Below, in pieces: positions 1 through 60,201 of a DNA stretch of 60,201 nt (positions are counted from its first letter, which is position 1; every line of letters starts with the position of its first letter). Made by a program: the position numbers and the translations under genes. The DNA comes from Cryomorphaceae bacterium (GTDB lineage: Bacteria > Bacteroidota > Bacteroidia > Flavobacteriales > Flavobacteriaceae), in the NCBI GenBank assembly GCA_018646865.1, contig JABGTW010000053.1, positions 1 through 60,201 on the forward strand. The letters are read 5' to 3'. Under the pieces are notes generated by a model, which was not told the origin of the DNA, searched no databases, and was given only the letters and a program-made list of their open reading frames with translations.

Positions 1-621
1 AAGCTGAACTAGAACTTCTCGATCAAATTTTATTGATAATAAATTTTTAATCTCTTCATCTTCTCGCATCAATCTTAGTTTATCCATTCTTGCAGATTTT
101 TTCTTGAAGAGATTATTAAGAAAATCAGCAGGATTGAAGATTGCACCAATTATTTTAGATATTCCAGATCTTGATCTTCTGCCTGCTTCATAACCAAGAT
201 TTGGTAGGCCTACAATTTTATATCTGGCAGAAGTGTTCACAGGTGCATTTTTAACATCTATTTCTAGATAGCCAGTTAGTTGGTATGGTTTAACTATAAT
301 TTCTTCTAAAGCAAATGCAAGTTCAGTAATTTCAATTGTGTTGTCATCAAACCTAATTAAATCATTTGTGACAATAACTTTCAGTGATTTATATCCTATA
401 TATGAAAAATATAATGTGTCATTTACATTTGCCTTAACTTCAAACTCACCTTTACTATTACTAATAGTTCCTTTTACTTTAGTCAGATTAAGAACATGGA
501 CATTCTGAAGAATAGACTTACTAGTCTCGCTTTGAATTTTTCCTTTAACAGTTTCAGTCTGTTCTTGAGAGAAAGTTAAAGTTGAAATGGTTAATGTGAT
601 AAATATTATTATCTTTTTCAT
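1..621 (-). CDS. Secreted CarboxypepD_reg-like protein (partial, C-terminus off the window)
   Basis: I translated this by hand: an ATG at 621 (reverse strand) opens a frame that runs uninterrupted for 207 codons to the window edge. It starts with a signal peptide (MKKIIIFITLTISTLTFSQ). A carboxypeptidase-like regulatory beta-sandwich domain follows at about residues 25-110, with the usual pattern of V-KGKI near the start, GTISNSKGEFEV in the middle and SYIGYKS-KV after it. A basic, less typical region (RRSRSG, LFKKKSAR) comes next. Proteins of this type are exported in Bacteroidota, but the family does not define a substrate. It is divergent from priA with only 42 bases between the start codons. 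The gene is truncated by the window, so the C-terminal function is unknown. Confidence 0.75.
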   Translation of the reverse strand, partial: MKKIIIFITLTISTLTFSQEQTETVKGKIQSETSKSILQNVHVLNLTKVKGTISNSKGEFEVKANVNDTLYFSYIGYKSLKVIVTNDLIRFDDNTIEITELAFALEEIIVKPYQLTGYLEIDVKNAPVNTSARYKIVGLPNLGYEAGRRSRSGISKIIGAIFNPADFLNNLFKKKSARMDKLRLMREDEEIKNLLSIKFDREVLVQL

Positions 622-663
622 CAGGCTGATTGCTAAATTAGAAAGAATATATTATAATTAACC

Positions 664-3108
664 ATGAATTACTATGCAGATGTAATACTTCCTCTTCCTC
701 TTCAGGGAACATTCACATATGAATTAACTAAAAAACAATATGATATATTAAGAATTGGACATAGAATAGCTGTTAGTTTTGGTAAAAGAAAAGTCTATAC
801 AGGAGTAATTAAAGAGATCCATAATAAAAAGCCAAAACTATATGAAACCAAGTCAATAGAATTCATATATGATAAAGATGAACTTGTTTCAGAATTACAA
901 ATTGATTTTTGGAGTTGGGTGTCAAAGTATTATTTTACTCCACTTGGTGATGTTTTGAAAGCTGCTGTCCCTTCAACATTTCTTTTAGAAAGTGATACCA
1001 TCATCATTAAAAAAGAAATTGATAGAAGTGAAATTGATGAGATGACAGATGATGAATATCTAATATATGAAGCTCTTGATTTCAAGAATCTAGAAATTAA
1101 TGAAGTTTCAGATGTTATTGATAAAAAACACACATATTCTGTTATTCAAAAAATGATTTTGAAAGGTTTCATAGAATTAAATTTTGAAATTAATGAAAAG
1201 TATAAACCAAAACTTTTGAATGTTATTTACCTGAATAAAGAGTTATTAAATAATAAAAAAATTAAAAATTCTCTTGAACTTTTAAATAGATCTCCAAAAC
1301 AAAAAGAAGTTATAATTCAGATTATAAGTCATATTAAATCGCAAGAATATTTAATTCATAAAGATTTAAAAAATATGATTAAATTTTCAGATAGCACATT
1401 AAAAAGTTTAGAGCAAAAAGGATTCATAACTATTAGAAAGATTAAAGTTGATAGAAATGACAGTAAAGAAGAAGATTATTTAAAAACAAATAAATTATCA
1501 CAATCTCAAACAAATGCATTAAACAAAGTTAAGAGTCAGCTTGATGATAAAGATGTCATATTGCTTGAAGGTGTTACTTCCTCTGGAAAAACTGAAATAT
1601 ATATTAAAATTATTGAATATTATCTTGAAAAGGATCTGCAAGTTCTATATCTGTTGCCTGAAATATCATTAACTACTCAAATAATACAAAAACTAAAAAT
1701 ACATTTTGGAAATAAAATCTCCGTTTTCCACTCTAGATATTCATTAAATGAAAGAACAGAAGTATGGGAGAATATTAAAAAAAATAAAAAGAAGTCAAGA
1801 CTAGTTGTAGGAGCAAGATCATCTATTTTTCTCCCTTTTAAAAATCTAGGATTAATAATTGTTGATGAAGAACATGAGATTTCATATAAACAACAAGAAC
1901 CTTCTCCAAGATACAATGCAAGAGATTCAGCCATATACCTTTCTAAACTAAATAATTCTAAAGTTATTTTAGGATCAGCAACACCATCTATAGAGTCATC
2001 TTTTAATGCAAAAAAGGATAAGTATGGATATGTAAAATTAAATGAAAGATATGGTAATATTGAAATGCCAAATATCTTCACGATTGATATGAAGAATGAA
2101 TTAAAGCATGAATTTAGTTCGATTTTTTCTTTAAAATTAGTTGATGAAATAGATAAAACAATTAAAGAGGGAAAGCAGGTAATTTTATTTAGAAATAGAA
2201 GAGGATATTCACCTCAGTGGCTTTGTAATTCATGTGGACAAAATGTAATGTGTGATAATTGTGATGTTAGTTTAACCTATCATCTATCCTCAAATATTTT
2301 AAAATGTCATTATTGTGGATTTTCGTCAAAAGCAGAAAAAAAATGTTCTACTTGTGGATTTGACTCAATGATATATAAGGGAGATGGAACTCAACAAATT
2401 GAGGAAATAATAAAAGAAATATTTCCAGATGTAAGAAGCAAAAGAATGGATTGGGACTCTACTAGAGGCAAATGGTCATTTGATAATATAATTAATTCTT
2501 TTGCAAATCATGAAGTAGATATACTAATTGGTACCCAGATGATAACTAAGGGACTTGATTTTAAAAATGTTAATCTAGTGGGAGTTTTAAATACAGATCA
2601 CTTTTTGAATTTCCCTGATTTTAGAGCTCATGAAAAAGCTTTTCAAGTTTTAACCCAGGTTGCAGGTAGATCTGGAAGATCTGGAGAAAGAGGTAAAGTA
2701 TTTCTACAAACATACCAACCAGATCATCCAATAATTAAAAATGTAATCAATAATGATTACAATAAAATGTATAATAATCAACTTATTGAAAGAAAAGATT
2801 ACAATTATCCTCCTTTTGTTAGATTGATTAGGATCACTTTAAAAGATAAGAGTTACGAAAAGTTAAATAGTTCATCTGATTGGCTAAACAAAGTAATTAG
2901 AGATAATTATAGTGGAATAGTGCTTGGTCCTGTATATCCTGAAATATCTAGAATTAAGAATAAATATCATAAGGAATTTCTAATAAAATTGAGAGATTTA
3001 AGCGAGCTTAATAACTTTAGAAATATATTTCAATCAATTTTAAAAAGCTTTGATTCAATATCTAAATACAGGAGTGTAAGAATCACTGTAGATGTTGACC
3101 CAATATAG
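664..3108 (+). CDS. priA: Primosomal protein N' (PriA helicase)
   Basis: PriA is the 3'-5' DNA helicase that reloads the replisome at stalled forks. The 814 residues have the family layout: an N-terminal DNA-binding domain opening with YADVILPLPLQGTFTYEL, a helicase lobe with Walker A GVTSSGKTE near residue 302 and a DEEH box near residue 400, then paired zinc-binding cysteine motifs between about 520 and 575 (CNSCGQNVMCDNC, CHYCGF, CSTCGF). The second helicase lobe has GTQMITKGLDF and QVAGRSGRSGERG. Length is slightly above the E. coli enzyme (about 730). All helicase and zinc motifs look intact. It is not in an obvious operon with the ribosomal genes, which have their own promoter downstream. 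Confidence 0.97.
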   Translation: MNYYADVILPLPLQGTFTYELTKKQYDILRIGHRIAVSFGKRKVYTGVIKEIHNKKPKLYETKSIEFIYDKDELVSELQIDFWSWVSKYYFTPLGDVLKAAVPSTFLLESDTIIIKKEIDRSEIDEMTDDEYLIYEALDFKNLEINEVSDVIDKKHTYSVIQKMILKGFIELNFEINEKYKPKLLNVIYLNKELLNNKKIKNSLELLNRSPKQKEVIIQIISHIKSQEYLIHKDLKNMIKFSDSTLKSLEQKGFITIRKIKVDRNDSKEEDYLKTNKLSQSQTNALNKVKSQLDDKDVILLEGVTSSGKTEIYIKIIEYYLEKDLQVLYLLPEISLTTQIIQKLKIHFGNKISVFHSRYSLNERTEVWENIKKNKKKSRLVVGARSSIFLPFKNLGLIIVDEEHEISYKQQEPSPRYNARDSAIYLSKLNNSKVILGSATPSIESSFNAKKDKYGYVKLNERYGNIEMPNIFTIDMKNELKHEFSSIFSLKLVDEIDKTIKEGKQVILFRNRRGYSPQWLCNSCGQNVMCDNCDVSLTYHLSSNILKCHYCGFSSKAEKKCSTCGFDSMIYKGDGTQQIEEIIKEIFPDVRSKRMDWDSTRGKWSFDNIINSFANHEVDILIGTQMITKGLDFKNVNLVGVLNTDHFLNFPDFRAHEKAFQVLTQVAGRSGRSGERGKVFLQTYQPDHPIIKNVINNDYNKMYNNQLIERKDYNYPPFVRLIRITLKDKSYEKLNSSSDWLNKVIRDNYSGIVLGPVYPEISRIKNKYHKEFLIKLRDLSELNNFRNIFQSILKSFDSISKYRSVRITVDVDPI

Positions 3109-3130
3109 CTTTTACTTTACTTAAAATAAA

Positions 3131-3162
3131 TTTGGCAGATTATATTTAATAACCTAATTTTG
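3131..3162 (+). promoter_or_regulatory. Bacteroidota-type promoter for rpsF-rpsR-rplI
   Basis: TTTG at 3131-3134 and TAATTTTG at 3155-3162 are separated by 20 bases, matching the Bacteroidota housekeeping consensus (TTTG at -33, TAnnTTTG at -7). A start about 7 bases downstream of the -7 box would leave a leader of roughly 11 bases before the rpsF ATG at 3180. The motif is seen directly; its activity is inferred. Confidence 0.85.
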
Positions 3163-3179
3163 CGGCCTAAGATTTTAAG

Positions 3180-3551
3180 ATGAAAAACTACGAAACGGTA
3201 TTTATTTTAAACCCAGCTCTATCTGAAGAGCAAGTTCAAAAGTCTGTTGACAAATATGAAAAATATTTAAAGTCTAACGGAGCTAAAATAATCAGTAAAG
3301 AAATCTGGGGTTTAAAAAAGTTAGCCTACACTATTGAAAATAAAAATAGTGGATTTTATAATCTTTTAGAATATACAGCTCCTGCTGATGTTGTTTCATC
3401 TATAGAACTTGATTTTACTAGAGATGAAACTATAATGAGATACTTAACTGTAACTCTTGACAAACACGCTATTGCATGGGCAGAAAAAAGAAGAAATAGA
3501 GGTGTAAAAAAATCAAGTACAAAAAAATCAAGTGCAAAAAAAGCTAGTTAA
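3180..3551 (+). CDS. rpsF: 30S ribosomal protein S6
   Basis: S6 is a small-subunit protein that pairs with S18 on the 16S rRNA platform. The 123 residues begin with the typical [11 protein letters not shown] beta strand, followed by [20 protein letters not shown] and the WGLKKLAY motif. The C-terminal tail is Lys/Ser/Arg-rich ([11 protein letters not shown], then KKSSAKKAS), encoded by a short imperfect DNA repeat containing runs of seven A. It is first in the rpsF-rpsR-rplI operon; rpsR starts 2 bases after its stop. Confidence 0.98.
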
Positions 3552-3553
3552 TT

Positions 3554-3850
3554 ATGGCAGGTATTGAAGAACAATCGAAAATTAAAAATGAAGGTGAGAT
3601 TAGATATCTATCCCCTTTAGATATTAATACTTCAAAGGCTAAGAAGTATTGTATGTTTAGAAGGTCAGGAATCAAATATGTAGATTATAAAGATCCAGAT
3701 TTTTTAGGCAGATTTATCAATGAGCAAGGTAAAATTTTACCAAGAAGATTAACAGGTACATCATTAAAATATCAAAGAAAAGTTGCTGTAGCTGTTAAAA
3801 GAGCAAGGCATCTTGGATTACTTCCATATGTTGGAGACTTATTAAAATAA
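3554..3850 (+). CDS. rpsR: 30S ribosomal protein S18
   Basis: S18 binds next to S6 in the 30S subunit. The 98 residues carry the family core: [19 protein letters not shown], then [20 protein letters not shown] and the basic end [21 protein letters not shown]. The N-terminal extension (about 25 residues, [20 protein letters not shown]) is longer than in E. coli S18 (75 residues). The gene is tightly packed between rpsF and rplI, with 2-base gaps on either side. Confidence 0.98.
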
Positions 3851-3852
3851 TT

Positions 3853-4305
3853 ATGGATATTATACTAAAAGAAAACGTAGCTAATGTAGGCTTCAAAGAT
3901 GAAGTAGTTTCAGTAAAAGCTGGATACGGTAGAAACTTTTTAATTCCTTCTGGTAAAGCAATTCTTGCTACTGAATCTGCAAAAAAAGTTTTAGCTGAAA
4001 ATCTTAAACAAAAAGCTTTTAAAGAAAAATCAATAATAGATGAAGCTGAAAAACTAGCTTCTAAAATATCTAAATTAGAACTTCAAATACTTGCTAAAGT
4101 TGGTCCTGACGGTAAACTTTTTGGTTCAATTTCTAATACAGATGTTGCTAAGAGTCTTCTTACAAAGAAAATTGAAGTTGGAAAAGAAAATATTTCTATT
4201 CCAGGTAAATCAATTAAAAGAATTGGTAAATATCAAGCCAGTATAAGATTACATAGAGAAGTTTCTACTCAATTAAATTTTGAGCTTCAGGCTGAAAAGA
4301 AATAA
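3853..4305 (+). CDS. rplI: 50S ribosomal protein L9
   Basis: L9 is an elongated large-subunit protein that helps maintain reading-frame fidelity. The 150 residues have the usual two lobes. The N-terminal domain contains MDIILKENVANVGFKDEV and the signature GYGRNFLIPSGKA. A long connecting helix follows, then the C-terminal domain with GPDGKLFGSISNTDVA. It is last in the rpsF-rpsR-rplI operon. No strong hairpin terminator is visible before hisS, so read-through into hisS is possible. Confidence 0.98.
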   Translation: MDIILKENVANVGFKDEVVSVKAGYGRNFLIPSGKAILATESAKKVLAENLKQKAFKEKSIIDEAEKLASKISKLELQILAKVGPDGKLFGSISNTDVAKSLLTKKIEVGKENISIPGKSIKRIGKYQASIRLHREVSTQLNFELQAEKK

Positions 4306-4349
4306 TTTCATAACTTTATTGTTCACTCTGATTATCAAATAAATTTTTG

Positions 4350-5723
4350 ATGTCTCAAAAACTTAACACACCTAAGGGTACAAGGGATTTTTCTTCTTTT
4401 GAATTAAAAAAAAGAGACTATCTATTAAATATTTTAAAAAACTGTTTTAAAACATTTAATTTTGAAGAAATTCAGACACCTTCATTTGAAAATTTAACAA
4501 CTCTTACTGGTAAGTATGGTGATGAAGAAGATAACTTAATATTTAAAATCCTTTCTTCTGGTGATAAAATTAAAAAGGCTGACACTGAGTCACTTAAAGA
4601 AAATAAACTTACAAAATTTTCAAATTCATTATCTGACAAGGCTTTAAGGTATGATTTAACTGTTCCGTTATCCAGGTTTGTTTCTCAAAATTTAAATAAT
4701 TTATCATTCCCTTTTAAAAGGTTTCAAACTCAATTAGTATGGCGAGCTGAGAGACCACAACGAGGCAGATATAGGGAGTTTCTTCAGTGTGATGTAGATA
4801 TAATAGGTGAATCTAATTTTTTAGATGAGGTAGAGTGTATAAAAGTATATGACACTGTCTTTAAAAGATTACGTATGCCAAAAGTTAATCTTAGGATAAA
4901 TAATAGACAAATCTTAGAGGGAATATCTCAATTAATGAATTTAGATAGTGTTAACCAAATTTCATCTGTTCTTGATAAGAGTGATAAAATAGGTGTTGAA
5001 GGAGTGATAAATGAATTAAAAAAAAGAAACCTTCCAGATAGTGCTATTGATCAATTAATCTTTTTCCTTGATCTTAATGGGTCTAATGAGGAAAAAATAA
5101 AAAACTTAAGAAATAAATTTAGTTTAAATAAAATTTCAACTGATGGAATTGATTTACTAGAAAAAATAATTAACACTTCCCAAAAATTTAATTTAAATAA
5201 TGTTGAATTAATCTTTGATTTGTCTCTTGCAAGAGGTCTTAGTTACTATACAGGAACTATTATTGAAGTTTCATCTCCGGAAGAATTTAATATTGGATCC
5301 ATAGGAGGTGGTGGTAGATATGATAATTTAATTCAAAAAAACAATCCAAGATTAAGTGGTTTTGGGATATCTTTTGGCTTTGATAGAATATCTTTAATAC
5401 TAGATGAATTAAACTTATTTCCTAGTGAATTAGATTCCTCAAAATCCTTTTTATTTCTGAATTTTGGTATAGAAAAAACACACAATCTTCTAGTTTTTAT
5501 TGATGAATTAAGAGAAAAAAATATTAGATGCGAGCTATATCCTTCTGATAATAAAATAAAAAAACAGATGGATTATGCTAACCAAAGAGGAATTGACTAT
5601 GTTGTATTGATTGGTGAAGAGGAGTTAAATAAAAATATTTTTAAATTAAAAGATATGTCAAGTGGTAAAGAATCCTCTTTTGATTTAAATAATATTGTTT
5701 CCGAGTTAGAAAAGCTTAGTTAA
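4350..5723 (+). CDS. hisS: Histidyl-tRNA synthetase
   Basis: This class II aminoacyl-tRNA synthetase charges tRNA-His. In the 457 residues motif 1 lies near TPSFENLTTLTGKYGDEEDN, motif 2 is RAERPQRGRYREFLQCDVD, and the histidine-binding motif is LARGLSYYTGTIIEV. Motif 3 (SGFGISFGFDRI) and a C-terminal anticodon-binding domain complete it. I chose the ATG at 4350; a TTG one codon upstream (4347) is a less likely alternative. The 3' end overlaps the convergent hydroxylase gene by 8 bases (5716-5723). Confidence 0.97.
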   Translation: MSQKLNTPKGTRDFSSFELKKRDYLLNILKNCFKTFNFEEIQTPSFENLTTLTGKYGDEEDNLIFKILSSGDKIKKADTESLKENKLTKFSNSLSDKALRYDLTVPLSRFVSQNLNNLSFPFKRFQTQLVWRAERPQRGRYREFLQCDVDIIGESNFLDEVECIKVYDTVFKRLRMPKVNLRINNRQILEGISQLMNLDSVNQISSVLDKSDKIGVEGVINELKKRNLPDSAIDQLIFFLDLNGSNEEKIKNLRNKFSLNKISTDGIDLLEKIINTSQKFNLNNVELIFDLSLARGLSYYTGTIIEVSSPEEFNIGSIGGGGRYDNLIQKNNPRLSGFGISFGFDRISLILDELNLFPSELDSSKSFLFLNFGIEKTHNLLVFIDELREKNIRCELYPSDNKIKKQMDYANQRGIDYVVLIGEEELNKNIFKLKDMSSGKESSFDLNNIVSELEKLS

Positions 5724-6537
5724 AGTGATTAAACCATTTTTTGAATGGTCTTTCAATCAAACTAATGAATTTTGAATTTTGAATCTCATCTACATCTGTG
5801 TCTATCCCATAAATAATCTCATTTTTACTTAATTCCATATAAGTTCCAAAAAGTCTATCCCATAAAGAAAAAATATTTCCATAATTAGAATCAGTGTATG
5901 GTAATTCAAAGTGATGGTGCACTTTATGCATATTAGGTGATACTATTATATAACTCAAAGCTTTATCAACTTTTTCTGAAATTTGAATATTAGCATGATT
6001 AAATTGAGAAAGTATAACTGATAGTGATTGATACATTAAAACTAATCCAATAGGTGCACCTGAAATAAATATTCCTATAAGTGTAAATGTAAACCTAATA
6101 ATGCTTTCAAATGGGTGATGTCTATTTGCTGTAGTTGTATCTACTTTTTGATCTGTATGATGAACAATATGAATATACCATAATAGTTTTACTTTATGTT
6201 GAACTAAATGAGGAAGGTAAGCACCAACTAAATCAAGTATTAATATTCCAACTATAATGCTTAGTAAGGGAGATGAGTTTAAAAAATGTATTATACCAAA
6301 ATTGTTTTCATTAGTCCAATCTGAAGCAGATAATAGCAAGAAGGCTAGAAAAAAATTTATAATAATAGAAGTTATAGTTAAAAGAAAATTTGGAATGGAA
6401 TGTTTCCATTTCTTGTAATCAAGAAGTTTAAAAGGAACTATGCCTTCGATTATCCAAAATAAAGTAATACCAGAAACCATTATTAATCCTCTGTTAACAG
6501 AAGAAATATTCTCAAACAGTAATAATAGGTTTTCCAT
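5716..6537 (-). CDS. Sterol desaturase/fatty acid hydroxylase family membrane protein
   Basis: This is an integral membrane di-iron oxygenase of the fatty acid hydroxylase superfamily; the substrate (a lipid, carotenoid or sterol-like molecule) cannot be told from sequence. The 273 residues contain several hydrophobic segments (for example about 15-36, 50-72 and 88-105) and the histidine clusters expected to bind two irons: H110/H114 (HLVQH), H123/H126/H127 (HIVHH), NRHHP near 140, and the late MHKVHHH cluster. It lies one base downstream of the M28 peptidase gene and is probably co-transcribed with it. Confidence 0.88.
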   Translation of the reverse strand: MENLLLLFENISSVNRGLIMVSGITLFWIIEGIVPFKLLDYKKWKHSIPNFLLTITSIIINFFLAFLLLSASDWTNENNFGIIHFLNSSPLLSIIVGILILDLVGAYLPHLVQHKVKLLWYIHIVHHTDQKVDTTTANRHHPFESIIRFTFTLIGIFISGAPIGLVLMYQSLSVILSQFNHANIQISEKVDKALSYIIVSPNMHKVHHHFELPYTDSNYGNIFSLWDRLFGTYMELSKNEIIYGIDTDVDEIQNSKFISLIERPFKKWFNHFN

Positions 6538-6538
6538 A

Positions 6539-8155
6539 TTAATTATCTTCAGAACCGTCTCGGTTAGGAACTCTTAAACTAGGCCATTTACCTCTTTCAC
6601 CTGTCATTGGATTTATTGGAAGAACTCTTCTATCTCTCGGCATTAATTCATCTTCTTCACTAGCTAGATATGTAAGAATAGCAACAAGAATTGCATTATC
6701 TCTTACATCATCAAAAATTATTTTATCATAGGTATCTCTATTTGTATGCCAAGTGTAAAAGTATTTACTTTTACCACCGTAAGAAAAATCAAGAGATGTT
6801 AAGTTAAAACCTGGTACGCCTGAAGAAACAAAATTTCTCCAATCTGATGATCCTCCAGCCCTAACCATTACACCATTAGATTCCTTCTGAAATAAAGGTA
6901 TAGGAACACCAGGGAAATCAGTTTCAATTTCATCACTTATTTCAGATGGAACATATTTTAACCAATCACCCATAAATCTGTAAGCTTCAGTAAATCCATG
7001 ACCACTTATTTGAACTGTTCTACCTGTACCATTATCTTGATTGAAAAGAGCTTGAAGGTTTTTTACTATTTCTGGATTGTCTTCCACAAATGCACTAGAT
7101 CCATTTAAACCTTGTTCTTCTGCACCCCAATGACCAGCGATAATTGTTCTTTTAGGGTTAGGATAAATCTTTTTCAAAATTCTCATAGCTTCCATCATTA
7201 CAATAGTTCCTGTTCCGTTATCAGTAGCTCCCGTTCCTCCTCCAGTAGTATCAAGATGAGCTGAAAGAATTATATATTCATTTGGTTTTTCAACACCTTC
7301 AATTCTTCCAATCGAATTGTATGTAGGAACTTTTCCAAGTTCTTTGGACTGTATATTAATATTAACAGTAGGTTTTTGACCACTTTCAGCAAGTCTAAAT
7401 AGTAATCCGAAATCTTCCATACTAACATCAACTGTAGGAGTATCAGAACTTATACCAAAAGAACCAGGGCTAAAAATTGTATTTGTACCAAATCCACCTT
7501 GCCAATTACTGGTAATTATGGCTGCAGGTTTGGCATCTTCTATTGCTTTAATCATATCACTATAGGCATAACCTGTTTTTCTTATATTCCTAGCTTGTCT
7601 ACTTCTTTTTGTTAGTCTAAACTTTCTGATTTCTTCTAATGTTTTTTCTTTAGCCCATCTTTCGATATCATAATCAGGTCTACCGGAAATATCAGGTTCT
7701 CCGAGAAGAACATGTTTACCTTTGATGGTTTTTAACCAAGATTCAAATTTTTCTTTAGACTCATAAGGAATATTAACAACCTCTCCTAATTCACCATTCT
7801 TTTTTGTGCTAGCACTCCATGATAATTGTTGGCCTTCTAGAGATTTTACCCAAGGAGACATCATGTCTATATGACTAATTCCTCTTTCCCATGCTCTCCA
7901 TTGACCAAATTGTTCATTTTTAGAATTAATCCCCCAACTATTGTATTTTTTAATAACCCAATCATGAGCCTGTAACATTTGACTTGTACCGGTAAGTCTT
8001 GGTCCTATCTGATCCATTAATTCATGAGCTAAATTTTCTAGTTTAGAATTATTATTAGCCTCACTTACTATCTTATTTATTGTTTGAAGTTTGTTTTGTG
8101 AAAAAGAAAAATTAAAAAATAAGGCAGTAATTAGAATAGATATAATTTTTTTCAT
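6539..8155 (-). CDS. Secreted M28 family metallopeptidase (carboxypeptidase Q-like)
   Basis: This is an exported zinc exopeptidase that should release amino acids from peptides. A signal peptide (MKKIISILITALFFNFSFSQ) starts the 538 residues. The di-zinc site of the M28 family is visible: H300 and D302 (SAHLD), D312 (ATDNGTG) and the catalytic/ligand pair E346-E347 (GAEEQG). An inserted PA-like region probably lies at about 130-270. Overall organisation resembles carboxypeptidase Q (PGCP). It is back to back with another exported peptidase/amidohydrolase operon (8248 onward), which suggests a local focus on peptide degradation. Exact specificity is unknown. Confidence 0.88.
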   Translation of the reverse strand: MKKIISILITALFFNFSFSQNKLQTINKIVSEANNNSKLENLAHELMDQIGPRLTGTSQMLQAHDWVIKKYNSWGINSKNEQFGQWRAWERGISHIDMMSPWVKSLEGQQLSWSASTKKNGELGEVVNIPYESKEKFESWLKTIKGKHVLLGEPDISGRPDYDIERWAKEKTLEEIRKFRLTKRSRQARNIRKTGYAYSDMIKAIEDAKPAAIITSNWQGGFGTNTIFSPGSFGISSDTPTVDVSMEDFGLLFRLAESGQKPTVNINIQSKELGKVPTYNSIGRIEGVEKPNEYIILSAHLDTTGGGTGATDNGTGTIVMMEAMRILKKIYPNPKRTIIAGHWGAEEQGLNGSSAFVEDNPEIVKNLQALFNQDNGTGRTVQISGHGFTEAYRFMGDWLKYVPSEISDEIETDFPGVPIPLFQKESNGVMVRAGGSSDWRNFVSSGVPGFNLTSLDFSYGGKSKYFYTWHTNRDTYDKIIFDDVRDNAILVAILTYLASEEDELMPRDRRVLPINPMTGERGKWPSLRVPNRDGSEDN

Positions 8156-8174
8156 TTTTTTAGATTTATTGCTT

Positions 8175-8202
8175 CAAATATAACTAAATACTTAAATTAC
8201 AA
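8175..8202 (-). promoter_or_regulatory. Promoter candidate for the M28 peptidase gene
   Basis: Read on the reverse strand, TTG (8202-8200) is followed after 17 bases by TATATTTG (8182-8175), a perfect -7 box of the TAnnTTTG type, 19 bases upstream of the ATG at 8155. The spacing is slightly shorter than the 19-20 seen at rpsF. The other gene in this divergent gap (8248) shows no comparable box. Confidence 0.55.
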
Positions 8203-8247
8203 GTGTTAAAAGAATTCTAAATCAATTATATTTAAAAGACCATACTT

Positions 8248-11200
8248 ATGAAAAAAATTATTTATTCACTTCTATTCATCATGATTTCTTCAAATATTAT
8301 GTTTGCTCAAGAAAAAATTGAGGAGAAGGATGAGAAAAAAGAGAAAACTAACAAAAACTTACCTATAAAGCCAGATAGGTTTTATGACCTGAATACTGAT
8401 ACTGGAACATGGATGTCACTTGATGTAAGTCCAGATGGTCAAAAGATTGTCTTTGATTTATTAGGAGACTTGTATATGATACCTATCTCAGGTGGTAAAG
8501 CAACAAGAATTACAAAGGGAATGGCTTTTGATACTAACCCAAGATTTTCTCCAGATGGAAAATCCCTAGTATACACAAGTGATGCTAGTGGAGGTAACAA
8601 CATATGGATTAGAGATTTAGAAGCAAATGATTCTACTCAAATTACTAAAGAAAAAGACTTACAAACTGCATTCGCTGATTGGACTAAAGATGGAGATTAT
8701 ATTATAGCAGCAAAAGGTAGAAGAAATCTAAAGCTTCATATGTATCACAAAGATGGTGGATCTGGTGTAAAATTAATAGACAAACCTTCATCAATTAAGA
8801 TTACTCAACCAATAGTTGGAAGTGAGGATCGTTATATTTGGTATGCTCATAGAACAAGTTCTTGGCAGTATAATGCAAGGTTTCCACAATATCAGATTTC
8901 TAAATTTGATAGAGAAACAGGAGAAATTAAAAGAGAAACTTCAAGATTTGGCTCAGCTTTCACTCCAACATTATCCCCTGATGGAAAATGGCTTGTTTAT
9001 GGAACAAGATATGAGGATAAAACTGCTCTAAGAATTAGAAACCTAAAAACTGGAGATGAAAGATGGCTTGCATATCCAATTCAAAAGGATGATCAAGAGT
9101 CACAGGCTACAATGGGAGTATTACCAGGCATGGCTTTTACTCCAGATAGCAAGAATTTAGTGGCTTCTTATGGAGGAAAAATAAATAAAATACCTTTAAG
9201 TGGAGGTGCCTCATCAATTATTCCATTTGAGGTAAACGAAAAGATTGCTGTAGGTCCTGAATTGAAGTTTGATTATCTAATTTCTGATTCAAATGAAATG
9301 GATGCAACTCAAATAAGAGATGCAGCTGTTTCTCCTGACAAAACACATATTGCATTTACAGCATTAAATAAATTATATGTAAAGAATCTTATAACTGATA
9401 AAATAATAAGACTTACAAACTTTGGTGATAAAGTAATAGAAGCTATGCCCGCATGGAGCCCAAATGGAAAGGATATTGCATTTGTTACATGGGATAATAA
9501 TAATGGAGGTTATATTTATAAAATAAGAGCAGATGGTAAAAGGAATCCAATACTTTTAACTGCTGATGATGCTGGAAGAAGTTCAGGGGTTTTCATGAAT
9601 CCTAAATGGAATTTTGAAGGAGATAAAATAGTTTTTCTAATTGGTGATCAAAGAAGCTATAAAGAAAGCTATGCTCCAAGTGCTTTTCAGTCAAATGAAA
9701 AAATTATGTGGGTCTCTTCAAATGGAGGAAAACTTAATTTTATTGATGATTCAAAGGGAAGAGAATATCCACACTTTGTAAAAGGAAAGGATAGGATATA
9801 TTTATTTCATTATAGTGATGGTTTAGTCTCTATTAAATGGGATGGAACAGATCAGAAAAAAATATTAAAAGTAACTGGATCTACTCCATATGGTGCAGGA
9901 GATACTAAAACACCTTCAGGAGCGAGTATAATTTTAATTTCCCCTGATGGAAAGACAGGTTTAGCAAAAGTTGTTAATAATATATATAGTTTTACAATTC
10001 CATATTCAGGAATAGAGTCTCTAAAAATTTCTTTATCTAATCCTAAATTTTCATCTTTTCCAGCAAGGAGATTAACTGAGATTGGAGGGGAGTTTCCTTC
10101 TTGGAGCAATGATTCTGAATTTATTTATTGGTCTATTGGTAAATCATTCTTAACCTACAGTCTTACTGAGGCAAATGAGTTTGAAGAGATCCAAAAATCT
10201 AAAGAAAAAGAAAAGAGTGATGAAGAAAAGAAGAAAGAAGAAATAGCAGAACAAATTGCTAAAGTTAATCCAGAATTGGCAGGTGAGTTATCAGATGAAA
10301 AAGATGATAAATATAAGCCTGAAGAGATAGACATTATAGTCACTCTAGAAAGAGATATTCCCTCTGGAACAATACTTCTTCAAAATGCTAAGATTATTAC
10401 AATGAACGGGAATGAGATTATTGAAAAAGGTAATATTCTTATTAAAAATAATAGAATTGTTGATGTTAGTGCTAGTGAAATTAGAATTGATAATGAAGAT
10501 ATAACTGTAATGGATATGAGTGGAAAAGTAATCTTGCCAGGTTTTATAGATACTCATGCTCATATGTGGCCAAGTTGGAATCTTCATAAACTTCAACCAT
10601 TTTCATATGCTGCAAATTTAGCATATGGAGTAACTACGACTAGAGATCCACAGACTGCAACAACAGATGTCCTTACATATAGTGATATGGTTGATACTGG
10701 TAAAATATTAGGACCAAGAATATACTCAACAGGTCCTGGTGTTGGATATTGGGGTTATAATGTCAAAAGTCTAGATGAGGCTAGGGATGTATTAAAGCAA
10801 TATTCTAAATATTATAACACAAAATCAATTAAAATGTACGTTGCAGGAAATAGACAACAAAGACAGTGGATATTAATGGCAGCTAAAGAACAAAAAATAA
10901 TGCCAACTACTGAGGGAAGTCTTAATCTTAGACTAAATATGGCTTCAACTATTGATGGTTATCCAGGCCAAGAACACAACCATCCAATTTATCCTGTTTT
11001 TAAAGATTATATTGGATTAACAGCTTTTTCAAAAAGAGCTTATACTCCAACTCTTCTAGTAACTTATGGTGGGCCTTGGGCAGAGAATTATTATTATGCT
11101 ACTGAAGATCTTCATGGAGATGAAAAATTAAATTTCTTTACTCCAAAAGAAGAGGTTGATTCAAAATCTAGAAGGAGAAATGTCGGATGGTTTATGGATG

Positions 11201-11625
11201 AAGAATATACTTTTCCAGAACTAGCAGAATTTGTAAAAGATCTAGTTGAGGCAGGAGGTATTTCAGGTGTTGGATCTCATGGTCAACTTCAAGGTCTAGG
11301 ATATCATTGGGAACTATGGAGTATGGCTGCAGGAGGTATTAAAAATCATGATATGCTTAAAGTAGCTACTATTAAAGGAGCATATGCAATTGGACTTGAT
11401 AAAGAATTAGGGTCAATTGAGAAGGGTAAATTAGCAGATCTAGTTATATTAAATAAAGATCCTCTTGAAAACATTAGGAATACAAATTCCGTAGATATGA
11501 TAATGAAAAATGGTAGAATATATGATGGAAATAATTTAAACGAAATTTATCCTTTAAAGAAAAAATATTCAAACTTTGATTGGCAACAAAACAAACCGGA
11601 TTCATTACCAGGCATTAAAAAATAA
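8248..11625 (+). CDS. Secreted beta-propeller (PD40/TolB-like) - amidohydrolase fusion
   Basis: This 1125-residue exported protein has a signal peptide (MKKIIYSLLFIMISSNIMFAQ). Residues of about 45-660 form PD40/TolB-type propeller repeats (SPDGQKIVFD, SPDGKSLVYTSD, SPDGKWLVYGTR, SPNGKDIAFVTWD). A highly charged Lys/Glu linker lies at about 645-700. A C-terminal amidohydrolase (about 710-1110) has the metal motif IDTHAHMW, later histidines in GQEHNHPIYPV and GSHGQLQG, and the family ending KGKLADLVILNKDP. Homologues are annotated as amidohydrolases or Xaa-Pro dipeptidase-like enzymes. It leads a six-gene operon (next start after 5 bases) that ends in 5-oxoprolinase, so a peptide or cyclic-amide substrate is plausible but unproven. 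Confidence 0.85.
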   Translation: MKKIIYSLLFIMISSNIMFAQEKIEEKDEKKEKTNKNLPIKPDRFYDLNTDTGTWMSLDVSPDGQKIVFDLLGDLYMIPISGGKATRITKGMAFDTNPRFSPDGKSLVYTSDASGGNNIWIRDLEANDSTQITKEKDLQTAFADWTKDGDYIIAAKGRRNLKLHMYHKDGGSGVKLIDKPSSIKITQPIVGSEDRYIWYAHRTSSWQYNARFPQYQISKFDRETGEIKRETSRFGSAFTPTLSPDGKWLVYGTRYEDKTALRIRNLKTGDERWLAYPIQKDDQESQATMGVLPGMAFTPDSKNLVASYGGKINKIPLSGGASSIIPFEVNEKIAVGPELKFDYLISDSNEMDATQIRDAAVSPDKTHIAFTALNKLYVKNLITDKIIRLTNFGDKVIEAMPAWSPNGKDIAFVTWDNNNGGYIYKIRADGKRNPILLTADDAGRSSGVFMNPKWNFEGDKIVFLIGDQRSYKESYAPSAFQSNEKIMWVSSNGGKLNFIDDSKGREYPHFVKGKDRIYLFHYSDGLVSIKWDGTDQKKILKVTGSTPYGAGDTKTPSGASIILISPDGKTGLAKVVNNIYSFTIPYSGIESLKISLSNPKFSSFPARRLTEIGGEFPSWSNDSEFIYWSIGKSFLTYSLTEANEFEEIQKSKEKEKSDEEKKKEEIAEQIAKVNPELAGELSDEKDDKYKPEEIDIIVTLERDIPSGTILLQNAKIITMNGNEIIEKGNILIKNNRIVDVSASEIRIDNEDITVMDMSGKVILPGFIDTHAHMWPSWNLHKLQPFSYAANLAYGVTTTRDPQTATTDVLTYSDMVDTGKILGPRIYSTGPGVGYWGYNVKSLDEARDVLKQYSKYYNTKSIKMYVAGNRQQRQWILMAAKEQKIMPTTEGSLNLRLNMASTIDGYPGQEHNHPIYPVFKDYIGLTAFSKRAYTPTLLVTYGGPWAENYYYATEDLHGDEKLNFFTPKEEVDSKSRRRNVGWFMDEEYTFPELAEFVKDLVEAGGISGVGSHGQLQGLGYHWELWSMAAGGIKNHDMLKVATIKGAYAIGLDKELGSIEKGKLADLVILNKDPLENIRNTNSVDMIMKNGRIYDGNNLNEIYPLKKKYSNFDWQQNKPDSLPGIKK

Positions 11626-11630
11626 ATATT

Positions 11631-14144
11631 ATGAGAAAATTTTTACTACTTAACCTTATATTTTTAGGTTCACTTTATTCACAAGATTATTATTTTGAAA
11701 AATACGCTCCTTTTGATTCTGATATAAAGTCTCCAGAGGAATTTTTAGGCTATCCAATTGGTGATATGCATACAAGACATGATTTGATTGTGTCGTATAT
11801 GACATATTTATCTAATGTGTCAGATAAAGCAGACATGTTTAAATATGCAACTTCATATGAGGGAAGAAAATTAATATACTTAATAGTAAGTAGTCCCGAA
11901 AAAATAAAAAATATTGAATCAATTAGGAAAACACATATTTCATATATAAATCCAGATTATGAAAATTACACTGAAACTTCAATACCTAATAATTTTCCTG
12001 TAATTGTAAATCTAGGCTATAATGTTCATGGAAATGAACCTTCTAGTTCAGAGGCAGCAATGCTTACTGCATATACATTAATTAGCTCTAAATCTAAAGA
12101 AGTTGAAGATTATCTAGAAAATTCAATTGTGTTAATTGACCCTACAATCAATCCAGATGGAAGAGATAGGCATACTCAATGGGTAAATAGTTATAAAGGT
12201 TCTCCGCTTGTTGATGATCCTCAGGATGCTGAACATAATGAATATTGGCCTGGTGGAAGAACAAATCATTATTGGTTTGATTTAAATAGAGATGTATTGC
12301 TAGGGATACACCCAGAGACTAGGGGTAAAATTAATTTTCATCATAATTGGTTTCCAAATGTTACAATGGATTTCCATGAAATGGGTTCAAATAGCACATA
12401 TTTTTTTGTTCCATGGAAAGCTCATGCTGCAAAGGATCCTGTAATACCTCAAGAAAATTATGAATACTTTGAAACATTATTTGGAACCTTTTTTGCTAAG
12501 GGTCTTGATGAGATAGGATCTCTCTATTTTTCAAAAGAAGCATTTGATAAAACATATCCTGGATATCACTCTTCATATGCTGATTTACTTGGTGGAATAG
12601 GAATGTTATTTGAACAAGCAAGTTCTAGAGGACATAAACAAGTAAATCAATTTGGAGAAATCACATTTCCTTTCACAATAAGAAATCATTATGTGTCTGG
12701 TATGAATACTGTTAAAGCTTCAGTTGAAATGAAAGATGAGTTAAAAGAGTATCAACAAAGATTTTTTGCTTCAGCATTAACAGATGCTGATAAAAAAAGA
12801 GTAAAGGGTTATTCTTTTAAAATGGGGAAAGATAGAAATAAGACTAAGGCATTTCTTGACAAATTAATGATACATGATATAAGAGTTTTAAAAGATAATA
12901 ATGATTTTTTTGTTCCAACTAAACAAAAAAATTACAGAACTGTAAGGTCTATTTTTGAAACTAATACTGAATTTAGAGATAGCGTTTTTTATGATGCTTC
13001 AGCTTGGTCAATTGCAAATTTTTATGATATTGATTATAGTCCTTCATCGAAAAATCTTGAAGGTATTGAACTTGACAATCTAGATAATTTATTTAATGTT
13101 AATAAAATAGATAAGTCTGAGTATGCATATATTATTAATTCTGTTGATTATAATATTCCAGCTGTTATAAACACTCTAATTAATCATGATATTCTTGTTT
13201 CAACAGCATTTAAGCCTATTAAAATTAACACTTCTAGTGGTCTAAAATCATTTGATTATGGCTCTCTTGTCATACCTTTAAGTCTTCAAAAAGTAACCTC
13301 AAATGAGTTATTTGAAATACTAAATACTATTCAGAAAGAGTATCAAGTAGATATTTATTCAGCTCCTTCTGGTTTAAGCTCTGGTGGAATTGATCTTGGG
13401 AGTGGATATGTATCTCCAATAAAAAAACAAAAAGCAATGATGTTTGTTGGTACTGGAGTAAGATCATATGAAGCTGGGGAGATATGGCATTTATTAGATC
13501 AAAGAGTAGGAATGCCAATATCTAAAATTCCTATTAGAAATTTTGATAGAGTTTCAATAGAAAAGTATACAACTATGGTAATTGTATCAGGTAGTTATGA
13601 CTTTAATGAAGATCAATTAAAAAAAATAAAAGACTGGGCTAGTTCTGGAAACACAATTATTTCAATTGGTTCTGGTTCAAAATTTCTTATTGATAATGGA
13701 ATTGTAAATGAAAAATTACTTAAGTCAGACAAAGATGAGGATAGAAAAGATTATCAACCATACATTGATGCACGAGATAATAGAGGAAAAGAAAGAATTG
13801 GTGGTATTATCTTAAATGCTCAAGTCGATCTGACACATCCTATTGGATTTGGTTATGAGGATTCTAATATTCCAGTTTACAGAAATAATAATGTATGGAT
13901 TCAACCATCAGATAATGAATATTCCTCAGTTTTAAGGTATACTAACAACCCTTTGATAGATGGATTTATAACAGACAATAATGCTGAGAAACTTAATTCT
14001 ACAATTTCTTTATTAGTATCTAAAATTGGAGACGGAAGAGCAGTAATGTTTTCTGATAATCCTAATTTTAGAGGTTCATGGTATGGGACAAATAGACTAT
14101 TTCTAAATGCAATATTGCTTGGAGATAAGATTCAAGTTCCATAA
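11631..14144 (+). CDS. Secreted M14 family zinc carboxypeptidase
   Basis: This is an exported metallocarboxypeptidase of 837 residues with signal peptide MRKFLLLNLIFLGSLYSQ. The M14 zinc site is visible as H133 and E136 (NVHGNE) and H249 (MDFHEMG); PTINPDGRDRH at 171-181 matches the substrate-binding INPDG region. The candidate general-base glutamate lies in GMLFEQASSRG near 330. The long C-terminal half (about 400-837) looks like further accessory domains, possibly a glutamine-amidotransferase-like fold (MMFVGTGVRSYEAGEIWHLL). Its stop overlaps the next start (TAATG), so translation is probably coupled to the Nramp-like transporter. Confidence 0.87.
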   Translation: MRKFLLLNLIFLGSLYSQDYYFEKYAPFDSDIKSPEEFLGYPIGDMHTRHDLIVSYMTYLSNVSDKADMFKYATSYEGRKLIYLIVSSPEKIKNIESIRKTHISYINPDYENYTETSIPNNFPVIVNLGYNVHGNEPSSSEAAMLTAYTLISSKSKEVEDYLENSIVLIDPTINPDGRDRHTQWVNSYKGSPLVDDPQDAEHNEYWPGGRTNHYWFDLNRDVLLGIHPETRGKINFHHNWFPNVTMDFHEMGSNSTYFFVPWKAHAAKDPVIPQENYEYFETLFGTFFAKGLDEIGSLYFSKEAFDKTYPGYHSSYADLLGGIGMLFEQASSRGHKQVNQFGEITFPFTIRNHYVSGMNTVKASVEMKDELKEYQQRFFASALTDADKKRVKGYSFKMGKDRNKTKAFLDKLMIHDIRVLKDNNDFFVPTKQKNYRTVRSIFETNTEFRDSVFYDASAWSIANFYDIDYSPSSKNLEGIELDNLDNLFNVNKIDKSEYAYIINSVDYNIPAVINTLINHDILVSTAFKPIKINTSSGLKSFDYGSLVIPLSLQKVTSNELFEILNTIQKEYQVDIYSAPSGLSSGGIDLGSGYVSPIKKQKAMMFVGTGVRSYEAGEIWHLLDQRVGMPISKIPIRNFDRVSIEKYTTMVIVSGSYDFNEDQLKKIKDWASSGNTIISIGSGSKFLIDNGIVNEKLLKSDKDEDRKDYQPYIDARDNRGKERIGGIILNAQVDLTHPIGFGYEDSNIPVYRNNNVWIQPSDNEYSSVLRYTNNPLIDGFITDNNAEKLNSTISLLVSKIGDGRAVMFSDNPNFRGSWYGTNRLFLNAILLGDKIQVP

Positions 14145-15334
14145 TGAAATGGTTTAGAGATATTGGGCCAGGTGTTTTAATTGCTGCTGCATTTATAGGA
14201 CCTGGAACTGTTACTCTTTGTACAATTGCTGGCGCTTCTTTTGGATACTCATTAATCTGGGCAATTATTTTATCAACATTTTCTACAATTGTACTTCAAG
14301 AAATGTCACTTAGAATAGGCTTAGTTACAAGGATGAACTTAGCTGAAGTTATAAGAACCTCAATAAAATCTGTTTTACTAAATAGATTTATAATATTACT
14401 TATTATTTCTTCTATTTTAATTGGAAATGCAGCTTATGAAGCAGGAAATATTACAGGTGCATCCTTAGGTATTTCAGCAATTATAAATAATCAATCAGTT
14501 AATTACTTTCCTATTTTAATTGGATTGATTGCCTTTATAATACTTTATCAAGGAAATTATAAGATACTAGAAAGGTCTCTTATATCACTTGTATTACTGA
14601 TGAGTATATCTTTCTTTATTACAGCTATTATGACTAAACCAGACATAACTAATATGTTAAATGGTATTTTTAAACCAAAAGTAAACTCAGATAACTTGTT
14701 AATTATATTAGGTCTTATTGGCACAACAGTAGTTCCATATAATATTTTTCTACACTCATCATTAGTTTCTGAGAAATGGAATTCAATTCATAAACTTAGA
14801 GTAGCTAGATTAGAAAGTTTTATTTCAATTCTTCTAGGTGGTTTAATATCATTATCAATAATAATAACTGCTGCTTCAGTAACTAACCAAAATATTACTG
14901 GTGTAATTGATTTAGCAAAAGGTTTAGAACCACTTTATGGAAAATTTGCTATATACTTCCTTGGTATTGGGTTGTTTGCCTCAGGAATAACATCATCTAT
15001 TACAGCTCCTTTAGCAGCAGCATACGTTGCTAAAAGTTGTTTTGGATGGAATGATTCACTTAAGAGTAAAAGATTTAGAATGGTTTGGATTTTTATATTA
15101 ATTATTGGTGTGTCGGCATCTATGGTAAATATTAATCCTATCGAAATAATAAAGTTTGCTCAGTTTTCAAATAGTCTTTTGCTTCCAATAATTGCTATAA
15201 TACTCTTATGGTTAATTAATAACAAGAACATAATTAGTAGTGAATACAATTATAGGTATCAAAATGTTCTTGGTATTTTTATAGTAATTATTTCTCTTAT
15301 ACTTGGAGTTAAAGGTTTAATTTCTCTTTTATAA
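14144..15334 (+). CDS. Nramp-like (YcsG-type) transporter lacking the canonical metal site
   Basis: This inner-membrane protein of the Nramp/SLC11 family has 396 residues and about 11 hydrophobic segments. In canonical Nramps, helix 1 has DPGN and helix 6 has MPH, which bind the divalent metal. Here the aligned stretches are FIGPGT (G19 and T22 replace Asp and Asn) and VVPYN (V197 and Y199 replace Met and His). Canonical Mn/Fe transport is therefore unlikely. It sits directly before pxpA, overlapping it by one base (TAATG), as the Nramp-like YcsG does next to the YcsF/KipI/KipA genes of Bacillus subtilis. Inference: it may import 5-oxoproline or a related compound. Confidence 0.85.
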   Translation: MKWFRDIGPGVLIAAAFIGPGTVTLCTIAGASFGYSLIWAIILSTFSTIVLQEMSLRIGLVTRMNLAEVIRTSIKSVLLNRFIILLIISSILIGNAAYEAGNITGASLGISAIINNQSVNYFPILIGLIAFIILYQGNYKILERSLISLVLLMSISFFITAIMTKPDITNMLNGIFKPKVNSDNLLIILGLIGTTVVPYNIFLHSSLVSEKWNSIHKLRVARLESFISILLGGLISLSIIITAASVTNQNITGVIDLAKGLEPLYGKFAIYFLGIGLFASGITSSITAPLAAAYVAKSCFGWNDSLKSKRFRMVWIFILIIGVSASMVNINPIEIIKFAQFSNSLLLPIIAIILLWLINNKNIISSEYNYRYQNVLGIFIVIISLILGVKGLISLL

Positions 15335-16047
15335 TGTTAAATATTAATTGTGATTTAGGAGAAGGGTTAAATAATGAACATTTAATTATGCCATTGATTA
15401 ACTCATGTAATATTGCCTCAGGTGGTCATGCTGGGAATACTAAAAGTATGATAGAATGTGTTGAAATATCAATTAGATGTAATGTTGAAATTGGAGCCCA
15501 TCCATCCTATCCTGATAGATTAAATTTTGGTAGAAAAAAAATGGAAATTTCAAAACCTGAATTATCATACAGCATAATTACTCAGATTGAATCATTAGAG
15601 ACTATAGCTAGCTCATATGGTAAAAAATTACATCATATTAAAGCCCATGGAGCCCTGTATAACGAGATGATAAGTGATATAGATCTTGCAGATTTTTATC
15701 TTGATACAATTAAAGAGTATAAATCAAAATATTCTATATATATCCCATATAAATCAGAGATTGAAAAGTTAGCTTCAAAAAGAGGATTTGATATAATCTA
15801 TGAAGTATTTGGTGATAGAAATTATAATGATAATTTAAGTTTAGTCTCAAGAGAAAAAGAGAATGCACTTATCAATGATCCTAAAGAAGTAATTAATCAT
15901 CTAACATCTATTATAGAGTCAAATGCTGTTAAAACTATTTCAGGAGATACTCGTGAAATAAAATTTGACACCATATGTATTCATTCTGACACAAATAATT
16001 CTATTCAGATTCTTAAAGAAATAAATAAAGTTTTTAAGAATAGATAA
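15334..16047 (+). CDS. pxpA: 5-oxoprolinase subunit A (LamB/YcsF family)
   Basis: PxpA is one of three subunits of the ATP-dependent prokaryotic 5-oxoprolinase, which opens pyroglutamate to glutamate. The 237 residues carry the family signature at the N-terminus (NINCDLGEGLNNE), then NSCNIASGGHAG, GAHPSYPDR, HHIKAHGALYN and the terminal CIHSDT motif. The gene overlaps the transporter upstream by one base and is followed by pxpB after 4 bases, giving the standard A-B-C order. It is likely cytoplasmic and works as a complex with PxpB/PxpC. Confidence 0.95.
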   Translation: MLNINCDLGEGLNNEHLIMPLINSCNIASGGHAGNTKSMIECVEISIRCNVEIGAHPSYPDRLNFGRKKMEISKPELSYSIITQIESLETIASSYGKKLHHIKAHGALYNEMISDIDLADFYLDTIKEYKSKYSIYIPYKSEIEKLASKRGFDIIYEVFGDRNYNDNLSLVSREKENALINDPKEVINHLTSIIESNAVKTISGDTREIKFDTICIHSDTNNSIQILKEINKVFKNR

Positions 16048-16051
16048 TACT

Positions 16052-16747
16052 ATGAAATATTTTATTTACAACGAAAACTCAATCTTAATTACATTCAATT
16101 CTGAAATAAATTCAGAATTTATTTACACTATTTCTTCTCTAAGAACTAAAATAGAAAATGATTTTAAAGAATATTTGATTGACACTGTTCAGTCTATAAA
16201 TTCATTACTTATAGTTTATGAAAGAAATAAAATTTCAACATATGATTTCTTAACTAAAGTAAGGAGTGTAAAGCTTGAAACAATTATCAAAAAAGAGAAG
16301 AGTAAAACATGGGAAATACCTGTGTGTTATGACACAACTTATGCTTCTGATCTTGAGGAATTTTCAAAATCAAAAAAAATATCTAAGAATGAGGTTGTTC
16401 AAATACATAAATCTAAAATATATGATGTAATGTCTATGGGTTTTTTGCCTGGATTTATGTATTTAGGAACTACTAACTTTAAGTTACACTGTGAAAGAAA
16501 AGTAAAACCTTCTTTTAAAGTAAGAAAGGGATCAATAGGTCTTGCTTTGAATCAAACATGTATATATCCACTGGATAGTCCAGGAGGGTGGCATATTATA
16601 GGGTTATCCCCTTTAGAGTTCTTTGATTTAAAATCAAAACCTCCATGTTTTGCAAGTCCAGGTGATAAAATAAAATTTTTTGAAATATCAAAATCTAAAT
16701 TTGAAACAATGATAAAAAATAAATCTCTTAAACCTAATTTTATCTAA
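16052..16747 (+). CDS. pxpB: 5-oxoprolinase subunit B (KipI family)
   Basis: This cyclophilin-like-fold subunit is paired with PxpC. The 231 residues have the family motifs: an IPVCYD strand at about 88-93, VMSMGFLPGFMYLG, RKVKPSFKVRKGSIGLA, and TCIYPLDSPGGWHIIG. In Bacillus the homologue KipI was first described as an inhibitor of the KinA sporulation kinase, but its place between pxpA and pxpC here points to the 5-oxoprolinase role. Its stop abuts the pxpC ATG. Confidence 0.94.
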   Translation: MKYFIYNENSILITFNSEINSEFIYTISSLRTKIENDFKEYLIDTVQSINSLLIVYERNKISTYDFLTKVRSVKLETIIKKEKSKTWEIPVCYDTTYASDLEEFSKSKKISKNEVVQIHKSKIYDVMSMGFLPGFMYLGTTNFKLHCERKVKPSFKVRKGSIGLALNQTCIYPLDSPGGWHIIGLSPLEFFDLKSKPPCFASPGDKIKFFEISKSKFETMIKNKSLKPNFI

Positions 16748-17581
16748 ATGATAAAAGTACTCGACCCTGGTCTTTACTCAACCATTCAAGATAATGGTAG
16801 ATATGGATATAGAAATATTGGAGTTCCGTATTCAGGATTTATGGATCAAGATAGTGCTATTGAAGCAAACAAAATTATAGGGAATAAGGTTAATGAATCT
16901 CTTTTAGAAATTACTTTAATGGGACCTACATTGCTTTTTAATGATAACTATACTTTATCTATAACAGGAGGAGATTTTACTCCTCAGTTAAATGATAAAA
17001 AAATTGAAATGTACAAACCAATAGAAGTTAAATTAGGAGATGTTTTAAAAATCAATCAAACATCTAATGGAGCTAGATGCTATCTAGCTTTTTCTGGAGG
17101 TATTACTTCTAAAAGCTATCTTGGTAGTAAATCTTCATATAAGAGTATAACACCATCCTATTTTCTAAAAAGAGGAGATGAAATTAAAGTAAATAAGAGT
17201 AATAAATCTAATTTTATTAGTGACTCTAAATCAAAATTTTTACTAACTAGTTTTTTAAATGTTTTTAGTGGGCCAGAATTTAATTTTCTTGAGAAAGATT
17301 CAGTAGATAACTTATTTAATAAAGAATTTACAATAGGAATTAATAACAGAATGGCTTATAACTTAACAGAAAAAATTCAAACTAAAACCAAATCAATTAT
17401 TTCATCTCCGGTTTTACCAGGAACTATTCAAATGACTCCTTCAGGAAATATTATAATTCTTCATAGAGATTGTCAAACAACAGGTGGATACTCGAGAATA
17501 CTTCAATTAAATGAGAAATCTTTGAATGATTTGTCTCAATTAAAAATTGGTGATAAAATAAAATTTAAATTAATTAATTAG
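16748..17581 (+). CDS. pxpC: 5-oxoprolinase subunit C (KipA / biotin-dependent carboxyltransferase family)
   Basis: This is the third 5-oxoprolinase subunit. At 277 residues it is somewhat shorter than typical KipA proteins (about 300-330), but both ends look complete: it starts with IKVLDPGLYSTIQDNGRYGYRNIGV and ends with the usual LPGTIQMTPSGNIIILHRDCQTTGGY block. GVPYSGFMDQDS and the central CYLAFSGGI are also family hallmarks. It is last in the operon beginning at 8248, and its 3' end overlaps a convergent unknown gene by 8 bases. Confidence 0.94.
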   Translation: MIKVLDPGLYSTIQDNGRYGYRNIGVPYSGFMDQDSAIEANKIIGNKVNESLLEITLMGPTLLFNDNYTLSITGGDFTPQLNDKKIEMYKPIEVKLGDVLKINQTSNGARCYLAFSGGITSKSYLGSKSSYKSITPSYFLKRGDEIKVNKSNKSNFISDSKSKFLLTSFLNVFSGPEFNFLEKDSVDNLFNKEFTIGINNRMAYNLTEKIQTKTKSIISSPVLPGTIQMTPSGNIIILHRDCQTTGGYSRILQLNEKSLNDLSQLKIGDKIKFKLIN

Positions 17582-18239
17582 TAGAAATTTTTATTTCAAT
17601 AAGTGGGTTTTCTGAAAATTCTTTATCTAGTTTTTTCTTTATTCTAAAAAGTTTATTTAATTCTCTTTCTTTCTTTTTATTTGCCTTATCAATTTCAGGA
17701 AGAACTATTGTATCTCCTTTAACTTCTAATTTCATCTCATTTATAAGTTCCTCAATACTTTCTTCAGTTAATTTAATTTGTTTTCCAATTGCTTTTCTTT
17801 TTATTATTCCTGTTAAACTACTATCAATTCTTACATTTTTTACTCTGAGCAATAATCTTACTAATTTACTATCATCTTTAACTTGATAGGTTTGAGGATT
17901 ACTAGTATAAGCATTATAATAATTTTGATTTTTTAATTTTCTCCCATCTAAATTAATTTCTACAGGTCCGTTATGCCTGAAGCTAAATTCTCTTTTTGAA
18001 ATAAACTCTTGTAGATTTATAACAATTTTTAAGCTTTCTCTATAGAATTGTGATCTTAGTAATCCTCTAAGTAATTCATTTCTATCTCTAACTGTATATT
18101 CTTCTCCAAATAAAAATACTGTAGGAAGTCTTTTTGTTCCTACATTAACGTTACTTAAATCAACTTTAGTTCCCTCTTGACCAATCAAATTAGAAGATGA
18201 AATTATTAAGAATAATAGTATAGGTAAAAAATATTTCAC
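17574..18239 (-). CDS. Secreted protein of unknown function
   Basis: I do not recognise a family. The 221 residues start with a signal peptide (MKYFLPILLFLIISSSNLIGQ). The rest is mixed alpha/beta-looking sequence with a charged, probably helical C-terminal third (EIDKANKKKERELNKLFRIKKKLDKE at about 182-207). There are no cysteines in the mature part and no obvious catalytic motif. It lies 26 bases downstream of the SLC13 transporter gene on the same strand and could be co-transcribed, and it converges on pxpC with an 8-base overlap. A periplasmic or outer-membrane-associated location is likely. Confidence 0.7.
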   Translation of the reverse strand: MKYFLPILLFLIISSSNLIGQEGTKVDLSNVNVGTKRLPTVFLFGEEYTVRDRNELLRGLLRSQFYRESLKIVINLQEFISKREFSFRHNGPVEINLDGRKLKNQNYYNAYTSNPQTYQVKDDSKLVRLLLRVKNVRIDSSLTGIIKRKAIGKQIKLTEESIEELINEMKLEVKGDTIVLPEIDKANKKKERELNKLFRIKKKLDKEFSENPLIEIKISTN

Positions 18240-18265
18240 ATTTAAAGCTAAATAAAAAATGACTA

Positions 18266-19732
18266 TTATTCTGGTATTATAAAAACTAATGGGTCAAAGT
18301 TCCATAAACTAGGAAGTAAAAAGAATACAAAAAGAGTTAATATAATAATTGAAATTATGTTCATCCATATACCTACACGAACCATATCAGGTATGCGTAA
18401 ATAACCTGATCCAAAAACCACTGCGTTAGGAGGCGTTGCGACTGGTAACATAAACGCACAAGTTGCTGCAACAGTTGCTGAAACCATTAAAATGAATGGG
18501 TGGACATCAATCGTTATTGCCATTGGATATAAAATAGGCAATAGCATAGCTGTAGTTGCTAGATTTGATGTGATTTCTGTTAGAAAATTAACTGCAGCAA
18601 TCAAAACGATAACCAATAAAAATAGTGAAACTCCATCCAATAAAGTCATTTGAGAACCTATCCACAAAGCCAAGCCGCTATCCTTAAAACCAGCAGCTAA
18701 AGCCATTCCTCCTCCAAATAACAATAAAATTCCCCAGGGTAATTTTACAGCTTCTTCCCAATTTATAAGTCTTCTTTCTTTGTTTTTAGTAGGTATTAAG
18801 AAAATGATAATTGCTCCTATAATTGCAATAATAGTATCATCAATAGATGGAATAATTGATTTTAATAAAAAAGATCTACTAAACCATGCAAATGCAGTTA
18901 AACCAAATACGAGCCCTACTAATTTTTCTTCATAGCTTATTTTACCTAATGCCTTTAGTTGTTTGCTAATCTCCTCTCTTCCACCAGGAAAAGTTTTTTG
19001 TTTAAACTTAAAAGCAATGCTCGTAAGATATTTCCAACATATAAATAATAATACAATTGAAATTGGAAAACCAAATTTAAACCATTGTGCGAATGTGATT
19101 TCATAGCCAAAGGTTTCCTCAACTACACCTGCTAAGACTAAATTAGGAGGCGTTCCAATCAGAGTACTTAAACCTCCAATAGAAGCACTATAAGCAATAC
19201 CTAACATTAAAGCTTTTCCAAAAATTAAATTTTCTTTCTCAATTGTATTAGGATCATCTTTTAATTGAGTTACTATTGCAAGTGCAATAGGTAACATCAT
19301 AACTGCAGTTGCTGTATTTGAAATCCACATTGACATAAATGCAGTGGCCATCATAAAACCAAGAATAATAGTTACGACATTAGTTCCAATTAAATTGATA
19401 ATATTTAATGCTATACGTTTATGTAGGTTCCATTTTTGGATAGCTATCGCAATTATAAAACCACCTATATATAAAAAAACATACTTGTGTCCAAAAGATG
19501 CAGTTGTCTCTGATAGTCCTAGTCCACCAGTTAAGGGGAATAAAACAATAGGTAGTAAAGCTGTTACAGCTATTGGAATAGCTTCTGTAATCCACCAAAT
19601 AGCAATCCATATAGTAGATGCAAGAATAGCATTTGCTCGCGGATTCAATCCTTCAGGATGAAAAAAAAGTAAAATGAAAATGAATGCTAATGGACCCGAA
19701 AATAAGCCGATATTTTTTGGAGTAATGTTCAT
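18266..19732 (-). CDS. SLC13/DASS family sodium-coupled anion symporter
   Basis: This inner-membrane transporter has 488 residues and about 12 hydrophobic segments. The two substrate/sodium-binding hairpin motifs of the divalent-anion:sodium symporter family are clear: SNTATAVMMLPIALA with TPPNLVLAG in the first half, and TSNLATTAMLLPI with TPPNAVVFGSG in the second. Family members carry dicarboxylates, citrate or sulfate; SNT motifs are typical of C4-dicarboxylate carriers, so succinate/fumarate/malate is a reasonable guess. It is transcribed away from tRNA-Ser. Confidence 0.9.
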   Translation of the reverse strand: MNITPKNIGLFSGPLAFIFILLFFHPEGLNPRANAILASTIWIAIWWITEAIPIAVTALLPIVLFPLTGGLGLSETTASFGHKYVFLYIGGFIIAIAIQKWNLHKRIALNIINLIGTNVVTIILGFMMATAFMSMWISNTATAVMMLPIALAIVTQLKDDPNTIEKENLIFGKALMLGIAYSASIGGLSTLIGTPPNLVLAGVVEETFGYEITFAQWFKFGFPISIVLLFICWKYLTSIAFKFKQKTFPGGREEISKQLKALGKISYEEKLVGLVFGLTAFAWFSRSFLLKSIIPSIDDTIIAIIGAIIIFLIPTKNKERRLINWEEAVKLPWGILLLFGGGMALAAGFKDSGLALWIGSQMTLLDGVSLFLLVIVLIAAVNFLTEITSNLATTAMLLPILYPMAITIDVHPFILMVSATVAATCAFMLPVATPPNAVVFGSGYLRIPDMVRVGIWMNIISIIILTLFVFFLLPSLWNFDPLVFIIPE

Positions 19733-19802
19733 CTTTCAAATTTAAAAATAATATATTTTGGTGTTACAGCTGTTTTAAATAGTAGTTTGTTTTAATAATC
19801 AC

Positions 19803-19842
19803 AAAAAAAGCCCTTAAATATTAAATATTATCAAGGGCTTTT
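19803..19842 (-). terminator. Rho-independent terminator after tRNA-Ser
   Basis: A 10-bp perfect stem (19806-19815 with 19833-19842, AAAAGCCCTT / AAGGGCTTTT) encloses a 17-base AT-only-but-one loop. It is followed on the reverse strand by a run of T residues (seven, including those of the stem end). It sits immediately 3' of the tRNA gene, ahead of the SLC13 gene, so it isolates the two transcripts. Confidence 0.85.
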
Positions 19843-19843
19843 G

Positions 19844-19928
19844 CGGAGAAAGAGGGATTCGAACCCCCGGAGGTATGACCCTCAACAGTTTTCAAGACTG
19901 CCGCATTCGACCACTCTGCCATTTCTCC
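19844..19928 (-). tRNA. tRNA-Ser (anticodon UGA)
   Basis: On the reverse strand an 85-base cloverleaf is readable. The 7-bp acceptor stem GGAGAAA/TTTCTCC has discriminator G. The anticodon arm is CAGTC-TTGAAAA-CTG with anticodon TGA. A long variable arm (GAGGGTCATACCTC) is typical of serine tRNAs, and the T-arm is GGGGGTTCGAATCCCTC. The 3' CCA is not encoded. A -7 box lies upstream and a terminator immediately downstream. Confidence 0.96.
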
Positions 19929-19939
19929 AAATGCAGTTG

Positions 19940-19947
19940 CAAATATA
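19940..19947 (-). promoter_or_regulatory. -7 promoter element for tRNA-Ser
   Basis: TATATTTG on the reverse strand matches TAnnTTTG and ends 12 bases before the mature tRNA 5' end. No clear TTG lies 19-20 bases further upstream, so only the -7 element is supported. Confidence 0.6.
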
Positions 19948-20019
19948 CACGATTTTAGATATAAAAAAATAATTTGATACTAAGGTGAATCAAAAAATAA
20001 ATATCTTAATTTTAGCCTC

Positions 20020-20787
20020 ATGCTATTAGATATAAATTCAATTTTAATACTTCTAGGAATTGGCCTTTTTGCAGGAGTTGTTAATACACTAGCAGGTGGC
20101 GGATCACTTGTTACTCTTCCAGTTTTAATACTATTCTTGGGTCTAGATGAAGCAACTGCAAACGGTACAAATAGACTTATGGTAATTTCAGCAGCTCTAG
20201 TCGCAAGTTACGGTTATAGAAGTAAAAAAATTCTAACACATCCATACGGATTATATTTTGGTATAGTGGCTACTTTTGGAGCTATCATTGGAGCCAGAAT
20301 TGCTATAGATATAGATGGAGATACTTTCAAGAGATTTTTAGCTATTATTATGATAACTGTTGGTGTTATAATAGTTTTTAGATCTAAATCAATTGCTTCT
20401 TTAGATTTACCAGAAAGACTTACTGGTAAATATTTAATAGGAGGATTAGTTGGTTTCTTTTTTATTGGAATTTATGGAGGATTTCTTCAAGCCGGAGTAG
20501 GGATAGTAATAATGCTTTTGCTTACTCAATTAAATAGAATGAACTTACTTAGAACTAACTCAGTTAAAGCATTCTCTGTATTTTTCTATTCAATTGCAGC
20601 AGTTGCAATTTTTGCATTAGATGGTAAAATATTATGGATGGTTGGGCTATGGATGGTTCTGGGTTCAATAGTAGGAGCATGGCTATCAAGCAGGTGGTCA
20701 GTTAAGAAAGGTGACAAAGTTATTAGAATAACTCTTCTTATTATGGTGTCTTATATGGCAGTAAAACTTTGGTTAGACACTTTTTAA
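20020..20787 (+). CDS. Sulfite exporter TauE/SafE family permease
   Basis: This is a small integral membrane protein of 255 residues with about eight hydrophobic segments in two similar halves. The N-terminal half has the family hallmark GLFAGVVNTLAGGGSLVTLP followed by ATANGTNR. The second half has the matching GIYGGFLQAGVGI and LLRTNSVKAF. Members export or import sulfonates, sulfite or other organosulfur anions, but the substrate is not resolved by sequence. It stands alone between tRNA-Ser and the convergent ribB, with a 4-base overlap at the 3' end. Confidence 0.9.
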   Translation: MLLDINSILILLGIGLFAGVVNTLAGGGSLVTLPVLILFLGLDEATANGTNRLMVISAALVASYGYRSKKILTHPYGLYFGIVATFGAIIGARIAIDIDGDTFKRFLAIIMITVGVIIVFRSKSIASLDLPERLTGKYLIGGLVGFFFIGIYGGFLQAGVGIVIMLLLTQLNRMNLLRTNSVKAFSVFFYSIAAVAIFALDGKILWMVGLWMVLGSIVGAWLSSRWSVKKGDKVIRITLLIMVSYMAVKLWLDTF

Positions 20788-21890
20788 TAGCTAGTGTGAT
20801 CAACTATACTTAATCCGTAACCAGAAAGTCCTACTCGATGTTTCTGTTCAGAGTTACTAAGTAAATTAACTTTAGAAATATCTAAATCATGCAAAATTTG
20901 AGCTCCAATTCCAAAATCTCTAAAATCAATTTTAGGTTTTTCTGAATCCTCATTTATAGAGTTGAGTTTTTTCAATATATTTTCAGATGATTGATTTTGA
21001 TTAATAAAGATTACAGCACCTTTTCCTTCTTTATTAATTTGCTCAAAGATTTTATCATAATTTTTTTCATTGGTTCCTGACAATATCTTAGTAACATCAT
21101 TATCAACAACTGATGAATTTATTCTAGTTAGAATAACCTCATCTTTATTCCATTTACCAAGAGTTAATGCTATATGAACTTGATCATTATTAGTTTGTTT
21201 GTATGCTCTTAATCTATAATTTCCAAAGTTAGTTTTAACTTCTTTATCAAAGCTTTTACTAATTAAGCTATCATTCTTCATTCTATATGCTACAAGATCC
21301 TCAATTGAAACTAATTTTAAATTAAATTTTTCTGCTACTTTAAATAACTCAGGTAATCTTGACATAGATCCATCATCATTCATAATTTCAACAATAACTC
21401 CAGCGGATTTAAAACCCGCAAGTCGAGCAAAATCTATAGCAGCTTCAGTATGACCTGTTCTTCTCAGAACACCTCCGTTCTTAGCAATTAAAGGAAAAAC
21501 ATGACCAGGTCTTTGAAGATCTTCCGGTTTTGTATTTTTATCTACTAATGCTTTAACTGTTTTAGATCTATCTGATGCAGATATTCCTGAGGTTACTCCG
21601 TTTCCTTTTAGATCAACTGATACAGTAAATGCAGTTTCAAGAGGATCAGTATTATTAGGAACCATTTTTTTAAGACTTAGTTTAGAACATAATTTTTCTG
21701 ACATTGGAACACAGATTAATCCTCTACCATTTTTTGCCATAAAATTAATTTTTGAAGAATCAATTGTTTCAGCAGCAGTAATAAAATCACCTTCATTTTC
21801 TCTGTTTTCATCATCAACAACAATAATAATTTCTCCATTTTTTATTGCAGAGATTGCATCTTCTATTTTATCTAATTTAATCTTACTCAT
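20784..21890 (-). CDS. ribB: 3,4-dihydroxy-2-butanone-4-phosphate synthase with degenerate GTP cyclohydrolase II domain
   Basis: The N-terminal ~205 residues are a complete DHBP synthase (riboflavin pathway, ribulose-5-phosphate to the 4-carbon unit). Visible motifs are DDENRENEGD (26-35), RPGHVFPLIA (127-136) and GHTEAAIDFARLAG. The C-terminal ~150 residues follow the GTP cyclohydrolase II (RibA) fold and end with a recognisable GLSGYGLSIVDH. However, the zinc-binding Cys-x10-Cys-x-Cys segment is replaced by cysteine-free INSSVVDNDVTKILSGTN (257-274), and the QEGRGIGL motif is missing. That domain should be inactive. A separate ribA is expected elsewhere. The gene overlaps lptF/G by 4 bases. 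Confidence 0.93.
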   Translation of the reverse strand: MSKIKLDKIEDAISAIKNGEIIIVVDDENRENEGDFITAAETIDSSKINFMAKNGRGLICVPMSEKLCSKLSLKKMVPNNTDPLETAFTVSVDLKGNGVTSGISASDRSKTVKALVDKNTKPEDLQRPGHVFPLIAKNGGVLRRTGHTEAAIDFARLAGFKSAGVIVEIMNDDGSMSRLPELFKVAEKFNLKLVSIEDLVAYRMKNDSLISKSFDKEVKTNFGNYRLRAYKQTNNDQVHIALTLGKWNKDEVILTRINSSVVDNDVTKILSGTNEKNYDKIFEQINKEGKGAVIFINQNQSSENILKKLNSINEDSEKPKIDFRDFGIGAQILHDLDISKVNLLSNSEQKHRVGLSGYGLSIVDHTSY

Positions 21891-23323
21891 TTTCCTAATT
21901 TAAATTTATTGATTACTTGAATTACTTTATCATATAATGTAAAACTAATCCCCCTGTCTGCTGAAACAATTTTAGTCAGATAAATAGCAAAAGGGGCTAT
22001 TATAAAAGTTGATATCCAGCTTCCTATAAAGGGGCTAATTGAGCTATCTTCAGCAGCATTTTTCCCAAAAACTCCAATATAGTGATACGTTAGAAATATC
22101 ACAATTGATAAAACTAGTGGAAGTCCCAGTCCACCTTTTCTAATAATCGCACCTAATGATGCTCCAATAAGAAATAAAAATATACATGCAAAGATCAAAC
22201 TATACCTTTCATTAATACTAAGCTTGTGAAGGTTTATTAGTTTTTCCTGTAAGAAGAATGTCTTTTTTTTATTAGATAATTGTCTTAGATACATATCAAC
22301 TTCTTCATCTGCCATAGTTAAAATACTATTAGTCTCATATACTTCAGGATTATCTAGAAGATAAAGAAATGATTTATTAAGTTCAACTTTAATTAATTCT
22401 GCTTGATTAGTATTTAAATTAGGAAGTTTTCTAATTGTATGACCAGACAAAAAAGTAATACCGTGCCTATTTTTATCACTCTCAAACTTATTGATTAAAG
22501 TGTCTGAGCTTTTTTTTAGTTCGGTAACTTTTTGCATCCTATAAGTTGACTTATAGTTCTCCTCTTCAAGATTAACATTATTAAATTCTGAAATATCTAT
22601 GTTTAATATATATTCATCAAAGGAAGCTCTAGTATGTGGGTACTTTTGTTTTTCAGCAGTAGTAGATGCAAGTATATCTTCATATCTATAACCATTTCTT
22701 AAAATTAGTTGAAGATAATTCTCATTTTCATTTTTGACTTCTCCATTTTCAGCTTTAATTACAAGTCTATTAACTTCATCATCTGATATACTGTGAAGAA
22801 TTATATCTTCTAGAAATTGCTCGTTATCACCAAACTTTTTTGCAACTTTAATATTCATATTTCCTATATCATTAAAAATTCCTTCACGAATACTTAAAGT
22901 GGGTTTTAGTTTAGCTAAATTTTTTCTCAAATTATAGGACTTCAATTCACCATATGTTACCACATTATCTGAAAAATAAAAGGATCCAATTCCAAGAAAA
23001 ATATGAAAAATTAATAATGCTACCATGCTTCTTACAATAGATATTCCATTTGATTTCATGGCAATAAACTCATAGTTTTCAGATAGAGTCCCATAAGTAG
23101 TTAATGATGCAAGAAGTATTGATAGAGGTAATACGAGAGGAACTAATTTTGGTGAGAAATACATAAAAAATTTACCGATTGTAAAAATGTCTAAACCTTT
23201 ACCAGCAAGCTCATCTATATAAAGCCAGAATGTTTGAATAATAAATATCAAAAAACATATAGCAAAAACGCCAATGAATCTAGTTAAGTATGACTTTAAT
23301 ATGTATTTGTCTAATATTTTCAA
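21887..23323 (-). CDS. LptF/LptG family lipopolysaccharide export permease
   Basis: This is an inner-membrane permease of the YjgP/YjgQ type, part of the Lpt machine that moves LPS to the outer membrane. The 478 residues have an N-terminal membrane block beginning LDKYILKSYLTRFIGVF and continuing FMYFSPKLVPLVLPLSILLA. A large periplasmic middle region (about 100-370) carries the jellyroll domain, and C-terminal helices include FLIGASLGAIIRKGGLGLPLV, which is characteristic. It overlaps ribB downstream and lolA upstream by 4 bases each. F versus G cannot be separated confidently here. Confidence 0.92.
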   Translation of the reverse strand: MKILDKYILKSYLTRFIGVFAICFLIFIIQTFWLYIDELAGKGLDIFTIGKFFMYFSPKLVPLVLPLSILLASLTTYGTLSENYEFIAMKSNGISIVRSMVALLIFHIFLGIGSFYFSDNVVTYGELKSYNLRKNLAKLKPTLSIREGIFNDIGNMNIKVAKKFGDNEQFLEDIILHSISDDEVNRLVIKAENGEVKNENENYLQLILRNGYRYEDILASTTAEKQKYPHTRASFDEYILNIDISEFNNVNLEEENYKSTYRMQKVTELKKSSDTLINKFESDKNRHGITFLSGHTIRKLPNLNTNQAELIKVELNKSFLYLLDNPEVYETNSILTMADEEVDMYLRQLSNKKKTFFLQEKLINLHKLSINERYSLIFACIFLFLIGASLGAIIRKGGLGLPLVLSIVIFLTYHYIGVFGKNAAEDSSISPFIGSWISTFIIAPFAIYLTKIVSADRGISFTLYDKVIQVINKFKLGK

Positions 23324-23949
23324 TTTTCGAGAACTGTTAAATAATTTTCATAATCATTTATATCAAATTTAAATAAAGACAATGGAACCTTTAAATTATA
23401 ATCATAAGTTAATGTTAAAAATCTATTGATCACAGTACCACTTTGTTCTTCAATCATTTCAATTTTTTCAATAGAAAGATTAGAGGAATTAATAAATATG
23501 TTATAAATAATATCTTTTTCTTCAGGGCTTTTTGCAGTTATAAAATGAGAGTTTTCATTTATATTTTGATTTTTTAAATCAAATCCTTTTAAGAAAAAAT
23601 TAAATATTTGACTAGGTGTGAAATTTAAAAATGAATTGTTTTCATTACTTATTATAATCTCTTTATTTTCATGAATAATTGTATAAAATTTTTCACCATC
23701 ATATATCTGATCAATTTCAGGAGTGTCTATTAGATATTTTTCACCTTTAATATAAAAAACACCATTAATTGGTAAAAGGTTATTTTCAAATTCAGAAGAA
23801 ACATTGAATTTATAGTAGACATTGTTTAGCATTAATGCATTTTCTCTTACTCTTTCAATAATATCAATCGCAGATTCTTGAGCAGATAGGTTTGCAAAAC
23901 CTAAAAGAAATACTAAGACTTTTATGAATAATTTATTTTTGTCCACCAC
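23320..23949 (-). CDS. lolA: LolA-like outer membrane lipoprotein carrier
   Basis: This periplasmic carrier ferries lipoproteins from the inner to the outer membrane. The 209 residues have a signal peptide ending near ANLSAQ and then a LolA-type beta-sheet sequence (IDIIERVRENALMLNNVYYKF, YIKGEKYLIDTPEIDQIYDGEKFYTI). The start is a GTG (23949, with a second GTG just after), overlapping the end of ftsK by 17 bases; no ATG is available before the signal sequence. The order ftsK-lolA-lptF/G-ribB is common in Flavobacteriia and supports the assignment. Confidence 0.85.
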   Translation of the reverse strand: MVDKNKLFIKVLVFLLGFANLSAQESAIDIIERVRENALMLNNVYYKFNVSSEFENNLLPINGVFYIKGEKYLIDTPEIDQIYDGEKFYTIIHENKEIIISNENNSFLNFTPSQIFNFFLKGFDLKNQNINENSHFITAKSPEEKDIIYNIFINSSNLSIEKIEMIEEQSGTVINRFLTLTYDYNLKVPLSLFKFDINDYENYLTVLEN

Positions 23950-26206
23950 TCAAAAGAGTTTCTAATGAATTTAAATCTGATATGAGTACCTGTCTAGGTT
24001 TACTACCTTCAAAAGGACCTACAATACCAGCATCTTCCATTTGGTCAATTAATCTTCCTGCTCTATTATATCCAAGTTTAAGTTTTCTTTGGAGTAAAGA
24101 AGCTGAACCTTGTTGGTTTGAAACAATAACTCTAGCAGCATCATTAAACATTAAATCTCTATCCTCTATCGAAATATCAGATGACTGACCACCATCTTCT
24201 TTTGAGTACTCAGGAAGTTCATATGCTGTTGGATAGCCCATTTGTGATCCTATAAAATCAGATAACTTATCAACTTCTGGGGTATCAATAAATCCACATT
24301 GTATTCTAGTTAAATCATTTGATTGTGAATATAATAAATCACCCCTTCCAATCAATTGTTCTGCACCGCCTGTATCTAGAATTGTTCTAGAATCAATTTT
24401 AGAGGTAACTCTAAATGCAATTCTAGCCGGGAAGTTTGCTTTAATTAGTCCAGTGATTACATTCACAGAAGGTCTTTGTGTAGCTATTATTAGATGAATT
24501 CCTACAGCTCTTGAAAGTTGTGCTAATCTAGCTAAAGGAGTCTCTACTTCTTTTCCAGCTGTCATTATTAAATCTGCAAACTCATCTATCACTAGGACTA
24601 TATATGGTAAAAAAGTATGTCCATTTTCTGGATTTAATTTTCTGGATATAAATTTTGTATTGTATTCTTTTATATTCCTAGTCATTGCATCCTTAAGCAA
24701 TTCATATCTTTTATCCATTTCCATACATAATGAATTAAGTGTATTAATTACTTTATCATTATCTGTAATTATTGCATCTTCTGATTCGGGAAGTTTAGCT
24801 AGGTAGTGTCTTTCTATTTTATTATAAATAGAAAGTTCAATTTTTTTTGGATCAACTAAAACAAATTTTACTTGAGCTGGATGCTTTTTATAGAGTATAG
24901 AAGTAATAATGGCATTAATCCCAACAGATTTACCTTGACCAGTTGCACCAGCCATTAAAAGGTGAGGCATCTTAGTTAAATCAACTATAAATGTTTCATT
25001 ACTGATCGTCTTTCCAATTGCAATTGGAAGCTCCATTTCAGATTCAATATATTTTTTTGATGATAGAAGGGACTTCATTGACACAATAGACTTTTTCTTA
25101 TTAGGAACTTCAATACCTATAGTTCCTTTTCCAGGTATTGGAGCAATTATTCTTATGCCAAGAGCTGAAAGAGATAAAGCTATATCATCTTCAAGATTTT
25201 TTATTTTTGAAATTCTTACTCCTGCATTGGGAATTATTTCATAAAGTGTTACAGTAGGACCAATAGTAGCTTTAATTTGTTTTATACCAATATTATAATT
25301 TTTAAGAGTATCAACTATTTTATTTTTGTTTGTTTCAAGTTCATCCTGATCTATTTTAATAGTTCCGTCTCCATAATCTTTCAAAATATCAATACTAGGA
25401 TTTTTGAAATTACTTAAATCTAGAGTTGGATCAAATTTCTTAAGATCAACTTTATTAAAACTAATATTCTTTGTGCTTTTTTCTTCAAAGTTAATTTCCT
25501 TAACTTCCATTGAAACATTATCATCATTTATAGTTGATTCTAACTTAACTTCATCTTCTTCATTTAATTTTGGATCTACAGTAACTTTTAAATCTTCTTC
25601 ATATAATATATTATCCTCAAGCATACCTTTAAGGGGCTTTTCCTCTAATTTTTTTGAGGGTTTAATACTATTTAATAAAATTAAAATTGAACTAGGAGTT
25701 ATATTCCATAAAATTGCAATAGATAAAATAAAAATGAAAGTTATAATTAGCAATATTCCAATACTTCCAATGTAAGTCTCCAGAAATGCATTTATTTCAA
25801 ACCCAACAATCCCAGATTGAATTGGAAAATAATTACCAAGATACCCAGATAGTAAAGTAGTCCAGATAATTAGTATTAACAACCAATTTATTTTTTTAAT
25901 TAAGTCAAGTATTTTTTTATTAAACAGTAAATAATAAGAAGAAACCAAAAGAATTAAAGGAAAAATAAAGCTTGATATTCCAAATAAGTCATATATAAAA
26001 AAATGACTTATTGATGCGCCTATTTTACCTAAGATATTTTCAACTTCAATATTTCTATCAAGTAAGCTTCCAACATTACTTTGATCTACTCTCCAGTTAA
26101 ACATGTAAGATATAAATGAAGTAAAAAGTATTACAGAAATAAATAGAAGAGTGTAGGCAAGTATAACTTTAAAATTGTTTACATCAGCTTTTTTCTTGCC
26201 ACTCAT
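23933..26206 (-). CDS. ftsK: DNA translocase FtsK
   Basis: This septal DNA pump clears and resolves chromosome dimers during division. Using the ATG at 26206 it has 757 residues. Membrane segments occupy about 1-185, an acidic linker about 190-270, and the RecA-like motor follows with Walker A GATGQGKSVGINAI and Walker B IVLVIDEFADLIM. TQRPSVNVITGLIKANFPARIAFRV follows in two family blocks. The C-terminal winged-helix gamma domain ends with LLQRKLKLGYNRAGRLIDQME. A TTG six codons upstream (26224) falls inside the -7 box and is unlikely to be used. It is first gene of the ftsK-lolA-lptF/G-ribB operon. Confidence 0.96.
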   Translation of the reverse strand: MSGKKKADVNNFKVILAYTLLFISVILFTSFISYMFNWRVDQSNVGSLLDRNIEVENILGKIGASISHFFIYDLFGISSFIFPLILLVSSYYLLFNKKILDLIKKINWLLILIIWTTLLSGYLGNYFPIQSGIVGFEINAFLETYIGSIGILLIITFIFILSIAILWNITPSSILILLNSIKPSKKLEEKPLKGMLEDNILYEEDLKVTVDPKLNEEDEVKLESTINDDNVSMEVKEINFEEKSTKNISFNKVDLKKFDPTLDLSNFKNPSIDILKDYGDGTIKIDQDELETNKNKIVDTLKNYNIGIKQIKATIGPTVTLYEIIPNAGVRISKIKNLEDDIALSLSALGIRIIAPIPGKGTIGIEVPNKKKSIVSMKSLLSSKKYIESEMELPIAIGKTISNETFIVDLTKMPHLLMAGATGQGKSVGINAIITSILYKKHPAQVKFVLVDPKKIELSIYNKIERHYLAKLPESEDAIITDNDKVINTLNSLCMEMDKRYELLKDAMTRNIKEYNTKFISRKLNPENGHTFLPYIVLVIDEFADLIMTAGKEVETPLARLAQLSRAVGIHLIIATQRPSVNVITGLIKANFPARIAFRVTSKIDSRTILDTGGAEQLIGRGDLLYSQSNDLTRIQCGFIDTPEVDKLSDFIGSQMGYPTAYELPEYSKEDGGQSSDISIEDRDLMFNDAARVIVSNQQGSASLLQRKLKLGYNRAGRLIDQMEDAGIVGPFEGSKPRQVLISDLNSLETLLSGGQK

Positions 26207-26221
26207 AAAAATAGTATTAGA

Positions 26222-26229
26222 CAAAAATA
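26222..26229 (-). promoter_or_regulatory. -7 promoter element upstream of ftsK
   Basis: TATTTTTG on the reverse strand fits TAnnTTTG and lies 15 bases upstream of the ATG at 26206. No TTG is found at 19-20 bases further upstream. Its position over the alternative TTG start favours the ATG. Confidence 0.5.
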
Positions 26230-26248
26230 CAAATATGAGTTTAGATTT

Positions 26249-27694
26249 TTAATTTTTATCACTTAAAGTCCTAATTTTTATTCTAAATGCTGCATAGATT
26301 AAAGTCATAAAAGGGCTAATCCAATTAAAAATTGCATAAATAAAATATTCTCCAACACCAACTCCAAGTACTGATGAATGGTAAGCTCCACATGAATTCC
26401 ATGGAATTAAAGCAGACGTAACTGTTGCAGAATCTTCAAGTGTCCTACTTAAATTTTCAGGAGCAAGTTTTTTATCTTTAAAAGCTTTTTCAAACATTTT
26501 TCCTGAAACTACAATTGATAGATATTGATCTGAAGCACTAACATTTAATGCTAAACAGGAAGCTACAGTACTTGCAAATAATTTAAAAGAAGTATCAGCC
26601 CATTCCAATAGCGTTTTACTAATAGTTTTAAGTGCTCCAATAGCTTCCATCACGCCTCCAAACACCATTGTTCCTATTACTAAAAATATTGTATTCAACA
26701 TACCAAGCATTCCTCCCGTTGAAAATAAATCATTCAACATAGCATTATTAGTTTCAATACTTACCGGTCCAGTAATTGTGTCCATAATTACAACATATGT
26801 ATTTATAAGTTTAGAATTACTATCAGCAGAAAGTTCTGCTATAATTTGTGGTTGAAATATTATAGAAAATAAAGCACCTACTAAAGTTCCAATTACTAAT
26901 GCAATTAATGGAGGTGTTTTTTTTATAATCATAATTAAAACTAAGATTGGAACAATAAAAAGCACTAATGAGATATTAAACTTTTCAGTAATAGCGGTAA
27001 GTAAATAAGAATTATCAGTAGATCCATTTGAAACCTGAAGAAATCCAAGAATTATAAAAACAATCAAAGTAATTGATATGCTAGGGATTGTAGTATAGGT
27101 TAAATATTTAATATGCTTAAATAAGTCAACTTTAGTTACAGCAGCAGCAAGATTAGTTGTATCGCTCAGAGGAGAAAGTTTATCACCAAAATAAGCCCCT
27201 GCAATTACTGCTCCTCCAACCATACCAGGGGGAATACCTAGTGCTTTACCAATACCAACTAAAGCAATACCAACTGTTGCTGATGTTGTCCAACTACTTC
27301 CTGTTGCTACTGATATGATTGAGCAAATTATAACACATGCAGGAAGAAAAATATTAGGATCTAATATTTTGAGACCATAATAAACCATTGAAGGAATAAC
27401 ACCGCTTATCATCCAAGTTCCAGCTAAAGCCCCCACAAATAATAATATTAATAATGCTCCGGTTACTGATTTTACACTATTAGAAATACTTTTTAGAATT
27501 TTCTTATACGAGACTTTGTAAATAAAACCTAAAGATGCTCCAAACAGACCAGATAAGATTAGAATAAACTGATTAGTTCCATTTAATGAATCGTCTCCAT
27601 AGATAAAAACATTAATACTAAGAAGTAAAACAAGAAAAATAATAGGAAGTAGTGCTATTCCAATCGGTAAATTTACACTAGAAGAATTTTTCAA
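26249..27694 (-). CDS. nhaC: NhaC family Na+/H+ antiporter
   Basis: This inner-membrane antiporter of 481 residues has about 11-12 hydrophobic segments. NhaC-type motifs are visible: TGSSWTTSATVGIALVGIGKALGIP, GAVIAGAYFGDKLSPLSDTTNLAA, and near the C-terminus SATVTSALIPWNSCGAYHSSVLG. The family exchanges Na+ for H+, or malate/lactate with cations in the MleN branch. No ATG lies near the N-terminus, so I chose the TTG at 27694; the first upstream stop leaves only a few alternative codons. It could run into ftsK (42-base gap), but ftsK has its own -7 box. Confidence 0.9.
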   Translation of the reverse strand: MKNSSSVNLPIGIALLPIIFLVLLLSINVFIYGDDSLNGTNQFILILSGLFGASLGFIYKVSYKKILKSISNSVKSVTGALLILLFVGALAGTWMISGVIPSMVYYGLKILDPNIFLPACVIICSIISVATGSSWTTSATVGIALVGIGKALGIPPGMVGGAVIAGAYFGDKLSPLSDTTNLAAAVTKVDLFKHIKYLTYTTIPSISITLIVFIILGFLQVSNGSTDNSYLLTAITEKFNISLVLFIVPILVLIMIIKKTPPLIALVIGTLVGALFSIIFQPQIIAELSADSNSKLINTYVVIMDTITGPVSIETNNAMLNDLFSTGGMLGMLNTIFLVIGTMVFGGVMEAIGALKTISKTLLEWADTSFKLFASTVASCLALNVSASDQYLSIVVSGKMFEKAFKDKKLAPENLSRTLEDSATVTSALIPWNSCGAYHSSVLGVGVGEYFIYAIFNWISPFMTLIYAAFRIKIRTLSDKN

Positions 27695-27787
27695 ACTATA
27701 AATTATATCCTACAAGTTTAGAAAAAAAAACTTAACCATAAATATAATACGATACTTATTTGATTAAACTTTAGTTATTTTTACTGT

Positions 27788-28717
27788 GTGGAAGATAAAA
27801 TTGATAAAATTTTTAAAGATAAAACTGAATCTATAAAGCGATCTAAATTTTTAATTGCTTTAAGTGGTGGAGTTGATAGTATGGTTCTTGCTAATTTATT
27901 TATTAAAAATAATTTAAATTTTTCAGTAGCACATTGTAATTTCAGACTACGATCTAATGAAAGTGAAGGTGATGAAAAATTTATTTTTAATTGGTCTGCA
28001 AAAAAAGGAATTAAGTGTTATATCTCTAGATTTAATACTACTGATTATTGTAAAATAAATAAAATTGGAATTCAAGAAGGTGCTCGAAATCTTAGATATA
28101 AATGGTTTAAGGATCTTAAGGAACTATATGATTTTGATTACATAGTAACTGCCCATCATTTAGATGATCAAATTGAGACATATTTAATAAATTCTATGAG
28201 AGGATCAGGTTTAAGTGGACTTTTAGGTATTCCTGAAAAAAGAGACACTATATTTAGGCCTTTTCTGAAAATTTTAAAAGATGAAATTTTAGTATATGCT
28301 AAATCAAATAAGGTTGATTTTAGAGAGGATTCTTCTAATTCTAAAAATGATTATTACAGGAATATGATTAGAAATTCAATCATTCCTCAGTTTAGAAAAT
28401 TTGATGATAATGTTATGTTAAAGTTTCAAACAACTATTGATAACTTAAACTCTACTAAGATATTTGCAGATCAAGTATTAGTTGAAACTAAGAATAAAAT
28501 TTTCAATTATAATTCTGATCACATCAAAGTTAAAATTGATGATTTAAAAAATTTAATCCCAGTGGAGTACTATGTACATCATCTATTCATTGATTATAAA
28601 TTTGATTATAAAGAAATTATCAAATTATTTAAGTCTGATTCAGGGAAGCATATTGATTCAAACACACATAAATTGACAAAAAATAAAAACTACTTAATAA
28701 TCACTAAAAATGATTAA
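27788..28717 (+). CDS. tilS: tRNA(Ile)-lysidine synthase, short form
   Basis: TilS converts C34 of the CAU-anticodon tRNA-Ile to lysidine so that it reads AUA, an essential step. The 309 residues contain the PP-loop SGGVDSM (26-32), the AHCNFRLR motif, VTAHHLDDQIETYLINSMRGSGLSG, and FREDSSN with the NxxxRN motif (YYRNMIRNSIIP). The start is a GTG; no ATG occurs upstream of the PP-loop. It is about 120 residues shorter than E. coli TilS and lacks the C-terminal domain, resembling the compact Aquifex form. It overlaps dsbD by 8 bases. Confidence 0.93.
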   Translation: MEDKIDKIFKDKTESIKRSKFLIALSGGVDSMVLANLFIKNNLNFSVAHCNFRLRSNESEGDEKFIFNWSAKKGIKCYISRFNTTDYCKINKIGIQEGARNLRYKWFKDLKELYDFDYIVTAHHLDDQIETYLINSMRGSGLSGLLGIPEKRDTIFRPFLKILKDEILVYAKSNKVDFREDSSNSKNDYYRNMIRNSIIPQFRKFDDNVMLKFQTTIDNLNSTKIFADQVLVETKNKIFNYNSDHIKVKIDDLKNLIPVEYYVHHLFIDYKFDYKEIIKLFKSDSGKHIDSNTHKLTKNKNYLIITKND

Positions 28718-30632
28718 GAATATATTCTTTGGGTTCATTTCTCTCTTATCTCTCAATTCTCAGGAAAAAGAGCCTGTTTCCTGGTCATATGAAGTAGTTA
28801 AGGTGAACAACCTAGAGTATCAAATTTCTTTTGATGCAGAAATAATAGATGGTTGGAAACTATATTCTCAATTCTCACCTGAGGAGGGATCTGTAGCTAC
28901 TAGTTTCAAATTTTTAAATAATGATAACAGTTATGATGCTAGTGAAATTTTTAATGAAGATCCTTACATAATAGGTTATGATAATGTATTCAAGATGGAT
29001 TTATTTTATTTTGAGCATAAAGCAAGTTTTAATCAATCTTTTAGGCTTAAGAATAAAGACCTTAATCAAATTAAAATTGAAATTGATTATTCTTCATGTG
29101 ATGAAGAATTATGTATTTTTCGAAACGAGACATTCAATATAGTCCTAGATAAAAATAAGAAAATCATACAAGATGATATTGTTTCTTTAAATGATATTAA
29201 GAAATATAATTCACTTGAATTAGACTTGGATAAGACCAGTTATGATAGCTTTGATGTAATTCAATCATCTAACTATTTTGAAATTTTCATTTTTGGATTG
29301 CTTGCAGGTTTTTTAGCTTTATTAACTCCTTGTATTTTCCCTATGATACCTTTGACTGTATCATATTTCATAGATCAAAACAAGCTTAAGTATAATAGTT
29401 TAATTTCAGCATCTTTATATGGTTCATTTATAATATTAATATATATATTATTAAGTGTTCCATTTCATTTATTTGACAGTTTAAATCCCAACATTCTTAA
29501 CACTATTTCTACAAATGTTTATGTAAATATTTCATTCTTTATAGTATTCATCTTATTTGCAATTTCATTTTTTGGTTATTTTGACATAGTAATACCAAGT
29601 AATTTAATATCTGGTTCAGAGAAAAAGTCTGAGAAAGGTGGAGTAGTTGGTATATTTTTTATGTCTCTAACTTTAGCACTAGTATCATTTTCTTGTACTG
29701 GTCCAATATTAGGATCATTATTAGCAGGCTCATTATCATCAACCCAATCTGGTGCTATGCAGCTATCATCCGGAATGTTTGGCTTTGGACTAGCTCTTGC
29801 TCTTCCATTTACTTTTTTAGCATTTTACCCTAAATACTTATCAGTAATACCTAAATCAGGAATTTGGTTAAAAAAACTAAAGGTCTCTTTAGGTTTTATA
29901 GAGTTAGCTCTTGCATTTAAATTCCTTTCAAATGCAGACTTAGTTGAAGGGTGGGGGATTCTTAAGAGAGAAACATTTATAATTATTTGGGTTATTATAT
30001 TTTTATTACTCTCAGTTTATCTTTTTAAATCTCAAGCTAAAAAGATTAACCTTAAGAATATCTTTGGTTGGATATTTTTGATTTTTTCTATGTATTTGAG
30101 CTCAGGTCTTATAAGTAGTAAAAATGTTAGATTTCTAAGTGGTATTTTACCTCCAGAGTTTTACTCTATTGAAAACAAGGCTAATGATTGTCCACTAGGT
30201 TTAAATTGCTTTAAAGATTTTGAGGATGGAAAAAAATATGCTATTGAAAATGATAAGATTATTCTTTTAGATTTTACGGGTTGGGCTTGTGCAAATTGTC
30301 GAAGAATGGAAGAAAATGTTTGGTCGAAGCCAGTAATTTTTAATTTACTTGATAATAATTTTATAATTATCTCTTTGTATGTAGATGATAGATCACAGCT
30401 TCCCCAAGACCAGGCCTTTAAATATTTGAATCAATCAGGTAATATTCAATATGTTAATAATGTAGGCAGGAGGTGGTCTCTTTTTCAGCAGGTTAATTTT
30501 AATAATGCATCTCAACCATATTATGTAGCCATGCTACCTTCAGGAAAGGTTTTATCTGAACCAATTCAATATTCATCGGAAGAAAATTTTAAAAATTGGC
30601 TTGAATCATCTATTAATGAGTCAACAAAGTAA
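28710..30632 (+). CDS. dsbD: DsbD-type thiol:disulfide interchange protein
   Basis: DsbD carries electrons from cytoplasmic thioredoxin across the inner membrane to periplasmic thiol proteins. All three redox modules are present in 640 residues. An N-terminal periplasmic domain carries the pair in SSCDEELCIF near residue 131. A membrane domain of about eight helices has its cysteines in LTPCIFPMIPLT and FSCTGPILGSLL. A C-terminal thioredoxin-like domain has WACANCRRMEENVW. The signal sequence (IKNIFFGFISLLSLNSQ) overlaps the end of tilS. It converges with the nitroreductase gene with one spare base. Confidence 0.95.
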   Translation: MIKNIFFGFISLLSLNSQEKEPVSWSYEVVKVNNLEYQISFDAEIIDGWKLYSQFSPEEGSVATSFKFLNNDNSYDASEIFNEDPYIIGYDNVFKMDLFYFEHKASFNQSFRLKNKDLNQIKIEIDYSSCDEELCIFRNETFNIVLDKNKKIIQDDIVSLNDIKKYNSLELDLDKTSYDSFDVIQSSNYFEIFIFGLLAGFLALLTPCIFPMIPLTVSYFIDQNKLKYNSLISASLYGSFIILIYILLSVPFHLFDSLNPNILNTISTNVYVNISFFIVFILFAISFFGYFDIVIPSNLISGSEKKSEKGGVVGIFFMSLTLALVSFSCTGPILGSLLAGSLSSTQSGAMQLSSGMFGFGLALALPFTFLAFYPKYLSVIPKSGIWLKKLKVSLGFIELALAFKFLSNADLVEGWGILKRETFIIIWVIIFLLLSVYLFKSQAKKINLKNIFGWIFLIFSMYLSSGLISSKNVRFLSGILPPEFYSIENKANDCPLGLNCFKDFEDGKKYAIENDKIILLDFTGWACANCRRMEENVWSKPVIFNLLDNNFIIISLYVDDRSQLPQDQAFKYLNQSGNIQYVNNVGRRWSLFQQVNFNNASQPYYVAMLPSGKVLSEPIQYSSEENFKNWLESSINESTK

Positions 30633-30633
30633 T

Positions 30634-31350
30634 TTATTTTTGAAAATAAACTTCATCAAAAGGAATTCTAAATCTATCACCGTATACTCCTTCTTTTAGT
30701 CTAATACCGCATCCTATTATCATATTAATTTCAGACTTTTTATTCAAGTTTAGTAAATCTTTTAATTTGAGTGAATCAAAACCTTCCATTGGACATGTAT
30801 CATAGCCAAACCCAGCCATACTAATCATGAAGTTTTGAGATGCTAATGCTGCACTTTTATGAGCTATTATTCTAGTGTCAGTCGTTCTTAGTTGCCTGTA
30901 CATTACTCTGAAAAAACCAAATATATAAGAAATAATATATTTGAAAAAACCAAGTATACCTAGAAAGTCTTTATATACAAAAGGAATTACTCTTTTGTAA
31001 TATTTTTGAGTTAAATCATATTGTTTAGTACTAAGATTTTTCTTTTTCAAATGAATAAAATCAATATTCTTATTGGCTCTAAGTTTCCATAAATCTTTTC
31101 TAACAACTGTTATTACGATTTGCTTAGCAGTTGAAGCTGCAGATTGATTAAAACATGTTTTTGAAATTTTTCTTAGTAATTCTTGATTAGTAATATGATA
31201 AAACTCCCATAATTGAAGATTGCTGCTATTGGGAGCTAACACTCCGTTTTCAATGCACTTTTTTACAATATCTGCATTAATTTCTTTACTAGGATCAAAT
31301 TTTCTTACAGACCTTCTATAATTAATTGCCTCACTAACAGACTTCTCCAT
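30634..31350 (-). CDS. Nitroreductase family flavoprotein with hydrophobic insertion
   Basis: This is an FMN-dependent oxidoreductase of the nitroreductase fold (238 residues). The N-terminal FMN motif INYRRSVRKFDP, the GVLAPNSSNLQLWEF block and the C-terminal MAGFGYDTCPMEGFD and INMIIGCGIR are family features. Between them, at about 123-150, lies an unusual hydrophobic/aromatic stretch (DFLGILGFFKYIISYIFGFF) followed by basic residues, suggesting membrane association. It is 1 base downstream of the aldehyde dehydrogenase gene and forms a two-gene operon with it. The substrate is unknown. Confidence 0.88.
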   Translation of the reverse strand: MEKSVSEAINYRRSVRKFDPSKEINADIVKKCIENGVLAPNSSNLQLWEFYHITNQELLRKISKTCFNQSAASTAKQIVITVVRKDLWKLRANKNIDFIHLKKKNLSTKQYDLTQKYYKRVIPFVYKDFLGILGFFKYIISYIFGFFRVMYRQLRTTDTRIIAHKSAALASQNFMISMAGFGYDTCPMEGFDSLKLKDLLNLNKKSEINMIIGCGIRLKEGVYGDRFRIPFDEVYFQK

Positions 31351-31351
31351 T

Positions 31352-32731
31352 TTAAAGTTTTTCTAGTATTTTTTTTATTAAATTAAATGAATTAGGGTAA
31401 GGTCCATATCTAAATGGAATATCAATCATTAATTTTTTTTCAAGTACAGGTTTATAATGAGTGAAGGTATCAAAGCTAAATTTACCTCTGTAAGCTCCCA
31501 TTCCACTTTCGCCAATTCCACCAAATGGTAAGTTTGAATTTACATAATGTATCAGAGTATCGTTAACTACACATCCTCCAAACTTGTTAGAATAAATTAA
31601 CTTGTCAATAAATTTTTGATTATTTGAAAATATATAAAATGCCAGTGGTGAAGGATTTGCATTTAGAATTTTTTCTAAATCATTTTCATTTTCATATGAT
31701 AATATTGGTAAAATAGGTCCAAATATTTCTTCTTTCATAATTTCAGAATTTATATTAGGATCAATTACCAATGTTGGTTCGATATAAAGGCTTTTTTCAT
31801 CAATTCTTCCTCCAAATTCTATATTCTGATTACTAAGATTTTCTTTTAATCTAGTTAAGTTGTTTTTATTAATAATTCTTCCATAGCTATCAGATTTAAT
31901 AGGGCTATCTCCAAAAGTTGAAATGATATTTTTCTTAATCATTGAGATCAATTCACTTTTAACGTGATTATTCACAATTATATAATCAGGAGCAATACAT
32001 GTTTGACCACAATTGACAAACTTACCAGATACTATTCTCTTGGCAGTTTTATCAATATCAACATTACTATCTACTACACACGGGCTTTTTCCTCCAAGTT
32101 CTAATGTGGTTGGAGTTAAGTGTTTTGCAGCTTTCTCAGCAATAATTTTTCCAATTTTTGTACTTCCGGTAAAGAATATATAATCCCACTTTTTATCAAG
32201 AAGATGTTTAGCGGTTTCAGCATCTCCTTCAATTACACAAACTAAATTTTGAGGAAAAACATTTTCAATCAATTCCTTTAGTACTAAAGAAGTGTTGGGA
32301 GCTAATTCAGAAGGTTTTATTATAACTGAATTACCAGCTGCAACTGCACCAATTAATGGAGTTAACGATAATTGAAATGGATAGTTCCAGGGAGTGATAA
32401 TAAGAATATTACCATAAGGTTCAGGGATAAGATAATTTGATGAGGGGAAATTAAAGATAGAACCATTAACTCTTTTTCTTTTTGACCACTTTTTTAATTT
32501 TCTTGTAAATAATTTAATTTCTCTTTTAACAAGAAGAACTTCAGATAAAAAGGATTCAAATTCATGTTTATTTAAATCTTTTTTTAAAGCATCATATATC
32601 TTGTCTTCGTTTTTGTTAATTGTATTTAAAAGTGAATTTAAAATTTGAATTCTATAATTCACAGAATTGGAATTAGTTTTATTGAATTCTATTTGTGAAT
32701 TAATGATTTTATCAATTTCTTTACGTTCCAT
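31352..32731 (-). CDS. Aldehyde dehydrogenase family protein
   Basis: This is an NAD(P)-dependent oxidation enzyme for an aldehyde, 459 residues and shorter than the 490-500 of many ALDHs. The family signatures are intact: PWNYPFQLSLTPLIGAVAAGN, FTGSTKIGKII, the general-base segment TLELGGKSPCVV, the catalytic cysteine in NCGQTCIAPDY, and EEIFGPILPIL. The class-3-like length and the C-terminal LPFGGIGESGMGAYRGKFSFDTFTH match the fatty-aldehyde/AldH class 3 branch. A TAAATTTG -7-like box lies at 32739-32746 without a matching upstream element. Confidence 0.92.
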   Translation of the reverse strand: MERKEIDKIINSQIEFNKTNSNSVNYRIQILNSLLNTINKNEDKIYDALKKDLNKHEFESFLSEVLLVKREIKLFTRKLKKWSKRKRVNGSIFNFPSSNYLIPEPYGNILIITPWNYPFQLSLTPLIGAVAAGNSVIIKPSELAPNTSLVLKELIENVFPQNLVCVIEGDAETAKHLLDKKWDYIFFTGSTKIGKIIAEKAAKHLTPTTLELGGKSPCVVDSNVDIDKTAKRIVSGKFVNCGQTCIAPDYIIVNNHVKSELISMIKKNIISTFGDSPIKSDSYGRIINKNNLTRLKENLSNQNIEFGGRIDEKSLYIEPTLVIDPNINSEIMKEEIFGPILPILSYENENDLEKILNANPSPLAFYIFSNNQKFIDKLIYSNKFGGCVVNDTLIHYVNSNLPFGGIGESGMGAYRGKFSFDTFTHYKPVLEKKLMIDIPFRYGPYPNSFNLIKKILEKL

Positions 32732-32922
32732 ATCGATCCAAATTTAATTATTTAAATTCAGATATGATATTTAGTGTTTGGATATAATATATTTTTTAGT
32801 ATATGTACTTTATAATCAATATTTTAAATATAAATTTATTTATTTGAACGTAGTTATACTTTGCAGATTCTTTAAGAAATATAGTATCATGATAATAATT
32901 TTATTATAAAGATTAATATTTT

Positions 32923-34596
32923 ATGTATAATAAATATAGTCGTGTAGTTACAAAAGATGATTCTCAGCCTGCTGCCCAAGCAATGCTTCATGCTATTGGT
33001 TTAACTGATGATGATTTCGATAAACCCTTTATTGGAGTTGCTAGTACTGGTTATGAGGGTAACCCTTGTAATATGCATTTAAATGATTTATCTATAAAGA
33101 TTAGAGAGAGTATTGTTGCCTCTAATTATGTTGGGTTAATATTTAATACTATAGGAGTAAGTGATGGAATATCAATGGGAACTTTTGGAATGAGATATTC
33201 TCTTCCTTCAAGAGATATTATAGCTGACTCAATGGAAACTGTAGTTCAAGCTATGTCTTACGATGGTCTAGTAACTGTAGTTGGGTGTGATAAAAATATG
33301 CCTGGTGCACTAATGGCAATGCTTAGATTAGATAGGCCGAGTTTATTAGTTTATGGTGGAACTATAGATTCAGGTTGTTATAACAATAAAGAGTTAGACG
33401 TGGTATCAGCTTTTGAAGCCTGGGGTGAAAAAGTTTCCGGAAAGATTGATGATAATGAATATAAAAATGTAATTAAAAATGCTTGTCCTGGTGCTGGTGC
33501 TTGTGGTGGTATGTATACGGCTAATACTATGGCATCTGCAATTGAAGCCTTAGGAATGTCTCTTCCATATAACTCATCTAATCCAGCTATAAGCAAAGAT
33601 AAAATTAGTGAGTGTAATCAAATTGGTTCCGCTATGAAATTACTCATAGAAAATGATATCAAGCCATCTGATATAGTAACAAAAAAATCTCTTGAAAATG
33701 CTTTAAGATTAATTACAGTTCTTGGAGGATCTACAAATGCGGTTCTTCATTTTTTAGCTATATCAAGAGCAGCTAATCTAAATTTAACTATAGATTATTT
33801 TCAAGAAATAAGTGATACTACTCCTTTTATTGCTAATCTAAAGCCAAGTGGTAAATATCTTATGAAAGATTTACATAAAATAGGAGGAGTGCCTTCAGTT
33901 TTAAAATACATGCTAGAAAATAAAATGTTACACGGAGATTGTTTAACAGTTACAGGTAAGTCCCTTGAAGAGAATTTGTCAGAAATTGAATCACCAGACA
34001 TGGAATCTAATGATATTATTTTTCCTATTTCAAACCCCATAAAGAAAACAGGTCATATTCAGATTCTTAAGGGAAATCTTGCAAAACAGGGATGTGTTGC
34101 TAAAATAACAGGAAAAGAAGGTTTGAAATTTACTGGACCTGCCAAAGTATTTGATAGTGAATTTGAATGTTTATTAGCTATAAAAGATTCTAAAGTAAAT
34201 AAAGGTGAGGTTGTAGTTATAAGATATGAGGGACCTAAAGGTGGACCTGGAATGCCAGAAATGCTTAAACCTACTTCTGCAATAATGGGAGCTGGGCTTG
34301 GTAAAGATGTAGCATTGATTACTGATGGTAGATTTTCAGGTGGTACTCATGGATTTGTTGTTGGTCATATTGTTCCAGAGGCTTATGAAGGAGGAACACT
34401 AGCAGTTGTTGAAGATGGAGATATAATTACTATTGATTCTGAGAATAATATCATAAATGTTGATATTTCAGAAAACGAAATAATTAATAGAATTAAAAAA
34501 TGGAAAAAACCTGATCCCAAAATAAATAAAGGAATTTTATATAAATATGTTAAATCAGTTTCAAATGCATCAAGTGGGTGCGTTACGGATGAATAA
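32923..34596 (+). CDS. ilvD: Dihydroxy-acid dehydratase
   Basis: IlvD is the Fe-S dehydratase of valine and isoleucine synthesis (557 residues). The cluster cysteines sit in [21 protein letters not shown] and [28 protein letters not shown] and [20 protein letters not shown] are C-terminal signatures. It is the first gene of ilvD-ilvB-ilvN-ilvC-ilvA-gapN, with ilvB starting 5 bases after its stop. The 191-base region upstream (32732-32922) is very AT-rich and lacks a perfect TAnnTTTG box; a possible short leader frame there is described under findings. Confidence 0.97.
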
Positions 34597-34601
34597 ATAC
34601 T

Positions 34602-36296
34602 ATGAAGAATAAAAAAATAAGTGGAGCGGAAGCTGTAGTTCACTCTTTATTAAATGAGGATGTTGATTTAATATGGGGTTATCCAGGCGGTGCAATTATG
34701 CCAGTATATGATGAGTTATATGAATTTCAAGATAAGTTAAAACATATTTTAGCTAGGCATGAACAAGGAGCAATTCATGCAGCTCAAGGTTATGCAAGAT
34801 CTTCTGGTAGAGTTGGTGTAGCGATTGCTACGTCAGGTCCAGGTGCAACTAACCTTGTTACTGGTATTGCAGATGCTCAAATAGATTCAACTCCTATTGT
34901 ATGTATAACTGGTCAAGTTTCTTCTCACCTTTTAGGTTCTGATGCATTTCAAGAAACAGATATAATTGGAATCTCAATGCCAGTAACTAAATGGAACTAT
35001 CAAATAACCAAAGCTTCTGAAATACCTGAAGTTTTTGCTAAAGCTTTTTACATTGCAAAATCAGGAAGACCAGGCCCAGTATTGATAGATATAACAAAAG
35101 ATGCTCAATTTGAATTATTTGATTACAAATATTCAAAATGTAAGGGTATAAGAAGTTACAATCCATTACCAACTATCAGTAATTCTTCAATTGATAATGC
35201 TGTAGAGTTAATTAATAACGCAAAAAATCCTTTTATTGTATGGGGTCAAGGCGTTATTCTAGGAAACGCTGAAAAGGAGTTTAAAGATTTTGTTGAAAAA
35301 AGTGGAATACCAGCAGCATGGACAATTCTTGGTTTATCAGCGCTTCCAACTTCTCATGAACTAAATGTTGGAATGGTTGGGATGCATGGAAATTACGGCC
35401 CTAATATTCTAACGAATAAATGTGATTTACTTATTGCAATTGGTATGAGGTTTGATGATAGAGTTACTGGCGATCCAAAATCTTATGCATCACAAGCTAA
35501 AATAATTCACCTTGATATTGATCCAGCTGAGATAAATAAAAATATTAAGGTAGATGTTCCTGTAATTGGAGACTGTAAAGAGTCACTTAAATTAATTACA
35601 AATAAGATTCAAAAAAAATCATATGATAAATGGATTTCTAGATTTGATGACTTAATGAAAATTGAGTTTGAAAAAGTGATTAACTCTGATTTGAATCCAA
35701 AAAAAGATGGAATAACTATGGGAGAATCAATCATTGCAATCAATGAATTCACAAATGGTGATGCCATTATAGTAACAGATGTTGGTCAACATCAAATGGT
35801 AGCTTGTAGGTATGCTAATTTTATCAAATCAAAAAGTAATATTACATCAGGTGGTTTGGGCACAATGGGATTTGCCCTTCCTGCTGCTATGGGTGCTAAA
35901 ATGGGAGCTTTAAACAGAGAGGTTGTTGCTGTAATTGGTGATGGTGGTTATCAAATGACAATTCAAGAATTAGGTACAATTTTTCAACAACAAATACCAG
36001 TTAAGATTGTTGTTTTAAATAATGATTTCTTAGGAATGGTTCGTCAATGGCAACAATTATTTTTTGATAAAAGATATGCATCTACTGAAATGGTAAATCC
36101 TGACTTTGTTGCAATCGCAAAAGGATATTATTTAGATTCTGAAAGAGTTAAGGATAGAAAGAACTTAAAGCCTGCTGTTGAAAGAATGATTAAATCAAAG
36201 AAGCCTTTTGTTTTAGAAATATGTGTAGAAAAAGAAAATAATGTATTTCCTATGATACCTTCTGGAGCTTCAGTATCTGATGTTAGATTAAATTAA
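34602..36296 (+). CDS. ilvB: Acetolactate synthase large subunit
   Basis: IlvB is the ThDP/FAD enzyme that condenses pyruvate with pyruvate or 2-oxobutyrate (564 residues). The N-terminal GYPGGAIMPVYDEL and the catalytic glutamate in LARHEQGAIHAAQGYAR are clear. The ThDP-binding motif near the C-terminus reads GDGGYQMTIQELGT then VVLNN. GMRFDDRVTGDP in the middle is an acetolactate synthase signature rather than a generic ThDP decarboxylase. It is followed by the regulatory subunit ilvN one base later. Confidence 0.97.
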   Translation: MKNKKISGAEAVVHSLLNEDVDLIWGYPGGAIMPVYDELYEFQDKLKHILARHEQGAIHAAQGYARSSGRVGVAIATSGPGATNLVTGIADAQIDSTPIVCITGQVSSHLLGSDAFQETDIIGISMPVTKWNYQITKASEIPEVFAKAFYIAKSGRPGPVLIDITKDAQFELFDYKYSKCKGIRSYNPLPTISNSSIDNAVELINNAKNPFIVWGQGVILGNAEKEFKDFVEKSGIPAAWTILGLSALPTSHELNVGMVGMHGNYGPNILTNKCDLLIAIGMRFDDRVTGDPKSYASQAKIIHLDIDPAEINKNIKVDVPVIGDCKESLKLITNKIQKKSYDKWISRFDDLMKIEFEKVINSDLNPKKDGITMGESIIAINEFTNGDAIIVTDVGQHQMVACRYANFIKSKSNITSGGLGTMGFALPAAMGAKMGALNREVVAVIGDGGYQMTIQELGTIFQQQIPVKIVVLNNDFLGMVRQWQQLFFDKRYASTEMVNPDFVAIAKGYYLDSERVKDRKNLKPAVERMIKSKKPFVLEICVEKENNVFPMIPSGASVSDVRLN

Positions 36297-36297
36297 A

Positions 36298-36831
36298 ATG
36301 GAAAAGAAAATAAATTATACCATCTCAGTTTATACAGAAAACAATGTAGGTTTACTGCATAGACTTTCTGCAATATTTTTAAAGCGTCACATTAATATCG
36401 AAAGCTTTACCACCTCTGAGTGTGAAATCAAAGATGTTTTTAGATTTATAATTGTTGTTATAATGTCTAAAGAGGATGTTGAAAACATAGCTAAACAGAT
36501 TGAAAAGCAAGTAGAAGTTATAAAAGTATATTTTCATACTGATCATGAAACAATTTTTCAAGAGACAGCTCTTTATAAAATGAAATCATCATCACTTTTT
36601 GAAGAGAAACATATTCAAAATATTATTAAAGAATCTAATGCTAGAATTGTAACTGTTAATCCCGATTTCTTTGTTATAGAAAAAACAGGATTTAGAGATG
36701 ATACAGATAAGTTATATGAAAATTTGGAAGAATACGGACTTCTTCAATTTACAAGATCTGGAAGAATTGCTGTTTCAAAAGAAAAGATGGGTATATCAGA
36801 AATTTTGAATACTTTTAAAAATCAAAAATAA
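36298..36831 (+). CDS. ilvN: Acetolactate synthase small (regulatory) subunit
   Basis: This ACT-domain subunit stimulates IlvB and usually confers valine feedback. The 177 residues start with the ACT strand pattern [34 protein letters not shown]. The second, C-terminal half (about 85-177; [15 protein letters not shown]-like [18 protein letters not shown]) matches the long IlvH-type small subunit rather than the ~95-residue IlvN of E. coli. It lies between ilvB and ilvC with 1- and 5-base gaps. Confidence 0.95.
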
Positions 36832-36836
36832 AAAGA

Positions 36837-38312
36837 ATGAAAAATTATTTTAATAGCTTATCATTTAGAGATAAATTAATGCAACTGGGTAGATGTAGAT
36901 TTATGGACTCATCAGAGTTTAATAATGGTGTTGAGTTTTTAAAGGATAAAAAAATTGCAATTGTAGGTTGTGGCGCTCAAGGTTTACATCAGGGATTAAA
37001 CATGAGAGATTCAGGACTAGATATCTCTTTTGTATTAAGACAATCATCTATAGATTCAAAAAGACAATCATTTATAAACGCATCTTCTAATGATTTTAGT
37101 ATTGGTAATTTTGAAGAAATAATTCCAAACGCAGATATAGTAATTAATCTAACTCCCGATAAAAATCATACTCCAGTTGTTGATCAATTAATGCCATTGA
37201 TGAAAAAAAATTCAATATTATCCTACTCTCACGGATTTAATATTGTTGAAGAAGGTATTAAGGTTAGAGAGGATATTACTGTAATTATGGTTGCTCCAAA
37301 ATCTCCAGGTTCAGAGGTTAGAGAAGAATATCTAAGAGGTTTTGGCGTTCCAACATTAATTGCTGTTCATCCAGAAAACGATATAAATGATATCGGATTT
37401 GATGCTGCAAAAGCCTATGCTGTTTCATTAGGTTCGCATAAAGCAGGTGTGCTTGAATCTTCTTTTGTCGCTGAAGTAAAATCAGATTTAATGGGAGAGC
37501 AAACTATTTTATGTGGAATGCTTCAAACAGGATCAATTCTGTGCTTTGATAGAATGACTGAGTTAGGAGTAGATCCTGCATTTGCATCTAAACTTATTCA
37601 ACATGGATGGGAAACTATTACTGAAGCATTGAAACATGGGGGGATAACTAATATGATGGATAGATTATCAAATCCAGCAAAATTAAAAGCTTATGAGTTA
37701 TCTGAAGAGTTGAAGTCAATTCTTTCGCCTTTATTTATTAAACATATGGATAACATTTTATCTGGTAATTTTTCTGAGACTATGATGAAAGATTGGGAAA
37801 ATGATGACAAAGAACTTTTAAATTGGAGAGAACAAACTAGTCAAACAGCTTTTGAAAAAACTGACCCTAGTTCTAAAGAATTTGAAGAACAGGATTATTT
37901 TAATAATGGAATCTTAATGATTGCTTTTGTGAAAGCTGGAGTAGAATTAGCATATGAAACAATGGTTGAAGCTGGAATTAAGGAAGAGTCCGCATATTAT
38001 GAATCTCTTCATGAGCTTCCTTTAATCGCTAATTTAGTTTCTCGTAAAAAACTTTATGAGATGAATAATATTATCTCAGATACTGCAGAATATGGATGCT
38101 ATTTATTTAATAATGAGGCGATTCCTTTATTATCAAACTTCTTTAAAAGTATTGATAGTGACGTAATAGGATCTAATACTATCAGTAATAATTCAAATTC
38201 AATTGATAATAAAAAACTAATAGAGGTCAATGATTCAATCAGATTTCATTCTATTGAAATTATTGGTGATGAATTAAGACAACATATGACTTCAATGAAA
38301 AAAGTACTGTGA
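36837..38312 (+). CDS. ilvC: Ketol-acid reductoisomerase (class II)
   Basis: IlvC is the NADPH-dependent isomeroreductase of the valine/isoleucine pathway. At 491 residues it is the long, class II form, the same length as E. coli IlvC. The nucleotide-binding glycine motif is [19 protein letters not shown]. The core [26 protein letters not shown] and [13 protein letters not shown] (magnesium-binding Asp/Glu) are intact. NADPH preference is the norm for class II. The gapN gene at the end of this operon is a possible NADPH source. Confidence 0.97.
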
Positions 38313-38315
38313 TAG

Positions 38316-39563
38316 ATGCAATTACCAAATTTAAATGGTGTAAAAAACGCATCCGATAATCTTAAAGATGTATCGATAGTTACTCCATTATTGCTAAACG
38401 AGAGACTATCTAAAAAGTTTAATTCTAGAATTTTCTTAAAAAGAGAAGACCTTCAAAAGGTTAGATCATTTAAAATTAGAGGTGCTTTCAACAAGATTAA
38501 ATCACTTGATTTAGATAATTCAAAAGACAAACAAATAATTTGTGCTAGTGCAGGGAATCATGCTCAAGGCTTTGCATATTCATGTAAAAAGCTAAAAATA
38601 TTTGGAACGGTTTATATGCCTGAAACTACTCCTAAGCAAAAAGTAGATAGAGTTAAAATGTTTGGAGGAGACTTTATTAAAATTATTTTAATTGGTGATA
38701 ATTTTGATGATGCTCAAAAAGAAGCTCAAAAAAAGATCAATGATGATACAATTTTTATTCATCCTTTTGATGATAATAATGTTATTGAAGGTCAAGGAAC
38801 TATTGCATTAGAACTCTTAAATCAGATTGATAAACATTTTGATTATTTAATTATACCTATTGGTGGTGGTGGATTAATTTCTGGAATAATAACCGTTTTT
38901 AAAGAGTTATCACCAAAAACTAAAATAATTGGAGTAGAAGCAAAAGGGGCTCCAGCAATGTTTAAATCAATTATGCAAAATAAAATTATTGAACTTAATA
39001 AAATAGATAATTTTGTTGATGGAGTTTCTATTAGAAAAATTGGAAATATACCTTTTGAAATTTGTAAAGATAATTTAGATGATTTGCTTCTTGTTCCTGA
39101 AGGTAAAGTATGCCAAACGATTCTAGATTTGTACAATAAAGATGGTATAGTGGCTGAGCCAGCTGGAGCAATAGGAATATCGGCTCTTGAAATGTACCAT
39201 GAAAAGTTTACTAATAAAAATGTAGGTGTTTTAATTTGTGGGGGTAACAATGATATCACCAGAATGTCAGAAATTAAAGAAAGAGCTTTACTTTATTCAA
39301 ATCTTAAGCACTACTTTGTTGTAAAATTTCCTCAAAGATCAGGTGCTTTAAAAGAATTCGTCAATAATGTGCTTGGAGAAAATGATGATATTACATTTTT
39401 TGAATATGTAAAAAAGAACAATAGAGAATATACAACGGCTATTGTTGGAATAGAGTTAAAGTTATCTAAAGATTTATTGTACTTAACAAAAAAAATGAAA
39501 GAAAATGGTTTCTTTAGCGAGTATTTAAATGATAAACCAGAAACCTTACGTTTTTTAATATAA
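38316..39563 (+). CDS. ilvA: Threonine ammonia-lyase (threonine deaminase)
   Basis: IlvA is the PLP enzyme converting threonine to 2-oxobutyrate, the entry to isoleucine. In 415 residues the PLP lysine is K53 ([10 protein letters not shown]), [14 protein letters not shown] and the phosphate-binding loop [10 protein letters not shown] follow. The C-terminal ~80 residues form one ACT-like regulatory domain ([16 protein letters not shown]) instead of the two of E. coli IlvA (514 residues). Isoleucine regulation through that domain is likely. It lies in the ilv operon, where it complements the citramalate route encoded in the facing leu operon. Confidence 0.95.
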
Positions 39564-39568
39564 ATAAT

Positions 39569-41146
39569 ATGTCTGCAGCAAACTTTAAAATTGATCAATT
39601 GCATTGTAGGGAATATTTAGTTGATGGTGAACTTAAGAGATGGGATGGTGATACATCTGAAGTATTCTCAACTATTGATTCAAATCCTGATACTCCGTAT
39701 TCTCCAACTTTACTTGGATCTATACCTGATATGGATTCGGAGTCTGCTATCGAAGCTTTAGAATCAGCTAGGAAAGCTTTTAATCGAGGACAAGGTATAT
39801 GGCCAACAATGAAAGTTAGAGATAGATTAAAGGCCATGAAAAGGTTTGCTGATAAAATGAATGAACATAGAGATCAAATAGTTAATCTTTTAATGTGGGA
39901 AATTGGTAAGAACCAGTCTGATTCAGAAAAAGAATTTGATCGTACAGTTAAATATATTTATGATACAATTGATGAGTATAAAAATATAGATAGATCATCT
40001 TCTAGGTTTGAGAAGGATTCTGGAATTCATGCTCACATAAGAAGAGGACCTCTTGGAGTAGTCTTATGCTTGGGACCATATAACTACCCTCTCAACGAGA
40101 CTTTTTGTCTTTTAATTCCTGCAATCTTAATGGGAAATACAACAATATTTAAACCTGCTAAACATGGTGTTCTTTTGATTTCACCTTTATTAAAAGCGTT
40201 TAAGGAGTGCTTCCCTCCAGGAGTAGTAAATATACTTTTTGGAAGAGGTAGAAAAATTTGTCCTCCAATTATGCAAACTGGTCATGTAGATGTTTTAGCA
40301 TTAATAGGTCATAGTTCCTCCGCAGTAGCACTTCAAGATCAACACCCTAATAAGAATAGATTAAGATTAGTTCTCGGACTAGAAGCTAAAAATCCGGGTA
40401 TTATTTTACCTGATGCTGATATGGATTTAACTATCCAGGAATGTGTTTCAGGATCTTTATCTTTTAATGGTCAAAGATGTACTGCTTTGAAAGTATTGTA
40501 TGTTCATGAATCAATAGCTAATGAATTTAATAAAAGATTTTCTGAAGCTGTTGATAATCTAAAATTTGGCATGCCTTGGGAAAAAGATGCTTTTCTTACT
40601 CCTCTTCCTGAACCATCTAAACCTCAATACATTAAGGATCTAATTGAGGATGCTATTTTTAAAGGTGCTAGTGTAATTAATAAAAAAGGTGGAAAAATAA
40701 CAGATAATTATTGCTTTCCTGCAGTTTTATTCCCAGTCAATGATTCTATGAAAGTATTTGAAGAGGAACAATTTGGTCCAGTTGTCCCTATTATTCCATT
40801 CAAAGATATTGATAAACCTTTAGATGATATGGCTAATTCTGATTATGGTCAACAGGTAAGTCTTTTTGGAAGTGATACAAAAAAAATAGGTCCTTTGATA
40901 GATACATTAGCTAATCTAGTCTGTCGAGTAAATCTAAACAGCTCTTGTCAAAGAGGTCCAGATATTTATCCTTTTACTGGTAGAAAAAATTCTGCTGTTA
41001 GTACTTTGAGTGTTCATGATGCCTTAAGAGCTTTCTCTATCAGAACTTTTGTAGCTTCAAAGGATAACGTTCACAATAACAGAATATTGAAAAAATTATT
41101 AGATTCAAATGACTCTAATTTTATTTCAACAGATTATATCCTTTAA
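39569..41146 (+). CDS. gapN: NADP-dependent non-phosphorylating glyceraldehyde-3-phosphate dehydrogenase
   Basis: GapN oxidises glyceraldehyde-3-phosphate to 3-phosphoglycerate while making NADPH. It belongs to the ALDH superfamily (525 residues). Features typical of GapN are [22 protein letters not shown] with [10 protein letters not shown], the glutamate in [10 protein letters not shown], and the catalytic cysteine in [27 protein letters not shown] is the general ALDH motif. It ends the ilv operon, 5 bases after ilvA, and overlaps the convergent leuB by 4 bases. Some other ALDH specificity remains possible. Confidence 0.85.
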
Positions 41147-42210
41147 TTATTAAGTATAAACTCTACTATATAGTCTCCAACTTCATCTGTTGCATAACTC
41201 TTATGATCTTTACTTAAATCAGGAGTAGTAATTCCTTTTAATAGTGAGTTTTCAACTGCTTTATTTATAAGGTTTGTTTCATTTTTAAGATTAAAAGTAT
41301 GATCTAGCATCATAGAAAGTGATAAAATTGAAGCTATAGGGTTAGCAATTTTTTTACCAGTAGCTTCTGGATAAGAACCATGAATCGGTTCATATAAAGC
41401 ATTATTTGATCCTACAGAGGCTGAAGGCATTAGACCTATTGATCCTGATATTACTGAAGCTTCATCAGTTAGAATATCTCCAAAAAGGTTTGATGTTATT
41501 AATACATCGTATGAGCTAGGCCACTGAATAAGTCTCATTGCAACAGCATCAACAAATTCATATGAAACTTTAACTTCAGGATAATTTTTTTCCATACTTT
41601 GAACAGTCTCTCTCCAAAGTCTAGAAGTTTCAAGTATATTGGCTTTATCAACACAACATAGTTTTTTTGATCTTTTTTGTGCATATTCGAATCCCATTTT
41701 TGCAATTCTGATAATCTCATCTCTTGAATATTGACATGTATCAAATGCATAATTATCATCATTTTTCCTTCCTCTTTCACCAAAATAAATTCCACCAGTA
41801 AGCTCTCTCACAAAAAGTATATCAGTCCCAGTTATCCTATCTTCTTTAATAGGAGACATACCTAAAAGCGAATCAAACACTATGGTGGGTCTCAAATTTG
41901 CATAAAGACCCAGCTTCTTTCTCAGTTTAAGTAACCCTTGTTCAGGTCTTACTTTAGCTTTTGGATCATTATCATATTTAGGGTCTCCAATAGCTCCAAA
42001 TAAAACTGCATCAGACTCTAGACATAGTTTATGAGTTTCATCAGGATAAGGATCATTATAATGGTCTATTGCAATAGCACCAACTAATCCATGATTCATT
42101 TCAACCTCATGATTAAATTTTTTTGCTAGGCAATTAAGAACTTTTATAGACTCGTTTGTAACCTCCGGCCCAATTCCATCTCCTGGAAGTACAGCTATCT
42201 TTAATTTCAT
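41143..42210 (-). CDS. leuB: 3-isopropylmalate dehydrogenase
   Basis: LeuB oxidises 3-isopropylmalate in leucine synthesis; the same enzyme oxidises 3-methylmalate in the citramalate route to isoleucine. The 355 residues carry [18 protein letters not shown], the [14 protein letters not shown] region, [12 protein letters not shown] and the [17 protein letters not shown] metal/isopropylmalate site, plus [17 protein letters not shown]. It is last in the leuA-leuC-leuD-cimA-leuB operon, with a 4-base overlap with the preceding synthase gene. Confidence 0.96.
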
Positions 42211-43727
42211 ATTTTTTCCGTGTTTAACATTTTTTCTGTTGCCTTAATTGCAGCTACTGTTTGATCAGTATCTAATCCTCTTGTTTTATATTTCTTTATA
42301 CCAGTATCCCAAGTAATTGTTGTTTCACAAAATGCATCAGAATGGCTGCCTGGAGGAATTCTAACCGCATAGTCAATTAATTTAGGGAGAAGTCTTTTTT
42401 GATTAGAATATATTTTTTTAAGAGCATTCATAAATGCATCAAATTGACCATCTCCTGAACAACTTTCTTGATAAAGCTTATTATTAATTAACAAAGACAA
42501 TGATGCAGATGGTCTAAGTGTCTTTGCATGTGTTAATACATAGGATTCAATAACTATATTTTTCTTTTTAGTAGGATAATCTAACGCATCACTTATAATG
42601 TATGGTAAGTCTTCAATAGTTACCTTTTCTTTTTTATCACCAAGTTCAATAACTTTAGATGTAATAATTCCTAACTCTTCATTGTTTAGTTTAATTCCTA
42701 ACTCGTCTAAATTTTTCTTAATATTTGCTTTTCCTGATGTTTTTCCAAGTGCGTATTTTCTTTTTCTTCCAAATCGACTTGGATTTAAGTTGTTGTAGTA
42801 AAGATTCTTTTTGTTATCCCCATCAGCGTGTACTCCAGCTGTCTGAGTAAAAACGTTTTCTCCAACAATTGGTTTGTTAGAAGATACAGTTTGACCAGAA
42901 AAAGTTGAAATTAGTTTACTCGCTTTAAATAAACTCTTTTCATCAACATTGATTTCAATATTTGGTAAAAAATCTTTAATTGCCGCAACAGCACTTGACA
43001 AGGGAGTGTTTCCAGCTCTTTCGCCCATTCCGTTTATAGTTAAATGTAATCCATTACATCCAGCCCTTATTGCCTCCATTGAGTTTCCAACACTAAGATC
43101 ATAGTCATTGTGACCATGAAAATCAATATGAAATTTAGGAAACTTTGATTTAACTTCTTTAATAAATTCATAGGTTTCAGTATGAGTCAAAATTCCAAGT
43201 GTGTCAGGTAATAATATTCTCTTTATTTTTTGATTATATAAAAAACCTAAAAATTCAATAACATATTCTTTGCTGTTTTTCATTCCATTACTCCAGTCCT
43301 CTAGGTATACATTAGTTTGAATTGAGTTTTTTTCTGCTGTATTTATTATTTTAGAAATATCATCATAGTGATTTTTGGGTGTTTTTTTTAATTGATGTTC
43401 TAGATGATTAAGAGATCCTTTTGTAAGTAAATTTTGAACTTTACATCCAGATTCTAATAACCATTCTATTGATTTGCCATTATCAAGAAATGTTAAGACT
43501 TCAATTTTATCAATATGATTATTTTCTGTTGCCCAATTAGTTATTTCTTTAACTGAATTAAGCTCACCTTCAGAAACTCTTGCAGATGCAACTTCAATTC
43601 TATCAATCTTCAATTCTTCTAAAAGTAGTTTAGCAATTGTTAGTTTTTCTTTTGGGGAATATGAAACTCCAGATGTCTGTTCACCATCTCTTAGAGTTGT
43701 GTCCATTATTTCTATATTGCGATTCAT
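42207..43727 (-). CDS. cimA: Citramalate synthase (LeuA-like, Leptospira CimA type)
   Basis: This 506-residue LeuA-family enzyme comprises a TIM barrel (1-~290) and a C-terminal LeuA-type regulatory domain (~370-506). Catalytic R13-D14 (TTLRDGEQ), T176 (LPDTLG) and HGHND are present. Its N-terminal half closely follows Leptospira citramalate synthase as I remember it. The residues lining the pyruvate pocket there (L81, L104, Y144) correspond to L78, L101 and Y141 here (offset 3). LEDWSNG and LLTKGSLNHLE are shared. It should condense pyruvate and acetyl-CoA to citramalate, a threonine-independent start for isoleucine. A 2-isopropylmalate synthase role is less likely because a separate leuA is in the operon. 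Confidence 0.85.
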   Translation of the reverse strand: MNRNIEIMDTTLRDGEQTSGVSYSPKEKLTIAKLLLEELKIDRIEVASARVSEGELNSVKEITNWATENNHIDKIEVLTFLDNGKSIEWLLESGCKVQNLLTKGSLNHLEHQLKKTPKNHYDDISKIINTAEKNSIQTNVYLEDWSNGMKNSKEYVIEFLGFLYNQKIKRILLPDTLGILTHTETYEFIKEVKSKFPKFHIDFHGHNDYDLSVGNSMEAIRAGCNGLHLTINGMGERAGNTPLSSAVAAIKDFLPNIEINVDEKSLFKASKLISTFSGQTVSSNKPIVGENVFTQTAGVHADGDNKKNLYYNNLNPSRFGRKRKYALGKTSGKANIKKNLDELGIKLNNEELGIITSKVIELGDKKEKVTIEDLPYIISDALDYPTKKKNIVIESYVLTHAKTLRPSASLSLLINNKLYQESCSGDGQFDAFMNALKKIYSNQKRLLPKLIDYAVRIPPGSHSDAFCETTITWDTGIKKYKTRGLDTDQTVAAIKATEKMLNTEKI

Positions 43728-44323
43728 TAATAGATGAATTTGTTTGCAAAGCTAGAAATTTCCTTTTTCTTATTTAATAAATAATCAATATCATCATATC
43801 CATTAGACATGTTATCCTTTTTATAGACACTGATTTTAAACCTTTCTTTTTTATCTAATTTTTTGATTTTAAATTCTTGATTTTCCAGATTAACTTCAAA
43901 GGTACTATTAGGGTCTTCATCTATTTGAGAGAAAATTTCAGCTAAAAAAGGATCAGAAACTTGAATCGGAAGGACTCCAATATTAAGACAATTATTTTTA
44001 AATATATCTGCAAAAAAACTTGATACTACTACTCTAAACCCATAATCATATATAGCCCAAACTGCATGCTCTCTTGATGAACCACATCCAAAATTTTTTC
44101 CAGCAATTAATATTTTACCATTGTAATTAATATTATTTAAAGGGAATGATTCAACAGGTGAGTCATCAGAATTATATCTCCAGTCTCTAAATAGATTATT
44201 CCCAAAACCTTTTCTTTCTGTTGCTTTTAAAAATCTTGCTGGAATTATTTGGTCAGTATCAACATTATCAATATTTAATGGAACCGCAGTACTATTTAGT
44301 ATTTTAAATTTATCGTAAGCCAT
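43727..44323 (-). CDS. leuD: 3-isopropylmalate dehydratase small subunit
   Basis: LeuD is the swivelling-domain subunit of the aconitase-family isomerase (198 residues, E. coli 201). It has the NIDNVDTDQIIPARFLK motif, GKNFGCGSSREHAVWA at the substrate-binding loop and NCLNIGVLPI. It works with LeuC, encoded 4 bases upstream, and the pair also isomerises citramalate in organisms with CimA. Its stop overlaps the cimA start by one base. Confidence 0.96.
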   Translation of the reverse strand: MAYDKFKILNSTAVPLNIDNVDTDQIIPARFLKATERKGFGNNLFRDWRYNSDDSPVESFPLNNINYNGKILIAGKNFGCGSSREHAVWAIYDYGFRVVVSSFFADIFKNNCLNIGVLPIQVSDPFLAEIFSQIDEDPNSTFEVNLENQEFKIKKLDKKERFKISVYKKDNMSNGYDDIDYLLNKKKEISSFANKFIY

Positions 44324-44327
44324 ATAA

Positions 44328-45719
44328 TTAGATTATTTCTCTTGGGTCTGTAATTTTTCCAGTTATTGCTGTTGCTGCAGCTACCAGTGGGCTAGCTAAA
44401 AGTGTTCTAGCTCCTGGACCTTGCCTTCCCTCAAAATTTCTATTAGTAGTACTAACAGCATATTTTCCTTTTGGAATTTTATCATCATTCATTGCTAAAC
44501 AAGCTGAACAGCCAGGTTCTCTTAGTTTAAATCCTGAATCGGTTAAAATATCAAGTATTCCTTCATCTTTTATACTTTTCAGAACTTTATGTGAGCCTGG
44601 AACAAGCCAAGCATCAACATTATCAGATTTTCTTTTCCCTTTAATTATACTAGCAAAAGTTCTAAAATCTTCAATTCTACCATTTGTACAACTACCTAAA
44701 AAGACATAATCAATTTTTTTACCAATCATTTGATCTCCTTCTTTAAAATCCATATAATCTAGAGCCTTTAGATATGATGCTTTTGAATCTGATTTTTTTG
44801 ATGTAGGAATTGATTTCGAAATAGGTATAGCCATTCCAGGATTAGTTCCATATGTAATCATAGGTTCTATCTCTTCTCCTTTAAAATTGTATTCTTTATC
44901 AAAAACAGCTCCCTTATCGGTTTTTAATTTAGACCAATAACTTATAGCTTTATCCCATTCTTCTTCTTTTGGCGCGTATTCTTTACCCTTTATATACTTA
45001 AATGTTTTTTCATCAGGGGCAATCATTCCACCTCTAGCACCCATTTCAATACTTAGGTTACACACGGTCATTCTTCCTTCCATACTCATTTCTTTAAATA
45101 CTTTACCTGAGTATTCTACAAAAAAACCAGTAGCTCCAGAGGAAGACAACTTTGAAATTATAAATATTGCAACATCTTTAGGTGTAACATGAGACTTAAG
45201 TTCTCCATCAACATTAATTCTCATTTTTTTTGGTTTCTGTTGCATAATAGATTGACATGCTAAAACCATTTCTACTTCAGAAGTTCCAATTCCAAATGCT
45301 ATCGCGCCAAATGCTCCATGAGTAGATGTATGAGAATCACCACAAACAATTGTTAGTCCAGGCTGAGTAATACCGTTTTCGGGCCCAACAACATGAACTA
45401 TTCCATTCTTTTTGTGCCCTAATCCCCAAAAATCAATTCCATGCTCGTTACAATTTTTTTCTAATGTTTTAACCTGAATGGCAGATAATTCATCTTTTAT
45501 TGGTAGATGTTGATTTATTGTAGGGGTGTTATGGTCTGCAGTTGCAAATGTTCTTTCTGGATACATTACTTTAAGCCCCCTATTTTTAAGACCTACAAAT
45601 GCTACAGGACTTGTAACTTCATGAATGAAATGTCGATCAATAAATAATACATCAGGTCCATCTTCAATCTTTTCAATCACATGGGAGTCCCAGACTTTAT
45701 CAAAAATTGTCTTAGTCAT
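44328..45719 (-). CDS. leuC: 3-isopropylmalate dehydratase large subunit
   Basis: LeuC is the [4Fe-4S] subunit of isopropylmalate isomerase (463 residues, E. coli 466). Cluster cysteines are in [13 protein letters not shown] and in [38 protein letters not shown] and [17 protein letters not shown]-type sequence (split across the C-terminus) are signatures. It overlaps leuA upstream by 8 bases and sits 4 bases before leuD, so the genes are probably translated in a coupled way. Confidence 0.97.
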
Positions 45720-46872
45720 ATTTAATATTTTGCTTTTTAAGCATAACAGGAAAATCGGATTCTGTTACTTCTTTCTTTTTATCTGCGACAATTAAAAATT
45801 CACTATAAACATTGTCTAGTTCATTCTTACTCAAATTTACTCCAAATTCTTTCATTCTAAAAGCTAAAGCAGCTCTTCCGCTTCTTGCAGTTAAAACAAT
45901 GGATGATTTATCAACTCCTACATCTAAAGGGTCTATTATTTCATAAGTCTCCCTTTTCTTAATCACTCCATCTTGATGAATTCCTGAACTATGAGCAAAA
46001 GCATTTGAACCAACAATTGCTTTGTTGGGTTGAACAGGCATGCCCATTAAATCAGAAACTTTTTGGCTTGTATCATTAAGAAGTTTTGAGTTAATATTAG
46101 TATATAAATCTAGTTCAGAATGCTGTTTTAATACCATAACAACTTCTTCTAGGGATGTGTTTCCTGCTCTTTCACCAATTCCGTTAATAGTACATTCAAT
46201 TTGTCTTGCACCATTTATTACTCCATAAATTGAATTAGCGGTAGCTAGTCCCAAATCATTATGACAATGGCAGGAAATAGTAACATTTTCAATACCCTTA
46301 ACATTATCGATTAGAAATTTAATCTTATTTCCGTATTCATCTGGAAGGCAATAACCTGTCGTGTCAGGTATATTTAAAACAGTAGCACCTGATTTAATTA
46401 CTTCTTCACAAACCCTAGCAAGAAATTCATTATCTGTTCTACCCGCATCTTCAGCATAAAATTCAACATCTTCTACATATTTTTTGGCATGAGAAACTGA
46501 CTTTTTAGCTAATTCAATTATAGATTCTTTATTCGAATTAAATTTATGTTTGATATGAATCTCAGAGGTTCCTATACCAGTATGAATCCGAGGTTTTATT
46601 GCACTTTTAAGTGACTCTGCTGCAACATCAATATCTTTTTCATTTGCTCTACTAAGTGCACAAACTGAAGCGTTCTTAATAATTTTTGAAATTTCCACTA
46701 CAGATTTAAAATCTCCAGGACTTGATATTGGGAATCCAGCTTCTATAATATCTGCACCAAGAAAATCAATTCTTTCAGCTAAGATTAACTTACTTTTAGT
46801 ATCAAGCTTACAGCCTGGCACTTGCTCGCCATCTCTCAATGTGGTGTCAAATATTTTAACCTGATTTTTCAT
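45712..46872 (-). CDS. leuA: 2-isopropylmalate synthase lacking the regulatory domain
   Basis: LeuA condenses 3-methyl-2-oxobutanoate with acetyl-CoA, the first leucine step. Using the ATG at 46872 it has 386 residues. The catalytic barrel is complete: [74 protein letters not shown] and [12 protein letters not shown]. The C-terminal leucine-sensing domain of the 520-residue E. coli enzyme is missing; the protein ends soon after the helical subdomain. A TTG one codon upstream (46875) is an unlikely alternative start. First gene of the leu operon. Confidence 0.94.
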
Positions 46873-46997
46873 CAATTACTAAATTATTGCTTTAATGCTG
46901 ATACTTAAAAAAAAGTATATTAATTTTACAATACCCGATTTATGTTTTATTATTATAAATATCTGTAAATTAACATATTAATTAAAAATTTAATACA

Positions 46998-48551
46998 ATG
47001 ACTAATGAGTTAAAAGATAATCTATTTGTTCTAATAAAATCACTTACTAAGTCTGAGAAGAGACAATTTAAACTTTATGTAGGAAGAATGGATTCAAATG
47101 AAAATTCAAAGTTTTTAAAATTATTTAATCACCTTGATAAAATGAATTCTTACAAAGAAGATGTTATAATTAAAAAAAAAATTGTTTCTAAGCTTCAGCT
47201 TTCAAATTTAAAAGCACATTTATATAAACAAATTTTAATTAGTTTAAGATTAAATCCACAACATAAAAATGTTAAGCTTCACATTAGAAGTCAAATTGAT
47301 TTTGCTACAATTTTATATCAAAAAGGTTTATATAAACAAAGTTTAAAAATATTAGATAAGGCAAAATCTTTTGCTTTAAAATATGATGAAAATACTTCTG
47401 CTTATGAAATAGTTGAGTTCGAAAAACTTATTGAATCCTTATATGTAACAAGGAGTTTAAGTAATAGAACAAATGAGTTAGTTTCTCAAACTAATTATTT
47501 AAAGGAGCAAAATGATATAAATAGTAACCTATCAAATATCTCTCTTCAACTTTATGAAAAACTTATCAAGGCTGGATATGCAAAAAGTGATACTGAATCA
47601 AAAGAAATTCAAAAGTTTTTTAGTCAAAAAATTAAAAGTTTTAAAGTTGAAGATTTAGGATTTAGAGAGAAGCTTATTTATTATCAAATTTGGGTATGGT
47701 ATAGTCTTTTGGTTCAAGATTTTCTATCTACTTATAAATATGCTTCAAAGTGGATAGATACTTTTAATAAAAATCCTGAAATGATTAAAATACATCCTGT
47801 GTTTTACCTTAAGGGTTATAACTTTTTGTTAGAGGCATTAGCGTTAATTAGATATCCTTCAAAATTTAAAAATCGTTTAAATGATTTAATAAATTCAGTT
47901 GAAAGTACCTCATTCCCAACAAATCAAAATTTAACTGCTTTAATTTTTATTTATAAGTATAATAATTTATTCAATCTTCATGTTTTGGAAGGTAATTTTA
48001 AAGCTTCTATAAAAATTGTACCTGAAGTTTTAGATGGAATTGAGATTAATAAGAATTTTATTGATCATCATCATATAATGCTATTATACTATAAAATTGC
48101 GTGTATGTACTTCACAGTAGATGACTATGATAATTGCATAAAATATGTAAGTAAGATTATTAAAAATAAAAATATTAAAATGAGAGAGGATCTTCAGTGT
48201 TTTACTAGAGTTCTGAATCTTATTGCACACTGGGAGGCAGGAATTGATTTTAATCTTGATAAAATAATTAAGGATACATATAATTATCTTGATAAAATGA
48301 ATGATTTACATGAAGTACAAAAAATAATTTTGAAATATCTAAATGGTTTAGAAAATATATATCCAGGAGAAATAAAAGCATTTTTAAGAAAGGGATATAA
48401 TGAGCTCAAAGAATATGAAAATGATCCATATGAAAAAAGAGCTTTTCTGTATTTAGACATCATATCTTGGCTTGAAAGTAAAATAAGTAATAAACCTGTT
48501 CAAGTTATTATTAAGGAAAAAGCTCTTATTATTAACAGGAAGGAGAGATAG
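46998..48551 (+). CDS. Conserved-looking helical protein of unknown function
   Basis: I cannot assign a function. The 517 residues lack a signal peptide and membrane segments, so it is probably cytoplasmic. It opens with ELKDNLFVLIKSLTKSEKRQFKLYVGR and is dominated by amphipathic helices with TPR-like spacing (for example LYQKGLYKQSLKILDKAKSF near 112-131 and DDYDNCIKYVSKIIKN near 375-390). Long helical proteins with this kind of N-terminus occur in Bacteroidota. It diverges from the leu operon across a 125-base gap and overlaps the convergent pseudouridine synthase gene by 20 bases. Confidence 0.72.
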   Translation: MTNELKDNLFVLIKSLTKSEKRQFKLYVGRMDSNENSKFLKLFNHLDKMNSYKEDVIIKKKIVSKLQLSNLKAHLYKQILISLRLNPQHKNVKLHIRSQIDFATILYQKGLYKQSLKILDKAKSFALKYDENTSAYEIVEFEKLIESLYVTRSLSNRTNELVSQTNYLKEQNDINSNLSNISLQLYEKLIKAGYAKSDTESKEIQKFFSQKIKSFKVEDLGFREKLIYYQIWVWYSLLVQDFLSTYKYASKWIDTFNKNPEMIKIHPVFYLKGYNFLLEALALIRYPSKFKNRLNDLINSVESTSFPTNQNLTALIFIYKYNNLFNLHVLEGNFKASIKIVPEVLDGIEINKNFIDHHHIMLLYYKIACMYFTVDDYDNCIKYVSKIIKNKNIKMREDLQCFTRVLNLIAHWEAGIDFNLDKIIKDTYNYLDKMNDLHEVQKIILKYLNGLENIYPGEIKAFLRKGYNELKEYENDPYEKRAFLYLDIISWLESKISNKPVQVIIKEKALIINRKER

Positions 48552-49218
48552 TCCATAATCCTGTAGCTGGTGGCTCAGCTTTAATATTGATTTTTTCCTT
48601 TGTAACAGGATGAATAAAATCTATTTCTCTCGAATGTAAGTAGATTCCCCCATCTTTATTTGATCTTTTAGATCCATATTTTAAATCACCTAAAATTGGA
48701 TATCCTATTTCAGAGAAATTACATCTAATTTGATGATGTCTTCCAGTTATAAGGTCTACTGCAATTTTACAATATTTATCAAGAATTTGAATTTTTTTAA
48801 AGGTTAATGATCCAAATTTTGAATTATTCTTTTCATGATTAGAAAAAAAGGATTTATTCTTTTTACTATTCTTTGTAAACCAGCCCTCAAGCTTACCATC
48901 TTTGAATTCAAATGTATTAGATATTATTAGCCAATAAATTTTTTTAATTTCTCTATTTTTTAATTTTTCATTCATTCTTGAAAGAGCCTTGCTTGTTTTT
49001 GCAAAAATTACAATTCCTGATGTGGGTCTATCAATTCTATTTACCAGACCTAAAAATACATTGCCTTTTTTATCATATTTATTCTTTATATAATTTCTTA
49101 TAACTTCAAGTAATGGTATATCACCAGTCTTATCACCTTGAACAAGGACACTACAGGGCTTATTTGCTATAATCAAATGATTATCTTCAAATAGTATATC
49201 TGAATCTTGAAGTACCAA
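48532..49218 (-). CDS. RluA family RNA pseudouridine synthase
   Basis: This enzyme isomerises uridines in rRNA or tRNA. The 228 residues have the conserved start LFEDNHLIIANKPCSVLVQGD and the catalytic aspartate motif NRIDRPTSGIVIFAKT (usually HRLDxxTSG). The C-terminal TGRHHQIRCNFSEIGYPILGD box is also present. There is no N-terminal S4 domain, which fits the short RluC/RluA-like subgroup. Target site unknown. It is immediately downstream of panB with one base between them. Confidence 0.93.
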   Translation of the reverse strand: MVLQDSDILFEDNHLIIANKPCSVLVQGDKTGDIPLLEVIRNYIKNKYDKKGNVFLGLVNRIDRPTSGIVIFAKTSKALSRMNEKLKNREIKKIYWLIISNTFEFKDGKLEGWFTKNSKKNKSFFSNHEKNNSKFGSLTFKKIQILDKYCKIAVDLITGRHHQIRCNFSEIGYPILGDLKYGSKRSNKDGGIYLHSREIDFIHPVTKEKINIKAEPPATGLWTISPSC

Positions 49219-49219
49219 T

Positions 49220-50035
49220 TTAATATTGCTCTTCCTTATTTGGAAAATTACCGCTTTTTATATCAGAAGAATATTTTTTGACCGCATCACTTACAAGTGA
49301 ATCTAAATCTAGGTATCTTCTTAAAAACCTAGGACTAAAATCTTTATTCATCCCCAGCATATCATGAGATACTAGTACCTGACCATCAACATCAGAGCCT
49401 GCGCCAATTCCAATTATAGGTAGTTTTAAATTTGATGCAACTTTTTTAGCTAAGGCATTTGGTATTTTTTCAAGAACAATAGAAAAACAGCCAATATTCT
49501 CTAACATTTTAGAATCAGATATTAATGTCTCAGCTTCATCATCATCTTTAGCTCTTACAGTATAGGTCCCAAACTTGTATATAGACTGAGGGGTTAACCC
49601 TAAATGGCCCATAACAGGTATTCCAGCTTGAATTATTCTTTCAATCGACTCTTTAGCTAAATGACCGCCTTCAAGTTTTACAGCATGTGCACCTGACTCT
49701 TTCATTATTCTAATAGCAGACTTTAATGCTTCTTTAGAATCCGATTGATATGTACCAAATGGAAGATCTACGACTACTAAAGCTCTTTTTACAGCTCTTA
49801 TAACTGAGCTAGCGTGATAAATCATTTGATCTAAAGTAATTGGTAATGTTGTTTCATGTCCTGCCATCACATTTGAAGCAGAATCTCCAACTAAAATTAT
49901 ATCTATCCCAGCTCCATCTATTATTTTAGCAAAACTATAATCATAAGCAGTAAGCATTGAGATTTTTTCACCCTTATTCTTCATCTGCTCAAGGATCTTG
50001 ATAGTTACTCTGCTTGGATTTGAATTGTTATTCAT
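49220..50035 (-). CDS. panB: 3-methyl-2-oxobutanoate hydroxymethyltransferase
   Basis: PanB is the first committed enzyme of pantothenate synthesis; it adds a hydroxymethyl group from methylene-THF to 3-methyl-2-oxobutanoate, which the ilv operon in this window makes. The 271 residues carry [60 protein letters not shown] and [18 protein letters not shown] -7 box with an upstream TTG lies before the ATG. It is divergent from dnaK across a 107-base gap. Confidence 0.97.
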
Positions 50036-50048
50036 TATTACTTTTCAA

Positions 50049-50075
50049 CAAAAATAGTCTAAATAAATTTATCAA
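50049..50075 (-). promoter_or_regulatory. Promoter candidate for panB-rluA family operon
   Basis: On the reverse strand TTG (50075-50073), 16 bases, then TATTTTTG (50056-50049), which fits TAnnTTTG, ending 13 bases before the panB ATG. The spacing is shorter than the usual 19-20, so the -33 element is doubtful. Confidence 0.45.
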
Positions 50076-50079
50076 TATT

Positions 50080-50094
50080 ATGACATAATGTCAT
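50080..50094. promoter_or_regulatory. 15-bp perfect palindrome between panB and dnaK
   Basis: ATGACATAATGTCAT is a perfect inverted repeat (7+1+7). A partial direct copy of its core, CATAATG followed by TCATT, recurs 25 bases downstream (CATAATG at 50109-50115, TGTCAT at 50118-50123), closer to the dnaK start. This resembles a pair of regulator half-sites. It is not the CIRCE element, and no regulator is identified. Confidence 0.45.
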
Positions 50095-50142
50095 TTAAAT
50101 TAAATTGGCATAATGGTTGTCATTATTTAATAAAAATAAATT

Positions 50143-52050
50143 ATGAGCAAAATTATTGGAATAGATTTAGGTACAACCAACTCATGTGTATCTGTTATGG
50201 AAGGAAGTGAGCCAGTTGTAATTCCTAACGCTGAAGGCAAAAGAACTACACCATCTGTTATAGCATTTGTTGAGGATGGCGAGATTAAAGTTGGAGATCC
50301 TGCAAAAAGACAGGCTGTAACTAATCCTGAAAAAACAATTGCATCCATTAAAAGATTTATGGGTAATAAGTTTAGTGAATCATCTAGTGATGTTAAAACT
50401 GTTGCATATAAAGTCGTCAAGGGTGACAATGATACACCTAGAGTAGATATTGATGGAAGGTTATATACACCTCAAGAGTTATCTGCTATGGTACTTCAAA
50501 AAATGAAAAAAACTGCCGAGGATTATTTAGGCCAAACTGTAACTGAGGCTGTAGTTACTGTTCCTGCATATTTTAATGATTCGCAAAGACAAGCTACTAA
50601 AGAAGCAGGTGAAATTTCAGGATTGAAAGTTCAAAGGATAATTAATGAACCTACTGCTGCTGCTTTAGCTTACGGTATGGATAAAGGTGGTAAAGATAAA
50701 AAGATAGCAGTTTATGATCTTGGTGGTGGTACATTCGATATATCAATTTTAGAATTAGGTGATGGGGTTTTCGAAGTTTTATCAACTAATGGAGATACTC
50801 ATTTAGGTGGAGATGATTTTGATCAAGTAATTATAGATTTTTTAGCAGAAGAATTTAAAAACAGTGAACAAATTGATTTAAGAAAAGACCCTATGGCTCT
50901 TCAGAGACTAAAAGAAGCAGCTGAAAAAGCTAAAATTGAACTTTCTTCATCAGCACAAACTGAAATTAATTTACCATATGTAACAGCAACATCTTCAGGA
51001 CCAAAACATCTTGTAACTACATTAACAAGAGCAAAGTTTGAAAAACTATCTGATACCTTAGTAAAGAGATCTATGGAGCCTGTTAAAAAAGCATTGAAAG
51101 ATGCAAGTTTAACCAAAAATGACATAGATGAGGTAATTTTAGTTGGAGGATCAACTAGAATACCTATAATTCAAAAAGAGGTTGAAGCATTATTTGGAAA
51201 AAAACCTTCTAAAGGAGTTAACCCTGATGAAGTTGTTGCGGTTGGAGCAGCTATTCAAGGTGGGGTTCTTTCTGGGGATGTAGAGGATGTACTTCTTCTA
51301 GATGTGACGCCTTTATCACTTGGTATAGAAACAATGGGTAATGTTATGACTAAGCTTATAGAGTCAAACACAACAATTCCTACAAAAAAATCTCAAGTCT
51401 TTTCTACTGCGGCTGATAATCAACCTTCTGTAGAAATTCATGTTTTACAGGGAGAGAGACCAATGGCAAAAGATAATAAAACGATTGGAAGGTTCCATTT
51501 AGATGGTATTCCTCCAGCTCAAAGAGGTACCCCTCAAATTGAGGTTACATTTGATATTGATGCTAACGGTATAATTAATGTAAGTGCATTAGATAAGGCT
51601 ACAAATAAATCTCAAGATATAAGAATTGAGGCTTCTTCTGGTTTAACTGAGGAAGAAATTGAAAAAATGAAAAAAGAAGCTGAAGCTAATGCTGATGCTG
51701 ACCAAAAAGCAAAAGAAGAAGTTGATAAATTAAATAGTGCTGATCAGATGATATTCCAAACTGAAAAACAACTTAAAGATTTTGGAGATAAATTATCTGA
51801 TGATAAAAAGAAACCTATTGAATCAGCATTAGAAGATTTAAAAAAAGCACATGAATCTAAAGATCTAGAAAAGATTGATGAGACTTTAAATACTATAAAT
51901 GAAGCATGGAAAAATGCATCAGAAGAAATGTATAAAGCTCAGGCTGAGGGTGAGGCTAAACCAGAAGATACTGGAGAAGCTCCTTCAGGTAAAGATACTA
52001 AAGGTGATGATGTTCAAGATGTTGATTTTGAAGAGGTAAAAGAAGAATAG
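50143..52050 (+). CDS. dnaK: Molecular chaperone DnaK (Hsp70)
   Basis: DnaK is the ATP-dependent cytoplasmic chaperone. The 635 residues have the ATPase signatures [29 protein letters not shown] and [15 protein letters not shown], then the linker [15 protein letters not shown]. The substrate-binding domain and a helical lid end in the acidic tail [12 protein letters not shown]. Neither dnaJ nor grpE is adjacent. No canonical TAnnTTTG box lies in the 107-base upstream gap; instead there is a palindrome and a partial repeat. A MenI-type thioesterase gene starts 5 bases after the stop. Confidence 0.98.
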
Positions 52051-52055
52051 TTTCT

Positions 52056-52475
52056 ATGGATAAAGAACATATTCTAGATCAAGTTAATTCTCGCTGTAAA
52101 GGAACTTTAGTATCTACTCTAAATATTGTCTTTACTGATATAAACCTTAAAGAACATTCACTAAATGCTTGCATGGAAGTTACTCCTAATCTTCATCAAC
52201 CAGATGGTGTCCTTCATGGAGGTGCCACTGCTGCTCTTGCTGAAACTGTTGGGAGTTCTGCCTCAGCTATTTTTTGTAAAAAAGAAAATCAATTGCTTCG
52301 AGGTATTGAGCTGTCCATTAATCATGTTAGGGGTATAAGTGAAGGTTTTGTTTATGCAAAAGCAGAGCCAATTCATATGGGACGCACTATGCAATTATGG
52401 AAAATATCTATTAAAGATGAAAATCAAAAAGATATTTCCTTTGCTAAATTGACTACATTAACTATTAGTAAATAA
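52056..52475 (+). CDS. menI: Hotdog-fold thioesterase, MenI (DHNA-CoA hydrolase) type
   Basis: This 139-residue hotdog thioesterase looks like E. coli YdiI/MenI, which hydrolyses 1,4-dihydroxy-2-naphthoyl-CoA in menaquinone synthesis. The active-site block HQPDGVLHGGATAALAETVGS places Q48, H54, G55 and the catalytic E63 at the same numbers as in YdiI, and the NHVRGISEG segment also matches. PaaI-type enzymes normally use an Asp instead. It lies 62 bases upstream of a MenA-like prenyltransferase, the enzyme that uses its product, which strengthens the assignment. Other aryl-CoA substrates remain possible. Confidence 0.82.
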   Translation: MDKEHILDQVNSRCKGTLVSTLNIVFTDINLKEHSLNACMEVTPNLHQPDGVLHGGATAALAETVGSSASAIFCKKENQLLRGIELSINHVRGISEGFVYAKAEPIHMGRTMQLWKISIKDENQKDISFAKLTTLTISK

Positions 52476-52537
52476 AACACTAAAAAATTTTTATTTAAGG
52501 ATGTCAGAATGTAAATTTGATACTCTAAAATTATTAT

Positions 52538-53893
52538 ATGAAAAGTGTTATTATTTGTGATATGGAGGGTTTAATTACAAACCTAAATGACCGTGCTGCT
52601 GATATGTTCGGTTATAACCCTAAAGACCTTGTTGGAATTAAAAGAGTCTCAATCTTTTCTCCGGGTGAAATTGTTTTACAAAATGTATTAGGATGGTTAA
52701 AAGATGCTAATGAAACAGGTGAACATGTTACCAAGACAAATTTTGTAAGAAAAGATGGTTCTATATTTAATGCTAAAATTAAAATAACACCAAATTTTGC
52801 TGATGGAAAAGATAATCCACAAACAGGTTATTGTGGTATAACTGAAGAAATAAATGAAGATGTAAATATTGAAATAAGTTTAGCAACAAAGATTATTAAG
52901 GGTGTTGCAATTACAAGAGTTGGTTTTGCATCTGCTTCATTATTTCCTGTTTTCGCTATTGGATGTTATTATGCAGGAATTGGAGATAGCTTGTTTAGTC
53001 CTATATCTTTGGCGTTAACTACTTTTGGTATACTTTTTATTCATTTATTTTCAAACTTATATAATGATTATTTTGATGTTACTCATGGAACAGATGAGGC
53101 AAACACTGAGTATTTTAATGCTGGCATGAATTCTTCTATGCTTAAAGGAGCTCAACTTTCAGGTGGAAGTAGAGCTGTTGAGTTAGGTTTAATTACTCTT
53201 AAGGGGACAAAAACTCTAGCTAATATTATGTTTATGTTTGGTCTTTTAACTGCTGCAGGAATTCTATATATAAGTTATTTAAATACAGGATCAACTAGTA
53301 ATTCATATCATTCTGCAATTATAGCATTAATTGGAGTTTTAATAGGGTATTTCTATACTGCTAAACCTATAAAACTTTCATCTCGTTATGGGCTTGGGGA
53401 AATTGCAATTTTTCTTTCATTTGGTCCTCTTCTTACACTTGGATCAGGATTTGCAATCTCAATGGAAACTATTCAACTTTTTTCAAATGAATTTTATAAT
53501 TTAATGATTTTAGGAGTTCCTATTGGACTTCTTACCACCAATATTCTTTTTATTAATCAATTCCCTGATTATACTTCGGATAAAAAAGTTGGAAAAAATC
53601 ATCTAGTTGTTCTATTTGGAAAAAAGGCATCAAGATGGATTTATGCTATTAATTTAGCTTTAGCAACTGGATCTTTGTATTATATGGCTGTTGAAAACAT
53701 AGTAAATGAGACACAAGATTCACTATTTTTGTATGTATTGATACCTATAACTATTATATATTCATTTTATCTTATTTCCGGATTATTTAAATATTACAAC
53801 AATAGAAAACTTATAAAATATAATATTCATACTATTTATTTTCATATGTTATTTTCATTTATTTATATGATAATTTTAGCTAACTTCCAATAA
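52538..53893 (+). CDS. PAS domain fused to MenA-type (UbiA) prenyltransferase
   Basis: The 451 residues combine two modules. Residues 1-~105 are a PAS sensor domain (SVIICDMEGLITNLND, AADMFGYNPKDLVGI, FVRKDGSIFNAKI, GYCGITEEINED). Residues ~115-451 are a UbiA-superfamily membrane enzyme with about nine helices. Its first Asp motif is NLYNDYFDVTHGTD (N176, D177, D180, D186), followed by LSGGSR at 208-212; its second is FPDYTSDKKVGK (D344, D348). This motif set fits MenA, which prenylates DHNA for menaquinone. The frame is continuous and no other start codon separates the modules. MenA enzymes are normally about 300 residues with no PAS domain, so the fusion is unusual. Confidence 0.88.
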   Translation: MKSVIICDMEGLITNLNDRAADMFGYNPKDLVGIKRVSIFSPGEIVLQNVLGWLKDANETGEHVTKTNFVRKDGSIFNAKIKITPNFADGKDNPQTGYCGITEEINEDVNIEISLATKIIKGVAITRVGFASASLFPVFAIGCYYAGIGDSLFSPISLALTTFGILFIHLFSNLYNDYFDVTHGTDEANTEYFNAGMNSSMLKGAQLSGGSRAVELGLITLKGTKTLANIMFMFGLLTAAGILYISYLNTGSTSNSYHSAIIALIGVLIGYFYTAKPIKLSSRYGLGEIAIFLSFGPLLTLGSGFAISMETIQLFSNEFYNLMILGVPIGLLTTNILFINQFPDYTSDKKVGKNHLVVLFGKKASRWIYAINLALATGSLYYMAVENIVNETQDSLFLYVLIPITIIYSFYLISGLFKYYNNRKLIKYNIHTIYFHMLFSFIYMIILANFQ

Positions 53894-54795
53894 TGTTTCT
53901 ATTTGATCAATCATATAGATTAAAGAATTTTTGGTATTATATACTAGGTTCATTTATTCTGATTCTTTTCAGTTTTATTGGTCAACTTCCGATGATCCCA
54001 TTCTTGCCTACAGAATTGCCAAGCCCGGATGCTAACCCTATGGATCTTTTTAAATCCATTCCTTCTAATCTTAGATTTTTCCTTATACTGCTTAGTTTTG
54101 TAGCTGTTGTTCCAGGGATATGGTTGGTTGTAAAAAAACTTCATGATCTTCCTATAATGTCAATTTTATCAGGTAGAAAAAAAATTGATCTTGAGAGAGT
54201 TATGTTTTCATTTATGTTATGGGGATCTATAGTTTCAGCTTTTGTTTTTCTAGAATATTCTCTTAACCCTGAAAGCTATGAAATTAACTTTAAGCTTAAA
54301 GAATTTTTAATTTTAGCCGTTATAGCAATATTATTTATCCCGATTCAAACAAGTGTCGAAGAAATTGTCTTTAGAGGGTATTTAATGCAAGGTTTTGGTC
54401 ATTGGTTAAATAGCAGATTTATGGCTTTATTTCTCACCTCAGTTGTATTTGGATCTATGCATTTAGCTAATCCTGAATTAACAGCATTAGGGTATGAATT
54501 TATTTTCCTTTATATCACAGTAGGGTTCGTGCTCGGTATTATGACTTTAATGGATGATGGTCTTGAACTAGCAATTGGCTTTCATGCTGCAAATAATCTT
54601 ATAGCATCTCTTCTTTTAACTGCAGACTGGACAGTATTTCAGACTGAGTCTATTTTAATTGATATATCTGAGCCTAGTCTTGGTATAACAGATTGGTTAG
54701 CTCCTTTTATCATATACCCTATACTTTTAGCAATCTTTGCTAGAAAATATTCTTGGACTAATTGGAAAGAGAAACTGTTTTCAAAAGTCAGATAA
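53893..54795 (+). CDS. CPBP family intramembrane metalloprotease
   Basis: This membrane protease of the CAAX-prenyl-protease/bacteriocin-processing (ABI) family has 300 residues and about eight hydrophobic segments. All three conserved motifs are present: E156-E157 with R161 (EEIVFRGY), FGSMH ending at H190, and H231 (HAANNL). Its start overlaps the PAS-MenA stop (TAATG), implying translational coupling. Substrate unknown. CPBP proteins recur near menaquinone genes in flavobacteria as far as I recall, but a functional link is inference. It converges on the GNAT gene with a 15-base overlap. Confidence 0.9.
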   Translation: MFLFDQSYRLKNFWYYILGSFILILFSFIGQLPMIPFLPTELPSPDANPMDLFKSIPSNLRFFLILLSFVAVVPGIWLVVKKLHDLPIMSILSGRKKIDLERVMFSFMLWGSIVSAFVFLEYSLNPESYEINFKLKEFLILAVIAILFIPIQTSVEEIVFRGYLMQGFGHWLNSRFMALFLTSVVFGSMHLANPELTALGYEFIFLYITVGFVLGIMTLMDDGLELAIGFHAANNLIASLLLTADWTVFQTESILIDISEPSLGITDWLAPFIIYPILLAIFARKYSWTNWKEKLFSKVR

Positions 54796-55251
54796 TATTA
54801 ACTCCATTTTTATATCACTTCTCTTGTAAGGAGTGCTTTCTTCTGATTTTATTTCTTTAAATCCAAATTTATTGTACAAATGGATTGAGTTTTTAAGAAC
54901 CTTATTAGAGTATAATATTACTGAATTATAATTTTTCTTTTTTGCAAAGTCTATTGTAAAATTGATTAGTTGATGACCAATACCATTACCTCTTAGATCT
55001 TTCTTTACTGCCATTTTATTTAATTCATAAACTCCTTTCTCCCTTGGAATTAAAGCCATTGTTCCAACGACATCTGAGTTATAAACTGCAAAAAATATAT
55101 AGCCTCCTTTATTGATTATCTCTTGTTTACAATTTTTGAGTACTATCTCATCATATTCTTCTACGTAGAAATATTCGTTTAGCCAATCATAATTGAGTTC
55201 ATAGAAGTAATTTGAATACTGATCTTGGAATGGAACTATACTAACCTTCAT
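54781..55251 (-). CDS. GNAT family N-acetyltransferase
   Basis: This is an acetyl-CoA-dependent acetyltransferase of 156 residues. The acetyl-CoA pyrophosphate-binding loop is [13 protein letters not shown] (R/Q-x-x-G-x-G/A), preceded by the beta-4 strand VYELNKMAV and followed by [22 protein letters not shown], the typical end of the fold. The acceptor cannot be predicted. Its start codon overlaps the end of fumC by 11 bases, so it is probably co-transcribed with fumC. Confidence 0.88.
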
Positions 55252-56638
55252 TATTTGTCATTCTGTCTGGATTGACATATTGATCAAATTCATTTTCTGT
55301 TAAATATGCAAGCTTAACAGCCGCCTCTTTAAGAGTGCTTTCCTCTTTATATGCTTTATTGGCTATCTCAGCAGCTTTGTAGTATCCTATTTTTGAATTT
55401 AATGCAGTTACCAGCATTAGAGAATCATTTAAGAATTTGTGAATTTTCTTATTATTTGGTTTTATACCGTCAATGCAGTTTTCAGTAAAACTAAGTGAAG
55501 CATCACCCAATATTTTTGCAGATTCAATAATGTTAAAAGCAAAAAGTGGTTTAAAAACATTAAGTTCAAAATGACCATTGGCTCCAGCAAAACTAACAGC
55601 TACATCATTTCCAATAATTTGAGCACAAACCATTGAAATTGCTTCACATTGAGTTGGGTTTACCTTTCCAGGCATAATAGAACTTCCAGGTTCATTTGCC
55701 GGAAGTATTAATTCACCAATTCCTGATCTAGGTCCAGACCCCATTAATCTTATATCATTAGATATTTTATAAACTGAAGCAGCAACTGTCTTTAAAGCAC
55801 CATGCATTTCGACTATACAATCATGAGATGCAATACCTTCAAACTTATTTATAGATTCTTTAAAAGATAGACCTGAGTTTTTAGAAATATATTCAACAAC
55901 TTTTCTTGAGTATCCTTTTGGTGTATTTAATCCAGTACCAACAGCAGTTCCACCAATTGGGAGTTCGCTTAAATGATCTATAGCATTCTCAATTGTATTA
56001 ATTCCGTGATCTACTTGTGAAACATATCCAGAAAATTCTTGACCAAGAGTTATTGGAGTCGCATCCATTAAATGAGTTCTTCCAATTTTTACAATCTTAT
56101 TAAATTCTTTAGATTTTTTAGCTAAGCTATTTTTTAATTTTCTAAGATTTACAAGAGTGTTCTCAGAAATCAATTTCATTCCAGCAATATTTATAGCTGT
56201 TGGGAAAGTATCATTTGAAGATTGGGAAAGATTAACATCATCATTAGGTGATAATGTTTTTTCAGATTCCCCTAATTTTTTACCCTCTAATAAATGAGCT
56301 CTATTAGAAATCACCTCATTTATATTCATGTTTGTTTGAGTGCCTGATCCAGTTTGCCAAATAACTAGTGGAAACTGATCATCATGCTTGTTGTCAAGTA
56401 TTTCATCACAAACTTTTTGAATTAGATTAGACTTTTCTTTTGATAATACACCAAGATTTTCATTTGCTTGCGCCGCAGATTTTTTGAGTATCGCATAAGC
56501 ATGAATAATTTCAATAGGCATTGAAGCAGAATCACCTATCTTAAAATTCTTTCTTGATCTTTCTGTTTGAGCACCCCATAGGTAGTCTTTAGGAACTTTA
56601 ACTTCGCCTAATGTATCTTTTTCAATTCTATAGTCCAT
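55241..56638 (-). CDS. fumC: Class II fumarate hydratase
   Basis: FumC is the iron-independent fumarase of the TCA cycle (fumarate to malate). The 465 residues match the family length (E. coli 467) and have [53 protein letters not shown] and the lyase signature [16 protein letters not shown]. The gene is divergent from a small membrane-protein gene whose promoter lies in the gap. Aspartase belongs to the same superfamily, but the motifs favour fumarase. Confidence 0.96.
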
Positions 56639-56642
56639 GGTC

Positions 56643-56673
56643 TTTGTAATTTACTTAAAAAATTTTACTTTTG
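56643..56673 (+). promoter_or_regulatory. Perfect Bacteroidota promoter for the 52-residue membrane protein
   Basis: TTTG at 56643-56646 and TACTTTTG at 56666-56673 are separated by 19 bases, an exact match to the Bacteroidota consensus. Transcription starting about 7 bases on would leave roughly 12 bases before the ATG at 56692. It is one of the two best promoters in the window. Confidence 0.85.
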
Positions 56674-56691
56674 TTAAGCAATTACAAATAT

Positions 56692-56850
56692 ATGGAGTTT
56701 CAACAATACCTCGGATTTTTAGCTTTTTTAGCAATCTTCACTATGGGCTTTTGGCTTATGATTTTCTTAGCCCTTGTTGCCCCATATTGGGCTTCATCCT
56801 ATGTGTTTCAAAAAATCAGGAATTTTATAACTAAGAAATTGAAATCTTAA
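56692..56850 (+). CDS. Small membrane protein (52 residues), unknown function
   Basis: A short frame of 52 codons follows the consensus promoter by 18 bases. It encodes a likely single-pass or hairpin membrane peptide: MEFQQYLGFL, a hydrophobic stretch at about 8-36 (FLAFLAIFTMGFWLMIFLAL), PYWASSYVF and a basic end (KKLKS). It is too short for standard gene callers. A longer overlapping frame (56637-56834) starts upstream of the promoter and so is less credible. The stop overlaps the convergent receptor gene by 4 bases, the same tight packing as real genes here. Function unknown. Confidence 0.7.
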   Translation: MEFQQYLGFLAFLAIFTMGFWLMIFLALVAPYWASSYVFQKIRNFITKKLKS

Positions 56851-59345
56851 TTAAAGATTGGTCCTTCGCCATCTCCGCCTTCACTAAAATCTTGTTGATT
56901 ATTTCGAGCTCTTTGCTTTCTTTTAGATTTATTTTCATTTATTCTATATGAGAAAGTTAATATCAAAGATGGTTCTCTCCATTGACCCTCAGATTCAGAT
57001 CTAAATGATTCTCTTGTAGTTGTTGACCTCCACTTACCTGTGTGAAATAAATCAGAGTATCTAAGTGAGATATTTCCTTTTTTATCTAGAATACTTTTTT
57101 GTATAGCAGCAGTAGTGTATCCAAATGCCTTTCTTTTAGAAAACGCATTTTCACTAGGACCTCTTAAGAATCCGAAAAATTGAAGACTATAGTCTTTTGG
57201 AAGCCTAATAAATCCATTAAATCTTGCACTCCAGCTTGTGTCGTCTGAATCAAAATTTTGATTTTCGAAGTCACCTCTAATTTTAGTAGAGTTTAATGTA
57301 AAACTTCCATTAATTCTAACTGATTTAGATGGAGTGTAGGTTATACTTAGTTCAGATCCAAACCTTTTGTTAGTTGATAAATTAATTGGATAATACTCAA
57401 GTACTGGAACTTGTAGTACAGGGTTGTTAGTGCCTGATTCTACAATTAAATTAACTAAGTCTCCAGTTTCCTGTTGGATTCTTTCAACATTACCGTCAGA
57501 TTGTCTGAAAAATAAAGCAGTATTAATGGTAACTTTTTTAAATCTTTTTAAGTAATCAACTTCATAAGCAGAGGTGAATGTTGGATCTAAAAAAGGATTA
57601 CCTCTTCTGTAAGATGTTATTGAATTTCTTCTTGGAAAAGGATTTATATCCCAACCTCTTGGTCGCCTTACTCTTTTACTGTATCCTAATGTTAAAGATT
57701 CTAAATCTGAAAATTCATATGCAAGATTAACAGTTGGAAATAAATCTGAATATTTTTTTACTTCAAATTGATTTGTAGTTCTCTGATCTATTTCTTGTTT
57801 AGAATCCTCATACCTTAAACCAAGGAGAACAGATAGTGATTTAAATTTCTTTCCAAATTGTGTATATAAGGAGTTTATATTTTCAGTGTAATTAAATATA
57901 TTAGATAACCCAGGATCTGATTGATAAGATCCACCGTCAAGGAATGAAACATCAAAATCAGTTTCTCTATCTAAGAATCTACCTCTGTATCCAAATTCTA
58001 GTTCAGTATTTTCATCAATTGGATAAACATAATCTACTTGAGCTAGTAACCTATTTTGAAAATCAATATTAGTAGTTCTTTCAAAAGATGATTCTGATAC
58101 AAAAGGGATAGTAGAGTAATCTTCGATTTTGTCAACTGAGTTTTCATCATTCTCTTCATATGATATCTTAGCGCTTAAGGTGTGACCATCTTTGTCAAAA
58201 TCTTTATAAAAATCTAATGAATATTCAAAAGATTCTTCTAATTCTTCATCATTAGCTATTCTCTCATTTGAAGATACAATATTGATGTTGGTTATATCGT
58301 TAACTATATTTTTTGAATAACCTAAGTCATCCCCTTTTCTGTAAAACCCACTTAAAGATAGTGAAGTATCATCATCAAAGTAATATTCAACTCCTAAATT
58401 TAGGAAGGTATTTTTTCTATTACTACTATTAGTTGTATTGTTATCAATTTTCAAATTACTATTGAAATATTCAGTATTTCCGAGATAGCTTCCGTTATTT
58501 TCAGAATCTTTAATTGAAGTGGTACTAAAAATATTTATTTTGTTGTTTCTTAAGTTAAATGTTCCTGAACCACCAGTATTTTTAGGTTCACCAATATTTA
58601 AATTTACATTACCATTAAAACCTAAAAGGTCCTGCTTTTTGAGTATAATATTAAGAATACCTGCGGTTCCTTCTGCAGAATATCTAGCAGACGGTGATGT
58701 AACTACTTCAACTTTTTCTATTGATTCAGAAGGGATTGACCTCAACCCTTGAGGTCCAGATAAACCAACTAAACCAGAAGGTTTACCATTAATTAATATT
58801 TTAACGTTGTTATTTCCTCTTAACGATATATTACCATCAAAATCTACATCAATTGAAGGGATATTAGCTAAAACATCTGAGACGTTTCCACCTCTTACTG
58901 TTATATCTTGACCTACATTGTATATTTTCTTATCTAATCTAACTTCAACTTGAGTTCTTTCTGCTCTAACTTCAACTTCATCAAGCATTGACACATCTAT
59001 ATTTAAAGCTATACTTCCAATATCTGTATTTCCTTTAACTAAAAAATTCTCATCTAAATATGGTTCAAATGATATATAGTCTATTTTTAGGTTGTACATT
59101 CCAGGTTTAGCTTCAAGAGTAAATTTACCATCCTCTCCGGTGATTCCACCTAAAATAGTCTCTGAGTCTCTTTTGCTAGTTAATGTGACTGTAGCGTACT
59201 CAAGAGGAACATTAGTTTCAGAATCGGTAACGGATCCAGATACAGTAAATTCTAGATTTGCATATTGCTGATAATTACCAGTAGGTTGTTGTGCAAACGA
59301 GTAGGTCGTAAATATTAATGTAAGAAATAAGTAGGTTTTGTTCAT
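56847..59345 (-). CDS. Outer membrane beta-barrel / TonB-dependent receptor-like protein
   Basis: This is an outer-membrane transporter of 832 residues. Signal peptide MNKTYLFLTLIFTTYSFAQ is followed by a carboxypeptidase-like regulatory domain (~30-115: VSGSVTDSETNVPLEYATVTL, GKFTLEAKPGMYNLKIDYISFEP). A plug-like domain spans ~125-240 (IDVDFDGNISLRGNNNVKILINGKP, IPSESIEKVEVVTSPSARYSAEG), and a large beta-barrel of the outer-membrane-beta-barrel family follows. Ligand unknown; such proteins take up large or scarce nutrients. No SusD partner is present. A neighbouring anti-sigma/sensor pair lies upstream. Confidence 0.92.
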   Translation of the reverse strand: MNKTYLFLTLIFTTYSFAQQPTGNYQQYANLEFTVSGSVTDSETNVPLEYATVTLTSKRDSETILGGITGEDGKFTLEAKPGMYNLKIDYISFEPYLDENFLVKGNTDIGSIALNIDVSMLDEVEVRAERTQVEVRLDKKIYNVGQDITVRGGNVSDVLANIPSIDVDFDGNISLRGNNNVKILINGKPSGLVGLSGPQGLRSIPSESIEKVEVVTSPSARYSAEGTAGILNIILKKQDLLGFNGNVNLNIGEPKNTGGSGTFNLRNNKINIFSTTSIKDSENNGSYLGNTEYFNSNLKIDNNTTNSSNRKNTFLNLGVEYYFDDDTSLSLSGFYRKGDDLGYSKNIVNDITNINIVSSNERIANDEELEESFEYSLDFYKDFDKDGHTLSAKISYEENDENSVDKIEDYSTIPFVSESSFERTTNIDFQNRLLAQVDYVYPIDENTELEFGYRGRFLDRETDFDVSFLDGGSYQSDPGLSNIFNYTENINSLYTQFGKKFKSLSVLLGLRYEDSKQEIDQRTTNQFEVKKYSDLFPTVNLAYEFSDLESLTLGYSKRVRRPRGWDINPFPRRNSITSYRRGNPFLDPTFTSAYEVDYLKRFKKVTINTALFFRQSDGNVERIQQETGDLVNLIVESGTNNPVLQVPVLEYYPINLSTNKRFGSELSITYTPSKSVRINGSFTLNSTKIRGDFENQNFDSDDTSWSARFNGFIRLPKDYSLQFFGFLRGPSENAFSKRKAFGYTTAAIQKSILDKKGNISLRYSDLFHTGKWRSTTTRESFRSESEGQWREPSLILTFSYRINENKSKRKQRARNNQQDFSEGGDGEGPIFN

Positions 59346-59364
59346 GTTAGTTTGTTTGGTTGAG

Positions 59365-59372
59365 CAAATATA
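59365..59372 (-). promoter_or_regulatory. -7 promoter element for the outer-membrane receptor gene
   Basis: TATATTTG on the reverse strand fits TAnnTTTG and lies 19 bases upstream of the ATG at 59345. The nearest upstream TTG is 24 bases away, longer than usual. It indicates that the receptor can be transcribed separately from the genes upstream. Confidence 0.55.
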
Positions 59373-59416
59373 TTTTTAAATAATTGAAAGAAAACACAAG
59401 GATTTGTTAAAAAAAA

Positions 59417-59833
59417 CTAATCATTTTTTTTAGATTTTCTTCTTCTTTTTTTAATCAGTGTTTTTTGTACTTCTGTTAATGATTCATAAAATTTTTTCCT
59501 TATTGTATCAATCCTCTGTTCAAACTTTTTGACCATTTCTTTTTGATTCTTATCCAATGAAATAATAATCTTTTCATGTCTTTGTCTTTTACTCATTGAG
59601 TTATCATTGACAATCTCTTCTTGAGAATCAGAAAGTGATGTTTTTAGAGCTTCGTGATGTCTCTTCCAAAGTTTCATTTCTTTAGAAAGTAAATCTTTTT
59701 GAAATGTTGAAAAAGTTTGAGCTAGCTCTTTAGAATATCCTCTTTTGTAGGCCCTTTTTTCTTGCCCATAATTCAAATTAATCGCAAAGAGGGTTATAAA
59801 TAGTATAATTAATATTTTGTTTGTCTTATTCAT
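59417..59833 (-). CDS. Secreted Spy/CpxP-like protein, possible sensor of an ECF sigma system
   Basis: This 138-residue exported protein has signal peptide MNKTNKILIILFITLFAINLNYGQ and then an all-helical, very basic and charged mature part (HHEALKTSLSDSQEEIVNDN, KKFEQRIDTIRKKFYESLTE) ending in KKRRRKSKK. Small helical periplasmic proteins of the Spy/CpxP type follow an anti-sigma-like gene in many flavobacteria and are annotated as sensors of ECF-type sigma factors. That assignment rests mainly on layout and overall look; no catalytic motif is expected. It lies 31 bases after the anti-sigma-like gene. Confidence 0.6.
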   Translation of the reverse strand: MNKTNKILIILFITLFAINLNYGQEKRAYKRGYSKELAQTFSTFQKDLLSKEMKLWKRHHEALKTSLSDSQEEIVNDNSMSKRQRHEKIIISLDKNQKEMVKKFEQRIDTIRKKFYESLTEVQKTLIKKRRRKSKKND

Positions 59834-59864
59834 TTTTAATTAGATATTAAAATATCGAAAAAGT

Positions 59865-60194
59865 TTATTTAGGAATTTTGAATTCATTTATTACTACTAT
59901 ATCCGTTAAAAAGTCAACAATGTATTCATCTGTTATTTCTTTATCTGAAAGAATAGTTGAGATGATGGGTGAATTAGTGTTGAAATCATTCATCTGATTA
60001 TTTAAATTTGAAAAATTTAAATAAAGTAAAGAGGTGATGAAAATAGCAGCGACTAATAGGTGAAAGTATGAATTAGTCTGCTGTTTAATTATTTTATTTT
60101 CATTATTAATTGTAGTCGCTAAAATTTGATTTTTTGACTTTTGAAAATAGTTTTCTGGTGTTTTAAAACCTAGTTTTTTATAATGCTGACTCAT
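59865..60194 (-). CDS. Small single-pass membrane protein, likely anti-sigma factor
   Basis: The 109 residues have an N-terminal cytoplasmic region (~1-42, GFKTPENYFQKSKNQIL), one membrane helix (~44-62, YFHLLVAAIFITSLLYLNF) and a short periplasmic tail. The layout and the PENYF motif resemble the poorly conserved anti-sigma proteins that sit between an ECF sigma factor gene and a Spy-like sensor gene in flavobacteria. The sigma factor would lie just beyond the right edge. The assignment is by layout; a plain membrane protein of unknown role remains possible. Confidence 0.55.
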   Translation of the reverse strand: MSQHYKKLGFKTPENYFQKSKNQILATTINNENKIIKQQTNSYFHLLVAAIFITSLLYLNFSNLNNQMNDFNTNSPIISTILSDKEITDEYIVDFLTDIVVINEFKIPK

Positions 60195-60201
60195 TTATTT
60201 C

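What the first reader, a model, noticed from the sequence alone, without database searches (positions are those of the whole stretch)
52056..53893. PAS sensor domain fused to a MenA-type prenyltransferase, next to a MenI-type thioesterase
Seen: one continuous 451-codon frame with a PAS domain (1-~105) and a complete UbiA-type membrane domain with both Asp-rich motifs (N176/D177/D180/D186 and D344/D348). The preceding gene encodes a hotdog thioesterase with the E. coli YdiI/MenI active-site residues Q48, H54 and E63. Known: MenI releases DHNA and MenA prenylates DHNA to make menaquinone, so adjacent genes carry out consecutive steps. Inference: the PAS domain could let a redox, oxygen, light or ligand signal adjust menaquinone synthesis directly at the enzyme. 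I do not know of a characterised enzyme with this layout.
Basis: partly seen in the sequence, partly recalled or inferred. Interest (0 to 1): 0.75.

Follow-up and report, generated by a model that had tools for sequence, protein, structure and literature searches.

The report
PAS sensor fused to UbiA prenyltransferase
A small-genome bacterium, like relatives found mostly in the sea, carries a membrane enzyme of the kind that attaches lipid tails to aromatic rings, built in one piece with a sensor domain, in a genome where the usual vitamin K (menaquinone) genes searched for were not found.

Summary
The fusion is real: window 52538-53893 encodes 451 residues, a PAS domain followed by a complete UbiA prenyltransferase domain. 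It is a conserved family: 9 of 199 genomes of its family, matches in 28 of 296 of its order, 10 of 149 of another class. PAS and UbiA are under equal purifying selection; PAS cysteines C7 and C99 are invariant in 78 of 78 full-length frames from 80 named loci.

The "MenI then MenA" reading is not supported. All nine fusion genomes of the family lack MenB, which 187 of the other 190 have; MqnA/D is absent in 9 of 9. The UbiA domain lies outside a MenA clade with 100/99 support, though its best profiles are MenA-type, below cut-off. The thioesterase is adjacent in 53 of 80 loci. In the own genome and a 95%-complete congener the fusion is the only UbiA found besides haem O synthase; in another class it coexists with true MenA.

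Best reading: a quinone-type prenyltransferase with a built-in sensor, head group imported or of unknown origin. Nine paper searches found no description.

The parts
52538..53893 (+). PAS-UbiA fusion gene, 451 codons plus stop
   Evidence: same frame in 8 further family genomes
52538..52852 (+). PAS domain, residues 1-105
   Evidence: Pfam PAS_9 over cut-off; PAS fold in the model
52556..52558 (+). codon of invariant Cys7, in the first PAS strand of the model
   Evidence: 78 of 78 full-length frames; strand 3-8
52832..52834 (+). codon of invariant Cys99, in the last PAS strand of the model
   Evidence: 78 of 78 full-length frames; 35 of 35 rows of A2; strand 95-104
52892..53890 (+). UbiA membrane domain, residues 119-451
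   Evidence: Pfam UbiA 137-411; model matches UBIAD1 and other UbiA structures
53054..53095 (+). first Asp-rich motif, residues 173-186 (N176, D177, D180, D186)
   Evidence: those residues invariant in 35 of 35
53567..53581 (+). second Asp-rich motif, residues 344-348 (D344, D348)
   Evidence: those residues invariant in 35 of 35
52056..52475 (+). hotdog thioesterase gene; substrate unknown
   Evidence: Pfam 4HBT 57.3 bits, TIGR00369 98.2 bits, both over cut-off; adjacent in 53 of 80 named loci
53893..54795 (+). CPBP/Rce1-like intramembrane protease gene, start overlapping the fusion's stop
   Evidence: Pfam Rce1-like 58.7 bits, cut-off 22.4; follows the fusion in 71 of 80 named loci
50143..52050 (+). 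dnaK, conserved upstream neighbour (named by inspection)
   Evidence: within 1.5 kb upstream in 66 of 80 named loci

Best explanation
The gene encodes a membrane prenyltransferase of the UbiA superfamily with its own PAS sensor. Shown: one continuous, conserved, selected frame; intact UbiA motif residues; a PAS fold with two invariant cysteines; no MenB and no MqnA/D found in the nine family genomes that carry it; in the own genome and a congener no other UbiA enzyme found except haem O synthase. Inferred: it attaches a polyprenyl chain to the aromatic head group of a respiratory quinone, because the congener G187 keeps succinate dehydrogenase and polyprenyl synthase homologues and no other enzyme found could do that step. 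Inferred: the head group is not supplied by the classical or futalosine route in these genomes; it is imported (DHNA or a relative) or made by an unrecognised route. Inferred, weaker: the PAS domain reads redox state or a bound ligand, possibly through C7 and C99, and tunes the enzyme, as cysteines in the PAS domains of ArcB and EvgS take part in responses to quinones.
For: Frame and domains. Motif residues invariant in 35 of 35. Family-wide conservation. Purifying selection equal in both parts. Cysteines 78 of 78. MenB found in 0 of 9 fusion genomes against 187 of 190 others. MqnA/D 0 of 9. UbiA content of G000 and G187. sdhA, sdhB and ispB homologues in G187. Best curated models are MenA-type; nearest solved sequence relative is UBIAD1. 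Precedent for PAS cysteines and quinones: PMC8174306 (abstract and passages).
Against: No substrate, product or activity is shown. The nine family genomes may be one clade (62/63), so loss of MenB may be one event unrelated to the fusion. Whether fusion-free members of the other families have MenB was not tested. f25 genomes have a PAS-free MenA beside a ubiE homologue, so there the fusion is not needed for that step; G616 and G724 also have MqnA-type genes. 4-Hydroxyphenylpyruvate dioxygenase is present in 17 of 19 fusion genomes tested outside the own family, so one head-group source is open there. The genomes are incomplete (66-95%). C7-C99 distance not measured; the EvgS authors assume that their two cysteines do not pair within one protomer.
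Confidence: 0.45

Rival explanations
1. Salvage (a special case of the best explanation): these bacteria lost head-group synthesis, import DHNA or a similar naphthoate from neighbours, and the fusion prenylates it; the sensor matches prenylation to supply or redox state.
For: MenB and MqnA/D not found in 9 of 9 family fusion genomes; profiles nearest to MenA; menD, menF, menE, menC not found in about half of G187; oral Bacteroidota that lack five menaquinone genes grow on supplied DHNA (PMC9704088, abstract) and menaquinones are growth factors in the gut (PMC5738691, abstract).
Against: UbiE, which the oral auxotroph's 'two genes' presumably include, was also not found in the sampled half of G187; free DHNA in open ocean is unproven; the UbiA domain is outside the MenA clade.
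Confidence: 0.25
2. One reading: MenI releases DHNA, the fusion is MenA, and PAS tunes classical menaquinone synthesis.
For: MenA-type profiles rank first; hotdog catalytic residues present; genes adjacent in the window and in 53 of 80 named loci.
Against: MenB not found in 9 of 9 nor over cut-off in 15 of 15 fusion genomes of other families; outside the MenA clade; no MenA or MenI cut-off met; hotdog not adjacent in 26 of 80.
Confidence: 0.07
3. The enzyme prenylates something other than a respiratory quinone head group (a specialised lipid or pigment), or the PAS domain is only structural, for dimerisation or membrane placement, and senses nothing.
For: UbiA enzymes have many substrates (general knowledge); f25 genomes have a separate MenA; no PAS cofactor is known; one UbiA of G878 has a PNPOx-type domain in the same place.
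Against: Own-genus genomes would then have no quinone prenyltransferase found at all; PAS residues are invariant more often than UbiA residues (48 of 105 against 95 of 326 in nine homologues).
Confidence: 0.25

Closest known systems
MenA, 1,4-dihydroxy-2-naphthoate polyprenyltransferase (TIGR00751, PRK06080 models)
   Same: UbiA fold; MenA-type models rank first in the window protein and six other PAS fusions
   Different: No cut-off met; about 28% identity to E. coli MenA against 36-46% for 21 flavobacterial MenA loci; outside the MenA clade; PAS domain in front; no MenB in the nine family genomes
UBIAD1 (8djk)
   Same: Nearest solved relative by sequence profile (46.8 bits) and by fold
   Different: No PAS domain; 21% identity in the fold match
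ArcB and EvgS PAS domains
   Same: Cytoplasmic PAS domain with two cysteines linked to quinone redox state (PMC8174306, abstract and passages)
   Different: There the PAS domain drives a histidine kinase; [quoted passage not shown] here first and last strands)
EntH/MenI hotdog thioesterases (neighbour gene)
   Same: Hotdog family, TIGR00369 over cut-off, recalled catalytic residues present
   Different: Neither EntH nor MenI model reaches its cut-off; EntH scores higher
Ubi-297 (PMC9235831, start of abstract in a listing only)
   Same: UbiA-like prenyltransferase from marine Flavobacteria among others
   Different: Not compared by sequence here; no PAS domain mentioned in what I saw

Membership tests
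UbiA prenyltransferase superfamily | PF01040 over cut-off and both Asp-rich motifs | tested here: met
   72.3 bits, cut-off 34.2; motif residues invariant in 35 of 35; fold match
MenA | curated MenA model over its cut-off | tested here: not met
   best 75.8 bits against 225 (TIGR02235), 70.2 against 264, 56.3 against 102.15 (TIGR00751)
MenA | inside the MenA clade | tested here: not met
   17 MenA rows form a clade at 100/99 without any fusion; holding the nine family fusions with them p-AU 0.023, the groups having been chosen after the tree was seen
MenA | genome makes DHNA through MenB | tested here: not met
   MenB found in 0 of 9 family fusion genomes; 0 of 24 fusion genomes over cut-off
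MenA | prenylates DHNA | not testable with these tools
   needs an assay
MenI (neighbour gene) | curated MenI model over its cut-off | tested here: not met
   87.3 against 185 and 84.7 against 226 bits
MenI (neighbour gene) | Gln, His and Glu catalytic positions (recalled) | tested here: met
   Q48, H54, E63
PAS domain | Pfam PAS model over cut-off and PAS fold | tested here: met
   PAS_9 35.9 against 27; TIGR00229 37.2 against 22.9; 3lyx fold match
LOV photoreceptor | adduct-forming cysteine in the NCRFLQ motif (recalled) | tested here: not met
   motif not seen in A2; the corresponding stretch reads GKKRVSIFS or similar
haem-binding PAS (FixL, DosP type) | axial histidine (recalled) | tested here: not met
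   no invariant histidine in the PAS part of A2
quinone-responsive PAS (ArcB/EvgS type) | redox-active cysteines in the PAS domain | tested here: inconclusive
   two invariant cysteines; redox activity not testable here

The most novel reading that the evidence does not exclude
Small-genome marine Bacteroidota run respiration on a quinone whose head group comes from neither known menaquinone route (an undescribed pathway or community supply), and the enzyme that commits the head group to the membrane carries a cysteine-based PAS redox sensor, so that quinone supply is set at the enzyme by the state of the pool it feeds.
Probability: 0.2. Interest if true: 0.85.

Novelty: new variant of a known kind. 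Interest (0 to 1): 0.6.

Why it matters
If right, a group of small-genome marine bacteria has no recognised way to make the head group of the electron carrier on which respiration depends, and the one candidate enzyme left has a sensor built in. Two questions become testable: what quinone these bacteria use, and whether quinone synthesis can be controlled by redox state or a ligand inside a single protein. It also warns that annotating such genes as MenA would hide a missing pathway.

Tried and rejected
Second MenA: not found in the own genome nor in the other eight family fusion genomes, as far as those incomplete genomes go. The extra UbiA genes L039, L041 and L042 lie beside mevalonate-type kinases (by eye), group together in the trees, and L041 is nearest to PRK12872, below its cut-off. 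L051 matches no NCBIfam model at E 1e-5.

Chlorobia as the home of the f25/f15 fusions: a search for the FMO protein found nothing in 11 genomes, but no control genome rang either, so it decides little.

Homogentisate/plastoquinone route, suggested by a homogentisate dioxygenase near the fusion in L260 (hmgA over cut-off) and, by eye, in L261: 4-hydroxyphenylpyruvate dioxygenase is over cut-off in 1 of 9 family fusion genomes and 0 of 2 of f15, but in 9 of 9 of f59/f64 and 8 of 8 of f25. So it is rejected as a general source and for most of the own family, but stays open for f59, f64 and f25. It was over cut-off in 6 of 16 compact MenB-bearing genomes included as contrast.

Divergent MenB: three of the best crotonase hits score 297-334 bits on enoyl-CoA hydratase models; two of them score about 163-164 on MenB there, the third did not list MenB among its best 25.

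Light or haem sensing: recalled motif residues not seen. A sequence hit to a designed-looking repeat protein (7rdr) was ignored as a chance match.

In one search the part of the script meant for ordinary MenA frames printed nothing; one search replaced it (it found no frame for L030 and L032). In the tree five rows were left out: L213, L216, L204, L200 (long or odd) and E. coli UbiA (cut at the end of the fetched stretch). L264 sits with the fusions in the weakly supported quick tree but with MenA at 98/97 in the careful one; I treat its place as unknown. L074 (broken frame) and L096 (cut by a contig end) were left out of the 78; partial or broken order-level matches (L166-L173) were not used for residue counts.

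Full report
What is there. Window 52538-53893 holds one unbroken 451-codon frame. Pfam finds PAS_9 at residues 3-94 (35.9 bits, cut-off 27) and UbiA at 137-411 (72.3 bits, cut-off 34.2). The upstream gene, 52056-52475, is a hotdog thioesterase; the downstream gene, 53893-54795, is a CPBP/Rce1-like intramembrane protease whose start codon overlaps the fusion's stop, so the two are probably co-translated (co-translation is inference). A dnaK gene lies just upstream (named by inspection). An AlphaFold2 model from 50 aligned sequences (pLDDT 84.3, pTM 0.79) matches UBIAD1 over the membrane part and a PAS structure over the N-terminal part.

It is a family. Of 199 genomes drawn from the own taxonomic family, 9 including the own carry the full-length protein at 55% identity or more, all with genomes of 1.2-1.8 Mb; the other matches are mostly frames of about 300 residues matched over the UbiA part, or PAS stretches of other, mostly long frames. 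Of 296 genomes of the order, 28 match at E 1e-25 or better, some of them partial or broken (f1 1, f59 9, f64 16, f68 2); of 395 of the phylum, 12; of 149 of the class of G224, 11, of which 10 have the PAS domain, one of these split over two contigs. A scan of the named genome collection found 157 pattern matches, 136 of them relatives, of which the best 80 were kept. Both patterns lie in the PAS part, so that scan could not find PAS-free relatives. The titles name uncultured Flavobacteriales, Flavobacteriaceae, Cryomorphaceae and Bacteroidetes, with a few Marinoscillum, Flammeovirgaceae and others; isolate names suggest mostly marine sources (inference). G187, the congener, has a contig C3 of 142,248 bases, the same length as CACNIG010000003.1 (AG-893-B06), so the two are probably one record.

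Both halves are under constraint. In nine family homologues 48 of 105 PAS residues and 95 of 326 UbiA residues are invariant. Over 66 pairs of 12 close relatives mean dN is 0.087 for PAS and 0.089 for UbiA, with mean dS 1.23 (63 finite pairs) and 1.29. Two cysteines, C7 and C99, are invariant in 78 of 78 full-length frames from the 80 named loci; the only other cysteine in the first 120 residues is at position 81, in two of them. They are kept in the other class: C99 in 35 of 35 rows of A2, C7 in 34, the exception being a row cut at an internal ATG whose open frame carries it too. In the model C7 is in strand 3-8 and C99 in strand 95-104; in PAS folds these strands are neighbours (general knowledge). 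I could not measure the distance. The LOV cysteine motif and a haem histidine (both recalled) are not seen.

Not an ordinary MenA. The best curated models are MenA-type in the window protein and in six other PAS fusions scanned, but none reaches its cut-off. E. coli MenA has about 28% identity to the fusion and 36-46% to 21 of 21 flavobacterial MenA loci. In a maximum-likelihood tree of 60 UbiA domains, 17 MenA rows (12 flavobacterial, E. coli, four of f25) form one clade with 100/99 support and no fusion in it. Holding the nine family fusions together with MenA gives p-AU 0.023; the groups were chosen after the quick tree was seen, which weakens that p. All 31 fusions as one clade is neither shown nor rejected (p-AU 0.41). 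A UbiA of G878 has a PNPOx-type domain (PF01243, 44.1 bits, cut-off 28.1) where the fusions have PAS; it joins the fusions weakly and MenA at 98/97 on a long branch, so its kinship is open.

The pathway around it is missing. MenB was found at E 1e-80 or better in 187 of the 199 family genomes, 186 of them over the curated cut-off (handles G000-G198 as). The 12 without it are all nine fusion genomes plus G015 (84% complete), G067 (87%) and G147 (73%). Fisher p is 2e-13, but the nine may be one clade (62/63), so this may be one event rather than nine. If losses to incompleteness were independent, nine misses would have a chance of 1.3e-8. In 15 further fusion genomes from other families no match reaches the MenB cut-off, and the three best-hit proteins scanned are nearest to enoyl-CoA hydratases. 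I did not test whether fusion-free relatives in those families have MenB. MqnA/D is absent in 9 of 9 family fusion genomes, and in 8 of 8 ordinary family genomes included as contrast; it is strong in G616 and G724 (236 and 227 bits), 70-100 bits in G428 and G292, 31-36 bits in G281 and G334, below cut-off in G224 and G326, and absent in the other seven of those fifteen. 4-Hydroxyphenylpyruvate dioxygenase is over cut-off in 1 of 9 family fusion genomes, 9 of 9 of f59/f64, 8 of 8 of f25 and 0 of 2 of f15.

UbiA content. G000 and G187 have two matches each, haem O synthase (in G000 beside cytochrome oxidase genes, by inspection) and the fusion; so do G183 and G065. G149 shows only the fusion. 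The extra genes over cut-off in G081, G136 and G095 belong to a mevalonate-linked group. In f25 three PAS-free MenA proteins pass the NCBIfam cut-off (L218, L219, L220), a fourth (L217) joins them in the tree, and all four lie beside a ubiE homologue. There the fusion is an additional MenA-like enzyme.

A partial look at G187. In 601,069 bases, about half of it, E. coli queries found homologues of sdhA, sdhB and ispB, weak partial matches to menH and menB, the fusion itself with menA, and nothing for menD, menF, menE, menC, ubiE, ubiC or nuoB at E 1e-3; a flavobacterial MenD stretch found nothing either. As controls, such queries found menB in 10 of 10 and menD in 6 of 10 short control loci and ubiE in 4 of 4 f25 loci. 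So the organism has a quinone-dependent enzyme, but half a genome cannot prove the rest absent.

Neighbours. In the 80 named loci (tblastn at 1e-6) the hotdog gene lies just upstream in 53, is not found there in 26 and cannot be judged in 1; the CPBP gene follows in 71; DnaK lies within 1.5 kb upstream in 66. In three f64 stretches a small gene of the pterin carbinolamine dehydratase kind follows the fusion (L250 by NCBIfam, 99.4 bits under a cut-off of 133; L252 and L257 by eye). In several f25 stretches the fusion lies between what look like purH and folC (by eye).

How it most likely works. The UbiA domain transfers a polyprenyl chain to an aromatic acid. In the own genus it is the only enzyme found that could complete a respiratory quinone (inference by elimination, from an 82% and a 95% complete genome). 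The head group is imported or made by a route not recognised. The PAS domain, cytosolic by analogy with other UbiA enzymes (inference), reads a signal; the invariant cysteine pair makes thiol-disulphide or quinone sensing the most concrete idea. In EvgS, changes of two PAS cysteines allow activation without oxygen and ubiquinone is needed for activation; the same paper cites ArcB's PAS cysteines as oxidised by quinones; its authors assume that the two EvgS cysteines do not pair within one protomer (PMC8174306: abstract and passages). DHNA auxotrophy in oral Bacteroidota (PMC9704088: abstract and section list) and menaquinones as gut growth factors (PMC5738691: abstract and section list) are precedents for salvage.

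Literature. Four searches aimed at the architecture and five at the pathway gave no listed paper that describes a PAS-UbiA or PAS-MenA protein; only the listings were looked at, apart from the papers named here. Subscription papers and domain databases were not searched. PMC9235831 (Ubi-297) and PMC5133447 (a Bacteroidetes-derived six-gene cluster in algal plastids) were seen only in listings; PMC12324825 (methyl-plastoquinones in Nitrospira) as abstract and section list.

Verdict. Observation confirmed; interpretation partly supported. The architecture is a new variant of a known kind. Its interest lies less in PAS control of ordinary menaquinone synthesis than in the missing pathway around it.

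Noticed in passing
L264 8647-10182 (G878:C23), also L174: A MenA-like UbiA domain fused to an N-terminal PNPOx-type (split-barrel) domain (PF01243 over cut-off). Its place in the UbiA trees differs.
   Followed up: partly
L255 6852-7571 (G605): A CREG/HugZ-like, PNPOx-related protein directly upstream of the PAS-UbiA gene on the same strand.
   Followed up: partly
L217-L220 (f25 genomes): A ubiE homologue beside PAS-free MenA in genomes of 99-100% completeness where MenB is not over cut-off and MqnA/D is absent or weak: the head-group source is unclear there too.
   Followed up: partly
L111 (contig titled Candidatus Methanomethylicia archaeon): A PAS-UbiA gene 56% identical to the window's on a 3.2 kb contig labelled archaeal, close to the Flammeovirgaceae-type rows; probably a mis-binned contig.
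   Followed up: no
L131 (titled Rhodothermaeota bacterium MED-G19): Its fusion is nearest to that of a Flammeovirgaceae MAG (L106; 100/99), so one of the two labels may be wrong.
   Followed up: no
L074; L166/L256 (G654); L169 and L172 (G635): PAS-UbiA frames interrupted by stops or shifts in draft assemblies; left as they are. Error or decay cannot be told apart.
   Followed up: no
G015, G067, G147: Three family genomes with neither MenB nor the fusion, 73-87% complete; may be incompleteness.
   Followed up: no
window 32923-46875: A long run of genes that look like branched-chain amino acid synthesis (ilv and leu genes), on both strands (by inspection).
   Followed up: no
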